The notes under the pieces: model-generated
Databases searched by the model: none
What the model saw: the letters and a program-made list of their open reading frames with translations, nothing else
Told to the model about the DNA's origin: nothing
Part shown: positions 1 through 64,000 of the stretch, piece by piece
How the letters are laid out: each line of letters opens with the position of its first letter
Numbering within the stretch: position 1 is the stretch's first letter
NCBI GenBank assembly: GCA_011503125.2
Contig: WWBZ02000012.1
Coordinates: 1 to 64,000, forward strand
Origin: Botryosphaeria dothidea
Taxonomy: Eukaryota > Ascomycota > Dothideomycetes > Botryosphaeriales > Botryosphaeriaceae
Length of the DNA: 64,000 bases
Reading direction: 5' to 3'
Position numbers and translations under genes: made by a program

Positions 1-120
1 AACCCTAACCCTAACCCTAACCCTAACCCTAACCCTAACCCTAACCCTAACCCTAACCCTAACCCTAACCCTAACCCTAACCCTAACCCTAACCCTAACC
101 CTAACCCTAACCCTAACCCT
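1..120. repeat. Telomere, 20 copies of CCCTAA
   Basis: Twenty uninterrupted copies of the six-base unit AACCCT, the C-rich strand of the TTAGGG telomere used by most filamentous fungi. The array begins at base 1 and has no variant units. It joins directly to retrotransposon sequence, with no subtelomeric spacer, so this is a true chromosome end whose array is probably cut short by the assembly. Confidence 0.98.
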
Positions 121-1093
121 AGACTATAAAAGATTCGGATATTAGCTTAAATATCTTGTTAAATAGAAAGGATACGGAAATAAGGATAACTAATAGGTAC
201 CTAAGGACGATATACATCTAGATCTCGTTACAGAATTCCACCGTCAAAATCCTAACCTCCTACGGAAACGAGGTCGTCCCCGAATAAGAACGGCGGGAAA
301 CCCGCGAGATAGGGAGATAAACGAGCGGAATTTATAAGGTTAGAAGAACGCGGAGACTTCGCGTTAGCTATAGGCTCGCCGGTAGACTCGGTAGACTTAG
401 CCACCTACGGCGCAGCAGGACCTACCGTCTCGTAACGTGGCCGCTTTAACGCGGACGGACCCTTAGAATTTTTAGGGTTAGGAAGGCCCCCAGACGAGCT
501 GGAAGCCTTAGCCCTCTTAAGCTCCTCTAGCGTCTCGAAACCCTTACGAATTATACGAGAACGACGCTCCTTTAAGAAACGCTGCTGTTTACGAAGGCGC
601 TCTAGCTTAGCGGTTGCCAGCTAAAGAGTAGCAAAGATCGCGCTCTCCTCCGCCTCCAAACGCGCCTACGCCCGATTAAGCTTATCTACTAGAAAGAGTT
701 AGTAAGGATAGACGGAGATAGCGTAGAAGAAACCCACAACCTAAGTTGCTTGTCTTAGCAATATTATACTCTCCTCGACGAGCCTTAAGATAGGCCGCAC
801 ACACCTACGGATTATCCGGCAACGCGATATACTTAAGAACTACGCTCTAAGTAGGGAGTATAGGGAATTATCTCAACCCCGTTTAAGAGGATGTCCCGGA
901 GTTGTCGTTTACGAGAAAGAGTAGAACGATACTACTTAGCAGGACGAGGAACGTCTTCGCCACTATTAGGACAAGCGCGCTTTAGAGTTATTACGGAAAG
1001 ACTTACGGAGAGAAAGTAAGCCAGGAAGAACCTATAAGGAAATAGGCAATACGGAAGAATCTTCGGGCCGAAGATCCTTAAGGGGGGGGATAG
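121..1093 (+). mobile_element. 3' end of a chromovirus (copy P), truncated by the telomere
   Basis: The plus strand opens inside the C-terminal chromodomain of a Ty3/gypsy integrase. The frame starting at base 122 reads DYKRFGY, then KYLV and KGYGN, then VPKDDIHLDLVTEFHRQNP, with TAG or TAA where Q or W codons are expected. The rest of the element upstream is missing because the telomere begins here. After the chromodomain lies about 700 bp of degenerate 3' region ending in a purine tract (about 1080-1090) directly before the LTR, which fits a polypurine tract. The same chromodomain block recurs at about 8030-8200 (+), in A near 24230-24470 (-) and in N near 39330-39580 (-). Confidence 0.85.
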
Positions 1094-1572
1094 TGTTACG
1101 GCGTAGCCTCTATAGGTTAAGGAAGTTAGAAATTAGCCCCGCCGGAACAACAGAAGTCGGGGTTATAAAGATCCGAGGTCACGTGACCTCGCGCTCAACT
1201 AGACCCACCCGCTTAGATTGCCAAGGCTGCCTAAGCGGGCCCTATCTACTAAGCTATCCTACTTAGTTATAATAGCTCGCTTAGAAGACTACGCGCTATT
1301 AAGCGTAACCCGCCTATTAAGTATATAGATTATATAGAACTCTTCTACGTATATATAAACTATACTTCTTAGATAGCTTTAACCTTCGTAGTTAACTTTA
1401 TAATAGAATTTAGACTCTATTAGTAATACGGCCTTCGTACGTAGTACTTAGTCTCTAGTCGTCTACTCGTTTCTTACGTATCTCTTCTTATATCTACTTA
1501 AGGAAAACCCTTTAATAGGTTTCTACTCTCTTTAGTATTTAGATTCTTAGAGATAGAGGCCCGCTCGTTATA
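1094..1572 (+). repeat. LTR of chromovirus copy P, 479 bp
   Basis: It begins TGTTACGGCG and ends CTCGTTATA, the TG...CA ends of an LTR with the last CA turned to TA. It has the same length (479 bp) as the inverted LTR at 7167-7645 and matches it apart from C/T and G/A differences. The bases just after it, TTCGG, are a RIP-altered copy of CTCGG, the target site discussed under findings. Confidence 0.9.
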
Positions 1573-4500
1573 TTCGGCTTTAAGAATACCTTACTAGGCT
1601 AATTTTCGACTTAGAATAGCTTCTCTATACGCGTCTAGTTCGAATCTATAGTTAGTAAAGAACGGAGATACGTTAGTTAACTCTTATTTAGCGCTATTAT
1701 AGGCGAACTATACTATAGATAGCTATATAGCCTAATCGTTCTATAGGTAGTTAACGAAATAGCGGAGGTACTATTCGAGAGTCCGGTTTATCCGTTCTAT
1801 CTAACCGTCCGTTTACGGGTATATAATTATAGAGAGTTTATTCTTAGCTCTAAGTTAACGTATAAGCGTTTACTAAAATTTAGAACGTATTAGCTTATCC
1901 CTATCCGAAACTAGTTCTTTCGGTATTTTATAATCCGTAAAGATATATCGGAGGAACGTATAGACTAACTATTCTATATTCGATACCTTAAGATAGAGTA
2001 AGAAGTAAGCGTACTTTGTAAGTCTATTAATAAAGACTAGGATCGAGTCGTACTTAACTCCGGTAAGCGAGTCTCTCGACTATAGTAGCTTCGTAATAAA
2101 GTCTAGCGTAACTAATTACTATAGTCGTTCTAGAACTTCTAGGAGTTATAGTTATCCGTACGGAGCGTGTATCGTAGCTTTACTTCTAATATAAAGGTTA
2201 TATTACGAGACTATACGCTAGACTATCTTCCGTAACCCTAGAAAGTAAAAATTTTATATAATTCTTTCGGTTATCCTATCGATACCCTAATATCTATACG
2301 CGGGTACTTCGTATATATTCTTAACTAGTACTTCTCGTAGTCTTACCGAGATATAGATTAATCCTTTAAAGAGAAGCGTTCCTTCTCTATCTTAAGTAAT
2401 ACGCGGGTCGTTCTTAAGCGCTAAAAGTTCCTACGCGAAGGAGTCCTATACGTATACTTCTCGGATCGTCTAGTACTATAGATTTAACTCGATACGAAGT
2501 ATTAGGAAAGACGGTCTAGTAAGGGTAAGCGATCTATCGCTATCTACTACGAACACTATAGAATATAGCTCGATTCGTTCTTCTATATAGTCTACTCTTC
2601 TACTAAGCGCGTTAGCGGCGGCGTTATCTATATCTTTTCTATATATAATCTTAAAATCGTAGGAGGCTATTTCTTCTAACTAGCGAACCTATCGTTAGTT
2701 TAGCTCCTTAGTCGTAGTAAAGCGCGTAAGGTTTTAATAATCGTAATATACTACTATCTAATAGCTAGCTTCTTTAAGATAGTATCTCTATTACTTAAAT
2801 ACTAAGACGATAGCTAAGAGCTTCTTATCGTAAGTATTATAGTTAAGCTCTACCGGTATAAACTTTCTAGAGTAAAACGCGATTAGATACTATCTACCTT
2901 AATCGTTAGACTAGCTAAGATATACTCCGAGGGCGAATTCTAACGTATTAGTTTCTACTTCGATAGGTTTGTCGGAATCGTATATCTCTAGAACCGGTAC
3001 TTCGTAAAACATCCGTTTAAGCGATTCGAAGGCTTATTACTAATCGTCTTTCTATTTAAAGCTATACTTCTTTCGGGTAAGTCGTATTAAAGGTTCCGTA
3101 ACCTTCGAATAGTTCTAAATAAACTTTCGGTAGAAGTTCGCGAATCTAAGGAAGGACTAAACTTCCTTAATTATCTTAGATACTAGCCATTCTCTAATAG
3201 AATCTAGTTTCGAGTCGTCTATACCGACGTAACCTAGAGTAATAACAAAGCCTAAGAATTCTATTCTTTAAACGTACTATTCGCATTTCTTAGGTACGAT
3301 AGATAGATTCTTTACCTAGAGGGCTTCTAGAACCTTTCTAATATACTTCTTATAATCCTTAAGAGTTTCTAAAAAGATAAGAATATCGTCGAGGTAAGCT
3401 AAGTAGAAGATATTTAAGTATTCGCGTAGCGTATTATTAACGAGATTTTAGAAGGTTACTAGCGCGTTAGTAAGCCTAAATAGTATAACCGTATACTCGT
3501 AGAGTCCTAGCCTCGTTCTAAAGGCTATCTTCTATTCTTCTCCTTCTTTAATCCTAACTAGGTAATATTCTTCCCGGAGGTCTAGCTTCGTAAAGTACTT
3601 TACTTTCCCTAACTTATTCTAGAGCTTATCGATACGTAGGAGCGGGTAGCGGTTCTTAATCGTAATATTATTAAGTTATCGGTAGTCGATATAGAGGCGT
3701 AGTTTACTATTCTTCTTTAGGACGAAAAGAATCGGATATCCGGCTAATAACGTTAAAGACCGAATATATCTACGTTCGAGGTTTTTCTCGATATATTCTC
3801 TTAAAGCCTCTATCTCCTTTACTAATAAGGAGTAGATAGGCTTATAAGCTAGCTTTATACCTAGCTTAAGCGGAATTTCGTAGTCCTATAGTTAATACTT
3901 TAGTAAATCTCCTTTTCCTCTTTCTTAGTAAACGGCTCTTAAGTTTTAGTACTCGCTAAGTACCGTCTCTATTTCCGGTATTAGAGGTTCTCCATATAGA
4001 TTATTCTATATCTCTAAACTACCGTGTTGTCCCCTTCTAATCCTCGTAGGATCGTCTCCTCTAATAGGAGTAGAACTATTCTTATTCTTAAGCCTTTCCC
4101 GTACGGCCTTAGCTAATACTCTCTATTATACCGTCTATAAGGGTTTAATATATATAAGGTAGACCTAGTGGCCTTAGCATCTTATACGCTTAAATACCTC
4201 TTCTAAGATTACCTAGACGTCGATCTAAGAATCTACGGCTACTAATTACTTACGCGAAGCCTTACTCTTAGTCTTATACCTTTTCCTCGTAGTTCTTCGT
4301 AATATATACTATACTTATTTATCGGGAACGTTAGACTTAGTTAGTCTTACTCCGCTTAAGATACTATATTTTACCGAGAAGACGGCGTCTTATACGCTAC
4401 TATCTTAGTTCTATCTTACGCTTTCTTTAAGGTTACCGTTAATACTACTATCGCTAAGCCTTACGCTATTATTACCGTTAATACTACTATTACTAGGCCT

Positions 4501-7166
4501 TACGCTATCGTAGCTAGAGTCGTATCTTAAGTCGGGGGTATCGTTTCGCTTAGTAGAGCTTATTTCTATAATAGGGTTATATTTTACCGAGGAGGCTTCG
4601 CTACTTACGTCGCAATCCTAGTACTAACTTATACTACTATCGGAGTCGCCTATATAGTTACTATATTTAGACCTTATACTAGCTACTTCCCGTATTAATA
4701 TTAATAGAAGTTTTTAAAGAATATCTAATAATCTATTCTTCTTCTATAATCCTTATTTTCGTAGAAGGTTCTCGAGCTTCTCTCGAAAGATAATAGAGTC
4801 TCCTTCTCCGAAGTCGAAGATAGGTTTCTATATTCGGATTTAGAGTATATCTAGAATAATATCGTGCCTAGAAATACGTTAGACGTCGAGGAAAATCCGT
4901 TCTTAATAGTTCCTTATCTAGAGAGTTACTTCCTCCGTTTCTATTTTTACCTAGCCTTCTTCGTAGGCTATCTAGAATCCGTCGAATCTACTAAGAAGAT
5001 ACGGTTTCTATTTCTTACGGTACGGGATATTTATCTTTTATATAAGCTCGTTATAGATAAAATTTCCGCTTAATTCTATATCGATTAGAATTCTAGTAGG
5101 TACTCCGTTAAGTATTCCCTATATCTTAAACTATTTCTATAGATTTAGTCCGGTAAGAGTTTCCGTTTTCGATATACGTAATACTATATAAAGAGACCTA
5201 GACTATAGCCCCTAGGTTAGTCCCGTTGCCGTAGGGCCGTCTAGTTTTTTAGTATAGGGTAGCCGTAGACTTCGCTATATATATAGTCTTTCTATTCGTT
5301 AACTTATAGATATACTTACTTCTAGTTAGTCTATTTATCGGCGTTCTACTTCCTTCGCTAGTAAACTTTATTCTTTCGAATCTAATATCTAAAGATTAGT
5401 TAATTAAGCTTTTTATCCGGAATCTACTAGAGTATATAATACTAGATCGTTACCGTGCCGTACTAGTAGAGAATCTATACTAGTTCCCGAAGGAAGTCGT
5501 AGTCTACTTACTCGCGCGCTAAGGTTCCTTAGTAGTAGCGTTTAACGAGTATCGTTTCTTTAGTTACCGGAAGTTCGTACTTCTTCCCGTCTTATTTAAT
5601 TCGGGTTTTCTAAAGAGTATTCTAACGCTATCTCTAAATAACCGTAAGCGCGATACTTTTCTAATAAGGAATCTAGATTATTTAGCTAAGATTACTCTAT
5701 TCGTCCCGTAGATAGTTACTAATACCGTATCTTTTAGCGAGAACTTCTAGTAAGACGAGAATATCTAGCCTATCGAATAGTATAGGTATATCGTCCGACT
5801 ATATTTTACTAGTACTCTCGTATAGTTCTCCTATTTCGCTATTAATAAGTTCGTCGTCTAGAGGGAAACTATCGATAATATCGTCGGTTTCGATAACTTC
5901 TTCGTTCCTAGTTATTATACCGAAGTTTCGAGGTTCGTAGAAGTACTATCTAGAGATATCTTTACTAGTTTAATACGTTTAACAGCCGTTATCGTAATAG
6001 GCTATTTAGTATAGCGTATTATAGTTATCTTAGCGAGATATAACCAACGCTTTACGCTAGGCGCTCGAAGTCTACTTATTATTCTTCTTACTACGAGAGT
6101 TCTACGAATACTTAGAAGAGAAGTATTTATTACTATCGTAGATAATATAGAGTCGATCCTTATAGCGCTATTTCTACTTATCCGTCTAGTTCGGATTAGA
6201 TCTCTTAGGCTTCTTATTATTATAACTATTATTACCCTTCTTAGAATTCTATCTATTAGCCGCGTCGAGGGCTATAGCGTCTCCGCCTTCGAGGATTATT
6301 CTTTCGCGGCGTAGCTTCGAGGTATTAGATTATCGAGAACCTATTTTCTATTCGTATATACGACCGTCGATCTAAGACGTAAGGTCTACTATCTTTTAAA
6401 AGGTAGGTAGATATTCGTAAGTAATTATATTCTTCTTAACTTCGTTCTTTAGGCTCTTATAAAAGAGGTCGCGGAAAGTCTCGTCTAACTATTCGAGGTA
6501 GGCTATAAGCTACTAAAACTTAGTTATATAGATAGCTATAGATTCTATCTATCTAACGGTTATAATATCGTTAGAGACTTTACGGACTTCGTCCCGATCG
6601 TTAAAAGTAGCTCTAAGGTTATCTACGAATCCCGTATAGGTATCGAAGATTTTCTTAGTCTTTACCTATCTCTTCTCGAGAGAGTATTTATTAGATAGGT
6701 AGTCGCGAAGGTATAGCTCTATCTATACCTCTGCCGTTCCTCTAAGATAGATTAATACGAAGAGTACTTCCTCGGCGTCGTTATCGAATTATACTTAGTT
6801 AAACTAGAGGTAGCGTTATATCTAGAGTAGAAAGAATTAGAGCTTCTTTCTATTCTTATTAAACTTCTCGGGTACCGCTACTTTAACCTTAGTAGCGCTT
6901 CGTTTTATCTAGTACGCTAGTAGGCGCTCGATCTAGGCTTTTTATTCCTAAATAAGTGCCTAGAGTTCTTCTCGAGTAGGCTCTATTTACTACGCGGGCG
7001 GAGTACGCCCCTAAGTATCCTTAGCGCGATCCTCTATTAGGTCGACATCTATCTAAGATCCTAGTACTATTATATACTTTCCCTAAGCTCGTTAGACGGG
7101 GTAATACTTAATCTAATAAACTCGTTTCTAAAAAGATTTCTCTCCTTATAAGGATAGTAATTAAAG
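1573..7166 (-). mobile_element. Chromovirus gag-pol body, minus strand, heavily RIP-mutated
   Basis: Read on the minus strand this is a Ty3/gypsy gag-pol: gag near 7100-5950, protease region, reverse transcriptase, RNase H and integrase down to 1573, where the integrase is cut. The RT core is clear at about 3740-3540 (GYPILFVLKK, then LRLYIDYR, then FTKLDLR) and the YLDD catalytic box is at 3396-3385, followed by ILIF. Nearly every interruption is TAA or TAG, as expected when CAA, CAG and TGG are hit by RIP. A direct duplication of about 51 bp at 4433-4506 is shared with N (42767-42840), while A has a single copy near 27666. The integrase end and chromodomain are not here but at 7646 onward in the opposite direction. 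Confidence 0.85.
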
Positions 7167-7645
7167 TATAACGAGCGGGCCTCTACCTCTAAGAATCTAA
7201 ATACTAAAGAGAGTAGAAATCTATCGAAGAGTTTTTCTTAAGTAGGTATAAGAAGAGGTACGTAAGAAACGAGTAGACGACTAGAGACTAAGTACTACGT
7301 ACGAAGGCCGTATTACTAATAGAGTCTAAATTCTATTATAAAGTTAACTACGAAGGTTAAAGCTATTTAAGAAGTATAGTTTATATATACGTAGGAGAGT
7401 TCTATATAATCTATATACTTAATAGGCGGGTTACGCTTAATAGCGCGTAGTCTTTTAAGCGAGCTATTATAACTAAGTAGAATAGCTTAGTAGATAGGGC
7501 CCGCTTAGATAGCCTTAGTAATCTAAGCGGGTAGGTCTAGTTAAGCGCGAGGTTACGTAACCTCGGATCTTTATAACCCCGACTTCTATTATTTCGGCGG
7601 AGCTAATTCCTAACTTTCTTAACCTATAGAGGCTGCGCCGTAATA
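7167..7645 (-). repeat. Inverted chromovirus LTR, 479 bp
   Basis: It runs from TATAACGAGCGG to GCCGTAATA, the reverse complement of the LTR at 1094-1572, with the same length. It is the 5' LTR of the minus-strand gag-pol body on its left. On its right it joins plus-strand integrase sequence (CTAAATAACT), so it sits at a breakpoint between opposite coding directions. Confidence 0.88.
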
Positions 7646-9103
7646 CTAAATAACTAAAAGAACTATATAAAGCTATTAGTCTCGACCTCGAGCACGTACG
7701 AATTATAATATCTAAATATTATAATAGACGGTACTAGGCGGCACCGAACCTTAAGAGGGGGGATAAAGTATACCTCCTTATAAAAAATATTAAATCGAAG
7801 CGACTAAGCGATAAATTAGATTTTAAGAAAACCGGTCTATTCGAAATTTTAGAAAAACTCGGAAACGTTACGTATCGACTTAAATTACTAATAACGATAC
7901 GGATAAATTCTATCTTTTATATAGTATTACTCGAGCTAGTATTAGAAAACGCTATAATTCTAGAAACTCTAGAAGAGATAATTCTAGAAAACCTAGATAC
8001 CGAAGAAGACGAATATCTAGTCGAGAAGATCTTAGACTATAAAAGATTTAGATATTAGCTTAAATATCTTATTAAATAGAAAGAATACGGAAATAAGAAT
8101 AACTAATAGGTATCTAAGAACGATATATATCTAGATCTCGTTATAGAATTCTACCGTTAAAACCCTAACCTTCTACGGAAACGAGGTCGCTCCTAAATAA
8201 AAACGACGGGAGATCCTTAAGATAGGGAGATAAACGGGTAGAATTTATAGGCTTAGAAGAGTACGGAGATTTCGTACTAGCTATAGACTCGCCGGTAGAC
8301 TCGGCGGACTTAGCTATATATAGCGTAATAAGACCTACCGTCTCGTAACGTAGCCGTTTTAATATGAATAGATCCTTAGAATTCTTAGGGTTAGAAGTAT
8401 ACCTCTTATCCTTAGCTAACGCAGCTAATAGCTCCTCCGCCTCCCGACGATTATACTTATATAACGCGTTAAGATTATCGGACTTAGTAAGAAGAGTCCG
8501 GAAACCTCTCTTCTCTAATAAACGCTAGTTATCCCGTAAACGCTTTAGACGGGCCGTAATAGTTCTAAGCTCTTTCTCTTAACGACGTAAGCTTTCTTTA
8601 TAAGCTAGACGAGTCTTCTTCTATTCCGCGTATAAACGGTCCCGCTTCTCTTATAACTAATCTAGCTTAGCTAGAGAAGTAAGGAATTTCTTATAAGCTT
8701 TAGCCTCCTTAGCCTTTAACTTCTTCTACTCGCGACGAAGGCTACGGGCTAGAATATAGATTAATATACGCGACTAGGAAAAAGAATTAAAACTTACCTC
8801 TAGTAAGCGATAAATCCTTCGCGTTATATATTATAAAACCCTTCGCGAGATAAGTACTATAGCGAGCGCAACCTAGTAGAACCTTATAAACTACGCTATA
8901 TAGCTTATACTTAAAATAAGAACGTTCCGCGGGTAACGAAATAGACGCTACTAGATCTACTAGACGCTATCGCTTCTTAGTAGTATCCCGCTTACGCTTA
9001 GATATAATAGACTTATAAAAAAAGAATAATCTAAGAAGAATCCGTAAGAAAATAGATAACGCGGAAGAATCTTCGGGCCGAAGATCCTTAAGGAGGGGAA
9101 TAG
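7646..9103 (+). mobile_element. Chromovirus integrase end and chromodomain (copy Q), plus strand
   Basis: The segment starts inside the integrase (ACTAAAAGAACTATATAAAG matches the reverse complement of A near 24800), runs through the integrase C-terminus and reaches a chromodomain at about 8000-8170 (EDEYLVEKILDYKRF). After about 8390 it no longer resembles copy P, so the two 3' regions belong to different subfamilies. A purine-rich tract (AGGAGGGGAA, about 9091) precedes the 3' LTR. Everything is RIP-mutated, with TAG and TAA as the only stop types noted. Confidence 0.82.
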
Positions 9104-9595
9104 TATTACGGCGTAGCCTCTATAGGTTAAAAAAGTTAAGGATTAGCCCCGTAGGGAATAATAGAAGTCGGAGTTATAAGGATCTAAGGTTACGTAACTC
9201 TCGCGATTAGTTAGACCTACCCGCTTAGTTACTAAGACTAACTAAGTAGATAGAGCTAACTAAGCTAGTACGCTTAGTTAGTAACCCTCGATTAGTTACT
9301 AAGGCTAACTAATCGCGCTCTATTAACTAAGTATATAGATTATAGATAATCTCCTACGTATATATAAACTATACTTCTTAGATAGCTTTAACCTTCGTAG
9401 TTAACTTTAATAATAAAACTTCGTAATAGAATTTAGACTCTATTAGTAATAAGGCCTTCGTACGTAGTACTTAGTCTTTAGTCGTCTACTTATTTCTTAC
9501 GTACCTCTTCTTATATCTACTTAAGAAAAACTCTTTAATAGGTTTCTACCCTCTTTAGTATTTAAATTCTTAGAGGTAGAGACTCGCTCGTTATA
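9104..9595 (+). repeat. 3' LTR of chromovirus copy Q, 492 bp
   Basis: It begins TATTACGGCG and ends CTCGTTATA. Its outer parts match the 479-bp LTRs, but the middle (about 9200-9330) has its own repeated CTAACTAA-type sequence and there is an extra insert near 9410, so it is a subfamily variant. Its last four bases plus the next C form TATAC, the target used by element B. Confidence 0.85.
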
Positions 9596-9596
9596 C

Positions 9597-9765
9597 TTAG
9601 AATAATCGCTAAAAGGTTTATTACGCTAAGTACGTTAAGCTAGACTTAAGAAGAAAGAGAAGAAGTCGTAGAAGAAAGAGGAAAGTTATATACAAGAAAG
9701 GCTTGGCGTCACGTGATCTGCCGATGATCCTCTGAGGCTTGATCCTGAGGCTTCAGACTCTAACA
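9597..9765 (-). repeat. Element B LTR (3' LTR in coding sense), 169 bp
   Basis: It ends CTCTAACA and matches 21173-21341 over its whole length with scattered C/T and G/A differences. Just outside it a C-rich tract on this strand (9766-9790) is a polypurine tract on the coding strand, which fixes this copy as the 3' LTR. It starts TTAG rather than TG, a departure from the usual LTR end. Confidence 0.85.
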
Positions 9766-10490
9766 TCACCCCCCCCCCTCCTCCTCCCGGTTCGAGAGGT
9801 TACGGGTTCGAATCCGGGTGGGGACTGTTGCTTTTTGACCTTTCCCTGTTTTTTTTTTTTTTTGACCCTTCCTGCCCTGCCTGCCCTGCTTGCCCTGCTT
9901 GCCCTGTTTTCCTTGCTTGTCCTGCTTGCCCTGCTTGCCCTACTTGCCCTGTTTGCCTTGCTTGTCGGTCGCGTTTTTAGTGGGTGTGGGTATATAGGTT
10001 GAAAAAGCGAACCCTGAACCATTAAACGGCTATATGGTGTAGTTGGAAACTTGGCTGACCGACAGCAGGTGCGGTGATACGTGCCTTGGGGTGGCGACAT
10101 CCCTCAGTTAATTGGCTCCTATGAGCTTGTCGACTGGCTATCGAATTAAGGGCCTGCCTGTTGGCAGGGAGAGGGTTGTCCGGCACGGGACTAGGTCCTG
10201 TGGTCTGTAATGCCCACACTAGGTGACCGCTTGTGCCTCGCTCGCCCTCGGGGCGGGTGGTACAGTGCTTATCTGGTGTGTGCAGGCTCGGCTCCGGCCG
10301 GGCTAAACCGCTTAACCTTTTGTCCACCTGTAGTCTCCGCTCGGTTCCCTAGAGCTCTTATCGGTCCTTCTGTTTTAGGTACGTGTCTAGCGCTACTGTG
10401 TCCTGTAGTGCTAATACCGGTTCCCATGTTGGCCTTATATACCCTTCCCATTTGACTTGATACTGGAGTTGGCGGCTCCTTTGTCCTGGT
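9766..10490. other. Element B 3' untranslated region, weakly RIP-mutated, with tandem repeats
   Basis: No convincing gene is seen. The stretch holds the polypurine tract, a perfect RNA polymerase III B-box-like motif GGTTCGAATCC (9805-9815), a T-run (about 9850-9865), a 9-bp tandem array and about 500 bp of unidentified sequence rich in TpG. An A-box-like string TGGTGTAGTTGG lies near 10035, but it is downstream of the B-box-like motif, the wrong order for a tRNA gene. Reading frames on both strands overlap each other and resemble no family I know. The near-normal TpG content contrasts with the flanks. Confidence 0.6.
9868..9965. repeat. 9-bp tandem repeat (TGCCCTGCT)n
   Basis: About ten imperfect copies of a nine-base unit, TGCCCTGCT with variants such as TTCCTTGCT and TGTCCTGCT. 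It lies in the 3' untranslated part of element B. The period is a multiple of three, so it produces long Leu/Ala-rich or Ser/Arg-rich frames that should not be taken as genes. Confidence 0.9.
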
Positions 10491-13400
10491 TTCCTTGCCA
10501 TTCGTTCATCTAGGATTCCCTCCACTCTCCATTCGTCTTAACTATCTATCTAAACCGGTGGTGGTTAATAGTCGTCCTATACTTAGCTTAGCAAAGGGTC
10601 TATTCCCGCTAGCCGGAGTAGGTCCACGTTAAAGACGTTGTGCACCGCTCCGGGGATATCCAACTTGTAGCTATAGGATCTAACTACCTCGATGACGGTA
10701 AACTTAGCTACCTTATTATCGAGCTTCTTGCTTAGTCTATCCGTCCTTAGGTTCTTTAGGTGTAGCTAGACCTTATTACCTACCTTGTACGTAGGGGATA
10801 GATTCCTTTGCCGGTTAGCCTGCCGTTCCTATTCCTACTATACATCCGCTATTGCTATTTATACCTAGTCCGTTACCTCTTTAATCTTTGCTACGATTAC
10901 ATCGGCCCTTGCTACTAGGGAGTTCCTTTGGAGGTTACTAGGTTAGATATCTTCGGATAGCTCTAGAGGCTCGAGATGGTACCCGTGGAAAAGAAAGAAC
11001 GGGCTTGCCTACGTCGTAGTTGAGGTTCTTCCGTTAAGAGCTAACTAGACTACCGGTAACCGGTCCGCCCAGTCTTATTAATAGTACTCCACGAATAGCG
11101 CGAGCTTCCTTTCTACTTTAGTATTTATCCTTTCTATTAATCCGTTCGTTTAAGGGTGGTAGGCCGTTAAGATACGCCTCTTAATCTTAAGTAGTTAATA
11201 GATACGTTGCCAGAGAAGGCTAACGAACTACGTTCCCCTATTAGATACTATTACTATTGGGACTCCGTGGTTCCGGTAGAAGCATATAATAAAGAGCCTT
11301 GCAATAGTTTCCGTCTTAGTGTTCGGGCAGGCCTTAAGGATCACTTCTTTCCCTAGCCTATTAGTAATTACTATAAGTATCTCGTATCCGTTGCTCAATA
11401 GTAGGGGCCCAACAAAGTCAATAGAGATCTCTCTCCATTGACGACTTAGTACTAGTAACGGTTTGAGTAACCCTTGCTTCCGATCCCTCTAGATCTTAGT
11501 CCTTCTACAGACGTTATAGTTCCTATAAAACCTCCGGATATCGTTAACGAATCCTGGCCAGAAGAAGTACCTTGCTACGAGGGAGGTAGTTTAAACGCGT
11601 CCGGGGTATGCCGAGAGGGGAGAGTCATGCATCTCTTAGATAATCCTTGTTCGTAGTAGCTCGGAGTCCGGTATCTATCTCCTTTCCCTAAAGAGGAGGT
11701 TTCCTTAATAGTCTAGTAAACACTCCGCGATCGAGATCTTAAACTTAGTTACAAACTCCGGTAGGAAGGTCCTTTCTCCTCGTTGTACTACTTCCCGGAG
11801 TTGCTTTAGTACTTGGTCTTGTTAGAGTGCCTCTTGCCATTATTCCTCAAGGAGAGGTGGTTCTTATCCGAGTTGTCCTGGTCGTGCCTGTCGAGGTTCG
11901 ACTGCCATGGCTTCTTCTAATAATAGCAGGTCTCCGTCATCCTAGTTTCTTTGCTCTTCTAGGTCTTCCGGTAAGCCTATGTTTAGCACGAGTCCTTAGG
12001 CCGTTGTTTGGAGCAGTTAAGCCGTCCTTTGTTCGAGCCTTTCGTCCATATCCGTGGTTAGTAGGTCCTGGTCCCTTCTTGTCAATGCGTCCGCCAATCC
12101 GTTAGTCTTTCCTGGCGTATATTTAATAATAAAGGAGAAGCGGCTAAGCTCTCTCTACTATCGAATCTACCTCTTAGAGAGTCTCCTCGCAGTAGTAAAG
12201 TACTCTAGATTCTTATAATTAGTAAGGATCTTAAACTAATATAGCCCCTTTAGTTCAGCATCCTACTAGCGTAAGCACTTAACTACTACGAGTAGTTCCT
12301 TATCGTAGATTAGGTAGTTATATTCCGCGGGTAGGTTCTTTTTCGAGAAGAACGCTACGGGCCGTAGAAAACCATCGTCATCGAACTATTAGAGCACCCC
12401 TCTAGTATAGTATCCTAAGGAGTCCGTGGCGAGAATTATCTCCCGTTTCGGGTCGAATTGCATGAGGACCGGTGCCGTGATAAAAGCCTTTTTTAATTTC
12501 CTAAACGCGAGCTCGGTTTCCTAGTTCTATTAGAAGGGCACGTTCTTCCTCGTAAGTAATACTAGAGGGGCTACTAGGTTAGAAAAGCCCTTAATAAAAC
12601 GCCGATAGAAGTTCGTAAAACCGAGGAAACCGAGTACGCTCTTTGCCGTGGTAGGAGCTTTCTATTCTTAAATTGCTTTAATCTTTTCCGGGTCCATATA
12701 GATACCTTTACCTGCTTCGATAATATACCTAAGATACTTAGTCGACTAGACTTCGAATTCGTATTTCTTTAGGTCGAGTTGTAGACCTACAGCATCTAAT
12801 TTCTCTAAGACCTTATCGACCTTTTCCCGGTACTCCCGGCGGGATCCGTCCGTAAAGATTAGGATATTATCTACGTACGCGGAGATAAAATCGTCAAGGA
12901 AGTCCTTTAGGGTCCAATTAATATACCGTTAGAAGGTACTCGGGGCATTTACTAGTCCAAAAGGTGTTACTAGCCATTCGAAGAGTCTAAATCGGGTCCG
13001 GAATGCTATTAACCACTCGCTTCCCTCCGCGATTCGTATCCGATAGAAGGTAGTAGTTATATCTAGTTTCGTAAACTATCTTGCTTTACTAATCCGATTA
13101 AGGGTCTCCTAGATTAGTAGTAGGGGATAGCGGTCCTTCCTCGTAATTCGATTAAGAGCCCGGTAGTTATAGCAGAAGCGTAGGCCTCCGCCTAGTTTCT
13201 TAATAAATAGTACGGGAGTAGCGGCCGGGGAATTACTTACCCGGATAAACCCCTTATCGAGTAGTTCGTTAAGAGTCTTCCTAAGTACTAGAAGCTCGTC
13301 ACGGGACATATTATATAGGGGTCCCTATAGGGCGTCCGGTGTTTTATCGTTGCTATCCTTTTCTAATTCGATTTAGTAGTCAATTCTAGGCCGGTGCGGT

Positions 13401-14644
13401 GGGAGTTTATCTACCTCCTTCTTATTAAATAGGCGTATCTATCGAGAGTCTACCTAGCTAGGTAGCCGGGCCTAAGTATCCGTAGGGGTTTTCTCTTAAA
13501 GAGCCTTATTAATATCCGCTAGGCTCGCTATAAAGACTTAGTACCCTTTCTTTTCTCGGTTCCTTAAGAGGTAACTAAAGGCAGAGGCTCCGATAAGCTT
13601 GCCCTAAGGGCTAGGAAGATCTATTACTTATTTTACTACTAGCCCTATGTCCTTAAAGGTAATAGTCCGTTTACTTTAATTAAGTACTGCTTTTTCCTAT
13701 ACTATCCATAGGCTTCCCAATATTAGGTCGTAACCGGAAAGCCTAGGCACGATATAGAAGAATATGCGCTTCTAGTAGTGGCCTCTAATGTCTACTTCAG
13801 CCTAGGTAACCTCGTCTATTTTCTATCCTATAGGTATAAGTCCGTCTAGTGTCCTTAGGGAGATCTTTATACGCGGGAGGTTGCAGCGTTTAGTAAAACT
13901 ATAGCTTATAATAGCGTAGAATTCACAACTAGTATCGGCGAGAGCTTTACCGAAAGACTCTTTATTAATTATAACTAGGGTAAGGAGTAAATCTTGTTCT
14001 AGCTTACGTTGCTGCTTGCGCCATTCGTTCCGTACTTCCTACTTTTCCTCTACTATGGGCTCCTATCTACGATTTTCGATAGGAGCTTTTAGTTTTCCGA
14101 CTACTAGGAGGAGGACTCGTCCTCTAAGTCTTCCAGTTCCGGTCCCACGTGTTCCTCCTATTGGGTAGGCTTTGCAAGCCTTGCTGGCCTCCTTAGTGGC
14201 AGCCATGGGCACTAGGTAACCCTATGCCTAGAGTCGCTACAGCGTAGGCAACGACCCTTATCCTTACGTTTTTACATCTCTTACTCGTCTACCTACTTAA
14301 CACGACGTCCTTAGGCGGCCCTTATAGGCCCTATAGGTTCCTAGTCCATTTTATCTTACTAGGGCGTGGTCGGCTTTAGCTTGGACCCTGACTACCTGCT
14401 AGTAGACCCTACCGAGCCAACCTTATTTTAACCACGCTACTAGTCTTATTACCAGCCCTACTAGGGCTTCTTTCCTATGTTCCTTAGGTTAAAGGCTTTA
14501 AGTTAGTTACTAATACGTTTCAGCTCCGTGTAGTAGTCCTTAAAGGACTAGCTTGTGCTCCTAAGGCTAATCATACTTCGTTAGAGCTTCTAGCTAAGCC
14601 CTACTTCTAAGTAGGCCTTAAGAATCTCGTCCGGCTAGTTGGTA
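10490..14644 (-). pseudogene. Element B pol polyprotein, degraded
   Basis: Minus-strand remnant of a gypsy polyprotein: integrase at about 11650-10600, RNase H at about 12700-12100, and RT at about 13330-12850. The RT start is readable at 13309-13109 ([20 protein letters not shown], then [10 protein letters not shown], then CYNYRALN). At 12877-12866 the catalytic box reads YVDN in place of YxDD because GATGAT has become GATAAT. The order matches element C, whose protein is a close relative (same [13 protein letters not shown] and LDKGFIR strings). Many TAG and TAA stops make it non-functional. The region near 14644-14300 leads toward gag and is interrupted by C. Confidence 0.8.
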
Positions 14645-14649
14645 TCTCC

Positions 14650-14899
14650 TATGATGGCTTGTATCCGGTGCACTCGCGGAAATGCAGTGGTATTACTATC
14701 TACGAGAAGACTAAGCTAAAGAGAAAAGAAAGAAAGGTTTAAGCAAGATAGCGCTGCTTATATATCTCTCTAGAGTCCCTTTTACTGGTAGCGAGTTATA
14801 GGGTTTTCTTGTTGAGCTTCGTTAAGCTTTAGGGTCCTCTTAACCCAAGGTCTCGCCGCAGGATCTATCCAAGGCACCCTTAGGGTTTAAACCGTAACA
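14650..14899 (-). repeat. Element C LTR (3' in coding sense), 250 bp
   Basis: It begins TATGATGGCTTG, where the other copies have TGTGATGGCTTG, and ends CCGTAACA. It differs from its partner at 20206-20455 by a handful of transitions, so this insertion is relatively young but has passed through at least some RIP. Confidence 0.92.
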
Positions 14900-15059
14900 T
14901 CACCCCCCTCCCGGCTTTAAAGGTAGGTCTCTAGGGCTTTAGTATCTTCTAAAGCGCTTGCTAGTTCCCAAGTTGGCCGCGCGTATCCTCTCTACTTAAC
15001 TTAATAGAGTTTCTACCGTTTCCGCTAGCCTGGCCGTCTTCCCAGTTTTTCACCTAAGA

Positions 15060-18000
15060 TAGCTTCAACCCTCCATTCTTCTTCTCTATTAACGAGTATA
15101 GCTAGTAGTTAATAATCGTCCTGTTCTTGGCTTAGTAAAGGATCTATTCTAGCTAGGCGTAAGAGATCGACGTTGAAGACGTTATATATCCCAGTTGGTA
15201 CGTCTAGTTTATAGCTATAAGGGCCAATAACCTCGATAACTGTGAACTTTGCTACTCGATCATCAAGCTTCCGGCTTAGGCGGTCCGTTCGTATATTCTT
15301 AAGATTTAGCTAGACTTTATCCCCTACTTTATACGCTGGTGATAGGTCCCTATGTCGATTTGCTTAGGTCTCCTAATCCTATTGTGCGTTCGCCATTAAT
15401 GCTTCTGCCTATTCGGTTATCTCTTTAATCTTTGCCACGATTACTTCTCCTTTTTATATTGGTAATATAGGGTTCGGGACTGGTTAAGGATCCTCGAATA
15501 ACTATAGTAGCTCGAGGTGGTATCCATAAGAGAGGAAGAAGGGGCTAACACCTATCGATAAGGATTCTTGGCTATTTATAGCAAGCTCTGTTGCTGGCAA
15601 CCAGTCAACCTAGTTATCTTGCGCGTAGTTAACCATCCGGCAGAGCTTCCTTTCTATCTCGGTATTCGCACGCTCCGTTAATCCATCTGTTTCTGGATGG
15701 TAGGCTGTTAAGATTCGTCTTTCGATCCTAAGTAATTGGCAAACCCTCTTCCATAGCTGGCTAACAAATTGGCTTCCCCGGTTAGAGACAATAGCGGTTG
15801 GGACTCTATAGTGGCGGTAGAAGCAGCGAATAAATATCCTAGCAACTGTTTCTGCTTCAATATCCTTACAGGCCTTAAGGATGACTCCTTTACCTAATCG
15901 ATCAGTAATAACCATAAGCATCCGACATCCTTGGCTCTCGGGTAGCGGTCCAATAAAGTCGACTAAGATCTCTCTCTACTAACGGTTTGGTACTAGTAAC
16001 GGCCGTAGTAGTCCTTGTTTACGGTCTCTCTAGACTCTAGTCCTTCCGCAGACGTCACAGTTACGTACGAATCTACGTATATTAGATACGAAGTTCGGCC
16101 AGAAGAACTGTCTTGCGACAAGGGCTATTGTTCCAGTGCGTCCAGGATAAACTACCATTGTTGAATCGTGGAGTGTCTGGATCAGCTTGGTTCTTAAAGG
16201 CTCGTAGTTTGATACCTAACGTCTGCTACGGAACAGCAACTCTCCTTAATTATTTAAGGAGTAATTAGCAATTAAGAGCTTAACTGGTTCTTCTAAATCG
16301 TTTGGTAGCGTTCTTCTACCCTCTCTTACTGCTGTTATAAGACGTCCATGGTCCGGATCCGCTGCTTTTGCCTCTTGCCAGAGCTGCCGTAAATGGTCTT
16401 CGATTAACGTTGCTCCTTATTCGTATACTAGTTCGTCTATAGATCTGTCTGATGGTTCGTCTACTAGTTCATCTACTGGTTTATCTGCTTATTCGTCTGC
16501 TCCTTGTTCGGTTATAGCTTATCGTCTTGTTTGCACTAGTGTTGCCAAAACTCTCTAACAGTTAGCTTGAACCTTATCTAGGCTTAAGAGTCGTGCGACA
16601 CGATATTGAAGCCTCTCATTATCTTAAGATACTGGTAAGTCTTAGTCTCTTCGTGTAAGTGCGTTAGGCTGAGCCCCAAGCTTGCCTGGACGGTAAGCAA
16701 TAGTAAAGTTGAATCGGCTCAGAATTAGCTGCCATCTTATTTGCCTCTTAGAGAGCCGTCGGACTATTATAAAGTATTCGAGATTCTTATGGTCCGTAAT
16801 AATCTTGAATTCTTTTACGCTTCGTAGCTCTGCATCCTACTACTAAAGATACTTAATAATCGCAAGGAGCTCCTTATCGTAGATCTCGTAGTTGCACTCT
16901 GCTAGCGAGTTCTTCTTTGAGAAGTAGGCAACTGGCCGGAGCACTCCATTGTTATCGTATTAGGATAAAATTCCTCCTATACAGTATCCTAAGGAGTCAG
17001 TCTCGAGGATTATCTTTCGGTCCGGGTCAAATTGGGCAAGGATTGATGCCGTGATAAAGGCCTTCTTTAGCTTTCGAAACGCTCTTTCTGCTCCTTCTGT
17101 CCAATAGAACGGAACGTCTTTCTTTGTAAGTGCATGTAACGGAGCCGTAGTCTTCGAGTATTTATTAATAAAGCGCCGGTAGAAGTTCGCAAAGCCAAGG
17201 AATCCAAGCACTCCTTTAACTGTAGTTGGTGTTTCCCATTCCTAAATAGCTTTTACCTTAGCTGGGTCCATGCGGATACCTTTCCCAGCTTCGATAATAA
17301 ATCCAAGATACTTTGTTAACTGAACCTCGAATTCGCACTTATCGATATTAAGCTGTAGTCCCGCTGCTTATAGCTTTTCGAGAACCTTAGTTACGTGCTC
17401 TCGGTATTGGGTACGGGATCCCTCGGTAAAAATAAGCACATCATCGATATAAGCCGATACGAAGTCGTCCAGGAAGTCCTATAGGGTCTAGTTGATATAT
17501 CGTTAAAAGGTGCTTGGTGCATTAGCTAGTCCAAAGGGAGTAACAAGCTACTTAAATAGTCCAAAGCGGGTTCGAAAGGCTGTAAGCCATTCATCTCCTA
17601 GTTTAACCCGAATCTTATTGAATGCTGCGATTACATCGAGTTTCGTAAACCATCTTGCCTTACTAATCCGGTTAAGGGTCTCCTAGATAAGAGGTAGTGG
17701 ATATCGATCCTTCCGTGTAAGTTAATTAAGAGCTCGGTAGTTATAACAGAATCGTAAGCCTCCACCTAGTTTCTTTATAAAGAGGACTGGCGCTGCGGCT
17801 GGAGAATTGCTCATACGGATAAAGCCTTTATCGAGTAGCTCTGTAAGCGTTTTCCGGAGTACTAGTAGTTCGTCTCTAGACATGTTATATAAGGGTCCCC
17901 ATGGGGCCACTGGTATCCTCCCATTCTCATCTTTCTCAAGCTTAATCTAATAATCGATTCCAGGTCGGTGTGGAGGTAACTTATCGGCCTTACTTCTATC

Positions 18001-18720
18001 GAAGGTGTCGAGAAACCGTTTATCTAACCAGGCTAGTAGTTTCGTCCTTAGGTCCGTATACTTCTTCTTAGTAAGTACTTTATTAATATTAGCTAGACTT
18101 GCTAAGAAAACCTAGTAACCGAGTCGTTTCTTCCTCGTAAGAAGGCGGAACCCAGCGGCTCCGACCCTTCTATAGTCGAGTTCTTTTCTCTCTCTCTGGC
18201 TTTGTACTACTAGGCCAGAGTCCTTAAATCTAAGGATTTGTTTTTCTGCATCTAGTTCTGCTCTCTCTTTTACTAACCATAGTAAGCCAAGAATAACTTT
18301 ATAGCCTTTAATCCTTAGAGCTACATAGAAGTAAGCTCTTTTCGTTTAGTGTCCGCCGATATCGATCTCGGTAATTGCTACTTCGGTAATCCAGGAGTCG
18401 GTAATAGCATTAACTGACTGGATTTGTCTTGGTCGGATAGGGATACGCTAGAGTTTATGTCTTCGAGCGAATCGAGCATCGATAAAGCCATAGGATAAGC
18501 ACCTAGAATTAATAAGGGTTTGAGTAGAGATCTCCTTATTAATAAGTACTAAAACTAAGAAAGATGGTTTTTCCATATACTTATTCTCGAATTGCTTCCA
18601 ATCTGCTTGAAGCTTACTTTACTCCTTTCGCTCCTAACGGCGAATTTTATTAGGAGCTACTCTTTTTCCGAATTCTTATTAACCTCTAACACTTTAGTGT
18701 CCTCCTCTAATTGCGGAGGA
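15060..18720 (-). pseudogene. Element C pol: protease, RT, RNase H, integrase remnants
   Basis: Readable minus-strand blocks in order are: RT start at 17910-17722 ([20 protein letters not shown], then [11 protein letters not shown]); RT active site YIDDVLIF at 17451-17428, intact; RT end and RNase H start at 17211-16960 (GFANFYRRFI, then FDPDRKIILETD); and the integrase core at 15921-15610 (VITDRLGKGVILK, VSNRGSQFVSQLW, AYHPETDGLTERANTEIE). The integrase block shows the D...E pattern of the catalytic core (VITDRLGK, then ERANTEIE). TAG stops separate the blocks. The protein would copy the element's RNA in cytoplasmic particles and insert the DNA into the nuclear genome, but this copy cannot make it. 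Confidence 0.85.
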
Positions 18721-19840
18721 ACTTCCTACTCCGACTATCTAATACCAGCAGCTTGAGCTAGGCGACGGGCAGGCGCATAAGGGCATGCATGCTTCCAGTG
18801 TCCTAAAGCACCACAACGCGTGCAAAGCCTGTTCTAACGACGTCGGTTGATCTCATCTTAAGTTACCTATTTAGCTCTCCGGGTTAGTACGGCTTTGGCT
18901 AGGCCTATTGGTTCCTAGTCTATTTGGTCGTTTTAAAGAGGCTTTGGATACGTAGTAGGTCTGGTAGTCGTTATTGATCGAGTAGATCTCTCATCGGTTT
19001 GAGGACTTGGGCTTCTCCTTCCTTAATACCCACTTCGTATAACTAACTTCTTAGCCTTATTAACAGCCTCTATATCGTTACTAGTTCTAGCCAGCAAGTT
19101 GGCAAATTCGTGGAACGTAAGATCTTCTAAGCTCTTGCCAACTAGTCGGTCTTTCAGTTCCCAGCTAATTAAGTCCCAAAGAGAGTCTTTCTTTTGCTTA
19201 TCGTCCCATGTAGTACTTTTACCAGATTCAAGCATTAGGTGGCGGAACTTTACAAAGTGTTCTCTAAAGGGGCCACCTTTTTGATGTAGGGCTCGGAGCT
19301 CGCGACGTGCTTTTTCCTCGCGATATGGGTCGCCAAATACGGCCCTTAGCTATTCGAATAGGTCCTAGGTTGTAGCCGTCTAGCTTAAGGATCTCCACCA
19401 TGGTTATAAGTAGGTAAGCGCGGTTCCTCGTAGCTAGTTAAATAGCAACGCTACTTGTATCGTTTCTAGGTAGCTTACGTAATCGATTCGAAGTTTCTAA
19501 TTTGCTTAATCAATCCAGGCTTCTAGCTCCTTTCGTTCTCCTTTAAATTCTGCTAGCTCGGGTAGAATTTTTCTTAGCCTTTGACTTGCCGTAAGCGCTT
19601 AAGTAACCGCTTCAGCAATTACGGTTAGTGGGGTTTATACTTAAGCCGTCGGGGTGGACGTAGCTGTTCCTACGCTAGGCTGCCTTATTATTAGTGTAGT
19701 AGCCTGGCTATCTATTCGTGCCTGTAGCTGAGTAACTATTGTAAATAGTTGGTTCGCCTATTGCGGTGGGTCCTCTTGTTCGCGCTACGGGGCCTCTTAC
19801 GGTTTATCCATTGGTTAGTCGTCTATTCTAGGACGCGTCT
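18720..19840 (-). pseudogene. Element C gag with CCHC zinc knuckle, degraded
   Basis: The minus strand encodes CTRCGALGHWKHAC at about 18825-18784, a CX2CX4HX4C zinc knuckle of a Gag nucleocapsid. Upstream, 19235-19023 is an open piece containing WDLISWELKDRL and FHEFANLLARTSNDIEA, typical of the helical capsid part of gypsy Gag. Single stops interrupt the frame on both sides. Confidence 0.78.
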
Positions 19841-20205
19841 TTGGGTGTCTTCTTAAGCGTCTCCTTGGGTATCTTCTTAGGTGCCCTCTCTAAGATCTCC
19901 CTTTTAGATCTTCTTTTAGGGACTTCTTCGTGCCTTCTCAAACGCCACGCTGTCGTTTTATTAAAGGGCTTCCTTCGGGAACCTTCTCAAGTGCCTATAC
20001 GGACACCTTCTTGAACGATTTCCCAGGTATAGTTAACTGGCAACGAGCCTAGCTACTATCCTATTCCTTAGGTGACTTAGGTAACTTAGATAAAGAGAAG
20101 CCGTGCTTACGTAAGAGCTTTGGCGCACGGAGGAAAGGGGAATAAGGATGCAGTGCTCACGTGGGAGCTATAGCGTATAGAGGAAAGGGGATGAGCTTAG
20201 TCTAA
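19838..20205 (-). other. Element C 5' leader with short 12-bp repeats
   Basis: Untranslated leader between the 5' LTR and gag. It holds a few copies of the 12-bp unit GGTGTCTTCTTA (19848-19895), followed by sequence shared with element E (AGATCTTCTTTTAGGGACTT and onward to the LTR). The related array in E is longer, so the repeat number is variable in this family. Confidence 0.7.
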
Positions 20206-20455
20206 TGTGATGGCTTGCATCCGGTGCACTCGCGGAAATGCAGTGGCATTACTATCTACGAGAAGACTAAGCTAAAGAGAAAAGGAAGAAAGGTTTAAGC
20301 AAGATAGCGCTGCTTATATATCTCTCTAGAGTCCCTTTTACTGGTAGCGAGTTGCAGGGTTTTCTTATTGAGCTTCGTTGAGCTTCAGGGTCCTCTCAAC
20401 CCAAGGTCTCGCCGCAGGATCCATCCAAGGCACCCTTAGGGTTCAAACCGTAACA
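20206..20455 (-). repeat. Element C LTR (5' in coding sense), 250 bp
   Basis: It begins TGTGATGGCTTG and ends CCGTAACA, with intact TG...CA ends. It is followed directly by the TSD TCTCC. Confidence 0.93.
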
Positions 20456-20460
20456 TCTCC

Positions 20461-21048
20461 CGCCTCTAACACGAGCTTGCGGAATTCGGTAAAGTACTCT
20501 ATAAAGGGCTTGTTGGTTTGGCGTAGCTTATGCAGCTTACGTTGGGCCTTCTCTTGTATATAGGGGTCGCTAAATAATAGGCGCAGCTGATCTAGTAGGC
20601 ACTAAGCAGTTATACTAGTCGTGTTAATGCTAGCTTATACCTAGGGCTGCAGCTAACGCGCTGCTTCGCCTCTAAGCCGATTATAAAGTATAAAAAACTT
20701 CGTAGCTTTAGTGCAACTCGTGTAGTCCACTGCGAGCTTTGCCTGTATCTACGCAATCTAGGGTTCTAATTTATCCCTATTACCGGAGAATTCTACGAGG
20801 GGTCCGAGGTTCTTAGTCGGCTTACCTTCTACCGTGTCGCTTGCCGAGGTTAATATACTTTCCGAAGTTTTTCCGGAGAGTTTAGGAGAAGGTGGTTGCG
20901 TATCCTTATTTCCGTTCTCCGGTATCTTCTGCCTCTTTTCTAGTTGCCCTACCTTAGTTATAAGCGTGCTTATCTAGGCCATTATCTGCTATAGTAGCTG
21001 CGCTACCTCTCGGGGCTCTTATATTTACTATTGGTCCTCAGGCGTCAT
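20461..21048 (-). pseudogene. Element B gag remnant
   Basis: A likely start codon lies at 21048-21046 on the minus strand (MTPEDQ followed by TAG). The frame continues toward element C with many RIP-type stops. The position, directly after the 5' LTR and before pol, supports gag. No zinc knuckle is seen in this part because C interrupts the gene. Confidence 0.6.
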
Positions 21049-21172
21049 GATTCCGTTTCCCAGTGATTCCAGTGATTTTAGTAATTCTAGTAATTCTAGT
21101 GCGCGACTGTGCCAGTGATCCGATGTCCAGTAAATCCAATAGGTAAAGTCTAGCTAATATTAGGGCTTAACC

Positions 21173-21341
21173 TTAGGATAATCGCTAAAAGGTTTATTAC
21201 GCTAAGTACGTTAAGCTAGACTTAAGGAGAAGGAGGAGAAGTCGTAGAAGAAAGAGGAGAGTTATATATAAGAAAGGCTTGGCGTCACGTGATCTGCCGA
21301 TGATCCTCTAAGGCTTAATCCTAAGGCTTTAGACTCTAATA
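21173..21341 (-). repeat. Element B LTR (5' in coding sense), 169 bp
   Basis: It starts TTAGGATAATCGC and ends CTCTAATA, and is the partner of 9597-9765. The terminal CA has become TA here but is kept in the other copy. The TSD TATAC follows at 21342. Confidence 0.87.
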
Positions 21342-21346
21342 TATAC

Positions 21347-22149
21347 CGGGTCCTCGTACGGGTTAGCGATAAACTACTATCTCTACTACCGCCCTCGCTC
21401 CTACCCCGTAATTAACCGCTCGTATAACTACTACTAGCCGTCCGCCTCCTCCTCTAACGTCTACCGATTCCGCGGGTTCTTAATAAAAAACTACCCGGGC
21501 TCCGTTACGCTTAGATTATCGCGTATCCGATCCTATCTAATAGCTAGTAACTCCCCTATCCGCTCCTAGCTAGTCGATACCTATATTACCTTCTCTACTA
21601 ACGTCTACCTATAATCGCCCGCTAACCCGTATATCTACGCGCGGAAACTATCTATACTAAACTTAATACCCCGGTATACTAACGTTTCGCCGCCCGGCCT
21701 CGTCTATCGTATCGTACCCGGTGCCGTAGTCGTATATCTAATCTTTATCCCGTACGTTCTAGCGTCGTATATCTAACTTATCGGCGTCGGTTCGTCCCTA
21801 ACTATAAACCTATTAACTATCTCGCGCACCCGCTACTAAATCCTACTATCCCCGCTATTCCTAGCCGCCTACTACGCGCTCTATACTACTATAATACGCG
21901 CTAACTTAATAACTACTAATAACTTAGGCGTATATACTAACGGGCTCTACTACTCTTTTTCCTCTTTACTAATCTCTAATACGGCTAATCCGCTAATTAA
22001 TACGTTAGTATAGCTATCGTCCTCGGTCTAGTAGTCTAATAAACTAATATAAAATACTAAATACTTACACTCTAATAAACTTAACTCGTTTTTATCCTCC
22101 TCTTCTCCTTCTTCTTTCTCTTCTTCTTCTTCTTTCTCTTTCTCCTTCG
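21347..22149 (-). pseudogene. RIP-killed DUF3505/OrsD-type subtelomeric gene, third (3') piece
   Basis: Continues in frame from the piece at 48402-47382 across element A: the codon split by the junction is completed when one TSD copy is dropped. It opens with a Lys/Glu-rich run, then shows blocks I recall from the N-terminal region of fungal DUF3505/telomere-linked helicase proteins: YISLLDY, NVLISGLAVLEI, YTPKLLVVIKLARI, YDARTYGIKIRYTTTAPGTI, VYRGIKFSID and EPG-stop-FFIKNPRN. Every stop is TAA or TAG where Q or W is expected. The reading ends at the junction with the Q LTR, so the downstream part, where a helicase domain would lie in such proteins, is missing. Confidence 0.75.
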
Positions 22150-22154
22150 CCTCG

Positions 22155-22844
22155 TATAACGAGCGGGCCTCTACCTCTAAGGATCTAAATACTAAAGAGA
22201 GTAGAAATCTATCGAAGAATTTTTCTTAAGTAGGTATAAGAAGAGGTACGTAAGAAACGAGTAGACGACTAGAGACTAAGTACTACGTACGAAGGCCTTA
22301 TTACTAATAGAGTTTAAATTCTATTATAAAGTTAACTATAAAGGTTAAAGCTATTTAGAGAGCGTAGTTTATATACGTAGGAGAGTTCTATATAATCTAG
22401 TATTGTCTAATATAGCCCGGCTCTAGTAGGCGACGGTTACTCTTTATTACCCGGCTCCTAAGAACGATATATAGGTCTTAGTAGAGTAGTTACGTATAGA
22501 GTTACGTAATTAATTCCTTTCTCCTACGGGGCTTCCTCGTATTACGGTTTAAATCCTAAGGGTACCTTAGATAGATCCTACGGCGAGACCTTAGGTTAAG
22601 AGGACCCTAAAGCTTAACGAAGCTTAATAAGAAAACTCTATAACTCGCTACTAGTAAAAGGGACTCTAGAGAGATATATAAGCAGCGCTATCTTATTTAA
22701 ACCTTTCTTTCTTTTCTCTTTAGCTTAGTCTTCTCGTAGATAGTAATACTACTATATTTCCGCGAGTACACCGGATATAAGCTATTATACCTCGAACGCC
22801 TTTCCTAATCTTTCTATACTTCCTAAAAAGGCTACTTCGTAATA
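22155..22844 (-). repeat. Element A left LTR (3' in coding sense) split by a solo LTR
   Basis: It runs TATAACGAGCGG to CTTCGTAATA. Bases 22540-22794 are a foreign solo LTR plus one TSD copy, and the remaining 435 bp match 46947-47381. The second half (from about 22410) differs completely from the LTRs of N, P and Q, so A is a distinct LTR subfamily. Confidence 0.85.
22540..22789 (+). mobile_element. Solo LTR of the C family, 250 bp
   Basis: It begins TATTACGGTTTAAATCC and ends GGATATAAGCTATTATA, the reverse complement of the C LTR after RIP (TGTTACGGTTTGAACC... in C). The perfect TSD CCTCG flanks it (22535-22539 and 22790-22794). No internal region remains, so LTR-LTR recombination removed the body. 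It is far more RIP-mutated than C or E, so the C family has been active here at more than one time. Confidence 0.9.
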
Positions 22845-25800
22845 CTATCCCCTCTTTTAGAATCTTCGGCCCGAAGATTCTTCCGTCTTATATATATCTT
22901 CGGCGGAGTAGTATACTAGTAGGATATACTTCTACGGTAACCTAGCCTTTCTAGAGTAGTATAGGTTCTAAGTTCGAATCTTAGACCGCTTATCTACTCG
23001 TAGTATATACGTCCTACGTTAAAAGTATACGTACCCGCGTTCTTCCTAGCGGTAATAAGGGGGAAAATCTATAGATAGTTAGGGTGGGCTATAAGTAGTA
23101 TGTACGTCCTACTATAAAAGTATACGTACCCGCGTTCTCTCTAGCGGTAATAAGGGGGAGAAGAGCTAGCTAGGCGCTTCTAAAAATAAATTTTAAGAGC
23201 GCTTTACTAGCGCTTATAAATAGGTAAGCCGGAACTTCTTACGGCTTAGTCTTAAGATTTATAGTTATCTCTCTCTATAGTTTCTTCCTCTTAGCTATTC
23301 TTTCTACTTTAGATACCGCTACTAATATATAGAAAAACTATACTAAATAGAGTATCTACGGATACTACTATTATAGATAGAGAAGGTTTTTACCCGGGCT
23401 ATTCTAAGAAAGTAGCTACGGTTTCCTTTTCTATATACTCTTATAGATAGCTATAGCTATATAGACCCTTCGGGGAGCTAAATTAGCTTAAAATTAAATT
23501 TATCTATCTATCTATCTATATATATCTTCTTATAGACCTCTAGATTCTTTTCTTTATAAGTTTTTTTCGCGATAACTCTAAAGCGTGCCTATTTTAACGA
23601 CGGCGAGATCGCTTCTCGTCCTACTAAGTAGCATCGTTCTACCTTATCTCGTAAGCGGTAGCTTTAGAATATCCTTCTTAACGGTATCGAAATAATTTCT
23701 TATACTTCCTACCTAGAGTATAGGTCCGAGTATATCGCGCTTTCCGATAATCTATAAGTATACGCCGCTTATCTTAAGGCTCGTCGGAAGGAGTACGATA
23801 TTACGGAGGCTAGTAATTTAGGTCGTACGTTTCCTCCTAATCCTTTATAGCCCTTTTCTTTATTAATCCTTTCTAGTAGATAGGCTTAATCGCGAGTATA
23901 ACCGTATAGTAGCGGAAGAGAATACTACTTTAGAGAAGCTAGTTCGTCTTCGTAAATAGCGTCGTTTTCTTTACGAGCGTCGTTTTCGTATAATTCGTAA
24001 AGGTTTTAAGACGCTAGAGGAGCTTAAGAGGGCTAAGGCTTCTAGCTCGTCTAGGGGTCTTCCTAATTCTAAAAATTCTAAGGGTTCGTCCGCGTTAAAA
24101 CGGCTACGTTACGAGACGGTAGGTCCTACTACGCCGTAGGTAGCTAAGTCTACTAAGTCTACCGGCGAGCCTATAGCTAACCCGAAGTCTCCGCGTTCTT
24201 CTAACCTTATAAATTCCGCTCGTTTATCTCCCTATCTCGCGGGTTTCCCGCCGTTCTTATTCGGGGACGACCTCGTTTTCGTAGAAGGTTAGAATTTTAA
24301 CGGTAGAATTCTATAACGAGATCTAGATATATATCGTTCTTAGGTACCTATTAGTTATTCTTATTTCCGTATTCTTCCTATTTAATAAGATATTTAAGCT
24401 AATATCCGAATCTTTTATAGTCTAGGATCTTCTCGACTAGATATTCGTCTTCTTCGGTATCTAGATTTTCTAGAATTATCTCTTCTAGAGTTTCCGGGAT
24501 TATAGCGTTTTCTAGTACTAGCTCGAGTAATACTACGTAAAAGGTAGAATTTATTCGTATCGTTATTAGTAATTTAAGTCGATACGTAACGTTTCCGAGT
24601 TTTTCTAAAATTTCGAATAGACCGGTTTTCTTAAAATCTAATTTATCGCTTAGTCGCTTCGATTTAATATTTTTTATAAGGAGGTATACTTTATCCCCCC
24701 TCTTTAGATTCGGTACCGTCTAGTACTATCTATTATAGTATTTAGATATTATAATTCGTACGTACTCGAGGTCGAGACTAATAGCTTTATATAGTTCTTT
24801 TAGCTAGTCGGCTTTAAGAATACCTTACTAGGCTAATTTTTAACTTAGAATAGCTTCTCTATACGCGTCTAGTTCGAATCTATAGTTAGTAAAAAACGGG
24901 AATACGTTAGTTAACTCTTATTTAGCGCTATTATAGGCGAACTATACTATAGATAGCTATATAGTCTAATCGTTCTATAGATAGTTAACGAAATAGCGGA
25001 GATATTATTCGAGAGTCCGGTTTATCCGTTTTATCTAATCGTTCGTTTACGGGTATACGGTTATAGAGAGTTTATTTTTAGCCCTAAGTTAACGTATAAG
25101 CGTTTACTAGAATTTAGAACGTATTAGCTTATCTCTATCCGAAACTAGTTCTTTTAGTATTTCGTAATCCGCGAAGATATATTAGAGAAACGTATAAGCT
25201 AGCTATTCTATATTTAATGCCTTAAGATAGAGTAAGAAGTAAGTATACTTCGTAAGTCTATCGATAAAGACTAGAATTAAGTCGTACTTAACTTCGGTAA
25301 GCGAGTTTCTCGACTATAGTAGCTTCGTAATAAAGTCTAGCGTAACTAATTACTATAGTCGTTCTAGAACTTTTAGAAATTATAGTTATTCGTACGGAGC
25401 GTATATTATAGCTTTACTTCTAATATAAAGATTATATTACGAGACTATACGCTAGACTATCTTCCGTAATCCTAGAAAGTAGAAGTTTCGTATAATCTTT
25501 TTGGTTATTCTATCGATACTCTAATATCTATACGTAGGTACTTCGTATATATTCTTAACTAGTACTTCTCGTAGTCTTACTAGAATATAGATTAATTCTT
25601 TAAAGAGAAGCGTTTCTTCTCTATCTCGAGTAATACGCGGGTCGTTTTTAAGCGCTAAAAGTTCCTACGCGAAGAAGTCCTATACGTATACTTCTCGAAT
25701 CTTTAAATACTATAGGTTTAACTCGATACGAAGTATTAGAAAAGACGGTCTAGTAAGGGTAAGCGATCTATCGCTATCTACTACGAATACTATAAGATAC

Positions 25801-28248
25801 GGCTCGATTCGTTCTTCTATATAGTCTACCCTTCTACTAAGTACGTTAGCGGCGGCGTTATCTATATCTTTTCTATATATAATCTTAAAATCGTAGAAGG
25901 CTATTTCTTTAGACTAGCGAATCTATCGTCGGTTTAGCTTCTTAGTCGTAGTAAAGCGCGTAAGATTTTAATAATTATAATATACTACTATCTAATAGCT
26001 AGCTTCTTTAAGATAGTATCTCTATTACTTAAATACTAAGACGATAGCTAAGAGCTTCTTATTATAAGTATTATAGTTAAGCTCTACCGGTATAAACTTT
26101 CTAGAGTAAAACGCGATTAGATACTATCTGCCTTAATTATTAGGCTAGCTAAGATATACTTCGAAGGCGAATTCTAACGTATTAGTTTCTACTTCGATAG
26201 GTTTATCGGAATCGTATATCCCTAGAACTAGTACTTCGTAAAATATCCGTTTAAGCGATTCGAAGGCTTATTACTAATCGTCTTTCTATTTAAAGCTATA
26301 CTTCTTTTAGGTAAGTCGCGTTAAAGATTTCGTAATCTTTAAATAGTTCTAAATAAACTTTCGGTAGAAGTTCGCGAATCTAAAAAAGAACTAAACTTCC
26401 TTAATTATCTTAGATACTAGTTATTCTCTAATAGAATTTAGTTTCGAGTCGTCTATACTAACGTAACCTAGGGTAATAATAAAGTCTAAGAATTCTATCC
26501 TTTAAACGTACTATTCGTATTTCTTAGATACGATAGATAGATTCTTTACCTAGAGGGCTTCTAGAACCTTTCTAATATACTTCTTATAATTCTTAAGAGT
26601 TTTTAAAAAGATAAGAATATCGTCGAGGTAAGCTAAGTAGAAGATATCTAAGTATTCGCGTAGCGTATCGTTAACGAGATTTTAAAAGATTACTAGCGCG
26701 TTAGTAAGCCTAAATAGTATAACCGTATACTCGTAGAGTTCTAGCCTCGTTCTAAAGGCTATCTTCTATTCTTCTTCTTCTTTAATCCTAACTAAATAGT
26801 ATCCGTTCCGGAGGTCTAGCTTCGTAAAGTACTTTACTTTCTCTAACTTATCCTAGAGCTTATTAATACGTAGGAGCGAATAGCGGTTTTTAATCGTAAT
26901 ATTATTAAATTATCGGTAGTTAATATAGAGGCGTAGTTTACTATTCTTCTTTAGGACGAAAAGAATCGAATATCCGGCTAATAACGTTAAAGGCCGAATA
27001 TATCTACGTTCGAGGTTCTTCTTAATATATTCCCTTAAAGCCTCTATTTCCTTTACTAATAAGAAGTAGATAGGCTTATAAGCTAGCTTCGTGCCCGGCT
27101 TAAGTAGAATCTCGTAGTCCTATAGTTAATACTTTAGTAAATCTTCTTTTCCTCTTTCTTAATAAACGGCTTTTAAGTCCTAGTACTCGCTAGATACTAT
27201 TTTTATTTCCGGTATTAGAGGTTCTCCGTATAGATTATTCTATATCTCTAAACTACCGTATTATCCTCTTCTAATTCTCGCGGAATCGTCTCCTCTAATA
27301 GAAGTAGAACTATTCTTATTCTTAAGTCTTTCCCGTACGGCCTTAGCTAGTACTCTCTATTATACCGCCTATAAGAGTTTAATATATATAAGATAGACCT
27401 AGTAGCCTTAACGTCTTATACGCTTAAATACCTCTCCTAAGATTATCTAGACGTCGATTTAAGGTTCTACGGCTACTAATTACTTACGCGAAGCCTTACT
27501 CTTAGCCTTATATTCTTTCCTTATAGTTCTTCGTAATATATACTATACTTATTCGTTAGGAATACTAGACTCGGTTAGTCTTATTCCGCTTAAGGTACTA
27601 TATTTTACCGAGAAGACGGCGTCTCGTACGCTGCTATTCTAGTTCTATCTTACGCTTTCCTTAAGATTACCGTCGATACTACCGTTACTAGGTCTTACGC
27701 TATCGTTACTAGAGTCGTAGCTTAATTCGGGGGTATCGTTTCGCTTAGTAGGGCTTATTTCTATAATAGGGCTATATTTTACTAAGGAGGCTTCGCTATT
27801 TACGTCGTAGTTCTAGTACTAACTTATACTACTATCGGAGTCGCCTATATAGTTACTACGTTTAGGCCTTATACTAGTTACTTCTCGTGTTAATATCGAT
27901 AGAAGCTTTCGAAGAATATCTAATAACCTATTCTTCTTCTATAATCCTTATTTTCGTAAGAGGTTCTCGAGCTTCTCTCGAAAGATAATAGAGTCTCCTT
28001 CTCCGAAGTCGAAGATAGGTTTCTATATCCGGATCTAGAGTATACCTAGAATAATATCGTGCCTAGAAATACGTTAGACGTCGAGAGAAATCCGTTCTTA
28101 ATAGTTCCCTATCTAGAGGGTTACTTCCTCTATTTTTATCTTTACCTAGCCTTCTTCGTAGGCTGCCTAGAATCCGTCGAATCTACTAAGAAAATACGGT
28201 TTCTATTTTTTACGGTAAGGGATATCTATCTTCTATATAAGCTCGTTA
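22845..28248 (-). pseudogene. Element A pol 3' half and 3' region, RIP-saturated
   Basis: Minus strand (excluding the SINE): RT core at about 26960-26760, YLDD box 26630-26619, RNase H about 26480-25880, integrase about 25700-24800, and chromodomain about 24470-24230 (the reverse complement encodes EDEYLVEKI and the following DYKRF). The polypurine tract is the complement of CTATCCCCTCTTTT just inside the left LTR. There is a stop every few codons, all of RIP type. Confidence 0.8.
22902..23516 (+). mobile_element. tRNA-derived SINE with a LINE-like tail
   Basis: A 13-bp TSD TATATATATCTTC flanks it (22889-22901 and 23517-23529), and element N has the uninterrupted site near 38603-38645. The head (22902-22990) looks like a tRNA: a perfect 5-bp T-stem CTAAG/CTTAG around the loop TTCGAAT (22968-22984), a D-arm-like GTATA...TATAC, and GGCGG pairing with CCGCT at the ends. 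The body has two tandem copies with a 95-bp period (23000-23068 and 23095-23161). The last 75 bp (ATAGATAGC..., AGACCC, GGGAGCTA, AATTTATCTATC) match the 3' end of the LINEs at 33318-33390, including the ATCT repeat. A LINE probably mobilised it. Confidence 0.78.
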
Positions 28249-28255
28249 AAAAAAC

Positions 28256-29815
28256 ATGACCACACCAAAAAATCGACCCCAAGCTACGGCGCCGGGAGAG
28301 GGCCCTAGGGACTCTCCTAGGCTTCGCGAGTCCTAAAATAGTACTCAAGACAACTGCAGCCGCGAAGTGGTTGATGTAGAGGACACAGGAAGAGGCGAAC
28401 AGCCTCCCCCAGTGACTACCTCTACCCAGCCCCAATACACCCCCAAGAAACCGCAGAGCACCCAGTACAGCGTAGAATACGTTGAGAGAGCCTCAAAAAC
28501 AGCAGACACCCTCCTCCAAGCCCTACAAACATCCGCTAGCCTCCCTTCAGTCCTCTCCAGCCAGGTAAAAAATTTTCTCGACATTGCCAAGACAATCTTC
28601 TAGGATCATATTACTATCTACCAGGAGGCAGCCACCAAGGAGCCAGGCCTTAAGGACATCCTCAAAGAGGTCCAACAGGTCCAAAAGACAGTCAACCGTA
28701 TCCAGGCTACCTCTACACCCACACCCAACACTCGCAGCTAGGCACAAATTGCAGCCCAAGCAGCCCCGAAGCCCCCTACCCCCCCAGCCACCACTGAACT
28801 TACCCTCCACTTCCCAGAGACAGCAAATAGACAAGAAATAGCCAAGCTCTCAAATAAGGCAATTATCAGAAAGATCCAGGCAGGAAAAAGCTGGGCGTGC
28901 AAGAAAGTACTTGCTGCTAAGAAGCTCCCCAGTGGAGACGTTAAGATCTTTATACCGGATGAAGCAACCAGAACAGCCCTTCTCCAGGACCAGGAATGGA
29001 CTACAGGACTAGGAAAAGAAGTCAGGCCTAACCAGCAGCTATACTCAGTGCTAGTACACAACGTCCCTCGAGAAGGAATCGACACCACAGACCCCCAAAC
29101 CATCCAAACCATCCAGGAGCAGAACCTATCTCTACACCCAGGACTACGTATCAGCAAGCTGGCCTGGCTAAAGAGGAAGCTCCCAGAGGGGAAAACTCAC
29201 TCGGCCATCATCCTCAGCACCACAAACCCCGAAACCGCCAACCAGATCATTGATAAGGGGCTTGTTATTAACTTTGCTATCCATATAGCGCAGTACTATA
29301 ACGCAGCCTTTACAGTAACCCAGTGTTTCAAGTGCCAGGCCTACGGACATATCACCAACTATTATAAAAAGGAGGAAAAGTGCGGACAGTGCAGCAAGGC
29401 ACATAATACTAGGGACTGCCCTAAGGAAAGCATACAGTGCGCAAACTGCTCTCAAAAGCACACAGCCTGGAGCAACTCCTGCCCAGCACGCAGAGCCTGC
29501 CATGCTAAGGCCGCCCAGGCCCGCCTGGCAGCACCAGAAAGGCACCGGGAAGGACCCCTGATAACCAAAACACAGCCTCAAACTAACTGGTTGACCGTTG
29601 GACCAAGGAAGAGGATTAGGGAGGAGGAGCCGGTCAAGAGGGGACCAGGCAGGCCAAGAGACTTAAGCCGCCCCCCGCCTCCTAACCAAATGAGGTTCAC
29701 CGGACTCAACAGCTCACAACACGCCTTAGAGGAGCCCGCGGGAACTCCCTCCTCACAGCCCACACCACTAGCCCCCTCGCAGCCGGACCTAGAGATGGAA
29801 GGAAGTCAATGTTAG
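28256..29815 (+). pseudogene. LINE-1 ORF1: Gag-like protein with CCHC knuckles
   Basis: The 520-codon frame starts ATGACCACACC just inside the element and has three in-frame stops (TAA near 28335, TAG near 28602, TAG near 28738), all explained by CAA/CAG to TAA/TAG. The last third is open. It carries a knuckle CFKCQAYGHITNYY, whose last Cys position is now Tyr, then CGQCSKAHNTRDC and CANCSQKH...SC (CX2CX3-4HX4C type). The tail is basic and proline-rich, including KRGPGRPRD, an AT-hook-like string. In this family ORF1 binds the element RNA. The stop codon overlaps the start of ORF2 (ATGTTAG). Confidence 0.88.
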
Positions 29816-32800
29816 ACATAGGCTCTCTCTCTATTGTACAGTATAACGTCCATAAGAGCAAGGACAGGGTAATGCTCCCGCTCTTCAAGGAAGTGGACCC
29901 AAAGATCCACCATATCCTAGCTATCCAGGAACCTTGGAGGAACCCGAGGGTCAAGACAACAGCAAGACACCCTGCCTACCATACAGTTTTTCCCCAGGAG
30001 GGAGTGGCAAGAACCTGCTTCTTTATAAGCAAGGCCATTAGCCCCGACTCCTAGCAAGCAACAGTCCATTCACCAGATCTCATCACACTATCCCTTATTA
30101 CTAGGACACATATAATCTACATCTATAACTACTACAATTCCCCGCCAGCCTCTCATACTAGTACAGCGCTAGAAACCCTATCTCTTCTACCGGAAGTTCT
30201 TAGAAAACCAGGGGAGCACATTCTCCTAGGGGACTTTAACCTCCACCATCCTATCTGGGGAGGTATAACCTCCCTAATATACCACACCCTAGCGGATAAC
30301 CTAATTGAGATAGCTACCGCAGCTAATCTTAACCTAGCCCTTCTAAGGGGCACTATTACTAGACGAGATAGTAGCAGCGAGAGTACTCTAGACCTTGTCT
30401 TTATATTACGGTGGCTAGAGAAGAGAATCCTTAGCTATAGAGTTAGCCAGGAGCTCGAATCATCCTCTAACCACCTACCTATCCTTACTACACTTGATTT
30501 TTCTCCTACCCCCGCAGAACTACGCCCCCTAAGGCCCTAGTGGAAGAAAGCAGACTAGAAGAGAACTAATAATATGCTCCAATTAAAGCTCGAACACCTT
30601 AAAGCAACCCCTCTTAACACTAAAGCAGACCTAGATCACTTTACTACACTACTCTAGGAGGCCATCCAAAGGACAATCTAGGAGACTATCCTAGTAGCGA
30701 GACCCTCGCCCTGGGCCTCTATACAATGGACAAAGGAGTATTCGGACCTAGTGCACCAGGCTAGAGCAGCTAGAAGGAAGTGGACGGCCACAGGGAGGGA
30801 GGAGGACTAGGTAGTATACTAAACTATTGCTAATAGCAAGAAGAGGCAGATCAGAAGAGATAGAACAAAAGCATGGCGCAGAACAGTAGCTGAGATTACT
30901 TCGGACCCATCTACACTCTAGAAGCTCTCAAAGTGGGCAAGAACAAGGGCACTAGAACCTCCAGCCCCACCTCAGTTCCCACCCCTCCAGGGAGCAGATG
31001 AATAACTACATTACGATAACCAGTCCAAGGCAGAAATCCTTACCAACCAGTTCTTCCCACCTCCCAGGGCCACCGACCTCTCAGATCTAGATGGGTGTAT
31101 ATACCCAGTGCCAGTAGAGATTCCCCAAGACCTTACTAAAGAGCAGGTCCTCTACACCATCAAGAAGCTTCCCCCAGACAAGGCACTAGGCCCAGACAAG
31201 ATCACCAACAGGTTCCTAAAGCAATGCGCTGAGACACTAAGGGGACCCCTCACCAGGCTCTTCCAGGGATGCCTCGCACTTGGATACCACCCTAGGCAGT
31301 TCAAAAGCTCTATTACCGTAGTCCTCAGGAAACCACAGAGGGACGACTATACCAAAGCCAAGTCATTTAGGCCGATTGCTTTACTTAATACGCTAGGGAA
31401 GCTACTTGAGAGGATTATAGCAGATAGAATCTCCCAGGCTACTAAAGCATACGGCCTGCTCCCTAATACATAGATGGGAGCTAGGAGAAACAGATCCGCA
31501 GTAGCAGCTCTTGACCTGCTCACAGAACAGATCCATACTATCTAGGCACAAGACCCAGGGCTAGTGGCTTCAGTCCTTAGCCTAGATATCTCGGGAGCAT
31601 ATGACCACGTATCTCATAGAAGGCTTCTCTACAATATAAGGATGGCAAAACTCCCAGAATGGGTAGAAAGATTCACCCGATCCTTTCTACAGGACCGTAC
31701 CACTCAGCTATCCTTCGGAGACTTTACCAGTCCACTAATCCAGACCTCAACCGGGATTCCCCAGGGATCCTCACTATCGCCGATACTCTACCTATTCTTT
31801 ACATCTAACCTACTTACACAGCTACGCAGGGGCAATACCTTCCCCCTTAGATTCGTCGATAATACTAATATTCTAACCTTTAGTAGATCCATAGAATAGA
31901 ACTATAGGATACTAGAGGGAGCATATTAAATTTACGAGCACTGGGCAGCTACCTACGGGTCAGCTTTCTCGCCCGACAAGTATCACCTTATTTATTTTAC
32001 AAGGAAACTAAGGAGATTCAATATGGCAGCAGGGATCCGTATCCCTGGATTTGCTGGATGCCCAGAGCCTACAATTAAGATTCTAGGAGTCCACGTAGAT
32101 AACAAGCTCAGATGGGGACCCTATATTAGGGAAACAGGAGCTAAGGCAATTAAACAGTACACATCTCTCTCTAGACTCGCGGCGTCTACCTAGGGAGCCT
32201 CATTTACTAAAGCCCGTTATATCTATGCGGCCGTGGTAAGGCTAGTCCTCACCTACGGCTGTAGGGTATAGCATACCCCAGAGGGAATCCCAGGGTGGAG
32301 AAAAACAACCATCCAGCCACTAAAGAAGATCCAAAACCAGTGCCTACGCACCATCTCAGGGGCGTATAAGTCAACTAGCATACAAACCTTGGAGTATAAG
32401 ATAGGGATTCCCCCACTCTCACTACACCTGGACGAACTAGCACTGGCCCAGGCTATTAGAGCTAGGGATGGCCTAGTCGCGACAGTAGTAGAGGAAACTT
32501 GCCAGAGTATTAAATAGATAGCTCGGGCTACTCTAAGTACTAGAGGCGCCACTAGCCCTGCCAGAAGAACCCTGCTTAGAAAAAAGGCAAACTCACTTCT
32601 CAACTACTGCCCCTCTACCTACTAGAGTCTCCCGGAGCGAACGAAGCTACGCATAGCATATAGGAATAAGTGGAAGGAGAGATGGACAAAGTCTACTAGC
32701 CAGGGAAGACAAGACAAGCTAGTAGCCCAAAGCACATAGTGGAACCCAAAAATCAGACAAATCCACAGCGAACTATCCAAGCCACAGAGCACACTCGCCA

Positions 32801-33165
32801 CCCTACTACGTACAGAGCATATTGGACTAGAGGACTTCCTCTCAAGGCGCAAGGTGCCAGGGTACCCTAGTCCTGCCTGTCTATGCGGCTGGCATAGACA
32901 AACCCCAAAGCATATCCTCCTCTTCTACCCCCACTTCTAATAGGGCAGGGCACAGATGCTCCAAAGGGCAGGGACCACGGACTACTACTCCCTCCTCTCA
33001 ACAAAGAAGGGGATCAAAGCAGCAATAGACTGGTTCTTACGCCTAGGGCTGCTCAAGCAATTCAGCCTAGCAAGGGAACTAATATAGGAAGATAACCAGG
33101 AAGAGGAACTAGGAGGACAACCAGGACAACCAGGACCACTAGGACCCGGACAACTACGAGGATAA
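29809..33165 (+). pseudogene. LINE-1 ORF2: endonuclease and reverse transcriptase, broken
   Basis: One frame runs from ATG 29809 to about 33165 (around 1,118 codons). It begins with an AP-endonuclease-like domain (SIVQYNVHKSK, ILAIQEPW, LLGDFNLHHP near 30230). The RT lies at about 31100-31900: PVEIPQDLTKEQVLYTIKKL, LNTLGKLLERIIADRI, SLDISGAYDHVSHRRLL, GIPQGSSLSPILYLFF and FVDNTNI at the active site, where the second Asp is Asn. A CxCX8HX4C zinc finger lies near 32880 with its last Cys now Tyr (CLCGWHRQTPKHILLFY). A Gly/Pro/Gln-rich tail follows. Many in-frame TAG/TAA codons inactivate it. Confidence 0.88.
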
Positions 33166-33406
33166 GGACTAAAGAGATAGGTCTAGTAGGTGAATGTAGG
33201 GCTGCCATAGCAGCCGCTACTAGTAAGAAGGAAAAACAAGAACTAGTATAGGATAGCATGCCCAGAGAGAGAGGAGGGGTTTTTGCCAGGCGAAAAGGTT
33301 TTCCCCCTCGTATAAAATAACTATAGATAGCCAGCCCCGCATGGACCCGTAAGGGAACTATATCGGGAAGAAATGAATTTATCTATCTATCTATATAAGC
33401 TCGTTA

Positions 33407-34235
33407 TAGATAAAGTTTCCGCTCGATTCTATATCGATTAGGATTCTAGTAGGTACTCCGTTAAGTATTCTCTATATTTTAAACTATTTCTATAGATTTA
33501 GTCCGGTAAGAGTTTCCGTTTTCGATATACGTAATACTATATAAAGGGATCTAGACTATAGCCTCTAGGTTAGTCCCGTTACCGTAGGGCCGTCTAGTTT
33601 TTTAGTATAGGGTAGCCGTAGACTTCGCTATATATATAGTCTTTCTATTCGTTAACTTAGAGGTATACTTACTTCTAGTTAGTCTATTTATCGGCGTTCT
33701 ACTTCCTTCGCTAATAGACTTTATCCTTTCGAACCTAATATCTAAAGGTTAGTCGATTAAGCTTCTTATCCGGAATCTACTAGAGTATACGATACTAGAT
33801 CGTTACCGTGCCGTACTAGTAGAGAATTCGTACTAGCTCCCGGAGGGAGTCGTAGTCTACTTACTCGCGTACTAAGGTTCCTTAGTAGTACTATTCGACG
33901 AGTATCGTTTCTTTAGTTACCAGAAGTTCGTACTTCTTTCTATCTTATTCGATTCGAGTTTCCTAAAGAGTATTTTAACGCTATTCCTAAATAACCGTAA
34001 GCGCGATACTTTTCTAATACGGAATCTAGATTATTTAGCTAAGATTACTCTATTCGTCCCGGAGGTAGTTACTAATACCGTATCTTTTAGCGAGAACTTC
34101 TAACGAGATAAAGATATCTAGCTTATCTAATAGTATAGGTATATTATCTAACTACGTTCTACTAGTACTCTCGTATAGTTCTTCTATTTTACTATTAATA
34201 AGTTCGTCGTCTAGAGGAAAACTATCGATAATATC
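33407..34235 (-). pseudogene. Element A internal piece between the two LINEs
   Basis: RIP-saturated gag-pol junction sequence on the minus strand. It continues the Q sequence seen at 5055-5880 (same order, for example TAGATAAAGTTTCCGCT after the LINE-1 TSD). It contains no separate gene. Confidence 0.8.
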
Positions 34236-37200
34236 TCAAGGACAGGGTAATGCTCCCGCTCTTCAAGGAAGTGGACCCAAAGATCCACTATATCCTAGCT
34301 ATCCAGGAACCTTGGAGGAACCCGAGGGTCAAGACAACAGCAAGACACCCTGCCTACCATACAGTTTTTCCCTAGGAGGGAGTGGCAAGAACCTGCTTCT
34401 TTATAAGCAAGGCTATTGGCCCCGACTCCTGGTAAGCAACAGTCCATTCACCAGATCTCATTACACTATCCCTCATTACTAGGACACATACAATCTACAT
34501 CTATAACTACTACAATCCCCCGCCAGCCTCTTATACTAGTATAGCGCTAGAAACCCTATCTCTTCTACCGGAAGTTCTTAGAAAACCAGGGGAGCATATT
34601 CTCCTAGGGGACTTTAACCTCTACTATCCTATCTGGGGAGGTATAACCTCTCTAATATACTACACCCTAGCGGATAACCTAATTAAGATAGCTACCGTAG
34701 CTAATCTTAACCTAGCCCTTCTAAGGGGCACTATTACTAGACGAGATAGTAGCAGCGAGAGTACTCTAGACCTTGTCTTTATATTACGGTGGCTAGAGGA
34801 GAGAATCCTTAGCTATAGAGTTAGCCAGGAGCTCGAATCATCCTCTAACCACCTACCTATCCTTACTATACTTAATTTTTCTCCTACCCCCGCAGAACTA
34901 CGCCCCCTAAGGCCCTAGTAGAAGAAAGCAGACTAGAAGAGAACTAATAATATGCTCTAATTAAAGCTCGAACACCTTAAAGCAACCCCTCTTAATACTA
35001 AAGCAGACCTAGATCACTTTACTACACTACTCTAGGAGGCCATCCAAAGGATAATCTAGGAGACCATCCTAGTAGCGAGACCCTCGCCCTAGGCCTCTAT
35101 ACAATGGACAAAGGAGTATTCGGACCTAGTATACTAGGCTAGAGCAGCTAGAAGGAAGTGGACGGCCACAGGGAGGGAGGAGGACTAGGTAGTATACTAA
35201 ACTATTGCTAATAGCAAGAAGAGGCAGATCAGAAGAGATAGAACAAAAGTATGGCGTAGAATAGTAGCTGAGATTACTTCGGACCCATCTATACTCTAGA
35301 AGCTCTCAAAGTGGGCAAGAACAAGGGCACTGGAACCTCCAGCCCCACCTTAGTTCCCACCCCTCCAGGGAGCAGATGAACAACTATATTACGATAACCA
35401 GTCCAAGGCAGAAATCCTTACCAACCAGTTCTTCCCACCTCCCAGGGCCACCGACCTCTTAGATCTGGATGGGTGTATATACCCAGTGCCAGTAGAGATT
35501 CCCCAAGACCTTACTGAAGAGCAGGTCCTCCACACCATCAAGAAGCTTCCCCCAGACAAGGCACCAGGCCCAGACAAGATCACCAACAGGTTCCTAAAGC
35601 AATGCGCTGAGACACTAAGGGGACCCCTCACCAGGCTCTTCCAGGGATGCCTCGCACTTGGATACTACCCTAGGCAGTTCAAAAGCTCTATTACCGTAGT
35701 CCTCAGGAAACCACAGAGGGACGACTATACCAAAGCCAAGTTATTTAGGCCGATTGCTTTACTTAATACGCTAGGGAAGCTACTTAAGAGGATTATAGCA
35801 GATAGAATCTCCTAGGCTACTAAAGCATACGGCCTACTCCCTAATATATAGATAGGAGCTAGGAGAAACAGATCCGCAGTAGTAGCTCTTAACCTACTTA
35901 TAGAACAGATCCATACTATCTGGGCACAAGACCCAGGGCTAGTGGCTTTAGTCCTTAGCCTAGATATCTCGGGAGCATATAACCACGTATCTCATAGAAG
36001 GCTTCTCTATAATATAAGGATGGCAAAACTCCTAGAATAGGTAGAAAGATTCACCCGATCCTTTCTATAGGACCGTACCACTTAGCTATCCTTCGGAGAC
36101 TTTACTAGTCCACCAATCTAGACCTCAACCGGGATTCCCTAGGGATCCTCACTATCGCCGATACTCTACCTATTCTTTACATCTAACCTACTTACACAGC
36201 TACGCAGGGGCAATACCTTCCCCCTTAGATTCGTCGATAATACTAATATTCTAACCTTTAGTAGATCTATAGAATAGAACTATAGGACACTAGAGGGAGC
36301 ACATCAAATTTACGAGCACTGGGCAGCTACCTACGGGTTAGCTTTCTCGCCCGACAAGTATCACCTTATTTATTTTACAAGGAAACTAAGGAGATTCAAT
36401 ATGGTAGCAGGGATCCGTATCCCTGGATTTGCTGGATGCCTAGAGCCTATAATTAAGATTCTAGGAGTCCACGTAGATAATAAGCTCAGATAGGGACCTT
36501 ATATTAGGGAAACAGGAGCTAAGGCAATTAAACAGTACACATCTCTCTCTAGACTCGCGGCGTCTACCTGGGGAGCCTTATTTACTAAAGCCCGTTATAT
36601 CTATGCGGCCGTGGTAAGGCCAGTCCTCACCTACGGCTATGGGGTATGGTATACCCCAGAGGGAATCCCAGGGTGGAGAAAAACAACCATCCAGCCACTA
36701 AAGAAGATCCAAAACCAGTGCCTACGCACTATCTCAGGGGCGTATAAGTTAACTAGCATACAAACCTTGGAGCATAAGACAGGGATTCCCCTACTCTCAC
36801 TATACCTGGACGAACTAGCACTAGCCTAGGCTATTAGAGCTAGGGATGGCCCAGTCGCGACAGTAGTAGAGGAAACTTGCCAGAGTATTAAACAGATAGC
36901 TCGGGCTACTCTAAGTACTAGAGGCGCTACTAGCCCTGCTAGAAGAACCCTGCTTAGAAAAAAGGCAAACTTACTTCTTAACTACTGCCCCTCTACCTAC
37001 TAGAGTCTCCCGGAGCGAACGAAGCTACGTATAGTATATAGGAATAAGTAGAAGGAGAGATGGATAAAGTCTACTAGCTAGGGAAGATAAGATAAGCTAG
37101 TAGCCCAAAGCATATAGTGGAACCCAAAAATCAGACAAATCCACAGCGAACTATTCAAGCCACAGAGCACACTCGCCACCCTACTACGTACAGAGCATAT

Positions 37201-37770
37201 TAGACTAGAGGACTTCCTCTCAAGGCGCAAGGTGCCAGGGCACCCTAGTCCTGCCTATCCATGCGGCTGGCATAGACAAACCCCAAAGCATATCCTCCTC
37301 TTCTGCCCCCACTTCCAATAGGGCAGGGCATAGATGCTCTAAAGGGCAGGGACCACGGACTACTACTCCCTCCTCTTAATAAAGAAGGGGATCAAAGTAG
37401 TAACAGACTAGTTCTTACGCCTAGGGCTGCTCAAGCAATTTAGCCTGGCAAGGGAACTAATATAGGAAGATAACTAGGAAGAGGAACTAGGAGGACAACT
37501 AGGACCACTAGGACCACTAGGACCCGGACAACTACGAGGATAAGGACTAAAGAGATAGGTCTAGCAGGTGAATGTAGGGCTGCTATAGCAGCCGCTACTG
37601 GTAAGAAGGAAAAATAAGAACTAGTATAGGATAGCATGCCCAGAGAGAGAGGAGGGGTTTTTACCAGGCGAAAAGGTTTTCCCCCTCGTGTAAAATAACT
37701 ATAGATAGCTAGCCCCGCATAGACCCGTAAGGGAACTATATCGGGAAGAAATGAATTTATCTATCTATCT
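34236..37770 (+). mobile_element. LINE-2: 5'-truncated copy of LINE-1, 3.5 kb
   Basis: It starts in the middle of the endonuclease domain (AAGGACAGGGTAATGCTCCC matches LINE-1 near 29860) and runs to the same ATCT tail. 5' truncation is typical of target-primed reverse transcription. The flanks ATCGATAATATC (34224-34235) and ATTAATAATATC (37771-37782) are a 12-bp TSD with two RIP-type changes. It differs from LINE-1 by many C/T and G/A changes in both directions plus small indels (for example near 37495). Confidence 0.9.
34237..37542 (+). pseudogene. LINE-2 ORF2 remnant
   Basis: The same domains as LINE-1 ORF2 from mid-endonuclease on. Open blocks include 35486-35815 (RT start, TEEQVLHTIKKLPPDKAPGP) and 36611-36829 (VRPVLTYGYGVWY). 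The RT box again reads FVDN. The zinc finger near 37260 is better kept here: CGWHRQTPKHILLFCPHF. It shares several stop codons with LINE-1, for example in the CCCTAG and GACTAGAAG contexts near 34917 and 34934, and has private ones as well. Confidence 0.85.
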
Positions 37771-37782
37771 ATTAATAATATC

Positions 37783-38099
37783 GTCGGTCTTAATAACTTC
37801 TTCGTTTCTAGTTATTATACCGAAGTTTCGAGGTTCGTAGGGGTACTATCTAGAGATATCTTTGCTAGTTTAATACGTCTAATAGCCGTTATTATAATAG
37901 GCTATTTAGTATAGCGTATCGTAGTTATCTTAGTAAGATATAACCGACGCTTTACGCTAAGCGCTCGAAGTCTACTTATTATTCTTCTTACTACGAGGGT
38001 TCTACGAATACTTAGAAGAGAAGTATTTATTACTATCGTAGATAATATAGAGTCGATCCTTATAGCGCTATTTTTGCTTATCCGTCTAGTTTAGGTTAG
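37783..38099 (-). pseudogene. Element A gag piece between LINE-2 and N
   Basis: RIP-saturated gag sequence matching 5880-6190 of Q and 44216-44530 of N. It ends at GTTAG, the site where N inserted, and continues at 45975. Confidence 0.78.
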
Positions 38100-38574
38100 T
38101 ATAACGAGCGGGCCTCTATCTCTAAGGATCTAAATACTAAAGAGGGTAGAAACCTATTAAAGAGTTTTCCTTAAGTGGGTATAAGAAGAGGTACGTAAGG
38201 AACGAGTAGACGACTAAAGACTAAGCACTATATACGAAGGCCTTATTATTAATAGAGTCTAAATTCTATTATAAAGTTCTATTATTAAAGTTAACTACGG
38301 AGGGTTAAATACTAGCTAGGGAGTAAAGCTATATATACTATAGAGAGTGTATATAATCTAGTAGTACCGTCTTTTAAGAGTATCGCTAAGCGTGCCGTTT
38401 CTTAAGGGTATACGTTAGTATACCGTTTATTAAGGGTATAGGTAGGTCGTACGTAATAACTTACGTGGTAGAGTCCGTAATCTCGTAACCTCGGTTCTAT
38501 AAGACTTCCGACTTCTCGCTGTTTCGTCGGAGTTAATCCGTAATTCTCTAACCTAAGAAGGCTATGCCGTAATA
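38100..38574 (-). repeat. Element N left LTR (3' in coding sense), 475 bp
   Basis: It runs TATAACGAGCGG to GCCGTAATA. The inner part contains three spaced copies of a GTCTTTTAAGAG / GTTTCTTAAGGG / GTTTATTAAGGG-type motif (38380-38440), a feature not seen in the P or A LTRs. Confidence 0.9.
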
Positions 38575-41500
38575 CTATTCCCCCCTTTAAGAATCTTCGG
38601 CCCGGAGATTCTTCCGTTTCTCTAGTATATCTTCCTATAGGTTATTAGCTTATTTCTTCCTCGTAAGTTTCCGCGATACCTTCGAAAAAGCGTGTTGCTA
38701 AAGATTCCGCTATTAACCTTCGTTCTCGTAAGATAAATAGGGTTATTCTTCGTCGCTAGGAGCTACTAGACGAGATTTTCTTTCGGGGTATCGAGATAAT
38801 TTCTTGTGCGAATTATCTAGAGTACGAATCGGAGTGCGTAGCGTTATAAGAGAACCTATCTATTTATACTACCTATTTAGGAGCTCGTCGGATAGAATAT
38901 AATATCGTAGTTCGGGGTGTTTCGCGTTATAAGTTCTTTCTCTTTCTTCTTATATTTATACCTAACCGGCCCTAGTAGATTCTCTAGAGCGGGAATAGGC
39001 TCGTCTTACCGCGGAGGAGGACGTAACGTTAGAGAAGCTTCTTCGCCTACGTAAGTAGCAGCGTTTCCTTTAGTCGCGTCGTTCCCGTATAATTCGCGAA
39101 GATTTCGAGTCGCTAGAGGAGCTTAAGAGGGCTAAGGCTTCCGGGTTACCTAGGGGTCCTTCTAACCCTAAGACCTCTAAGGGTCCGTTCTTATTAGAGC
39201 GGCCACGTTACGAGTTAGTAGGTCCTACTATACCGTAGTCGGCTAAGTCTACCGCGTCTACCGGCGAACCTATAGCTAATACGAAGTCTCCGCGTTCTTC
39301 TAAGCTTATAAATTCTACTCGTTTATCTTCCTTCTTTAAGGGTTTCCCGTCGTTCTCGTTTAGGGACGACCTCGTTTCCGTAGGAGGTTAGGATTTTAAC
39401 GGTAGAATTCTATAACGAGATCTAGATATATATCGTCCTTAGGTATCTATTAGTTGTTCTTATTTCCGTATCCTTCCTATTTAATAAGATATTTAAGCTA
39501 ATATCCGAATCTTTTATAGTCTAAGATCTTCTTAACTAGATATTCGTCTTCTTTAGTATCTAGGTTTTCTAGAATTATTTCTTCTAGAGTTTCTAGAATT
39601 ATAGCGTTTTCTAGTACTAGTTTAAGTAATACTACGTAAAAGGTAGAATTTATTCGTATCGTTACTAGCAATTTAAGTCGATACGTAACGTTTCCGAGTT
39701 TTTCTAAAATTTCGAATAGACCGGTTTTCTTAAAATCTAATTTATCGCTTAGTCGCTTCGATTTAATATTTTTTATAAGGAGGTATACTTTATCCCCCCT
39801 CTTTAGGTTCGGTGCCGTCTAGTACCGTCTATTATAGTACTTAGATATTATAATTCGTACGTACTCGAGGTCGAGACTAATAGCTTTATATAGTTCTTTT
39901 AGCTACTCGGCTTTAAGAATACCTTACTAGGCTAATTTTCGACTTAGGATAGCTTCTCTATACGTATCTAATTCGAATCTATAGTTAGTAAAGAACGGGG
40001 ATACGTTAGTTAACTCTTATTTAGCGCTATTATAGGCGAACTATACTATAGGTAGCTATATAGTCTAATCGTCCTATAGGTAGTTAACGAAATAGCGGAG
40101 GTACTATTCGAGAGTCCGGTTTATCCGTTCTATCTAACCGTTCGTTTATAGGTGTACGGTTATAGAGAGTTTATTCTTAGCTCTAAGTTAACGCATAAGC
40201 GTTTACTAGAATTTAGAACGTATTAGCTTATTTCTATCCGAAACTAGTTCTTCCGGCATTTCGTAATCCGCGAAGATATATCGGAGAAACGTATAGGCTA
40301 ACTATTCTATATTCGATATCTCGAGATAGGGTAAGAAGTAAGCGTACTTTGTAAGTCTATCGATAAAGACTAGGATCGAGTCGTACTTAACTCCGGTAAG
40401 CGAATCTTTAGACTATAGTAACTTCGTAATAAAGTCTAGCGTAACTAATTACTATAGTCGTTCTAGAACTTCTAGAGGTTATAGTTATCCGTATAAAGCG
40501 TGTATCGTAGCTTTACTTCTAATATAAAGGTTATATTACGAGACTATACGCTAGACTATCTTCCGTAATCCTAGAAAGTAGAAGTTTTATATAATTCTTT
40601 TAGTTGTTCTATCGATACTCTAATATCTATACGCGGGTGCTTCGTATATATTCTTAACTAGTACTTCTCGTAGTCTTACCGGAATATAGATTAATCCTTT
40701 AAAGAGAAGCGTTCCTTCTCTATCTCGAGCGATACGCGGGTCGTCCTTAAGCGCTAAAAGTTCCTACGCGAAGAAGTCCTATACGTATACTTCTTAAATC
40801 GTCTAATACTATAGGTTTAACTTAATGCGAAGTATTAGGAAAGACGGTCTAGTAAGGGTAAGCGATCTATCGCTATCTACTACGAACACTATAGGGTACG
40901 GCTCGATTCGTTCTTCTATATAGTCTATCCTTCTACTAAGCGCGTTAGCGGCGGCGTTATCTATATCTTTTCTATATATAATCTTAAAATCGTAGAAGGC
41001 TATTTCTTTAGACTAGCGAACCTATCGTCGGTTTAGCTCCTTAGTCGTAGTAAAGCGCGTAAGGTTTTAATAATTATAATATACTACTATCTAATAGCTG
41101 GCTCCTTTAAGATAGTATCTCTATTACTTAAATACTAAGACGATAGCTAAGAGCTTCTTATTATAAGTATTATAGTTAAGCTCTACCGGTATAAACTTTC
41201 TAGAGTAAAACGCGATTAGGTACTATCTACCTTAATCGTTAGGCTAGCTAAGATATACTCTAAGGGCGAATTCTAACGTATTAGTTTCTACTTCGATAGG
41301 TTTATCGGGGTCGTATATCCCTAGAACCGGTGCTTCGTAAAATATCCGTTTAAGCGATTCGAAGGCTTACTACTAATCGTCTCTCTATTTAAAGCTATAC
41401 TCCTTTCGAGTAAGTCGCGTTAAAGATTCCGTAACCTTTAAGTAGTTCTAAATAAACTTTCGATAGAAGTTCGCGAATCTAAGAAAAGACTAAACTTCCT

Positions 41501-44500
41501 TAATCGTCTTAGATACTAGCTATTCTCTAATAGAATCTAGTTTTAAGTCGTCTATACCGACGTAACCTAGGGTAATAATAAAGCCTAAGAATTCTATCCT
41601 TTAAACGTGCTATTCGTATTTCTCGGGTGTAATAGATAGATTCTTTACCTAGAGGGTTTCTAGGACCTTCCTAATATACTTCTTATAATCCTCGAGGGTC
41701 TCTAAAAAGATAAGGATATCGTCGAGGTAAGCTAAGTAGAAGATATCTAAGTATTCGCGTAGCGTATCGTTAACGAGATTTTAGAAGATTACTAGCGCGT
41801 TAGTAAGCCCGAATAGTATAACCGTATACTCGTAGAGTCCTAGCCTCGTTCTAAAGGCTATCTTCTATTCTTCCCCTTCTTTAATCCTAACTAAATAATA
41901 TCCTTCCCGGAGGTCTAGCTTCGTAAAGTACTTTACTTTTCCTAACTTATTCTAGAGCTCGTCGATACGCGAGAGCGGATAGCGGTTCTTAATCGTAATA
42001 TTATTAAGTTATCGGTAGTCGATATAGAGGCGTAGTTTACTATTCTTCTTTAGGACGAAAAGGATCGGATATCCGGCTAATAACGTTAAAGGCCGAATAT
42101 ATCCACGTTCGAGGTTTTTCTCGATATATTCCCTTAAAGCCTCTATCTTCTTTACTAATAAGGAGTAGATAGGCTTATAAGCTAGCTTTATATCTAGCTT
42201 AAGCGGAATTTCGTAGTCCTATAGTTAATACTTTAGTAAATCTTCTTTTCCTCTTTCTTAGCAAACGGCTCTTAAGTCCTAGTACTCGCTAGGTACCGTC
42301 TCTATTTCCGGTATTAGAGGTTCTCCGTATAGATTATTCCATGTCTCTAAACTACCGTATTATCCCCTTCTAATCCTCGCGGGATCGTCTCCTCTAATAG
42401 GAGTAGAACTATCCTTATTCTTAAGCCTTTCCCGTACGGCCTTAGCTAATACTCGTTATTATACCGCCTATAAGGGTTTAATGTATATAAGGTAGACCTA
42501 CTAGCCTTGGCGTCTTATACGCTTAAATACCTCTTCTAAGATCGTCTAAACGTTAATTTAAGGTTCTACGGCTACTAATTGCTTACGCGAAGCCTTACTC
42601 TTAGCCTTATATTCTTTCCTTATAGTTCTTCGTAATATATACTATACTTATTCGTCGGGAACGTTTAACTCGGTTAGTCTTACCCCGCTTAAGGTGCTAT
42701 ATTTTACTAAGAAGGCGGCGTCTCGCACGCTACTATTCTAGTTCTATCTTATACTTTTCTTAAGGTTGCCGTTAATACTACCGTCGCTAGGCCTTACGCT
42801 ATTATTACCGTTAATACTACCGTTACTAGGCCTTACGCTATCGTAGCTAAAGTTATATCTTAAGTCGGGAATATCGTTTCGCTTAGTAGGGCTTATTTCT
42901 ATAATAGAGTTGTATTTTACTAAGGAGGCTTCGCTACTTGCGTCGTAGTCCTAGTACTAACTTATACTACTATCGGAGTCGCCTATATAGTTACTATATT
43001 TAGGCCTTATACTAGCTACTTCTTATATTAATATTAATAGGAGCTTTCGAAGGGTATCTAATAACCTATTTTCCTTTTATAATCCTTGTTTTCGTAGGAG
43101 ATTCTCGAGCTTCTCTCGAAAGATAATAGAGTCTCTTTCTCCGAAGTCGAAGATAGATTTCTATATCCGGATCTAGGGTATACCTAGAATAATATCGTAT
43201 CTAGGAATATATTAGACGTCGAGGAAAATCCGTTCTTAATAGTTCCCTATCTAGAGGGTTGCTTCCTCCGTTTCTATCTTTACCTAGCCTTCTTCGTAGG
43301 CTACCTAGGATCCGTCGAATCTACTAAGGAGATACGGCTTCTATTTCTTACGATACGGGATATTTATCTTCTATATAAGCTCGTTATAGATAAAATTTCC
43401 GCTTAATTCTATATCGATTAGGATTCTAGTAGGTACTCCGTTAAGTATTTCCTATATCTTAAACTATTTCTATAGATTTAGTCCGGTAAGAGTTTCCGTT
43501 TCCGATATACGTAATACTATATAAAGGGACCTAGACTATAGCCCCTAGGTTAGTCCTATTACCGTAGAGCCGTCTAGTTTTTTAATATAGGGTAGCCGTA
43601 GACTTTACTATATATATAGTCTTCCTATTCGTTAACTTAGAGATATACTTACTTCTAGTTAGTCTATTTATCGGCGTTCTACTTCCTTCGCTAATAGACT
43701 TTATTCTTTCGAACCTAATATCTAAAGGTTAGTCGATTAAACTTCTTATCCGGAATCTACTAGAGTATACGATACTAGATCGTTGCCGTACCGTACTAGT
43801 AGAGAATCCGTACTAGCTCCCGGAGGGAGTCGTAGTCCGCTTACTCGCGTACTAAGGTTCCTTAGTAGTATTATTCGACGAGTATCGTTTCTTTAGTTAC
43901 CGGAAGTTCGTACTTCTTTCCGTCTTATTCGATTCGGGTTTCCTAAAGAATATTCTAACGCTATCCCTAAATAACCGTAAGCGCGATACTTTTCTAATAC
44001 GGAATCTAGATTATTTAGCTAAGATTATTCTATTCGTCCCGTAGGTAGTTACTAATACCGTATCTTTTAGCGAGAACTTCTAGCGAGATAAGGGTGTCTA
44101 GCTTATCCGATAGTATAGATATATTATCTAACTACGTTTTACTAGTACTCTCGTATAGTTCTTCTATTTCGCTATTAATAAGTTCGTCGTCTAGAGGGAA
44201 ACTATCGATAATATTATCGGTCTTAATAACTTCTTCGTTCCTAGTTATTATACCGAAGTTTCGAGGTTCGTAAGGGTACTATCTAGAGATATCTTTGCTA
44301 GTTTAATACGTCTAATAGCCGTTATCGTAATAGGCTATCTAGTATAGTATATCGTAGTTATCTTAGCGAGATGTAACCGACGCTTTACGCTAAGCGCTCG
44401 AAGTCTACTTATTATTCTTCTTACTACGAGGGTTCTACGGATACTTAGAAGAGAAGTATTTATTACTACCGTAGGTAATATAGAGTCGATCTTTATAGCG

Positions 44501-45499
44501 CTATTTCTACTTATCCGTCTAGTTCAGGTTAGATCCTTTAGGCTTCTTATTATTATAACCCTTATTACTCTTCTTAGAATTCTATCTATTAGCCGCGTCG
44601 AGAGCTATAGCGTCTCCGCCTTCGAGGGTTATTCTTTTACGGCGTAGCTTCGAGGTATTAAATTATCGAGAACCTATCTTCTATTCGTATATACGACCGT
44701 CGATCTAAGACGTAAGGTCTACTATCTTCTAAAAGGTAGGTAGGTATTTATAAGTAATTATATTCTTCTTAACTTCGTTCTTTAGACTCTTATAGAAGAG
44801 GTCGCGGAAAGTCTCGTCTAACTATTCGAGGTAGGCTATAAGCTACTAAAACTTAGTTATATAGATAGCTATAGATCCTATCTATCTAACGGTTATAATA
44901 TCGTTAGAGGCTTTACGGACTTCGTCCCGATCGTTAAAAGTAGCCCTAAGGTTATCTGCGAATCCCGTATAGATATCGAAGATTTTCTTAGTCTTTGCCC
45001 GTCTCTTCTCGAGAGAGTATTCGTTAGCTAAGTAGTCGCGAAGGTATAGTTTTATCTATACCTCTGCCGTTCCTCTAAAGTAGATTAATATAAAGAGTAC
45101 TTCCTCGGCGTCGTTATTAAATTATACTTAGTTAAACTAGAGGTAGCGTTATATCTAGAGTAGAAAGAATTAGAGCTTCTTCCTATTTCTATCGAACTTC
45201 TCGGGTGCCGTTACTTTAACCTTAGTAGCGCTCCGTTTTATCTAGTACGCTAGTAGGCGCTCGATCTAGGCTTTTTATTCCTAAATAAGTGCCTAGAGTT
45301 CTTCTCGAGTAGGCTCTATTTACTACGCGGGCGGAGCACGCCCCTAAGTACTCTTAGCGCGACCCTCTATTAGGTCGACATCTATCTAAGATCCCGATAC
45401 TATCGTATACTTTCCCTAAACGCGTTAGGCGGGGTAATACTTAACCTAATAAACTCGTTTCTAAAAAGATCCCTCTCCTTATAAGAATAGTAGTTAAAG

Positions 45500-45974
45500 T
45501 ATAACGAGCGGGCCTCTACCTCTAAGAATCTAAATACTAAAGAGAATAGAAACCTATTAAAGAGTTTTCCTTAAGTAGGTATAAGAAGAGGTACGTAAGG
45601 AACGAGTAGACGACTAAAGACTAAGTACTATATACGAAGGCCTTATTACTAATAGAGTCTAAATTCTATTATAAAGTTCTATTATTAAAGTTAACTACGG
45701 AGGGTTAAATACTAGCTAGAGAGTAAAGCTATATATACTATAGAGAGTATATATAATCTAGTAGTACCGTCTTTTAAGAGCATCGCTAAGCGTGCCGTTT
45801 CTTAAGGGCATACGTTAGTATACCGTTTATTAAGGGCATAGGTAGGTCGTACGTAATAACTTACGTGGTAGAGTCCGTAATCTCGTAACCTCGGTTCTAT
45901 AAGACTTCCGACTTCTCGCTATTTCGTCGGAGTTAATCCGTAATTCTCTAACCTAAGAAGGCTATACCGTAATA
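45500..45974 (-). repeat. Element N right LTR (5' in coding sense), 475 bp
   Basis: Same length and sequence as 38100-38574 apart from RIP-type differences. It ends GTAATA followed by the TSD GTTAG. Confidence 0.9.
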
Positions 45975-46946
45975 GTTAGGTCTCTTAGGCTTCTTATTAT
46001 TATAACTATTATTATTCTTCTTAGAATTCTATCTATTAGCCGCGTTAAGAGCTATAGCGTCTCCGCCTTTAAGGGTTATTCTTTCGCGGCGTAGCTTTAA
46101 GGTATTAGATTATCGAGAACCTATCTTCTATTCGTATATACGACCGTCGATCTAAGACGTAAGGTCTACTATCTTCTAAAAGGTAGGTAGATATTTATAA
46201 GTAATTATATTCTTCTTAACTTCGTTCTTTAGACCCTTATAGAAGAGGTCTCGGAAAGTCTCGTCTAACTATTTAAGGTAGGCTACGAGCTACTAAAACT
46301 TAGTTACGTAGATAGCTATAGATTCTATTTATCTAACGGTTATAATATCGTTAGAGGCTTTACGGACTTCGTCTCGATCGTTAAAAGTAGCTCTAAGGTT
46401 ATCTACGAATCCCGTATAGATATCGAAGATTTTCTTAGTCTTTATCCGTCTCTTCTCGAGAGAGTATTCGTTAGATAGATAGTCGCGAAGATATAGTTCT
46501 ATCTATACCTCTGCCGTTCCTCTAAGATAAATTAATACGAAGAATACTTTCTTAGCGTCGTTATTAAATTATACTTAGTTAAACTAGAGGTAGCGTTATA
46601 TCTAGAGTAGAAAGAATTAGAGCTTCTTCCTATTTCTATCGAACTTCTCGAGTACCGCTACTTTAATCTTAGTAGCGCTCCGTTTTATCTAGTACGCTAG
46701 TAGGCGCTCGATCTAGGCTTTTTATTCCTAAATAAGTATCTAGAGTTCTTCTCGAGTAGGCTCTATTTACTACGTAGGCGGAGTACGCTCCTAAGTATTC
46801 TTAGCGCGGCCCTCTATTAGGTCGATATCTATCTAAGATCCCGGTGCTATTATATACTTTCCCTAAACGCGTTAGGCGGGGTAATACTTAATCTAATAAA
46901 CTCGTTTCTAAAAGGGTCTCTCTTCTTATAAGGATAGTAGTTAAAG
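45975..46946 (-). pseudogene. Element A gag, N-terminal part
   Basis: It continues A after the N insertion and resembles Q at 6195-7166. It is saturated with TAA/TAG. No intact zinc knuckle is visible because the Cys and His codons are RIP targets. Confidence 0.75.
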
Positions 46947-47381
46947 TATAACGAGCGGGCCTCTACCTCTAAGAATCTAAATACTAAAGAGAGTAGAAAT
47001 CTATCGAAGGGTTTTTCTTAAGTAGGTATAAGAAAAGATACGTAAGAAACGAGTAGACGACTAGAGACTAAGTACTACGTACGAAGGCCTTATTACTAAT
47101 AGAGTCTAAATTCTATTATAAAGTTAACTACGAAGGTTAAAGCTATTTAGAGAGCGTAGTTTATATACGTAGGAGAGTTCTATATAATCTAGTATTACCT
47201 AATATAGCCCGGCTCTAGTAGGCGACGGTTACTCTTTATTACCCGGCTTCTAAGAGCGATATATAGGTCTTAGTAGAGTAGTTACGTATAGAGTTACGTA
47301 ATTAATTTCTTTCTCCTACGGGGCTTCCTCGAACGCCTTTTCTAATCTTTCTATACTTTCTAAAAAGGCTACTTCGTAATA
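46947..47381 (-). repeat. Element A right LTR (5' in coding sense), 435 bp
   Basis: TATAACGAGCGG to CTTCGTAATA, uninterrupted. The partner is 22155-22844. Confidence 0.88.
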
Positions 47382-48402
47382 TCTCGTTACTATATTCTTT
47401 CTTATTATTAATACTCTCTAATATACCTCTACTATTCTTATCTTTCTTCTCGAACTCGAATTTAATCTTCTCTTTTTTATTCTTATTCTCGATATTCTCG
47501 TTAACTAGGATTACTAGCTCTACCGCCTTACCCTCTACCTACTCTAACCGGGCTTTCTCGATAAAATTCTATAACGCTCTATTCTACTCTACTATTAACT
47601 CGTACGACGGCTTTACTTCCGGCTAGTACTAGTACTACTACTACTATCTTTACTACCGTTCTTACTACTACTACTACTACTACTACTTATTAACTACTAC
47701 TATAGCGTATATATAAAAAACGTACTCGATAATCTACTACTACGTCTACTTATACCGCTACTTAGTATTCTCGCCTATACGCGCCTTAAACGAATATCCC
47801 GGCTTAACGTTACTCTCCTTACGGATTATCTCGAATAAAACCTCGATATTAACCGACGTCTAAACCGTTACTTATATCTTATCGATTATCTAGCTAAAAC
47901 TCTAGTATATAATAGCTAAAATCTCCGCCTAGGTCTACTATCTCCGCTACCTATCCCGCTCGACCCGGCTACTACCTTCTCTATCCTCGCCCCTCCGCCT
48001 ATTCTCTCTCTATTACTTCTACTACTACCGCTTCTACTCTTCCGCCGGTAACTTCGCGTACTACTATAATTTCTCTATAGCGAACCCGGCTAAATACTCC
48101 GCCTATCCGACCCTACGTAACTACGGGTTTACCTCTAACTTCCTCTACGGCTATACTACCGCCTTACGCCGCTCCTCCTTCTATTATAATTCCGCCTTAA
48201 TCTACTAGCGAATACGCTAGCTAGCCGTTATCGGTACTACTATTCCTTACTCTTACTACTACTACTACTACTACTACTAGCTCTCTACTAATACCTCGAA
48301 ATACTTCTATCTAAGGCCGTACTTAAAAAATCTCTAGTATCTAACGCCGGTACGCTACGGCCTCGACGCCTCGCTAGCCCGGCGGCGCTATATTAACGAC
48401 CC
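47382..48402 (-). pseudogene. RIP-killed DUF3505/OrsD-type gene, middle piece
   Basis: The frame entering from 50217 continues here at 48402 once element E and one TSD copy (GCCCC) are removed. Recognisable blocks are RTGVRY-stop-RFFKYG, YFEVLVES, a run of nine TAG/TAA codons where a polyglutamine tract stood (about 48253-48280), RRVG-stop-AEYLAGFAIEKL, INIEVLFEI-like NIEVLFEIIRKESNVKPG, a second Q-type run (about 47650-47700), and a Lys/Glu-rich stretch. The order and motifs fit the DUF3505 subtelomeric family as I recall it. Confidence 0.75.
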
Positions 48403-48407
48403 GCCCC

Positions 48408-48657
48408 TGTGATGGCTTGCATCCGGTGCACTCGCGGAAATGCAGTGGCATTACTATCTACGAGAAGACTAAGCTAAAGAGAAAAGAAAGAAAGGTTTGA
48501 GTAAGATAGCGCTGCTTATATATCTCTCCAGAGTCCCTTTTACTGGTAGCGAGTTGCAGGGTTTTCTTGTTGAGCTTCATTGAGCTTCAGGGTCCTCTCA
48601 ACCCAAGGTCTCGCCGCAGGATCCATCCAAGGCACCCTCAGGGTTCAAACCGTAATA
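48408..48657 (-). repeat. Element E left LTR, 250 bp
   Basis: TGTGATGGCTTG to CCGTAATA. The final CA is already TA in both E LTRs, so the change predates this insertion. Confidence 0.93.
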
Positions 48658-48860
48658 TTACCCCCCTCTCGGCTTTGAAGGTAGGTCTCTAGGGCTTAAG
48701 TATCTTCTAAAGCACTCGCTAGTTCCCAAGTTGGCCGCGCGTATCCTCTCTACTTAACTTGATAGAGCTTTCTGTAGTCCCTCCCCCGGCAAAAAATTGG
48801 CCACTTTTTTGAGCATTCTCGTACGTTGCTCGATCCTTATCTGTTACCAATGCTCTTGCC

Positions 48861-49110
48861 TTGCTGCTGGTTGGCAGCTCTCTTGCCTTGCTGCTGGTTG
48901 GCAGCTCTCTTGTCTTGCTGCTGGAGACAGCTCTCTTGTCTTGCTGCTGGAGACAGCTCTCTTATTATACTGCTTGCAGGTAGCTCTCTTGTCGTGCTAC
49001 TGGCAGGCAGCTCTCTTGTCTCGCTGCTGGCAGGCAGCTCTCTTGTCTCGTTGCTGGCAGGCAGCTCTCTTGTCGTGCTGCTGGCAGGCAGCTCTCTTAT
49101 CTTGCTATCC
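48861..49110. repeat. 27-bp tandem repeat in element E
   Basis: About nine copies of a 27-base unit around TTGCTGCTGGCAGGCAGCTC, with GTTGG and GAGAC variants in the first four. The period is nine codons, so several frames are open through it on both strands (for example a repeating LPASSTTRE on the minus strand). The array is absent from element C. I see no start context or domain that would make it a gene. Confidence 0.9.
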
Positions 49111-49341
49111 AAATGGCTAACCCCGAGGCCAAACCCCATTTGTCTAGCTGAGCTAATCTAGCTCTATACCTCCGTCCCGAGAGGCGTCGTCCCTGACGCC
49201 TATAGGAATCCCCCCCCTCCTCCCCCCTTTCGATAGAGGGTCAGGTAGGTAAATCGTTAGAAATCTAAATTAAAAGAGGAAAAAAAAAATTTTCGAGAAA
49301 GACCGTTCGAGTTGCTCTTAGTCTCCTCTATATGTATCCTT

Positions 49342-49520
49342 CTTAGTTGTCTTCTTAGGTATCTTCTTGGGTGTCTTCTCGGGTGTCTTCTCGGGTGTCT
49401 TCTCGGGTGTCTTCTCGGGTGTCTTCTTAGGTGTCTTCTCGGGTGTCTTCTTAGGTGTCTTCTCGGGTGTCTTCTTAGGTGTCTTCTTAGGTGTCTTCTT
49501 AGGTGTCTTCTTAGGTGCCC
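49342..49520. repeat. 12-bp tandem repeat in element E
   Basis: About fourteen copies of GGTGTCTTCTCG / GGTGTCTTCTTA. The same unit appears only a few times in element C (19848-19895), so the array has expanded in E or shrunk in C. Confidence 0.92.
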
Positions 49521-49966
49521 TCTCTAAGATCTCCTTTTAGATCTTCTTTTAGGGACTTCTTCGTGCCTTCTTAAACGCCACACCGTCGTTTTATTAAAGG
49601 GCTTCCTTCGGGAACCTTCTCAAGTGCCTACACGGACACCTTCTTGAACGATTTCCCAGGTATAGTCAACTGGCAACGAGCCTAGCTACTATCCTAAACT
49701 TTTAAGGAGGGGAATGAGGACGCAGTACTCGCGTGGGAGCTATAGCGTATAGAGGAAAGGAGAATGAGAACGCAGTGCTCACGTGGGAGCTATAGCGTAT
49801 AGAGGAAGGGGAACCGTCGTAGTCGTTGCGTATCGTATCGTATTATCGCATCGTTCGGTTATTGTCGTACTCTTTACTGACTGAGCGAGGCCCTAAGGCG
49901 GCTATCTGCAGTTGACCCCTACTATGCCATCGAGCTTTAGTAGTTCGAAAGAGGAGCTTAGTCTAA

Positions 49967-50216
49967 TGTGATGGCTTGCATCCGGTGCACTCGCGGAAAT
50001 GCAGTGGCATTACTATCTACGAGAAGACTAAGCTAAAGAGAAAAGAAAGAAAGGTTTGAGTAAGATAGCGCTGCTTATATATCTCTCCAGAGTCCCTTTT
50101 ACTGGTAGCGAGTTGCAGGGTTTTCTTGTTGAGCTTCATTGAGCTTCAGGGTCCTCTCAACCCAAGGTCTCGCCGCAGGATCCATCCAAGGCACCCTCAG
50201 GGTTCAAACCGTAATA
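49967..50216 (-). repeat. Element E right LTR, 250 bp
   Basis: Matches 48408-48657 throughout as far as I can read. Confidence 0.93.
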
Positions 50217-50594
50217 GCCCCTACGCTAGCTATTAATCTATTTATACGCGGTCCGATAATACGTCTTAATTCTCTTAACCGTTCGTATAATATATCCGTA
50301 TTCTACGCCCTCCTTAACCTCCTACTAGTATATAAACCTATTATTATATACTAGTAAATACTAGATAGGCCGTACTAGCTACGTAGGCTACTTAAACTCG
50401 GCTACTAACTAACCCTCTATATAGATTAACTTATTAATCTACCCTATCGTCTCTATAATACCCTTTCTTCTAGCTATATCTACCTTATACTTAGAACCTC
50501 CTAAATACGTATTTACGTAGATAGGCAATACGGTAAACCCGTAATCTTTATAAACGACGATATTAAACTCTAGTACGTACCTAAATAGCTCTAT
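50217..50594 (-). pseudogene. RIP-killed DUF3505/OrsD-type gene, first (5') piece
   Basis: 126 codons from a likely start now reading ATA (50594-50592, ATG to ATA is a RIP change). It reads ELFRYVLEFNIVVYKDYGFT, then LPIYVNTYLGG, VDIARRKGIIETIG and INKLIYIEGQLVAEF. Tyrosines at codons 15 and 18 and in VNTYL stand where the DUF3505/OrsD zinc-binding region has Cys and His, and TGT or CAT to TAT explains each. The first coding residues are about 450 bp from the RIP edge, so the promoter is also mutated. Not expressed as a working protein. Confidence 0.72.
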
Positions 50595-51060
50595 TACTAC
50601 GCTAGCTTTAACTACTTTAACTAATTAGCGCGCGGGTAGGTAGATAGATAGATAGATAGATTAATAAATAGATAAATAGCTAACTAACTAACTATCTATC
50701 TATCTACTTTACTTTAGTATACTACGCTATACTACGCTATATTATACTACGACTAAAACTTACTACTAAACGCCTTTACCGACTCTTCTTTCTACCGGCT
50801 TCCCTTACTCCCGGGGCTTCTACCTACCTCTACTACGCTCTAATTCGCTAATAACTAATCCTAACTTACCCGGCGCTTATAATATACGCTACTACCGCCG
50901 GTCCGTGCGTAAAACTAGTATCCTATTAAAACTACGATATCTCGAACTTTAACCGTCGATTTAATTACTACGACCGCGTATTTCCGACCCGTTCGAATTA
51001 GCTACGGGATATATAGACGCGTACTTAGTATTCTACGTGGTTGTATCCTAGATTTTCGCT
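50595..51060. other. RIP-mutated non-coding stretch upstream of the dead gene
   Basis: No gene seen. It carries the RIP signature up to about 51,040, where normal CA and TG return. It includes an inverted microsatellite (50636-50708) and a few CTATACTACG-type direct repeats (50718-50750). It was presumably the 5' region of the DUF3505-type gene. Confidence 0.6.
50636..50708. repeat. Inverted TAGA / TCTA microsatellite
   Basis: GTAGATAGATAGATAGATAG on the left and ATCTATCTATCTAC on the right can pair into a hairpin, with an imperfect AATAAATAG...CTAACTAACTAA middle. It could be two facing LINE-type ATCT tails or simple slippage. Confidence 0.75.
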
Positions 51061-51088
51061 CGGGAACGCCGATAATTTCCATTCTCCT

Positions 51089-51196
51089 CCACCAATGATT
51101 TCGACCCCCCCCTACTAATGATTTCGACCCCGGAAACTGCTAACCCTACTTTCGATTTATATAGGCCCACCAATGATTTCGACCCCGAAATCATTG
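51089..51196. repeat. Three copies of AATGATTTCGACCCC, the last in a palindrome
   Basis: The 15-base string occurs near 51095, 51116 and 51172, each preceded by CCACC or CTACT. The third is followed at once by its inverted partner, giving CAATGATTTCG-ACCC-CGAAATCATTG (51171-51196, 11-bp arms). This lies exactly at the edge between RIP-mutated and normal DNA. Confidence 0.9.
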
Positions 51197-51447
51197 CTGC
51201 ATTACGGTTAGGCGGCTGCGCCGAGGATCAGCTCGGCCACGTACTGACTCTAAGCGCTAGCTTTTAAAACGTGCAAAATTCCAAGAAAGAAGTTACAGAT
51301 GTCTCACTCATTCATATGAATAGCTCCAAATTTGACAATCGCCATATTTTATTTGCATAATGAGACATGTTGTCCCGTCTTCACTATTTATGTATGGCTA
51401 ACCGTTGCAGGTGTCGACACATTCAAGCGCACTCCCTCAAGCGGTCG
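51197..51447. other. Intergenic sequence at the edge of unique DNA
   Basis: Normal dinucleotide use. No gene, repeat or RNA recognised. Confidence 0.5.
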
Positions 51448-52236
51448 TCACAACACCTTGTTGATATCAGGAACGCATTGCTTCTTGACCAGGCCATCGT
51501 ACTCAGGGCCCTCGACGGTGCACTCAGGGACGAGCTGGACCTCAGTGCAGGTCTCGTAATCCTCGCCCTTGTAGATCGGATCGGTGCCGTACCGACCCAC
51601 GTCAATCCAATTTAGCGTTTCCCACTCCTGATAGAGTCCGACACATGCAAAGAAGGTTGCGTTTTCGAACGCTGCTTTTTCTAGGAAAGGCACGCTTCCT
51701 TCAGCGGTGTCGATGTCCGTGACTGTCTCGGGCGGGGTTGTAATAGAGCGTATCGCGCTCATCTGAACGCTGACAGTGGGGAATTTGTCTGAACCGTCGA
51801 CTACTTGGAAGCTGAAAGGCGTGACTTCACTTGAAACGTTAGGTGCGTCGGTCCGCACGTGGTTATTACTCTCTGCGTCAGGCAGTGCGTAGAAGATGTC
51901 ACTACCGCGGCTTGGTTGGAAGGTGGAGTTGATGAGAACGCCCTACATGTAATCGGGTGGGAGGCGCGTCGTGATGCTAAGTCGCTGGACTTCGACAACC
52001 TAGCCGTCTATTTTTGCCGTTTCGTCATTCTCGGGTTCGGTGACTCTGGCTCGGAGTTTGTAGTGGAAAGATGTGTCGGCGGATGCTGTGAGGGTAAACA
52101 GGAGCTTAATGCTGAGCGTAGAAATCTTGGGGGAAAGCATTTCGTAAAGAGTCGGATTGGTGGGGAATGTTTGACTGGTTGATTGAAGGTATTCGCCCGC
52201 TTTTATCGGCAATGAATGCAGAAGGAATACCGCCAA
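51448..52236 (-). pseudogene. Unknown gene with two RIP-type stop codons
   Basis: One minus-strand frame runs from 52236 to the stop at 51450-51448 and is broken by TAG at 52002-52000 and TAG at 51945-51943. Between and around them it reads like real coding sequence, for example FHYKLRARVTEPENDETAKI, TFQPSRGSDIFYALPD and NATFFACVGLYQEWETLNW. The last third has four Cys (ACVG, ETCTEV, PEC, KQC) and possible N-glycosylation sites, suggesting an extracellular protein. There is no ATG at the left of the frame, so an upstream exon is probably present. Both stops fit CAG or TGG changed by RIP. Family not recognised. Confidence 0.6.
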
Positions 52237-52688
52237 GGAGTGAGATCGGCCAAATACGAGTTGGATTGCCTTGTAGCCTGATCATGACCAGAATGGGACT
52301 CGCCGTCAGCGGAAAGGCCGAAACATCAATATTGTCGTTGTGCCTGCTCAGCTATGCCGAAGTAAGGGAAACCAAACGTGAGATGAGGATTGAGACCCAG
52401 CCAAGGTAATGATGATCCACTGATCAGCTAAGAGGACTTGGATGCTTTTTGCGTGTAGCCCAAAAGCGCAGGAGGGTCTCGCAAACCGGGAATCCTACAG
52501 GATGCGCGTTTCCGAATATGGCCGCGCCAAAGCTCAACACGAGCCAACACTAACGTCAGCGCGAGCCGTATTCGGTGCCTAGCGAGTATCAGAGAGAGAT
52601 TCTATGTTTTACTTGGTTCATGGGAATGATGACTGCATTGCTAATTTCTACGAGAAGCCAATGAAACATGATCGTAAAGTCGTAGTTT
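52237..52688. other. Intergenic region between the dead gene and the fumarate reductase
   Basis: It may contain a first exon of the gene at 51448-52236 (minus), but I cannot place it. Nothing else is recognised. Confidence 0.4.
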
Positions 52689-54206
52689 CTACTCCTTTGG
52701 CAAGCTCTCCGCAACCTGTTCTCCAGCGATCCGCCCAAAAACAACACACTCCAACAAAGAGCTTCCACCCAACCTATTCGCTCCATGTATACCTCCACTC
52801 ACTTCACCAGCGGCCCAAATGCCCTGGATCCGCTTCTCCTCTTTATCCAAAACCTCCGCCTTTTCGTTGATCACCACCCCACCCATCGTGAAGTGTACAA
52901 CGGGAGTTACTCTCCCCACGTACAAGACGGTGTCTAGTGTCACCTGTTTCAGCTCCCAGTGTCCGAATGACTTTCGTCCAAATGCATCATCCGTCTTTCC
53001 AGCGGCGGAATCCGCAAAACCCTGGATGACCTCCAGGGTACCCTCTCCACCGAGTTTCCCGACTGTCGTTTTCTGCATCAGTCCCTTCCAGAGGTAAAAG
53101 TCAATGTGACTCTTCGCTGCTTGATATGCGCCTTCATCAAGCACGATGTTAATGTCCCATTGTTTGACGCCATCAACCTCTTCGGGCTGCTGCACGTCCA
53201 TGATCTTGTCCGTAACATGCTGTCTTGTCTCTAGTTCGTTAACGAACCTCTTTCCCTCGGCCAGCATTACACCTCCCTCACCCCTCAATACCTCCGCGGC
53301 TAGGAACTTCACCGGTTTCCCAGGCTCTTTGGGATCAACGAATCCCGTGGGATGCACCTGCACCATCTCCATGTCTAACAACTGGGCTCCGATAGCCGTA
53401 AGTAGTGGCGTGCTGCCCGGCCAAGCTTCGTTCGTTGACGGGATACCCGCGAGATCGGGGCGGTATTGCTTCAACATACCCTTTGAATCACCGGCAAATC
53501 CTCCAGTTGCAAAGATCACAGGGCCGTGAATCTCTTTCTGCTCCCCTTCTCCGGTCGTGTATTCTACCCCAGCGACGGAGCCGTCGTCACTCTGCAGCAC
53601 TTTCGTCACCGTCGAGCCTGTCAACAGCGTAAAGTTTGGATCCGCGTTCAACTCTTTCAACAGCGTGGTCACAATTGCCGCGCCTGGAGGCGTTTGTCCG
53701 GCACCCCGGTGCGTTCTTCCGCGGCTATGGCCACCCAATTGTGCGACCTTGCTGAGGTCTATGCCCTTCTCATCCACAAGCCAGTATACCGCATCCTTAC
53801 TTTTCTGTGTGAGCGTACGGATTAAATCTTCCCTTCTGGCCCTCACATTCGACAACGCCGCGCCGGCGGACCGCACAGTGTCGTTATAGAATTCATCGTC
53901 GGCGGTGGATTGGAAGCGTGTCGGGGCCCCGTTGATACCGGAGGAAGCTTTGATACTGTTTCCTCCTGGTTTTGGCAGACGCTCGAGAAGGGTAACTGGG
54001 TGGTGGTGGGAGAGAAGGGCCGAGGAGGCGGAGAGGCCGGCGAGGCCGGATCCAATCACGATGGCGCGCTTGGCCGAGGAAGTGGTCGCGGCGGTGTTGA
54101 TTGCTGTTTGCGACATTGCCGTCATGATCCGACTGTAGAGTATAGAGAGCAGAGGGACAAAAAAGGTAATTGCGAGCAGGAGGATGAAAGCTCTTCTGCC
54201 TGGCAT
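52689..54206 (-). CDS. osm1: Fumarate reductase, soluble flavoprotein (Osm1/Frd1 type)
   Basis: Intronless, 505 residues, close to yeast Osm1 (about 500). It reduces fumarate to succinate with FADH2 or FMNH2, reoxidising flavins. An FAD-binding dinucleotide fold lies at 48-62 (IVIGSGLAGLSAS), then GGNSIKASSGINGA (81-94), the substrate and catalytic region HPTGF (285-289) and LRGEGG (307-312), a conserved HFTMGG (438-443), and a second FAD contact AAGEVSGGIHGANRLGGSSL (465-484). The N-terminus (7-25) is hydrophobic like a signal or membrane anchor, and Met28 and Met31 could serve as internal starts for another compartment; yeast Osm1 uses such dual targeting. All key motifs are present and no RIP damage is seen. 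It is the first intact gene from the telomere. Confidence 0.93.
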   Translation of the reverse strand: MPGRRAFILLLAITFFVPLLSILYSRIMTAMSQTAINTAATTSSAKRAIVIGSGLAGLSASSALLSHHHPVTLLERLPKPGGNSIKASSGINGAPTRFQSTADDEFYNDTVRSAGAALSNVRARREDLIRTLTQKSKDAVYWLVDEKGIDLSKVAQLGGHSRGRTHRGAGQTPPGAAIVTTLLKELNADPNFTLLTGSTVTKVLQSDDGSVAGVEYTTGEGEQKEIHGPVIFATGGFAGDSKGMLKQYRPDLAGIPSTNEAWPGSTPLLTAIGAQLLDMEMVQVHPTGFVDPKEPGKPVKFLAAEVLRGEGGVMLAEGKRFVNELETRQHVTDKIMDVQQPEEVDGVKQWDINIVLDEGAYQAAKSHIDFYLWKGLMQKTTVGKLGGEGTLEVIQGFADSAAGKTDDAFGRKSFGHWELKQVTLDTVLYVGRVTPVVHFTMGGVVINEKAEVLDKEEKRIQGIWAAGEVSGGIHGANRLGGSSLLECVVFGRIAGEQVAESLPKE

Positions 54207-54679
54207 GGGATTGGGAGAAGAAGATGATGATTTAGCGTTCCTCGATGCGGAGAGGGCTTGTTATGGGGTCTGAGGGATGGAGAGATATTTCTACCACGCA
54301 TCATGAGATGGGCGGATGCTGATCGTTCTGGTCGTGAGAGGGTCACGCCACCGAGGGAATTAAGCATCACCAGCTCGGAAAGTTTAGGAAGTACGGTATT
54401 TCGACTCACATTCATCGTCATAATCGTCTTCCATGTTACCATTAGTTGCGCAAAGTCAAGGAACATCATTTGCTAAGAACACGCAAAAGTCGCTGGATTG
54501 AGATAGCAATGAGGAATGAGGCTATGTAATTGGAAACGCTTTTCATGGACGAACTTGCTTTTTAGCTTAATATTCCGCGAGAATAGCTAATAATGTACTT
54601 AAAATTATCGAAACTAGGCTCTTAAGCAGTCATTTAAAAGAGTATCTTCATTTGGTGTGTATTCCAGGTCCGTGCATAG
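54207..54679. other. Upstream region of the fumarate reductase gene
   Basis: No coding sequence supported. Presumably contains the promoter of the minus-strand fumarate reductase gene; I do not see a clear TATA box. Confidence 0.4.
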
Positions 54680-54877
54680 TTACACTCAGTCCTTGAGGAA
54701 ACGTACCCGGAGGGTCTCTATCTCAGCAGGTACCCGGCGATTCTGGTGCGGGAGGGAATTTACCCACCAAACTTGAACAACGAACCAGGACTAAAGGAAG
54801 AATACTTTTACGAGGAAGCAGAGCTGTTTCAGATAGCAAGATCAATTCGATCCTACGTATGGACATCGGTTTTTTGA
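54680..54877 (+). pseudogene. Short coding-like fragment, possibly BTB/T1-related
   Basis: An open frame of 65 codons without a start Met, ending at TGA 54875-54877. It reads LEETYPEGLYLSRYPAIL, then LKEEYFYEEAELFQI. The combination of a YPAIL-type segment and EEAELFQI near the end weakly recalls the BTB/T1 tetramerisation fold. It is bounded by stops, so it is at most a fragment or one exon of a decayed gene. Confidence 0.3.
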
Positions 54878-55031
54878 AGACTGTTAATCAGGTTAAAGAA
54901 ACAGTATTTTACCTATGGAACTTTGACCGACCACGCAGGGGAGTTTCGTCTGATATTCTTGGAGTTTGGGTCGAGCTAGTTGAAGGTAAGCGGGAAGCAG
55001 ATATTCAATGGCCTTCAGCTAGCTGCTCTCT

Positions 55032-55446
55032 TCAGTCGTGATCTGTAACACGAATACCTGCTGCGGGGCATATGTGAGGTGGATTGGAGTGTTGTAAGCA
55101 GGGTTCCCTCAGCGCATTCACCACGGTACGGCCTTCACGCGTTGGCATCGTGTGATATCCCTGCTTCAACTCGATGACAAGGTCGATAGCGTCGGGCTTC
55201 GTCTCCTGGCATCGAAGCATGGGGCAAGTTGATGCGCAGTGCCTTAAGGGGTGCGAGCCATGCTACCTCGGCTGAGAGACCAATGTGAGGCACCACGTTC
55301 AGGAAGACAGAACGAGCTACCTCACCAAAACACTCCCACTTTACTGAAACAGGTAGAATGTTTGGCAGCCAAAGTGGAGGCGCGATGGGCTCGCAGAAAA
55401 GATCAGTCCGGTAATTTGGCGGATGCCAATAGGACTTCGTTCTCAC
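55032..55446 (-). pseudogene. Coding-like minus-strand fragment with a frame change
   Basis: Frame one (55446-55135) reads SYWHPPNYRTDLFCEPIAPP, then VARSVFLNVVPHIGLSAEVAW. A second frame (55220-55032) continues ETKPDAIDLVIELKQGYHT and ends ICPAAGIRVTDHD. The two overlap near 55220, as expected from a small indel or an unrecognised intron. No family recognised. Confidence 0.3.
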
Positions 55447-56749
55447 TGTGCGCTTGATGTGTTTCCGGCCGAACTAAGACCTGTGGCAATTAAAAGGTCC
55501 CATGCTTCTGTAAGCGATGTCTGAGGAGACAGTAAAGTAAGCCGCGTGGCCTGACTCTGCACACCACCTTCGCATTGTGAGATTAATTCGTTGCACATAG
55601 GACCACAGAGGACTTTCCTAGGCCGAGTATGCATTTGCAGGTTGGTATATATTACTACATGAGGAGCATGCGTAGTGGCGAAGGATTTTGGAGGAGTGAA
55701 TGAGATGGAAACGATTATTGTAGCATGCTCGCGAGGGTATTTAAGCTACTCTGCAACATGGTAATAGATGATGATTCCACAATCTCGCAGGCTATTGCGC
55801 CATCATATCTGGCCTTGCTAAGATAAGCGATCGGGTTTCTAGTGATTCTTGGGATTCGCCCCTTAAAACACTTCGCAATATCCGTCTGAACCTGAGCCGG
55901 CTCCGGGCGAGTATATAAGGCAATGTAAGCCGTGAAACTCACACTAGGCTTTATAGATACGAACATCAAGCTCTCCGGGCAAATGATCGGTACTATTCCT
56001 GAAGGAAAGAGCATGGAGTAGGGTATCATGCCTGCCAGCTTTTTCCGACCGTAGCATACACTCGATGGCTCTGGTCCCTCCATGGGCAAGCAGGTATACT
56101 ACTTTCAAGAGCTAGCTGGTGTCAGGAGGCAAGCTGTGCAGAATTATTCCAATCGCTGTGCCACACTTACTTTGTCTCGCGACGCGCAAACGTCCGCCGT
56201 AACAGGTAGATGCCCAATGATTGCGCCTTCAGGCAAAAGTTGTCGTACATACGTAGGGGCCAAGTCAACCAAATTATGCAATCTTCCTGCCTATCTAAAT
56301 CTCAATCATGTCCAACCCGAAAATGCTCACCGCAAACCAAGCCGACTATGTGCGAGGCTTCGGCCGCCGTAAAATTCTGACATCGGGTCTCGCGGTACCG
56401 AGCACCCGGTTCCCGGGGCCGACGTAAGAAAAATATACTCTTTCCAGCCGCCGAAACGCCGAATGTCCGCTTCTCGGTGCCTACGAAATGGAAAGGTTGC
56501 CCTGCCGGCGTAAGAGCAACAGATGCGGTAGGACCAACTGTAGAAAAGGTAGAACAACCGACTGGAAGGTAGAAAGTTCTGCTTCCGACCTTATTGTTCA
56601 TTCTCCGCACCATAATGACGTGATAAGGATTTGGAGGAGCTTAAAAGCCGGGTAGTCTTATTCAAAATGAAGTGCAACTCTGAACTTTCTTTCTCACTGA
56701 ATACCGCATACTTTCTACTGGTGAAACATCGCATTCATCAAGGCATATC
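55447..56749. other. Region without a supported gene
   Basis: A minus-strand frame of 124 codons (56089-55715) has a hydrophobic middle (SGIVPIICPESLMFVSI) but no recognisable family. Other frames here overlap each other. Coding status uncertain. Confidence 0.35.
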
Positions 56750-57535
56750 ATGGCCATGTACCAAAAATTTTGCAATCTCTGCGATCGTTTGGGCCGCTCT
56801 CGCCACTTATCTCCTCGGACCTTCCAATACGCCTGTGCAGTATCGGGAATACTGTGCTCCCTCTTTTTTGCCTTTGGGTTCATATGCTCTGGCTTCATCA
56901 CTCCCACGAAGCCATGGTGGACGGCCGAACAAACAGTCCATTTCTTCAAGGAGCACAAACACAAGATTGAGGGTGGCTCTGCGCTACTTGTAGTGTCTGG
57001 CATGTTCTACCTGCCTCTCACCGCCGCCATCTCAGCCCAAATGCGTCGCATCCCGAATCTCCACTACGCCATCAGCATCACCCAGCTCTCTTCCGGCGCC
57101 GCCGGTATTTTCACCTTTATCATGCCGGGCATCATTCTGGCTGTCGCAAACTTCGATCTTGACCGCCCCGCAGCTATCACCAAGGCTATCGTTGAATTTT
57201 TCTGGATTTGCGCCCTCATGTCCTGGCCCACCTTTATGGTGCAGAACTTCGCTTTCGCTTTCGCCGTCCTGATTGACTCCCGGCCCAAACCTCTGTTCCC
57301 GAAATACATTGCGATAGTCAACATCATTTCACCCATCCTGTTCGTACCGGCATCTGCCATGCATTGCACTAAGACAGGTCCGGTGGCGTGGAATGGGGCT
57401 CTGACCTTTTGGGTTCCGGGAATTGTGTTTTGTGTTCAGCTTATCGTGGATTCATTATGCTTAATGGTTGCCATTCGAAATGAGCCAGAGGGTGGAGAAA
57501 AAATTGTAGACATGTTTCCTAGTAGTAAGGTATAA
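56750..57535 (+). CDS. Six-span integral membrane protein of unknown function
   Basis: 261 residues, no intron. Hydrophobic segments at about 27-50, 76-96, 106-131, 143-174, 186-205 and 214-241 predict six membrane spans. A polar loop GFITPTKPWWTAEQTVHFFKEH (51-72) lies between the first two, and a short charged C-terminus ends the protein. The start MAMYQKF is chosen because the hydrophobic pattern begins shortly after it; Met3 is an alternative. It resembles uncharacterised fungal membrane proteins that I recall but cannot name. No substrate can be inferred. Codon use and dinucleotides look normal, without RIP. Confidence 0.8.
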   Translation: MAMYQKFCNLCDRLGRSRHLSPRTFQYACAVSGILCSLFFAFGFICSGFITPTKPWWTAEQTVHFFKEHKHKIEGGSALLVVSGMFYLPLTAAISAQMRRIPNLHYAISITQLSSGAAGIFTFIMPGIILAVANFDLDRPAAITKAIVEFFWICALMSWPTFMVQNFAFAFAVLIDSRPKPLFPKYIAIVNIISPILFVPASAMHCTKTGPVAWNGALTFWVPGIVFCVQLIVDSLCLMVAIRNEPEGGEKIVDMFPSSKV

Positions 57536-57600
57536 CGGCGGACCCTATATTCTAGAAATCTCAATCTGAAAACGAATACTGTCGATCTCCCATACTCGAG

Positions 57601-58053
57601 TTACACCCAAGGCTTCTCTACAGAAGCCAGCGGCAAAACCTTCGCAATGCTTCTCGGAATGACACAAACTCTTGATATGGCGTAGGCTTCACGAGGTTCT
57701 TTTTCTCGAAGTATGTTGAAAAAGCTGAAGATTCTTTGATAAGCGAAAGCGGAGGTTTGCGATTGTATGTCCTTGTCCAGCTGATGTCCGGTGAAAAGCG
57801 TACTGGCAACGCAAAGTGGCAAGCACTCCGGTGCGTCTTGATCGAACGTTACGTGCTCGACAACTCGGTAGATGAATAAGGTGTGTTTAACCACATTTCG
57901 GGCGCCTCTGCGCTGTATCATCAGGCGATCGTGCTGCTGATTGTAGAAGCATTCGAGCCCAGGTCTGTTCAGGTGCATTTTCTTTCCCAGAAGGTCCATT
58001 CCTGACAGACTCGAACGAGTCTGATGACGGCACTGCATAATGCGACAAGACAA
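57601..58053 (-). pseudogene. Coding-like minus-strand fragment, unknown
   Basis: A 150-codon frame with a plausible composition (LECFYNQQHDRLMIQRRG, HTLFIYRVVEHVTFDQDAP, FFNILREKEPREAYAISRV). It could be the 3' part of the decayed gene at 58213-59441, but a different frame and about 160 bp lie between them. Family not recognised. Confidence 0.35.
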
Positions 58054-58212
58054 TAAACTCCCTACTGGTTCGGTATTGTTGGTTGCTGCAGCCGCGTTGC
58101 GCTTCGGTGTAGGTTTTCATTCATACTTACAGCTACAATAGTCGGCAATTGCGAACATCGAGCTTTCGAACTCGCGTTCTGCTTCAAGATAAGTCTTTAT
58201 GCGTGCGAATTC

Positions 58213-59441
58213 TTACGCTGTGGACTCCATCATGGGTGTATGAAGGTTTTGGAAGCGGTCTAGAGCAAACAAAACGTAGTCTAGCCTGGGGCTTAAATCG
58301 TCGTACGTTTGGCACGCCGTGCGCCACTCATCTGGTATGTTTTCGTCCCCATCAACGAAGGCCTGAAAGACACGTGCTGCGCTTCCAACCGCAGGCCCAA
58401 AGTTTGATTCTATCTTGATCAACCTTTTGAATCTGTCTCCGAAAGCCACTGAAAGGGCGTTGTGCCAGTAAAGCCTGCCTGAGACCCTGTGTGATGAGTT
58501 GAGCGATTTGTTTCTAACGATCTCAGTGAAGGGTGGAAGGTAAACCAGTCGGCCCTGGACGAGTCCTGTACGATCTGTTGCCTGCTCTGAGAAGAGTACT
58601 ACTACTCGGGGATCCAGATCAGGTCCGTGGGTGGATGCGATCATGTCTAGAGAATCATTTCAAGTCCTATGGAACGAGGTGGGCAAATCGACGAGCCAAA
58701 CCCCTACCGCGGCCACTGCCACTGCATCCGCACCACCGACAAATTGGACTTTCCTAGACTTATCTCTGAACATCTGGAAGATCTCGTACAAGGCATCCGC
58801 TATATGCTGTGGACGTGCGATTCCATGTGATCTGGGAAGTTCGCTGTGGGTCAACCTGGCGCGGCATAGCCCAGTCACCATGTCGTGACCATCATAAGAC
58901 ATGTATTTCTCCACCATGACTCTGAAGTCAGATGTAGCAAAAGTCCACAGTATCTCTCGACCAAGGTAGTAATAGCTTGCAGGGACGGAGGGTACATTTG
59001 GCTCAACACTTGGTCATCTGGATTCTCATCAATGATCTTCTTAATCAGCTGAAGGCTTATTTTCGCCGTCCAATTCACGAAATAGCACTCAGAAAGAGAG
59101 GCGCATAGTGCCGCAAAGCACTGCCCATCATCTCTCTGTAGAACCTGGGTGGAGAGTTCGATTGCATTGATTCCAAACTTCAGGAGCCGATTGACGGAGT
59201 TGACAAAGCCGTTTTCAGTGTCTGACAGGGCCTGATCCAAACGTTCTCGGCCTTTGTCGTGCCAATTCAGCATTTTTCCAACGAGAAGGGCAAAGGTAAC
59301 AGTGAAGGCATCAACGATAATCATATATTTAAAGTTAACTACCCGGCATTTGTGATATCGAGTGTGGTTTAGAGTGGTAATCCCTAGTGTTCCGGATAAG
59401 TGCGTTTGAGGAAGGCTTGTCTGGGGCGGAGTAGGTGGCAT
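58213..59441 (-). pseudogene. Decayed gene of an uncharacterised fungal family
   Basis: Likely start MPPTPP at 59441. A membrane segment follows (FKYMIIVDAFTVTFALLVGK), then NWHDKGRERLDQ, FAALCASLSECYFVNW and YPPSLQAITTLVERYCG. At about 58930 the frame must shift to continue as VMVEKYMSYDGHDMVTG and HIADALYEIFQMFRD, then GVWLVDLP. A TGA at 58659-58657 interrupts it, and the same frame goes on as GPDLDPRVVVLFSEQ, GDRFKRLIKIESNFGPAVGS and DYVLFALDRFQNLH to TGA at 58213-58215. It recalls a widespread set of large fungal proteins with no known function. TGA is not a RIP product, so the decay here is ordinary mutation. Confidence 0.5.
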
Positions 59442-59629
59442 TGCGCTATGTATCTGGGAGGAAGGAAAGTACTGAGATACACTGCCACCAGCCCTGCACA
59501 TTTATACTCCCTCCGTTGACTCTGCCCCGCCCGACGACCATTACGTTTCCACCTTACGTAACGTCTCTTCATGTCGCTTGGTCCGACTCTGTCGCAAATT
59601 AAGAATCAGAAAGCGAAACCACAAGATGC
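59442..59629. other. Intergenic
   Basis: Nothing recognised. Confidence 0.4.
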
Positions 59630-59800
59630 ATGTTAAGCGAGCGCACCAAGAAAGTCTTAATTTTGCCTGATGTTCTTGGCGACGATTTTGGCTTGAGCGA
59701 GATTAACCTTGATTCGACCTCTGTCTTCTATCGGACCTTGACTCTCAAAATCCGAGAAACAGGGCTCAACGTCGGCGTAGTCCCTTACCGTATAGCGTAG
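59630..59800 (+). pseudogene. Small coding-like frame, possible recombinase-end fragment
   Basis: 56 codons from ATG 59630 to TAG 59798: KKVLILPDVLGDDFGLSEIN, VFYRTLTLKIRETGLNVGV and VPYRIA. The frame stays open beyond the TAG to a TAA near 59909. The YRTLTLKIRETGL...PYRIA pattern weakly recalls the C-terminal half of DUF3435 tyrosine-recombinase-like proteins, but the catalytic Arg/His/Tyr cannot be shown. It may equally be chance. Confidence 0.2.
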
Positions 59801-60035
59801 AATCTCGATCTTAGGAGTTTCGACCGGCTCAACAATGACCGAATCACGCCTCGCACACGTCCAGGTGTGACCCGAAGGATGAAGTTGGGGATCCTACGCT
59901 TCAGTGTATAATACTGTGGACTAGTCTTCTCGCTCCAACGTCATCGCACGGTGTGTCATGTGTATGCCGAAAGTGCGCTGGCGGACCCTCCCCCTTCCCT
60001 CCTCGCCCCGGGGGCTATCGCCGACACTGCTTCAG
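59801..60035. other. Intergenic
   Basis: Apart from the continuation of the small frame on its left, nothing recognised. Confidence 0.35.
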
Positions 60036-60410
60036 TCAGGATTCAAGAATGACCAGTAGCCGAACCATCTCCCAATACCCCTCATCTGCGCCAGCCGCAT
60101 CGTCGTGTTCCCTCTCCATTCTTGGCATCAGCAACTCCGCCATCTTCGCATGCTCGTTCGCAATCGCAAAGTGCAGCGGTGTGTCCCTGGTCTGCGCCTT
60201 CGCGTTGATGTCTGGGCTCACGTCCAGCAGTACGTTCACCGCTGTGACCCGCGCCCTAGTCGTCGCCCAGTGTACCGTAAACTGTTCCGTTGTTGCCGAT
60301 GCGTGGTCCTGCCACTCATAGTTCCGCAAATGCCCAAGTGTTACCCTCACGACCTCGTCGTGCCCGTTGTACGAGAAACCCACTGCACAAAGAGGCGAGA
60401 CGATGTGGAT
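60036..60410 (-). pseudogene. Ankyrin-repeat protein fragment
   Basis: Minus-strand frame with ankyrin-like units: SPLCAVGFSYNGHDEVVRVT (60410-60350 region), HWATTRARVTAVNVLLDVSP and DTPLHFAIANEHAKMAELL (about 60190-60130), a good match to the TPLHxAxxxGHxxxxxLL consensus. It ends at a stop near 60036 after GYWEMVRLLVILES. Two or three units only and no clear start, so it is the C-terminal remnant of a larger gene. Confidence 0.55.
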
Positions 60411-61609
60411 AGTTGGGCTGACAGATGTGGGATGAATGTGATGAGCCTGAGTCTACCTCTCAACTCTGGTCGTATCATAGGGAAATTTCATTGGAATTCG
60501 TCGTCCGGCTCTCATTTCGCCTCCCAGACGCTATGATGGTATGGCTGCGTACTACCGCAGCTTGCGTTAGTTACCGGTGGCCATGCACGGGTAGAGAGAG
60601 GGTAGTCAACATCGCTTCGCAAATGTGGCATGCGACGAAGCGATAGTAGAAGTCCTTTCATCACATGCTTCGCCTCTCCGACTACTTTTGCCGGCGATTC
60701 CGCAGTGTCTGCCGGTCATCGCTTGGGAGCTATTGCAGGCTCATGTCGGTGATTTATTGCAAGCTGAAGAGGCCACGCGGCGATTGAGCGCCAAAATGAA
60801 GAAGTATAACGCGCGTCCTCCTGACTGGCTCAGGTGTGGCTTCGGATTTGTTCCTCTTACGCTTAGGGGAATAATCGCCCAAGTGGCGCAAAAGGCTAAC
60901 GGCGGTGGCACGGAAACGCTAATAGGTGTGGGCTGAATGTAAGGAAAGCTGCATTGTTGTAAAGCGGAGGAGCACGTGGTGGCTGAATAGATGAGGAAGA
61001 GAACAGCAGCGCATCTTCTTCGTAAGCGGCACTGCTGTAGAGCCGCGATTGGCATAGAGAAAAGCTGCATGCGATAAGAATGTCTTCTGAGGCGTAGCTT
61101 TCCGTCGAAGCCTTCTTTACAACGAATTTTTGCCGAAGAACCCTTTATGCGGCTGACAACTGGCAAGCTCTAGAAAAGGTCTAAGGGTTCAGGGACAATT
61201 CCCAAAAGAGATCGATTGCCGTGTTTGGAGTGGTCTCGGCCAGAAGCGTTGGAAATTGCGGGGAGCTAGCTAGATATAGCCATCTCAGCTACGCCCCAGC
61301 AGCCACGTCCGCGCGCCACGCCCGACCGCCATCCCGCTACAATCCTCCGAGCTGAAAGGCATAGTCAACGCACAGCCGGAGTCGCCACCAGGATGACCTG
61401 TTATGTATTGCGATCCGCGACCTCGGCTGATATAGGCGGTTCGAGACTACTTCTCCAGGTCTTACAAGGTTCGAGGCGCCGCCACACTTGCTCGATGGCT
61501 GATTTAGCACCAGGCACTCTCAATTTTCCTTTCTGAATACATTGGAGAGCGCATCTTGTGGCGCTTCGAGGCTGTCGAGAGACTGATTCTCTAAGAAAGT
61601 CGACGGTAA
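60411..61609. other. Region without a supported gene
   Basis: Several overlapping frames on both strands, none with recognisable domains. A weak duplication, GCATTGTTGTAAAGC (about 60951) and GCACTGCTGTAGAGC (about 61030), is present. Confidence 0.4.
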
Positions 61610-61617
61610 TATAAATA
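61610..61617 (+). promoter_or_regulatory. TATA box of the adhesin gene
   Basis: TATAAATA, 80 bp before the ATG of the GLEYA-like gene, a usual fungal distance. Confidence 0.5.
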
Positions 61618-61689
61618 CCTTTCGCAGCCAGCTGTCTCTTTTCTCCAGCGCCGAACACACACCAAGTGCATTCCTACAGCCGTGCAAAG

Positions 61690-63152
61690 ATGCGTTTCCA
61701 TCCTCTTTTCCTCCTTCCACTCGCCGTGTCGGCTTTGCCTCCGGCCAAGAAGGACTTGACCTCCGTCGCTAAGAGCGTGTTCTGCGTCGTCAACAACGAT
61801 GTCATTACCGCCCTTAAGGCGCAGACGACAGCTACCAGCTACTGCAGTAGTTATCTCTCGATTAGCACCAAGACTTTGTATGTCACAATCCTCGAACATC
61901 GTCCTCCTGCATCGACTCACAATGGCGAAGCTCTACCACTGCTACAGTGACTCCTACAAGCGTCCACGTAACGACGACCGTAACCGTCACTGGAGATCCG
62001 TACATCACCACCTCGACAGCCACGGAAACCACGGTACGCCGCAACTGTATGAAATTTTACAATGTCACTAACTATGAATTCGCAGACCACTGATCTCCAT
62101 GTTTCCGAGACCATCACTGAGGTAGGCTCTTCCGCATTGAATGCTGAAACTGGTGACTGACCTATCGACAGACGGACACGGCGACGGTGACTCTCACCAC
62201 GTCCACCGTCACGCTCTCCTGTTTGAGCACTGCGTACACTGCCACTACAACCGCGGAAAACCAGAAGCGAAGCGCTGTGCAGAAGCCAACCTGCTTGCCG
62301 TCCAGCTGGGCGGCTTCCGCCATCTCCAGCGCCTGCTCCTGCCTGAGCATTCCTACACCATCGACTACCAAAACCATTACAACAACTCTCGTGCCCGGAA
62401 CTGTGACTGATTCTGCAACCCAAACTCTGACCCCAACCTCGACGAGGTAAGCAAAGGAGGTCAATGTGTCTATAGTGGAGGAGATTGCTAACTTCAAAAG
62501 TACCGTCACGACCACTGAGACTTCAGCAAACACTATTACGGATTACACGACCACGACCACGACCACAACCTCAACCGTATATGCCACAGCAACGACCATT
62601 TCTGCAAGCGGCCTCACGTTCCGGAAATACACCCACAGTTTTAATGCAAACTCAGCTAACAGCGGCTTTACCCCTTCATACTTCAAAACGGCCTCAGTCG
62701 ACTTTACTGGGTCCCTTCAGGACGTCGACTTCTCAACACCAAATTGGCCGTCCGGCTCCACTTATCTTACACTCGACGGCAACTATTTTGACTCATCTCA
62801 GGCCGCCGTTCTCATGCAAGGTTTCTTTGTTGCGCAGGCCACGGGCACATACACCATCTCGACATCAGCCAGCTACATTGACAACTACGGCTACCTCTGG
62901 ACTGGAGATGCTGCTTACACTTGGACTGACGACACCACTGCATACGCGGCCACCAGGACGGGTGCAGGATACTATGGAGGAAGCACTACCATCACGATGA
63001 ATGCCGGTGACGCCATCCCTATGACGTGGCTCTGGGCGAACGGTGGCGGAGTTGGTCAATCGCACTTCGTCATTACTACCCCAAGCGGATCATCGACCAC
63101 CGACAGTACGGGTTACTTTGCACCCGCCTGCAGCTCTTCTGTCTTTACGTAG
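61690..63152 (+). CDS. Secreted Thr/Ser-rich protein with GLEYA-like domain, five exons
   Basis: Exons 61690-61877, 61931-62033, 62086-62121, 62172-62446 and 62501-63152 join to 418 codons (417 residues plus stop). All four introns are 50-54 bp with GT...AG ends (GTATGT, GTACGC, GTAGGC, GTAAGC) and restore one frame. The N-terminus MRFHPLFLLPLAVSALPPAK is a signal peptide. A Thr/Ser-rich, probably O-glycosylated stalk follows, with a Cys-containing block (KPTCLPSSWAASAISSACSC) that may pair by disulfides. The C-terminal 170 residues match a GLEYA/PA14-like lectin fold: MQGFFVAQATGTYTISTS, NYGYLWTGDAAYTW, GAGYYGGSTTITMNAGDAIP. Such proteins bind surface sugars and act in adhesion. No GPI signal is seen at the C-terminus. 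Confidence 0.85.
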
Positions 63153-63629
63153 AGTAATTCTGACTCCGCAGAATGCTCCTTGCCCATGAATCTCTCCATA
63201 GACCTTCGGCCACGTATGCCGGCCCGGTAGAATACACGATGGACAGGTTTCAGGAGCAAAAAAACATACATAAGAAATTGTTGGATTTGAGAGTGAAGAG
63301 TGTGAGGTCAGAAAAGAGAGTAGATTCTGCCTGTCTCCTGAAAGGGAGGTTGGTAGGCTTGCTTATATACATAGGTGATAACTACATAACCGAGGATACT
63401 AAAGATCCGAGAGAGAGTGCCGATGCGGGGTTGGGCATCAAAGAGTGTTGTTGTATAAAGGATAGAATATTCGAGATAACTGAGATGCCTGAGGTAGTAA
63501 GGCAAGAAAGTCTGACAGAAATGCAAACGGCCATAATGTTTTGACACTGTCCAACATTATAGGTCTTCTTGCTTGAATTGTCTGCAAACGCGCGTTGTGT
63601 TATTAGTTTTAGCTGAGATGTTCGGATGC
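63153..63629. other. 3' flank of the adhesin gene
   Basis: No gene recognised. A 123-codon plus-strand frame (63173-63544) has no domain and begins only 21 bp after the adhesin stop, so it is more likely untranslated sequence. Confidence 0.4.
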
Positions 63630-63866
63630 CTAAGTGCCGGACATGCCATCAATGAAACATCGGCTAAATCGTTGTTCATTGTCTGAAAGAGCCTTCAACC
63701 ACGTCAGAATACCGTCTATGGTGCCTTTACTCTCTTACGCCTGCTCTTAATGGATATCCTTGAGAGCCCGACGTGCAATTTCGAAATTTCCTGCTTGCTA
63801 CTCAAGTGCATTAAACTCTACCAGAGACACTGATCCGTCTACACTCGCAGGTAGAGCTGGAGCCAT
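63630..63866 (-). pseudogene. Small unknown gene with three internal stops
   Basis: The frame from ATG 63866 to TAG 63632-63630 (79 codons including three internal stops) reads MAPALPASVDGSVSLVEFNA, then QAGNFEIARRALKDIH and GTIDGILTWLKALSDNEQRF. The interruptions are TAG, TAA and TAA within 30 codons, each possible from CAG or CAA by C-to-T change. The helical, charged composition looks like real protein. It could also be an exon with mis-assigned introns. Family not recognised. Confidence 0.4.
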
Positions 63867-64000
63867 CTCCTTGACTTGAAAGTGGTTCCATTGCTCACTT
63901 CCGGTTCTGTAATCCTGTCTATTTTCTACTTGTGGGCATAACCATAATATTTGTTTTATTTATGGTACAAAGCTACTCCGCGGCGTCAATCTTAAGATGA
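63867..64000. other. Window end, nothing recognised
   Basis: AT-rich stretch (63940-63970) that could be the 5' region of the small minus-strand frame. Too short to judge. Confidence 0.3.

Follow-up and report, generated by a model that had tools for sequence, protein, structure and literature searches.

A probable tRNA-derived SINE family in Botryosphaeria dothidea with a 3′ end resembling that of a resident LINE

In Aspergillus fumigatus, the element AfuSINE2-1a is described as combining a tRNA-related head with a 3′ end that resembles those of the Tad1-group LINEs I-4_AO and I-1_AF, and the AfuSINE2 group as carrying short TSDs of 4–14 bp (PMC5063351). Because this is a published fungal SINE whose tail is LINE-like, the kind of element that we report here is already known. 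According to the same account, MgSINE of Magnaporthe and Foxy of Fusarium oxysporum are tRNA-derived SINEs with about 100 and 160 copies, respectively, and Foxy is active (PMC5063351). For vertebrate LINE/SINE pairs of the stringent type, recognition of the 3′ tail or of a stem-loop by the LINE protein is described on the basis of assays (PMC4176376, PMC5135761).

We analysed a SINE copy in a 64,000-nucleotide stretch of Botryosphaeria dothidea DNA (hereafter the window; positions 1 to 64,000 of contig WWBZ02000012.1) together with its relatives in the same genome. Our main reading, to which we assign a probability of roughly 0.9, is that a tRNA-derived SINE would have been transcribed by RNA polymerase III and mobilised recently via a resident LINE encoding an endonuclease and a reverse transcriptase, and that most of the copies examined were subsequently mutated by RIP or a similar process.

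The window copy, its family and its head

Telomere-like AACCCT, repeated 20 times at the contig start (1–121), suggests that the window comes from the tip of a chromosome arm. A repeat element about 6 kb long, itself mutated, occurs in several copies (1571–7413, 24805–38099 and 39904–45760), and tandem arrays at 48853–49106 (27-bp unit, 9.5 copies) and 49339–49517 (12-bp unit, 14.9 copies) lie near the edge between repeats and genes. In a database comparison of the window's FAD-oxidoreductase gene, the nearest entries were 97–100% identical, followed by one from Auriculariales and by several genera of Botryosphaeriales type, among them Diplodia and Lasiodiplodia. An earlier note on this DNA had described an insertion with a duplication at its ends, a tandem body and an empty site in a related element. 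The insertion and both duplications were recovered (Table 1), and the two body segments at element 99–166 and 194–261 are 91% identical in the window copy (element positions count from the first base of the insertion). The empty site exists, since the flanks, once joined, can be aligned across the insertion point with two places in the window, 1116–783 (reverse, 73%) and 9126–9011 (80%), in alignments that involve just about 80 bp of the left flank. No ORF of at least 120 aa was found in the window copy, and no ATG-started ORF of at least 40 aa in a young locus (L083).

Table 1. Positions of the SINE copy, its parts and the two LINE copies in the window
Feature	Position	Strand	Remarks
SINE copy, whole insertion	22902–23516	+	615 bp
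Left TSD	22889–22901	+	TATATATATCTTC, 13 bp
Right TSD	23517–23529	+	same 13 bp as left
tRNA-like head	22902–22994	+	element 1–93; RIP-like mutations in window copy
A-box-like stretch	22909–22919	+	element 8–18; TGGTGTACTGG in young copies, TAGTATACTAG in window copy; read from sequence
B-box-like stretch	22972–22980	+	element 71–79; GTTCGAATC; inside the perfect T-arm
Tandem body unit 1	23000–23067	+	element 99–166; period 95
Tandem body unit 2	23095–23162	+	element 194–261
LINE-matching SINE tail	23442–23515	+	element 541–614, about 74 bp
Tail region foldable like LINE 3′ RNA in young copies	23456–23487	+	predicted fold; outer stem element 555–558/583–586, CCC/GGG hairpin 565–567/572–574
(TATC)4 microsatellite tail	23501–23516	+	read from sequence
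Likely partner LINE, copy 1	28248–33394	+	ORF1, ORF2 (EN, RT); frames broken by stops
LINE 3′ end, copy 1	33322–33394	+	72% to window SINE tail, 78% to young SINE
Likely partner LINE, copy 2	about 34235–37784	+	5′-truncated; frames broken
LINE 3′ end, copy 2	37700–37772	+	74% to window SINE tail

Searching the genome to which the window belongs (51.7 Mb in 78 contigs) with the SINE returned 46 matches, 40 of which are scored full-length copies, a lower bound in view of 275 candidates; the 39 besides the window copy are 95–96% identical to it. With at most three mismatches, a 34-base pattern from the tail was found at 84 places and a 31-base pattern from the head at 173 (100 of the 173 listed), and the reversed control of each at none. 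The copies occur in two length forms, one of 615 bp, in which the 95-bp body unit is present twice, and one of about 520 bp, in which it is present once. In 28 of 30 copies, a direct repeat that is exact over at least 11 bp covers both junctions; the exceptions are L005 (6 bp) and L016 (8 bp). Among 12 young copies, by which we mean un-mutated or lightly mutated ones, the TSD measures 14 bp in 11 and 13 bp in one.

The search for further copies with variable TSDs that the earlier note had proposed thus found many, namely 60 distinct sites in 66 rows, some copies sharing a site. L021 and L022 may be one duplicated insertion. The duplications of L022 (C29:1862861), L021 (C29:1877192), L004 (C4:1006584) and L095 (C1:407833) are identical and their flanks similar; these four copies apparently occupy one site of another repeat, at which either a TATA site was reused or the locus was later duplicated. 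The SINE forms a multi-copy family of short elements without a protein-coding frame and with variable TSDs at independent sites.

Full-length copies begin exactly at the 5′ end of the tRNA-like head. The A-box-like stretch differs at one position from the A-box motif TRGYNNARNNG, and the B-box-like stretch lies in the T-arm. The perfect T-arm noted earlier is present (CTAAG-TTCGAAT-CTTAG). At its default threshold, ARAGORN called none of eight young heads a tRNA, and at 90% (-ps90) it returned a cloverleaf for all eight and for 0 of 500 shuffles; because these heads are near-identical, this result counts as about one observation. At lower thresholds, shuffles passed as well (48 of 500 at 80% and 149 of 500 at 70%). 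Rfam reported no tRNA, whether in 10 mutated copies (E-values up to 5) or in six young loci (up to 10). We also built a covariance model from 13 mature tRNAs of the same genome, leaving out Trp. This model, whose E-values are rough, matched the heads of the seven young loci searched with 18.4 bits (E = 6 × 10−4) and, run without filters on one young locus, gave 20.7 bits for the head and 4.8 bits for the next best place. As controls, the Trp gene scored 52.5 bits and three LINE-end loci gave nothing. The tRNA origin proposed in the earlier note is supported by these 18.4–20.7 bits on young heads, and the covariance fold that it had suggested as a check stands with the own-genome model on these young heads and falls with Rfam for mutated and young copies alike.

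The earlier idea of a tRNA of about 89 nt with a long variable arm does not hold. Both ARAGORN and the covariance model put the extra bases, some 13–20, in the anticodon arm, where the ARAGORN cloverleaf of the young heads has a 13-base insert; in these models, the extra bases are better explained as an intron-like insert in the anticodon arm of a normal cloverleaf. The genome yielded 61 tRNA matches, of which 20 were fetched and 19 used for a comparison with the head. On contig C14, which is probably the mitochondrial genome, many tRNA matches of standard size were found. The nearest candidate parent among the 19 genes aligned was Trp(CCA), with z 4.7–5.5, and Gly and Ser were close; Trp(CCA), Gly and Ser(AGA) each scored above all 1000 shuffles in global alignment with the head. 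Because all three score close to one another, we name no single parent tRNA. Young copies further carry a run of four T at element 290 and of five T at element 486, either of which could stop Pol III inside the SINE.

The 3′ tail, the LINE and the insertion signature

Partner SINEs of stringent-type LINEs copy the tail that is recognised. In the family described here, a young SINE tail and the LINE 3′ end share 43 ungapped aligned bases outside the microsatellite with a score of 41, which none of 2000 shuffles reached in any of eight tests (null maxima 23–36). The majority tail of the mutated copies, under standard scoring and outside the microsatellite, was not above chance (190 and 163 of 1000 shuffles scored as high); when transitions were tolerated, 0–1 of 1000 shuffles did so. 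The LINE-like tail claimed earlier, and the alignment suggested to examine it, is accordingly borne out by the young copy, and the mutated copies fail under standard scoring. In a comparison of a young SINE with LINE copy 1 of the window, the tail match alone was convincing, next to two short matches with E = 0.66.

We fetched 20 divergent LINE copies whose endonuclease regions are 77–86% identical to that of the window copy. Seventeen have a readable tail, which is the same tail with the same AATTTATC end, and three are without a recognisable tail in the stretch. In all 13 LINE copies compared, conservation is higher over the last 80 bp (94–99% identity) than over the preceding 220 bp (84–94%), although these copies are not independent, six having nearly the same values and probably representing one lineage. 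The 84 tail matches comprise 54 inside full-length SINE matches and 30 elsewhere. Because the 29 of these 30 that were fetched all match the SINE over at least 400 bp, none of them is a LINE end; the remaining match, C12:294 at a contig end, is outside that count. Neither the genome-wide tail pattern nor the 20 divergent LINE copies revealed a LINE with a closer tail. Taken together, the alignments indicate that the SINE 3′ end is homologous to that of a LINE of the same genome.

The same outer stem and the same CCC/GGG hairpin are possible in both tails, the stem pairing CCCG with CGGG in the LINE and GCTG with CAGC in the SINE. For the SINE tail, the outer stem is predicted at a probability near 0.5, and an alternative fold competes with it. 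Two double changes, in two lineages, are found in the 4-bp stem, and 38 of 500 shuffles were as good; a common 3′ RNA fold is suggestive only.

LINE copy 1 contains AP-endonuclease and reverse-transcriptase domains (Pfam) and, as judged by eye, CCHC-like knuckles in ORF1, and copy 2 matches it at 96% identity over 3.5 kb. The two LINE insertions split the middle copy of the 6-kb repeat element at different points. In L141, a related copy, ORF1 is 537 aa long and ORF2, with 1,144 codons, is split by one stop; a Pfam search of L141 gave no match to RNase H. The best 120 relatives are 44–63% identical, and the few that come with an organism name are from ascomycetes. The LINE is multi-copy, with at least 40 3′ ends at 96–100% identity, and these ends look young (one transversion in 29 copies of 378 bp). 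A stop-free ORF2 with all 1,144 codons was found neither among 150 scored of 399 candidates, the longest frame being 701 codons, nor in a second search among 48 scored of 842 candidates, which contained two stop-free matches of 961 codons that are closed by a stop upstream. Since ORF2 was intact in none of the LINE copies scored, the analysis revealed no working helper; such a helper may lie outside the scored set or outside this assembly, or it may be gone.

The two elements also resemble each other at their insertion sites. TATA directly follows the last TATC in 61 of 66 SINE rows (28/30, 19/20 and 14/16, with 4 of 20 in the third set left out for want of a recognised tail) and in 32 of 47 LINE rows (23/30 and 9/17, with 3 of 20 in the second set left out likewise), and the mean at control offsets is 0.8–3.4%. 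Counted by distinct site, the numbers are 56 of 60 for the SINE and 27 of 42 for the LINE. Among 30 LINE copies, six (L034, L035, L039, L042, L057 and L060) are 5′-truncated and have a 14–15-bp TSD starting with TATA. The 11-bp repeats of L051 and L058 start with CTTC and CTAC, respectively, so TATA is not absolute. The SINE and the LINE have a common signature, consisting of a TATA junction at most sites and TSDs of 13–15 bp. The elements are also found nested, with one SINE inside a LINE tail (L026), one between two pieces of another SINE (L018) and one interrupted by LINE-tail-like sequence (L101).

Mutation and truncation of the copies

The window copy is saturated with RIP-like mutations: it contains two CpA/TpG dinucleotides in 615 bp, and the 30 copies nearest to it, itself included, contain 0–8 each. 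When 30 mutated copies were compared with L081, which we assumed to represent the parent state, 1968 of 1973 changes were C>T or G>A. By dinucleotide, CpA was changed at 1481 of 1560 positions (95%), CpC at 393 of 2879 (14%), CpG at 55 of 1620 (3%) and CpT at 39 of 2757 (1%). From this signature, we infer that the mutated copies, including the window copy, were altered by RIP or a RIP-like process.

Twenty loci were hand-picked from the 84 tail matches, mostly for un-mutated letters, and eight of these, L081 included, lie within 0–2 bases of L081. Five copies (L081, L082, L085, L087 and L089) are identical over 597 bp and occupy five sites with five different duplications, which indicates that the family has been active very recently. 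Across 69 aligned copies, CpA conversion ranges from 0 to 100%. The 51 copies with at least 560 aligned bases hold 110 differences that are not of the RIP type, 103 of them in seven copies (L090, L091, L093, L094, L095, L101 and L118) that are truncated or interrupted, so that foreign sequence was forced into the alignment; the other 44 have seven such differences altogether. Less-aligned, interrupted copies with many non-RIP differences include L108, L114 and L117. Because the differences are almost all of the RIP type, the fetched full-length copies resemble products of RIP acting on a single sequence, of which un-mutated versions are still present.

A length of 520–615 bp would be sufficient for RIP to reach these copies. 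With conversion of CpA spanning 0–100% and almost no other change, the family would serve as a natural readout of RIP, in which dinucleotide preference and order in time could be read against one extant parent-like sequence.

Six copies with clean 5′ truncations, each with its own, different TSD, start at element 53 (L090), 54 (L094), 53 (L095), 54–56 (L118), 72 (L145) and about 203 (L144). This is a small and non-random sample, which omits L091, L093 and L149, in which no duplication is readable, as well as a few partial matches such as C58:3799209, which starts at element 23. Four of the six truncations map to the anticodon loop or to the 3′ strand of its stem (CCAC 31–34 / GTGG 55–58). LINE truncations with duplications are scattered over 479–1631 bp from the tail. 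One tentative idea, which we hold to be rather improbable, is that the SINE RNA folds as an intron-bearing pre-tRNA and is cut in the anticodon arm, with the tRNA splicing endonuclease or a nuclease acting on anticodon loops as candidate enzymes, and that the 3′ fragment with the LINE tail is then retrotransposed. Such a cut would explain why four of six truncations lie at element 53–56, beside the stem strand at 55–58. A duller alternative, which would also explain the truncations, is that the reverse transcriptase simply stops when it meets the folded head. A literature search returned no paper on a cut of SINE RNA in the anticodon arm, as judged by titles and the first part of abstracts.

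Alternative readings and known systems

The SINE might owe its mobility to a different, unsampled LINE with a closer tail, of which the window LINE would be a cousin. The two tails are just 78% alike, no intact copy of the window LINE was found among the scored candidates, and the LINE candidates examined were the best-scoring ones, all of them related to the window LINE. However, the tail and its AATTTATC end recur in 17 of 20 divergent LINE copies, and no LINE end was seen among 83 of the 84 SINE-tail matches (54 in full-length SINEs, and 29 of the 30 others SINE); we judge this account unlikely. We give still less weight to the view that the family is a short non-autonomous LINE derivative, transcribed by RNA polymerase II, with a non-tRNA head and a cloverleaf that arose by chance. 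Such a derivative would fit an element that is long (615 or about 520 bp), that has internal T-runs and whose tRNA escapes Rfam and the default setting of ARAGORN, a program that shuffles also pass at 80% (48/500) and 70% (149/500). It would not account for the covariance score of the head (18.4–20.7 bits against 4.8 for the next place, with nothing in LINE ends), the result at 90% (8/8 heads, about one observation, against 0/500 shuffles) or the coincidence of the tRNA-like 5′ end with the exact start of full-length copies, and we regard it as very improbable.

A MITE-like remnant of a DNA transposon or a simple dispersed satellite would likewise be multi-copy and, as seen in a young copy, without an ATG-started frame of at least 40 aa, but it is contradicted by the one-ended truncations and the tail: the 3′ microsatellite is asymmetric and variable in length, the TSDs differ in sequence, the 5′ truncations have TSDs and the 3′ end is LINE-like. 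We consider such an origin scarcely credible.

In the reading that we favour, an ordinary two-part, tRNA-derived SINE mobilised recently by the resident LINE, RNA polymerase III presumably transcribes the element from the A and B boxes of the head. The 3′ tail of the SINE RNA would mimic the 3′ end of the resident LINE and the ORF2 protein of the LINE would pick up the RNA, as suggested by the shared sequence, the possible shared fold and the shared insertion signature. The endonuclease would nick at TATA, where the (UAUC)n end would be reverse-transcribed by target-primed reverse transcription; while the signature itself is observed, this mechanism is our proposal for how the 14-bp duplications arise. 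Some copies, the window copy among them, would then have been mutated by RIP or a RIP-like process. Because the stretch common to both elements is the better conserved portion of the LINE 3′ end as well, this clean fungal SINE/LINE pair would make partner choice testable.

By description rather than by sequence, the present SINE is like AfuSINE2-1a in having a tRNA-related head and a LINE-like 3′ end. It differs in its pattern matches, which number well over 100, its identical young copies and the insertion signature that it has in common with the LINE, and also in its RIP-like images, as the main text of the AfuSINE2-1a paper does not contain the word RIP (PMC5063351). Compared, again by their published descriptions, with MgSINE and Foxy, the present SINE is set apart by the 95-bp tandem body and the LINE-type (TATC)n tail. 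In the vertebrate pairs, recognition of the tail was assayed, whereas in the present pair we infer it from conservation and a possible common fold.
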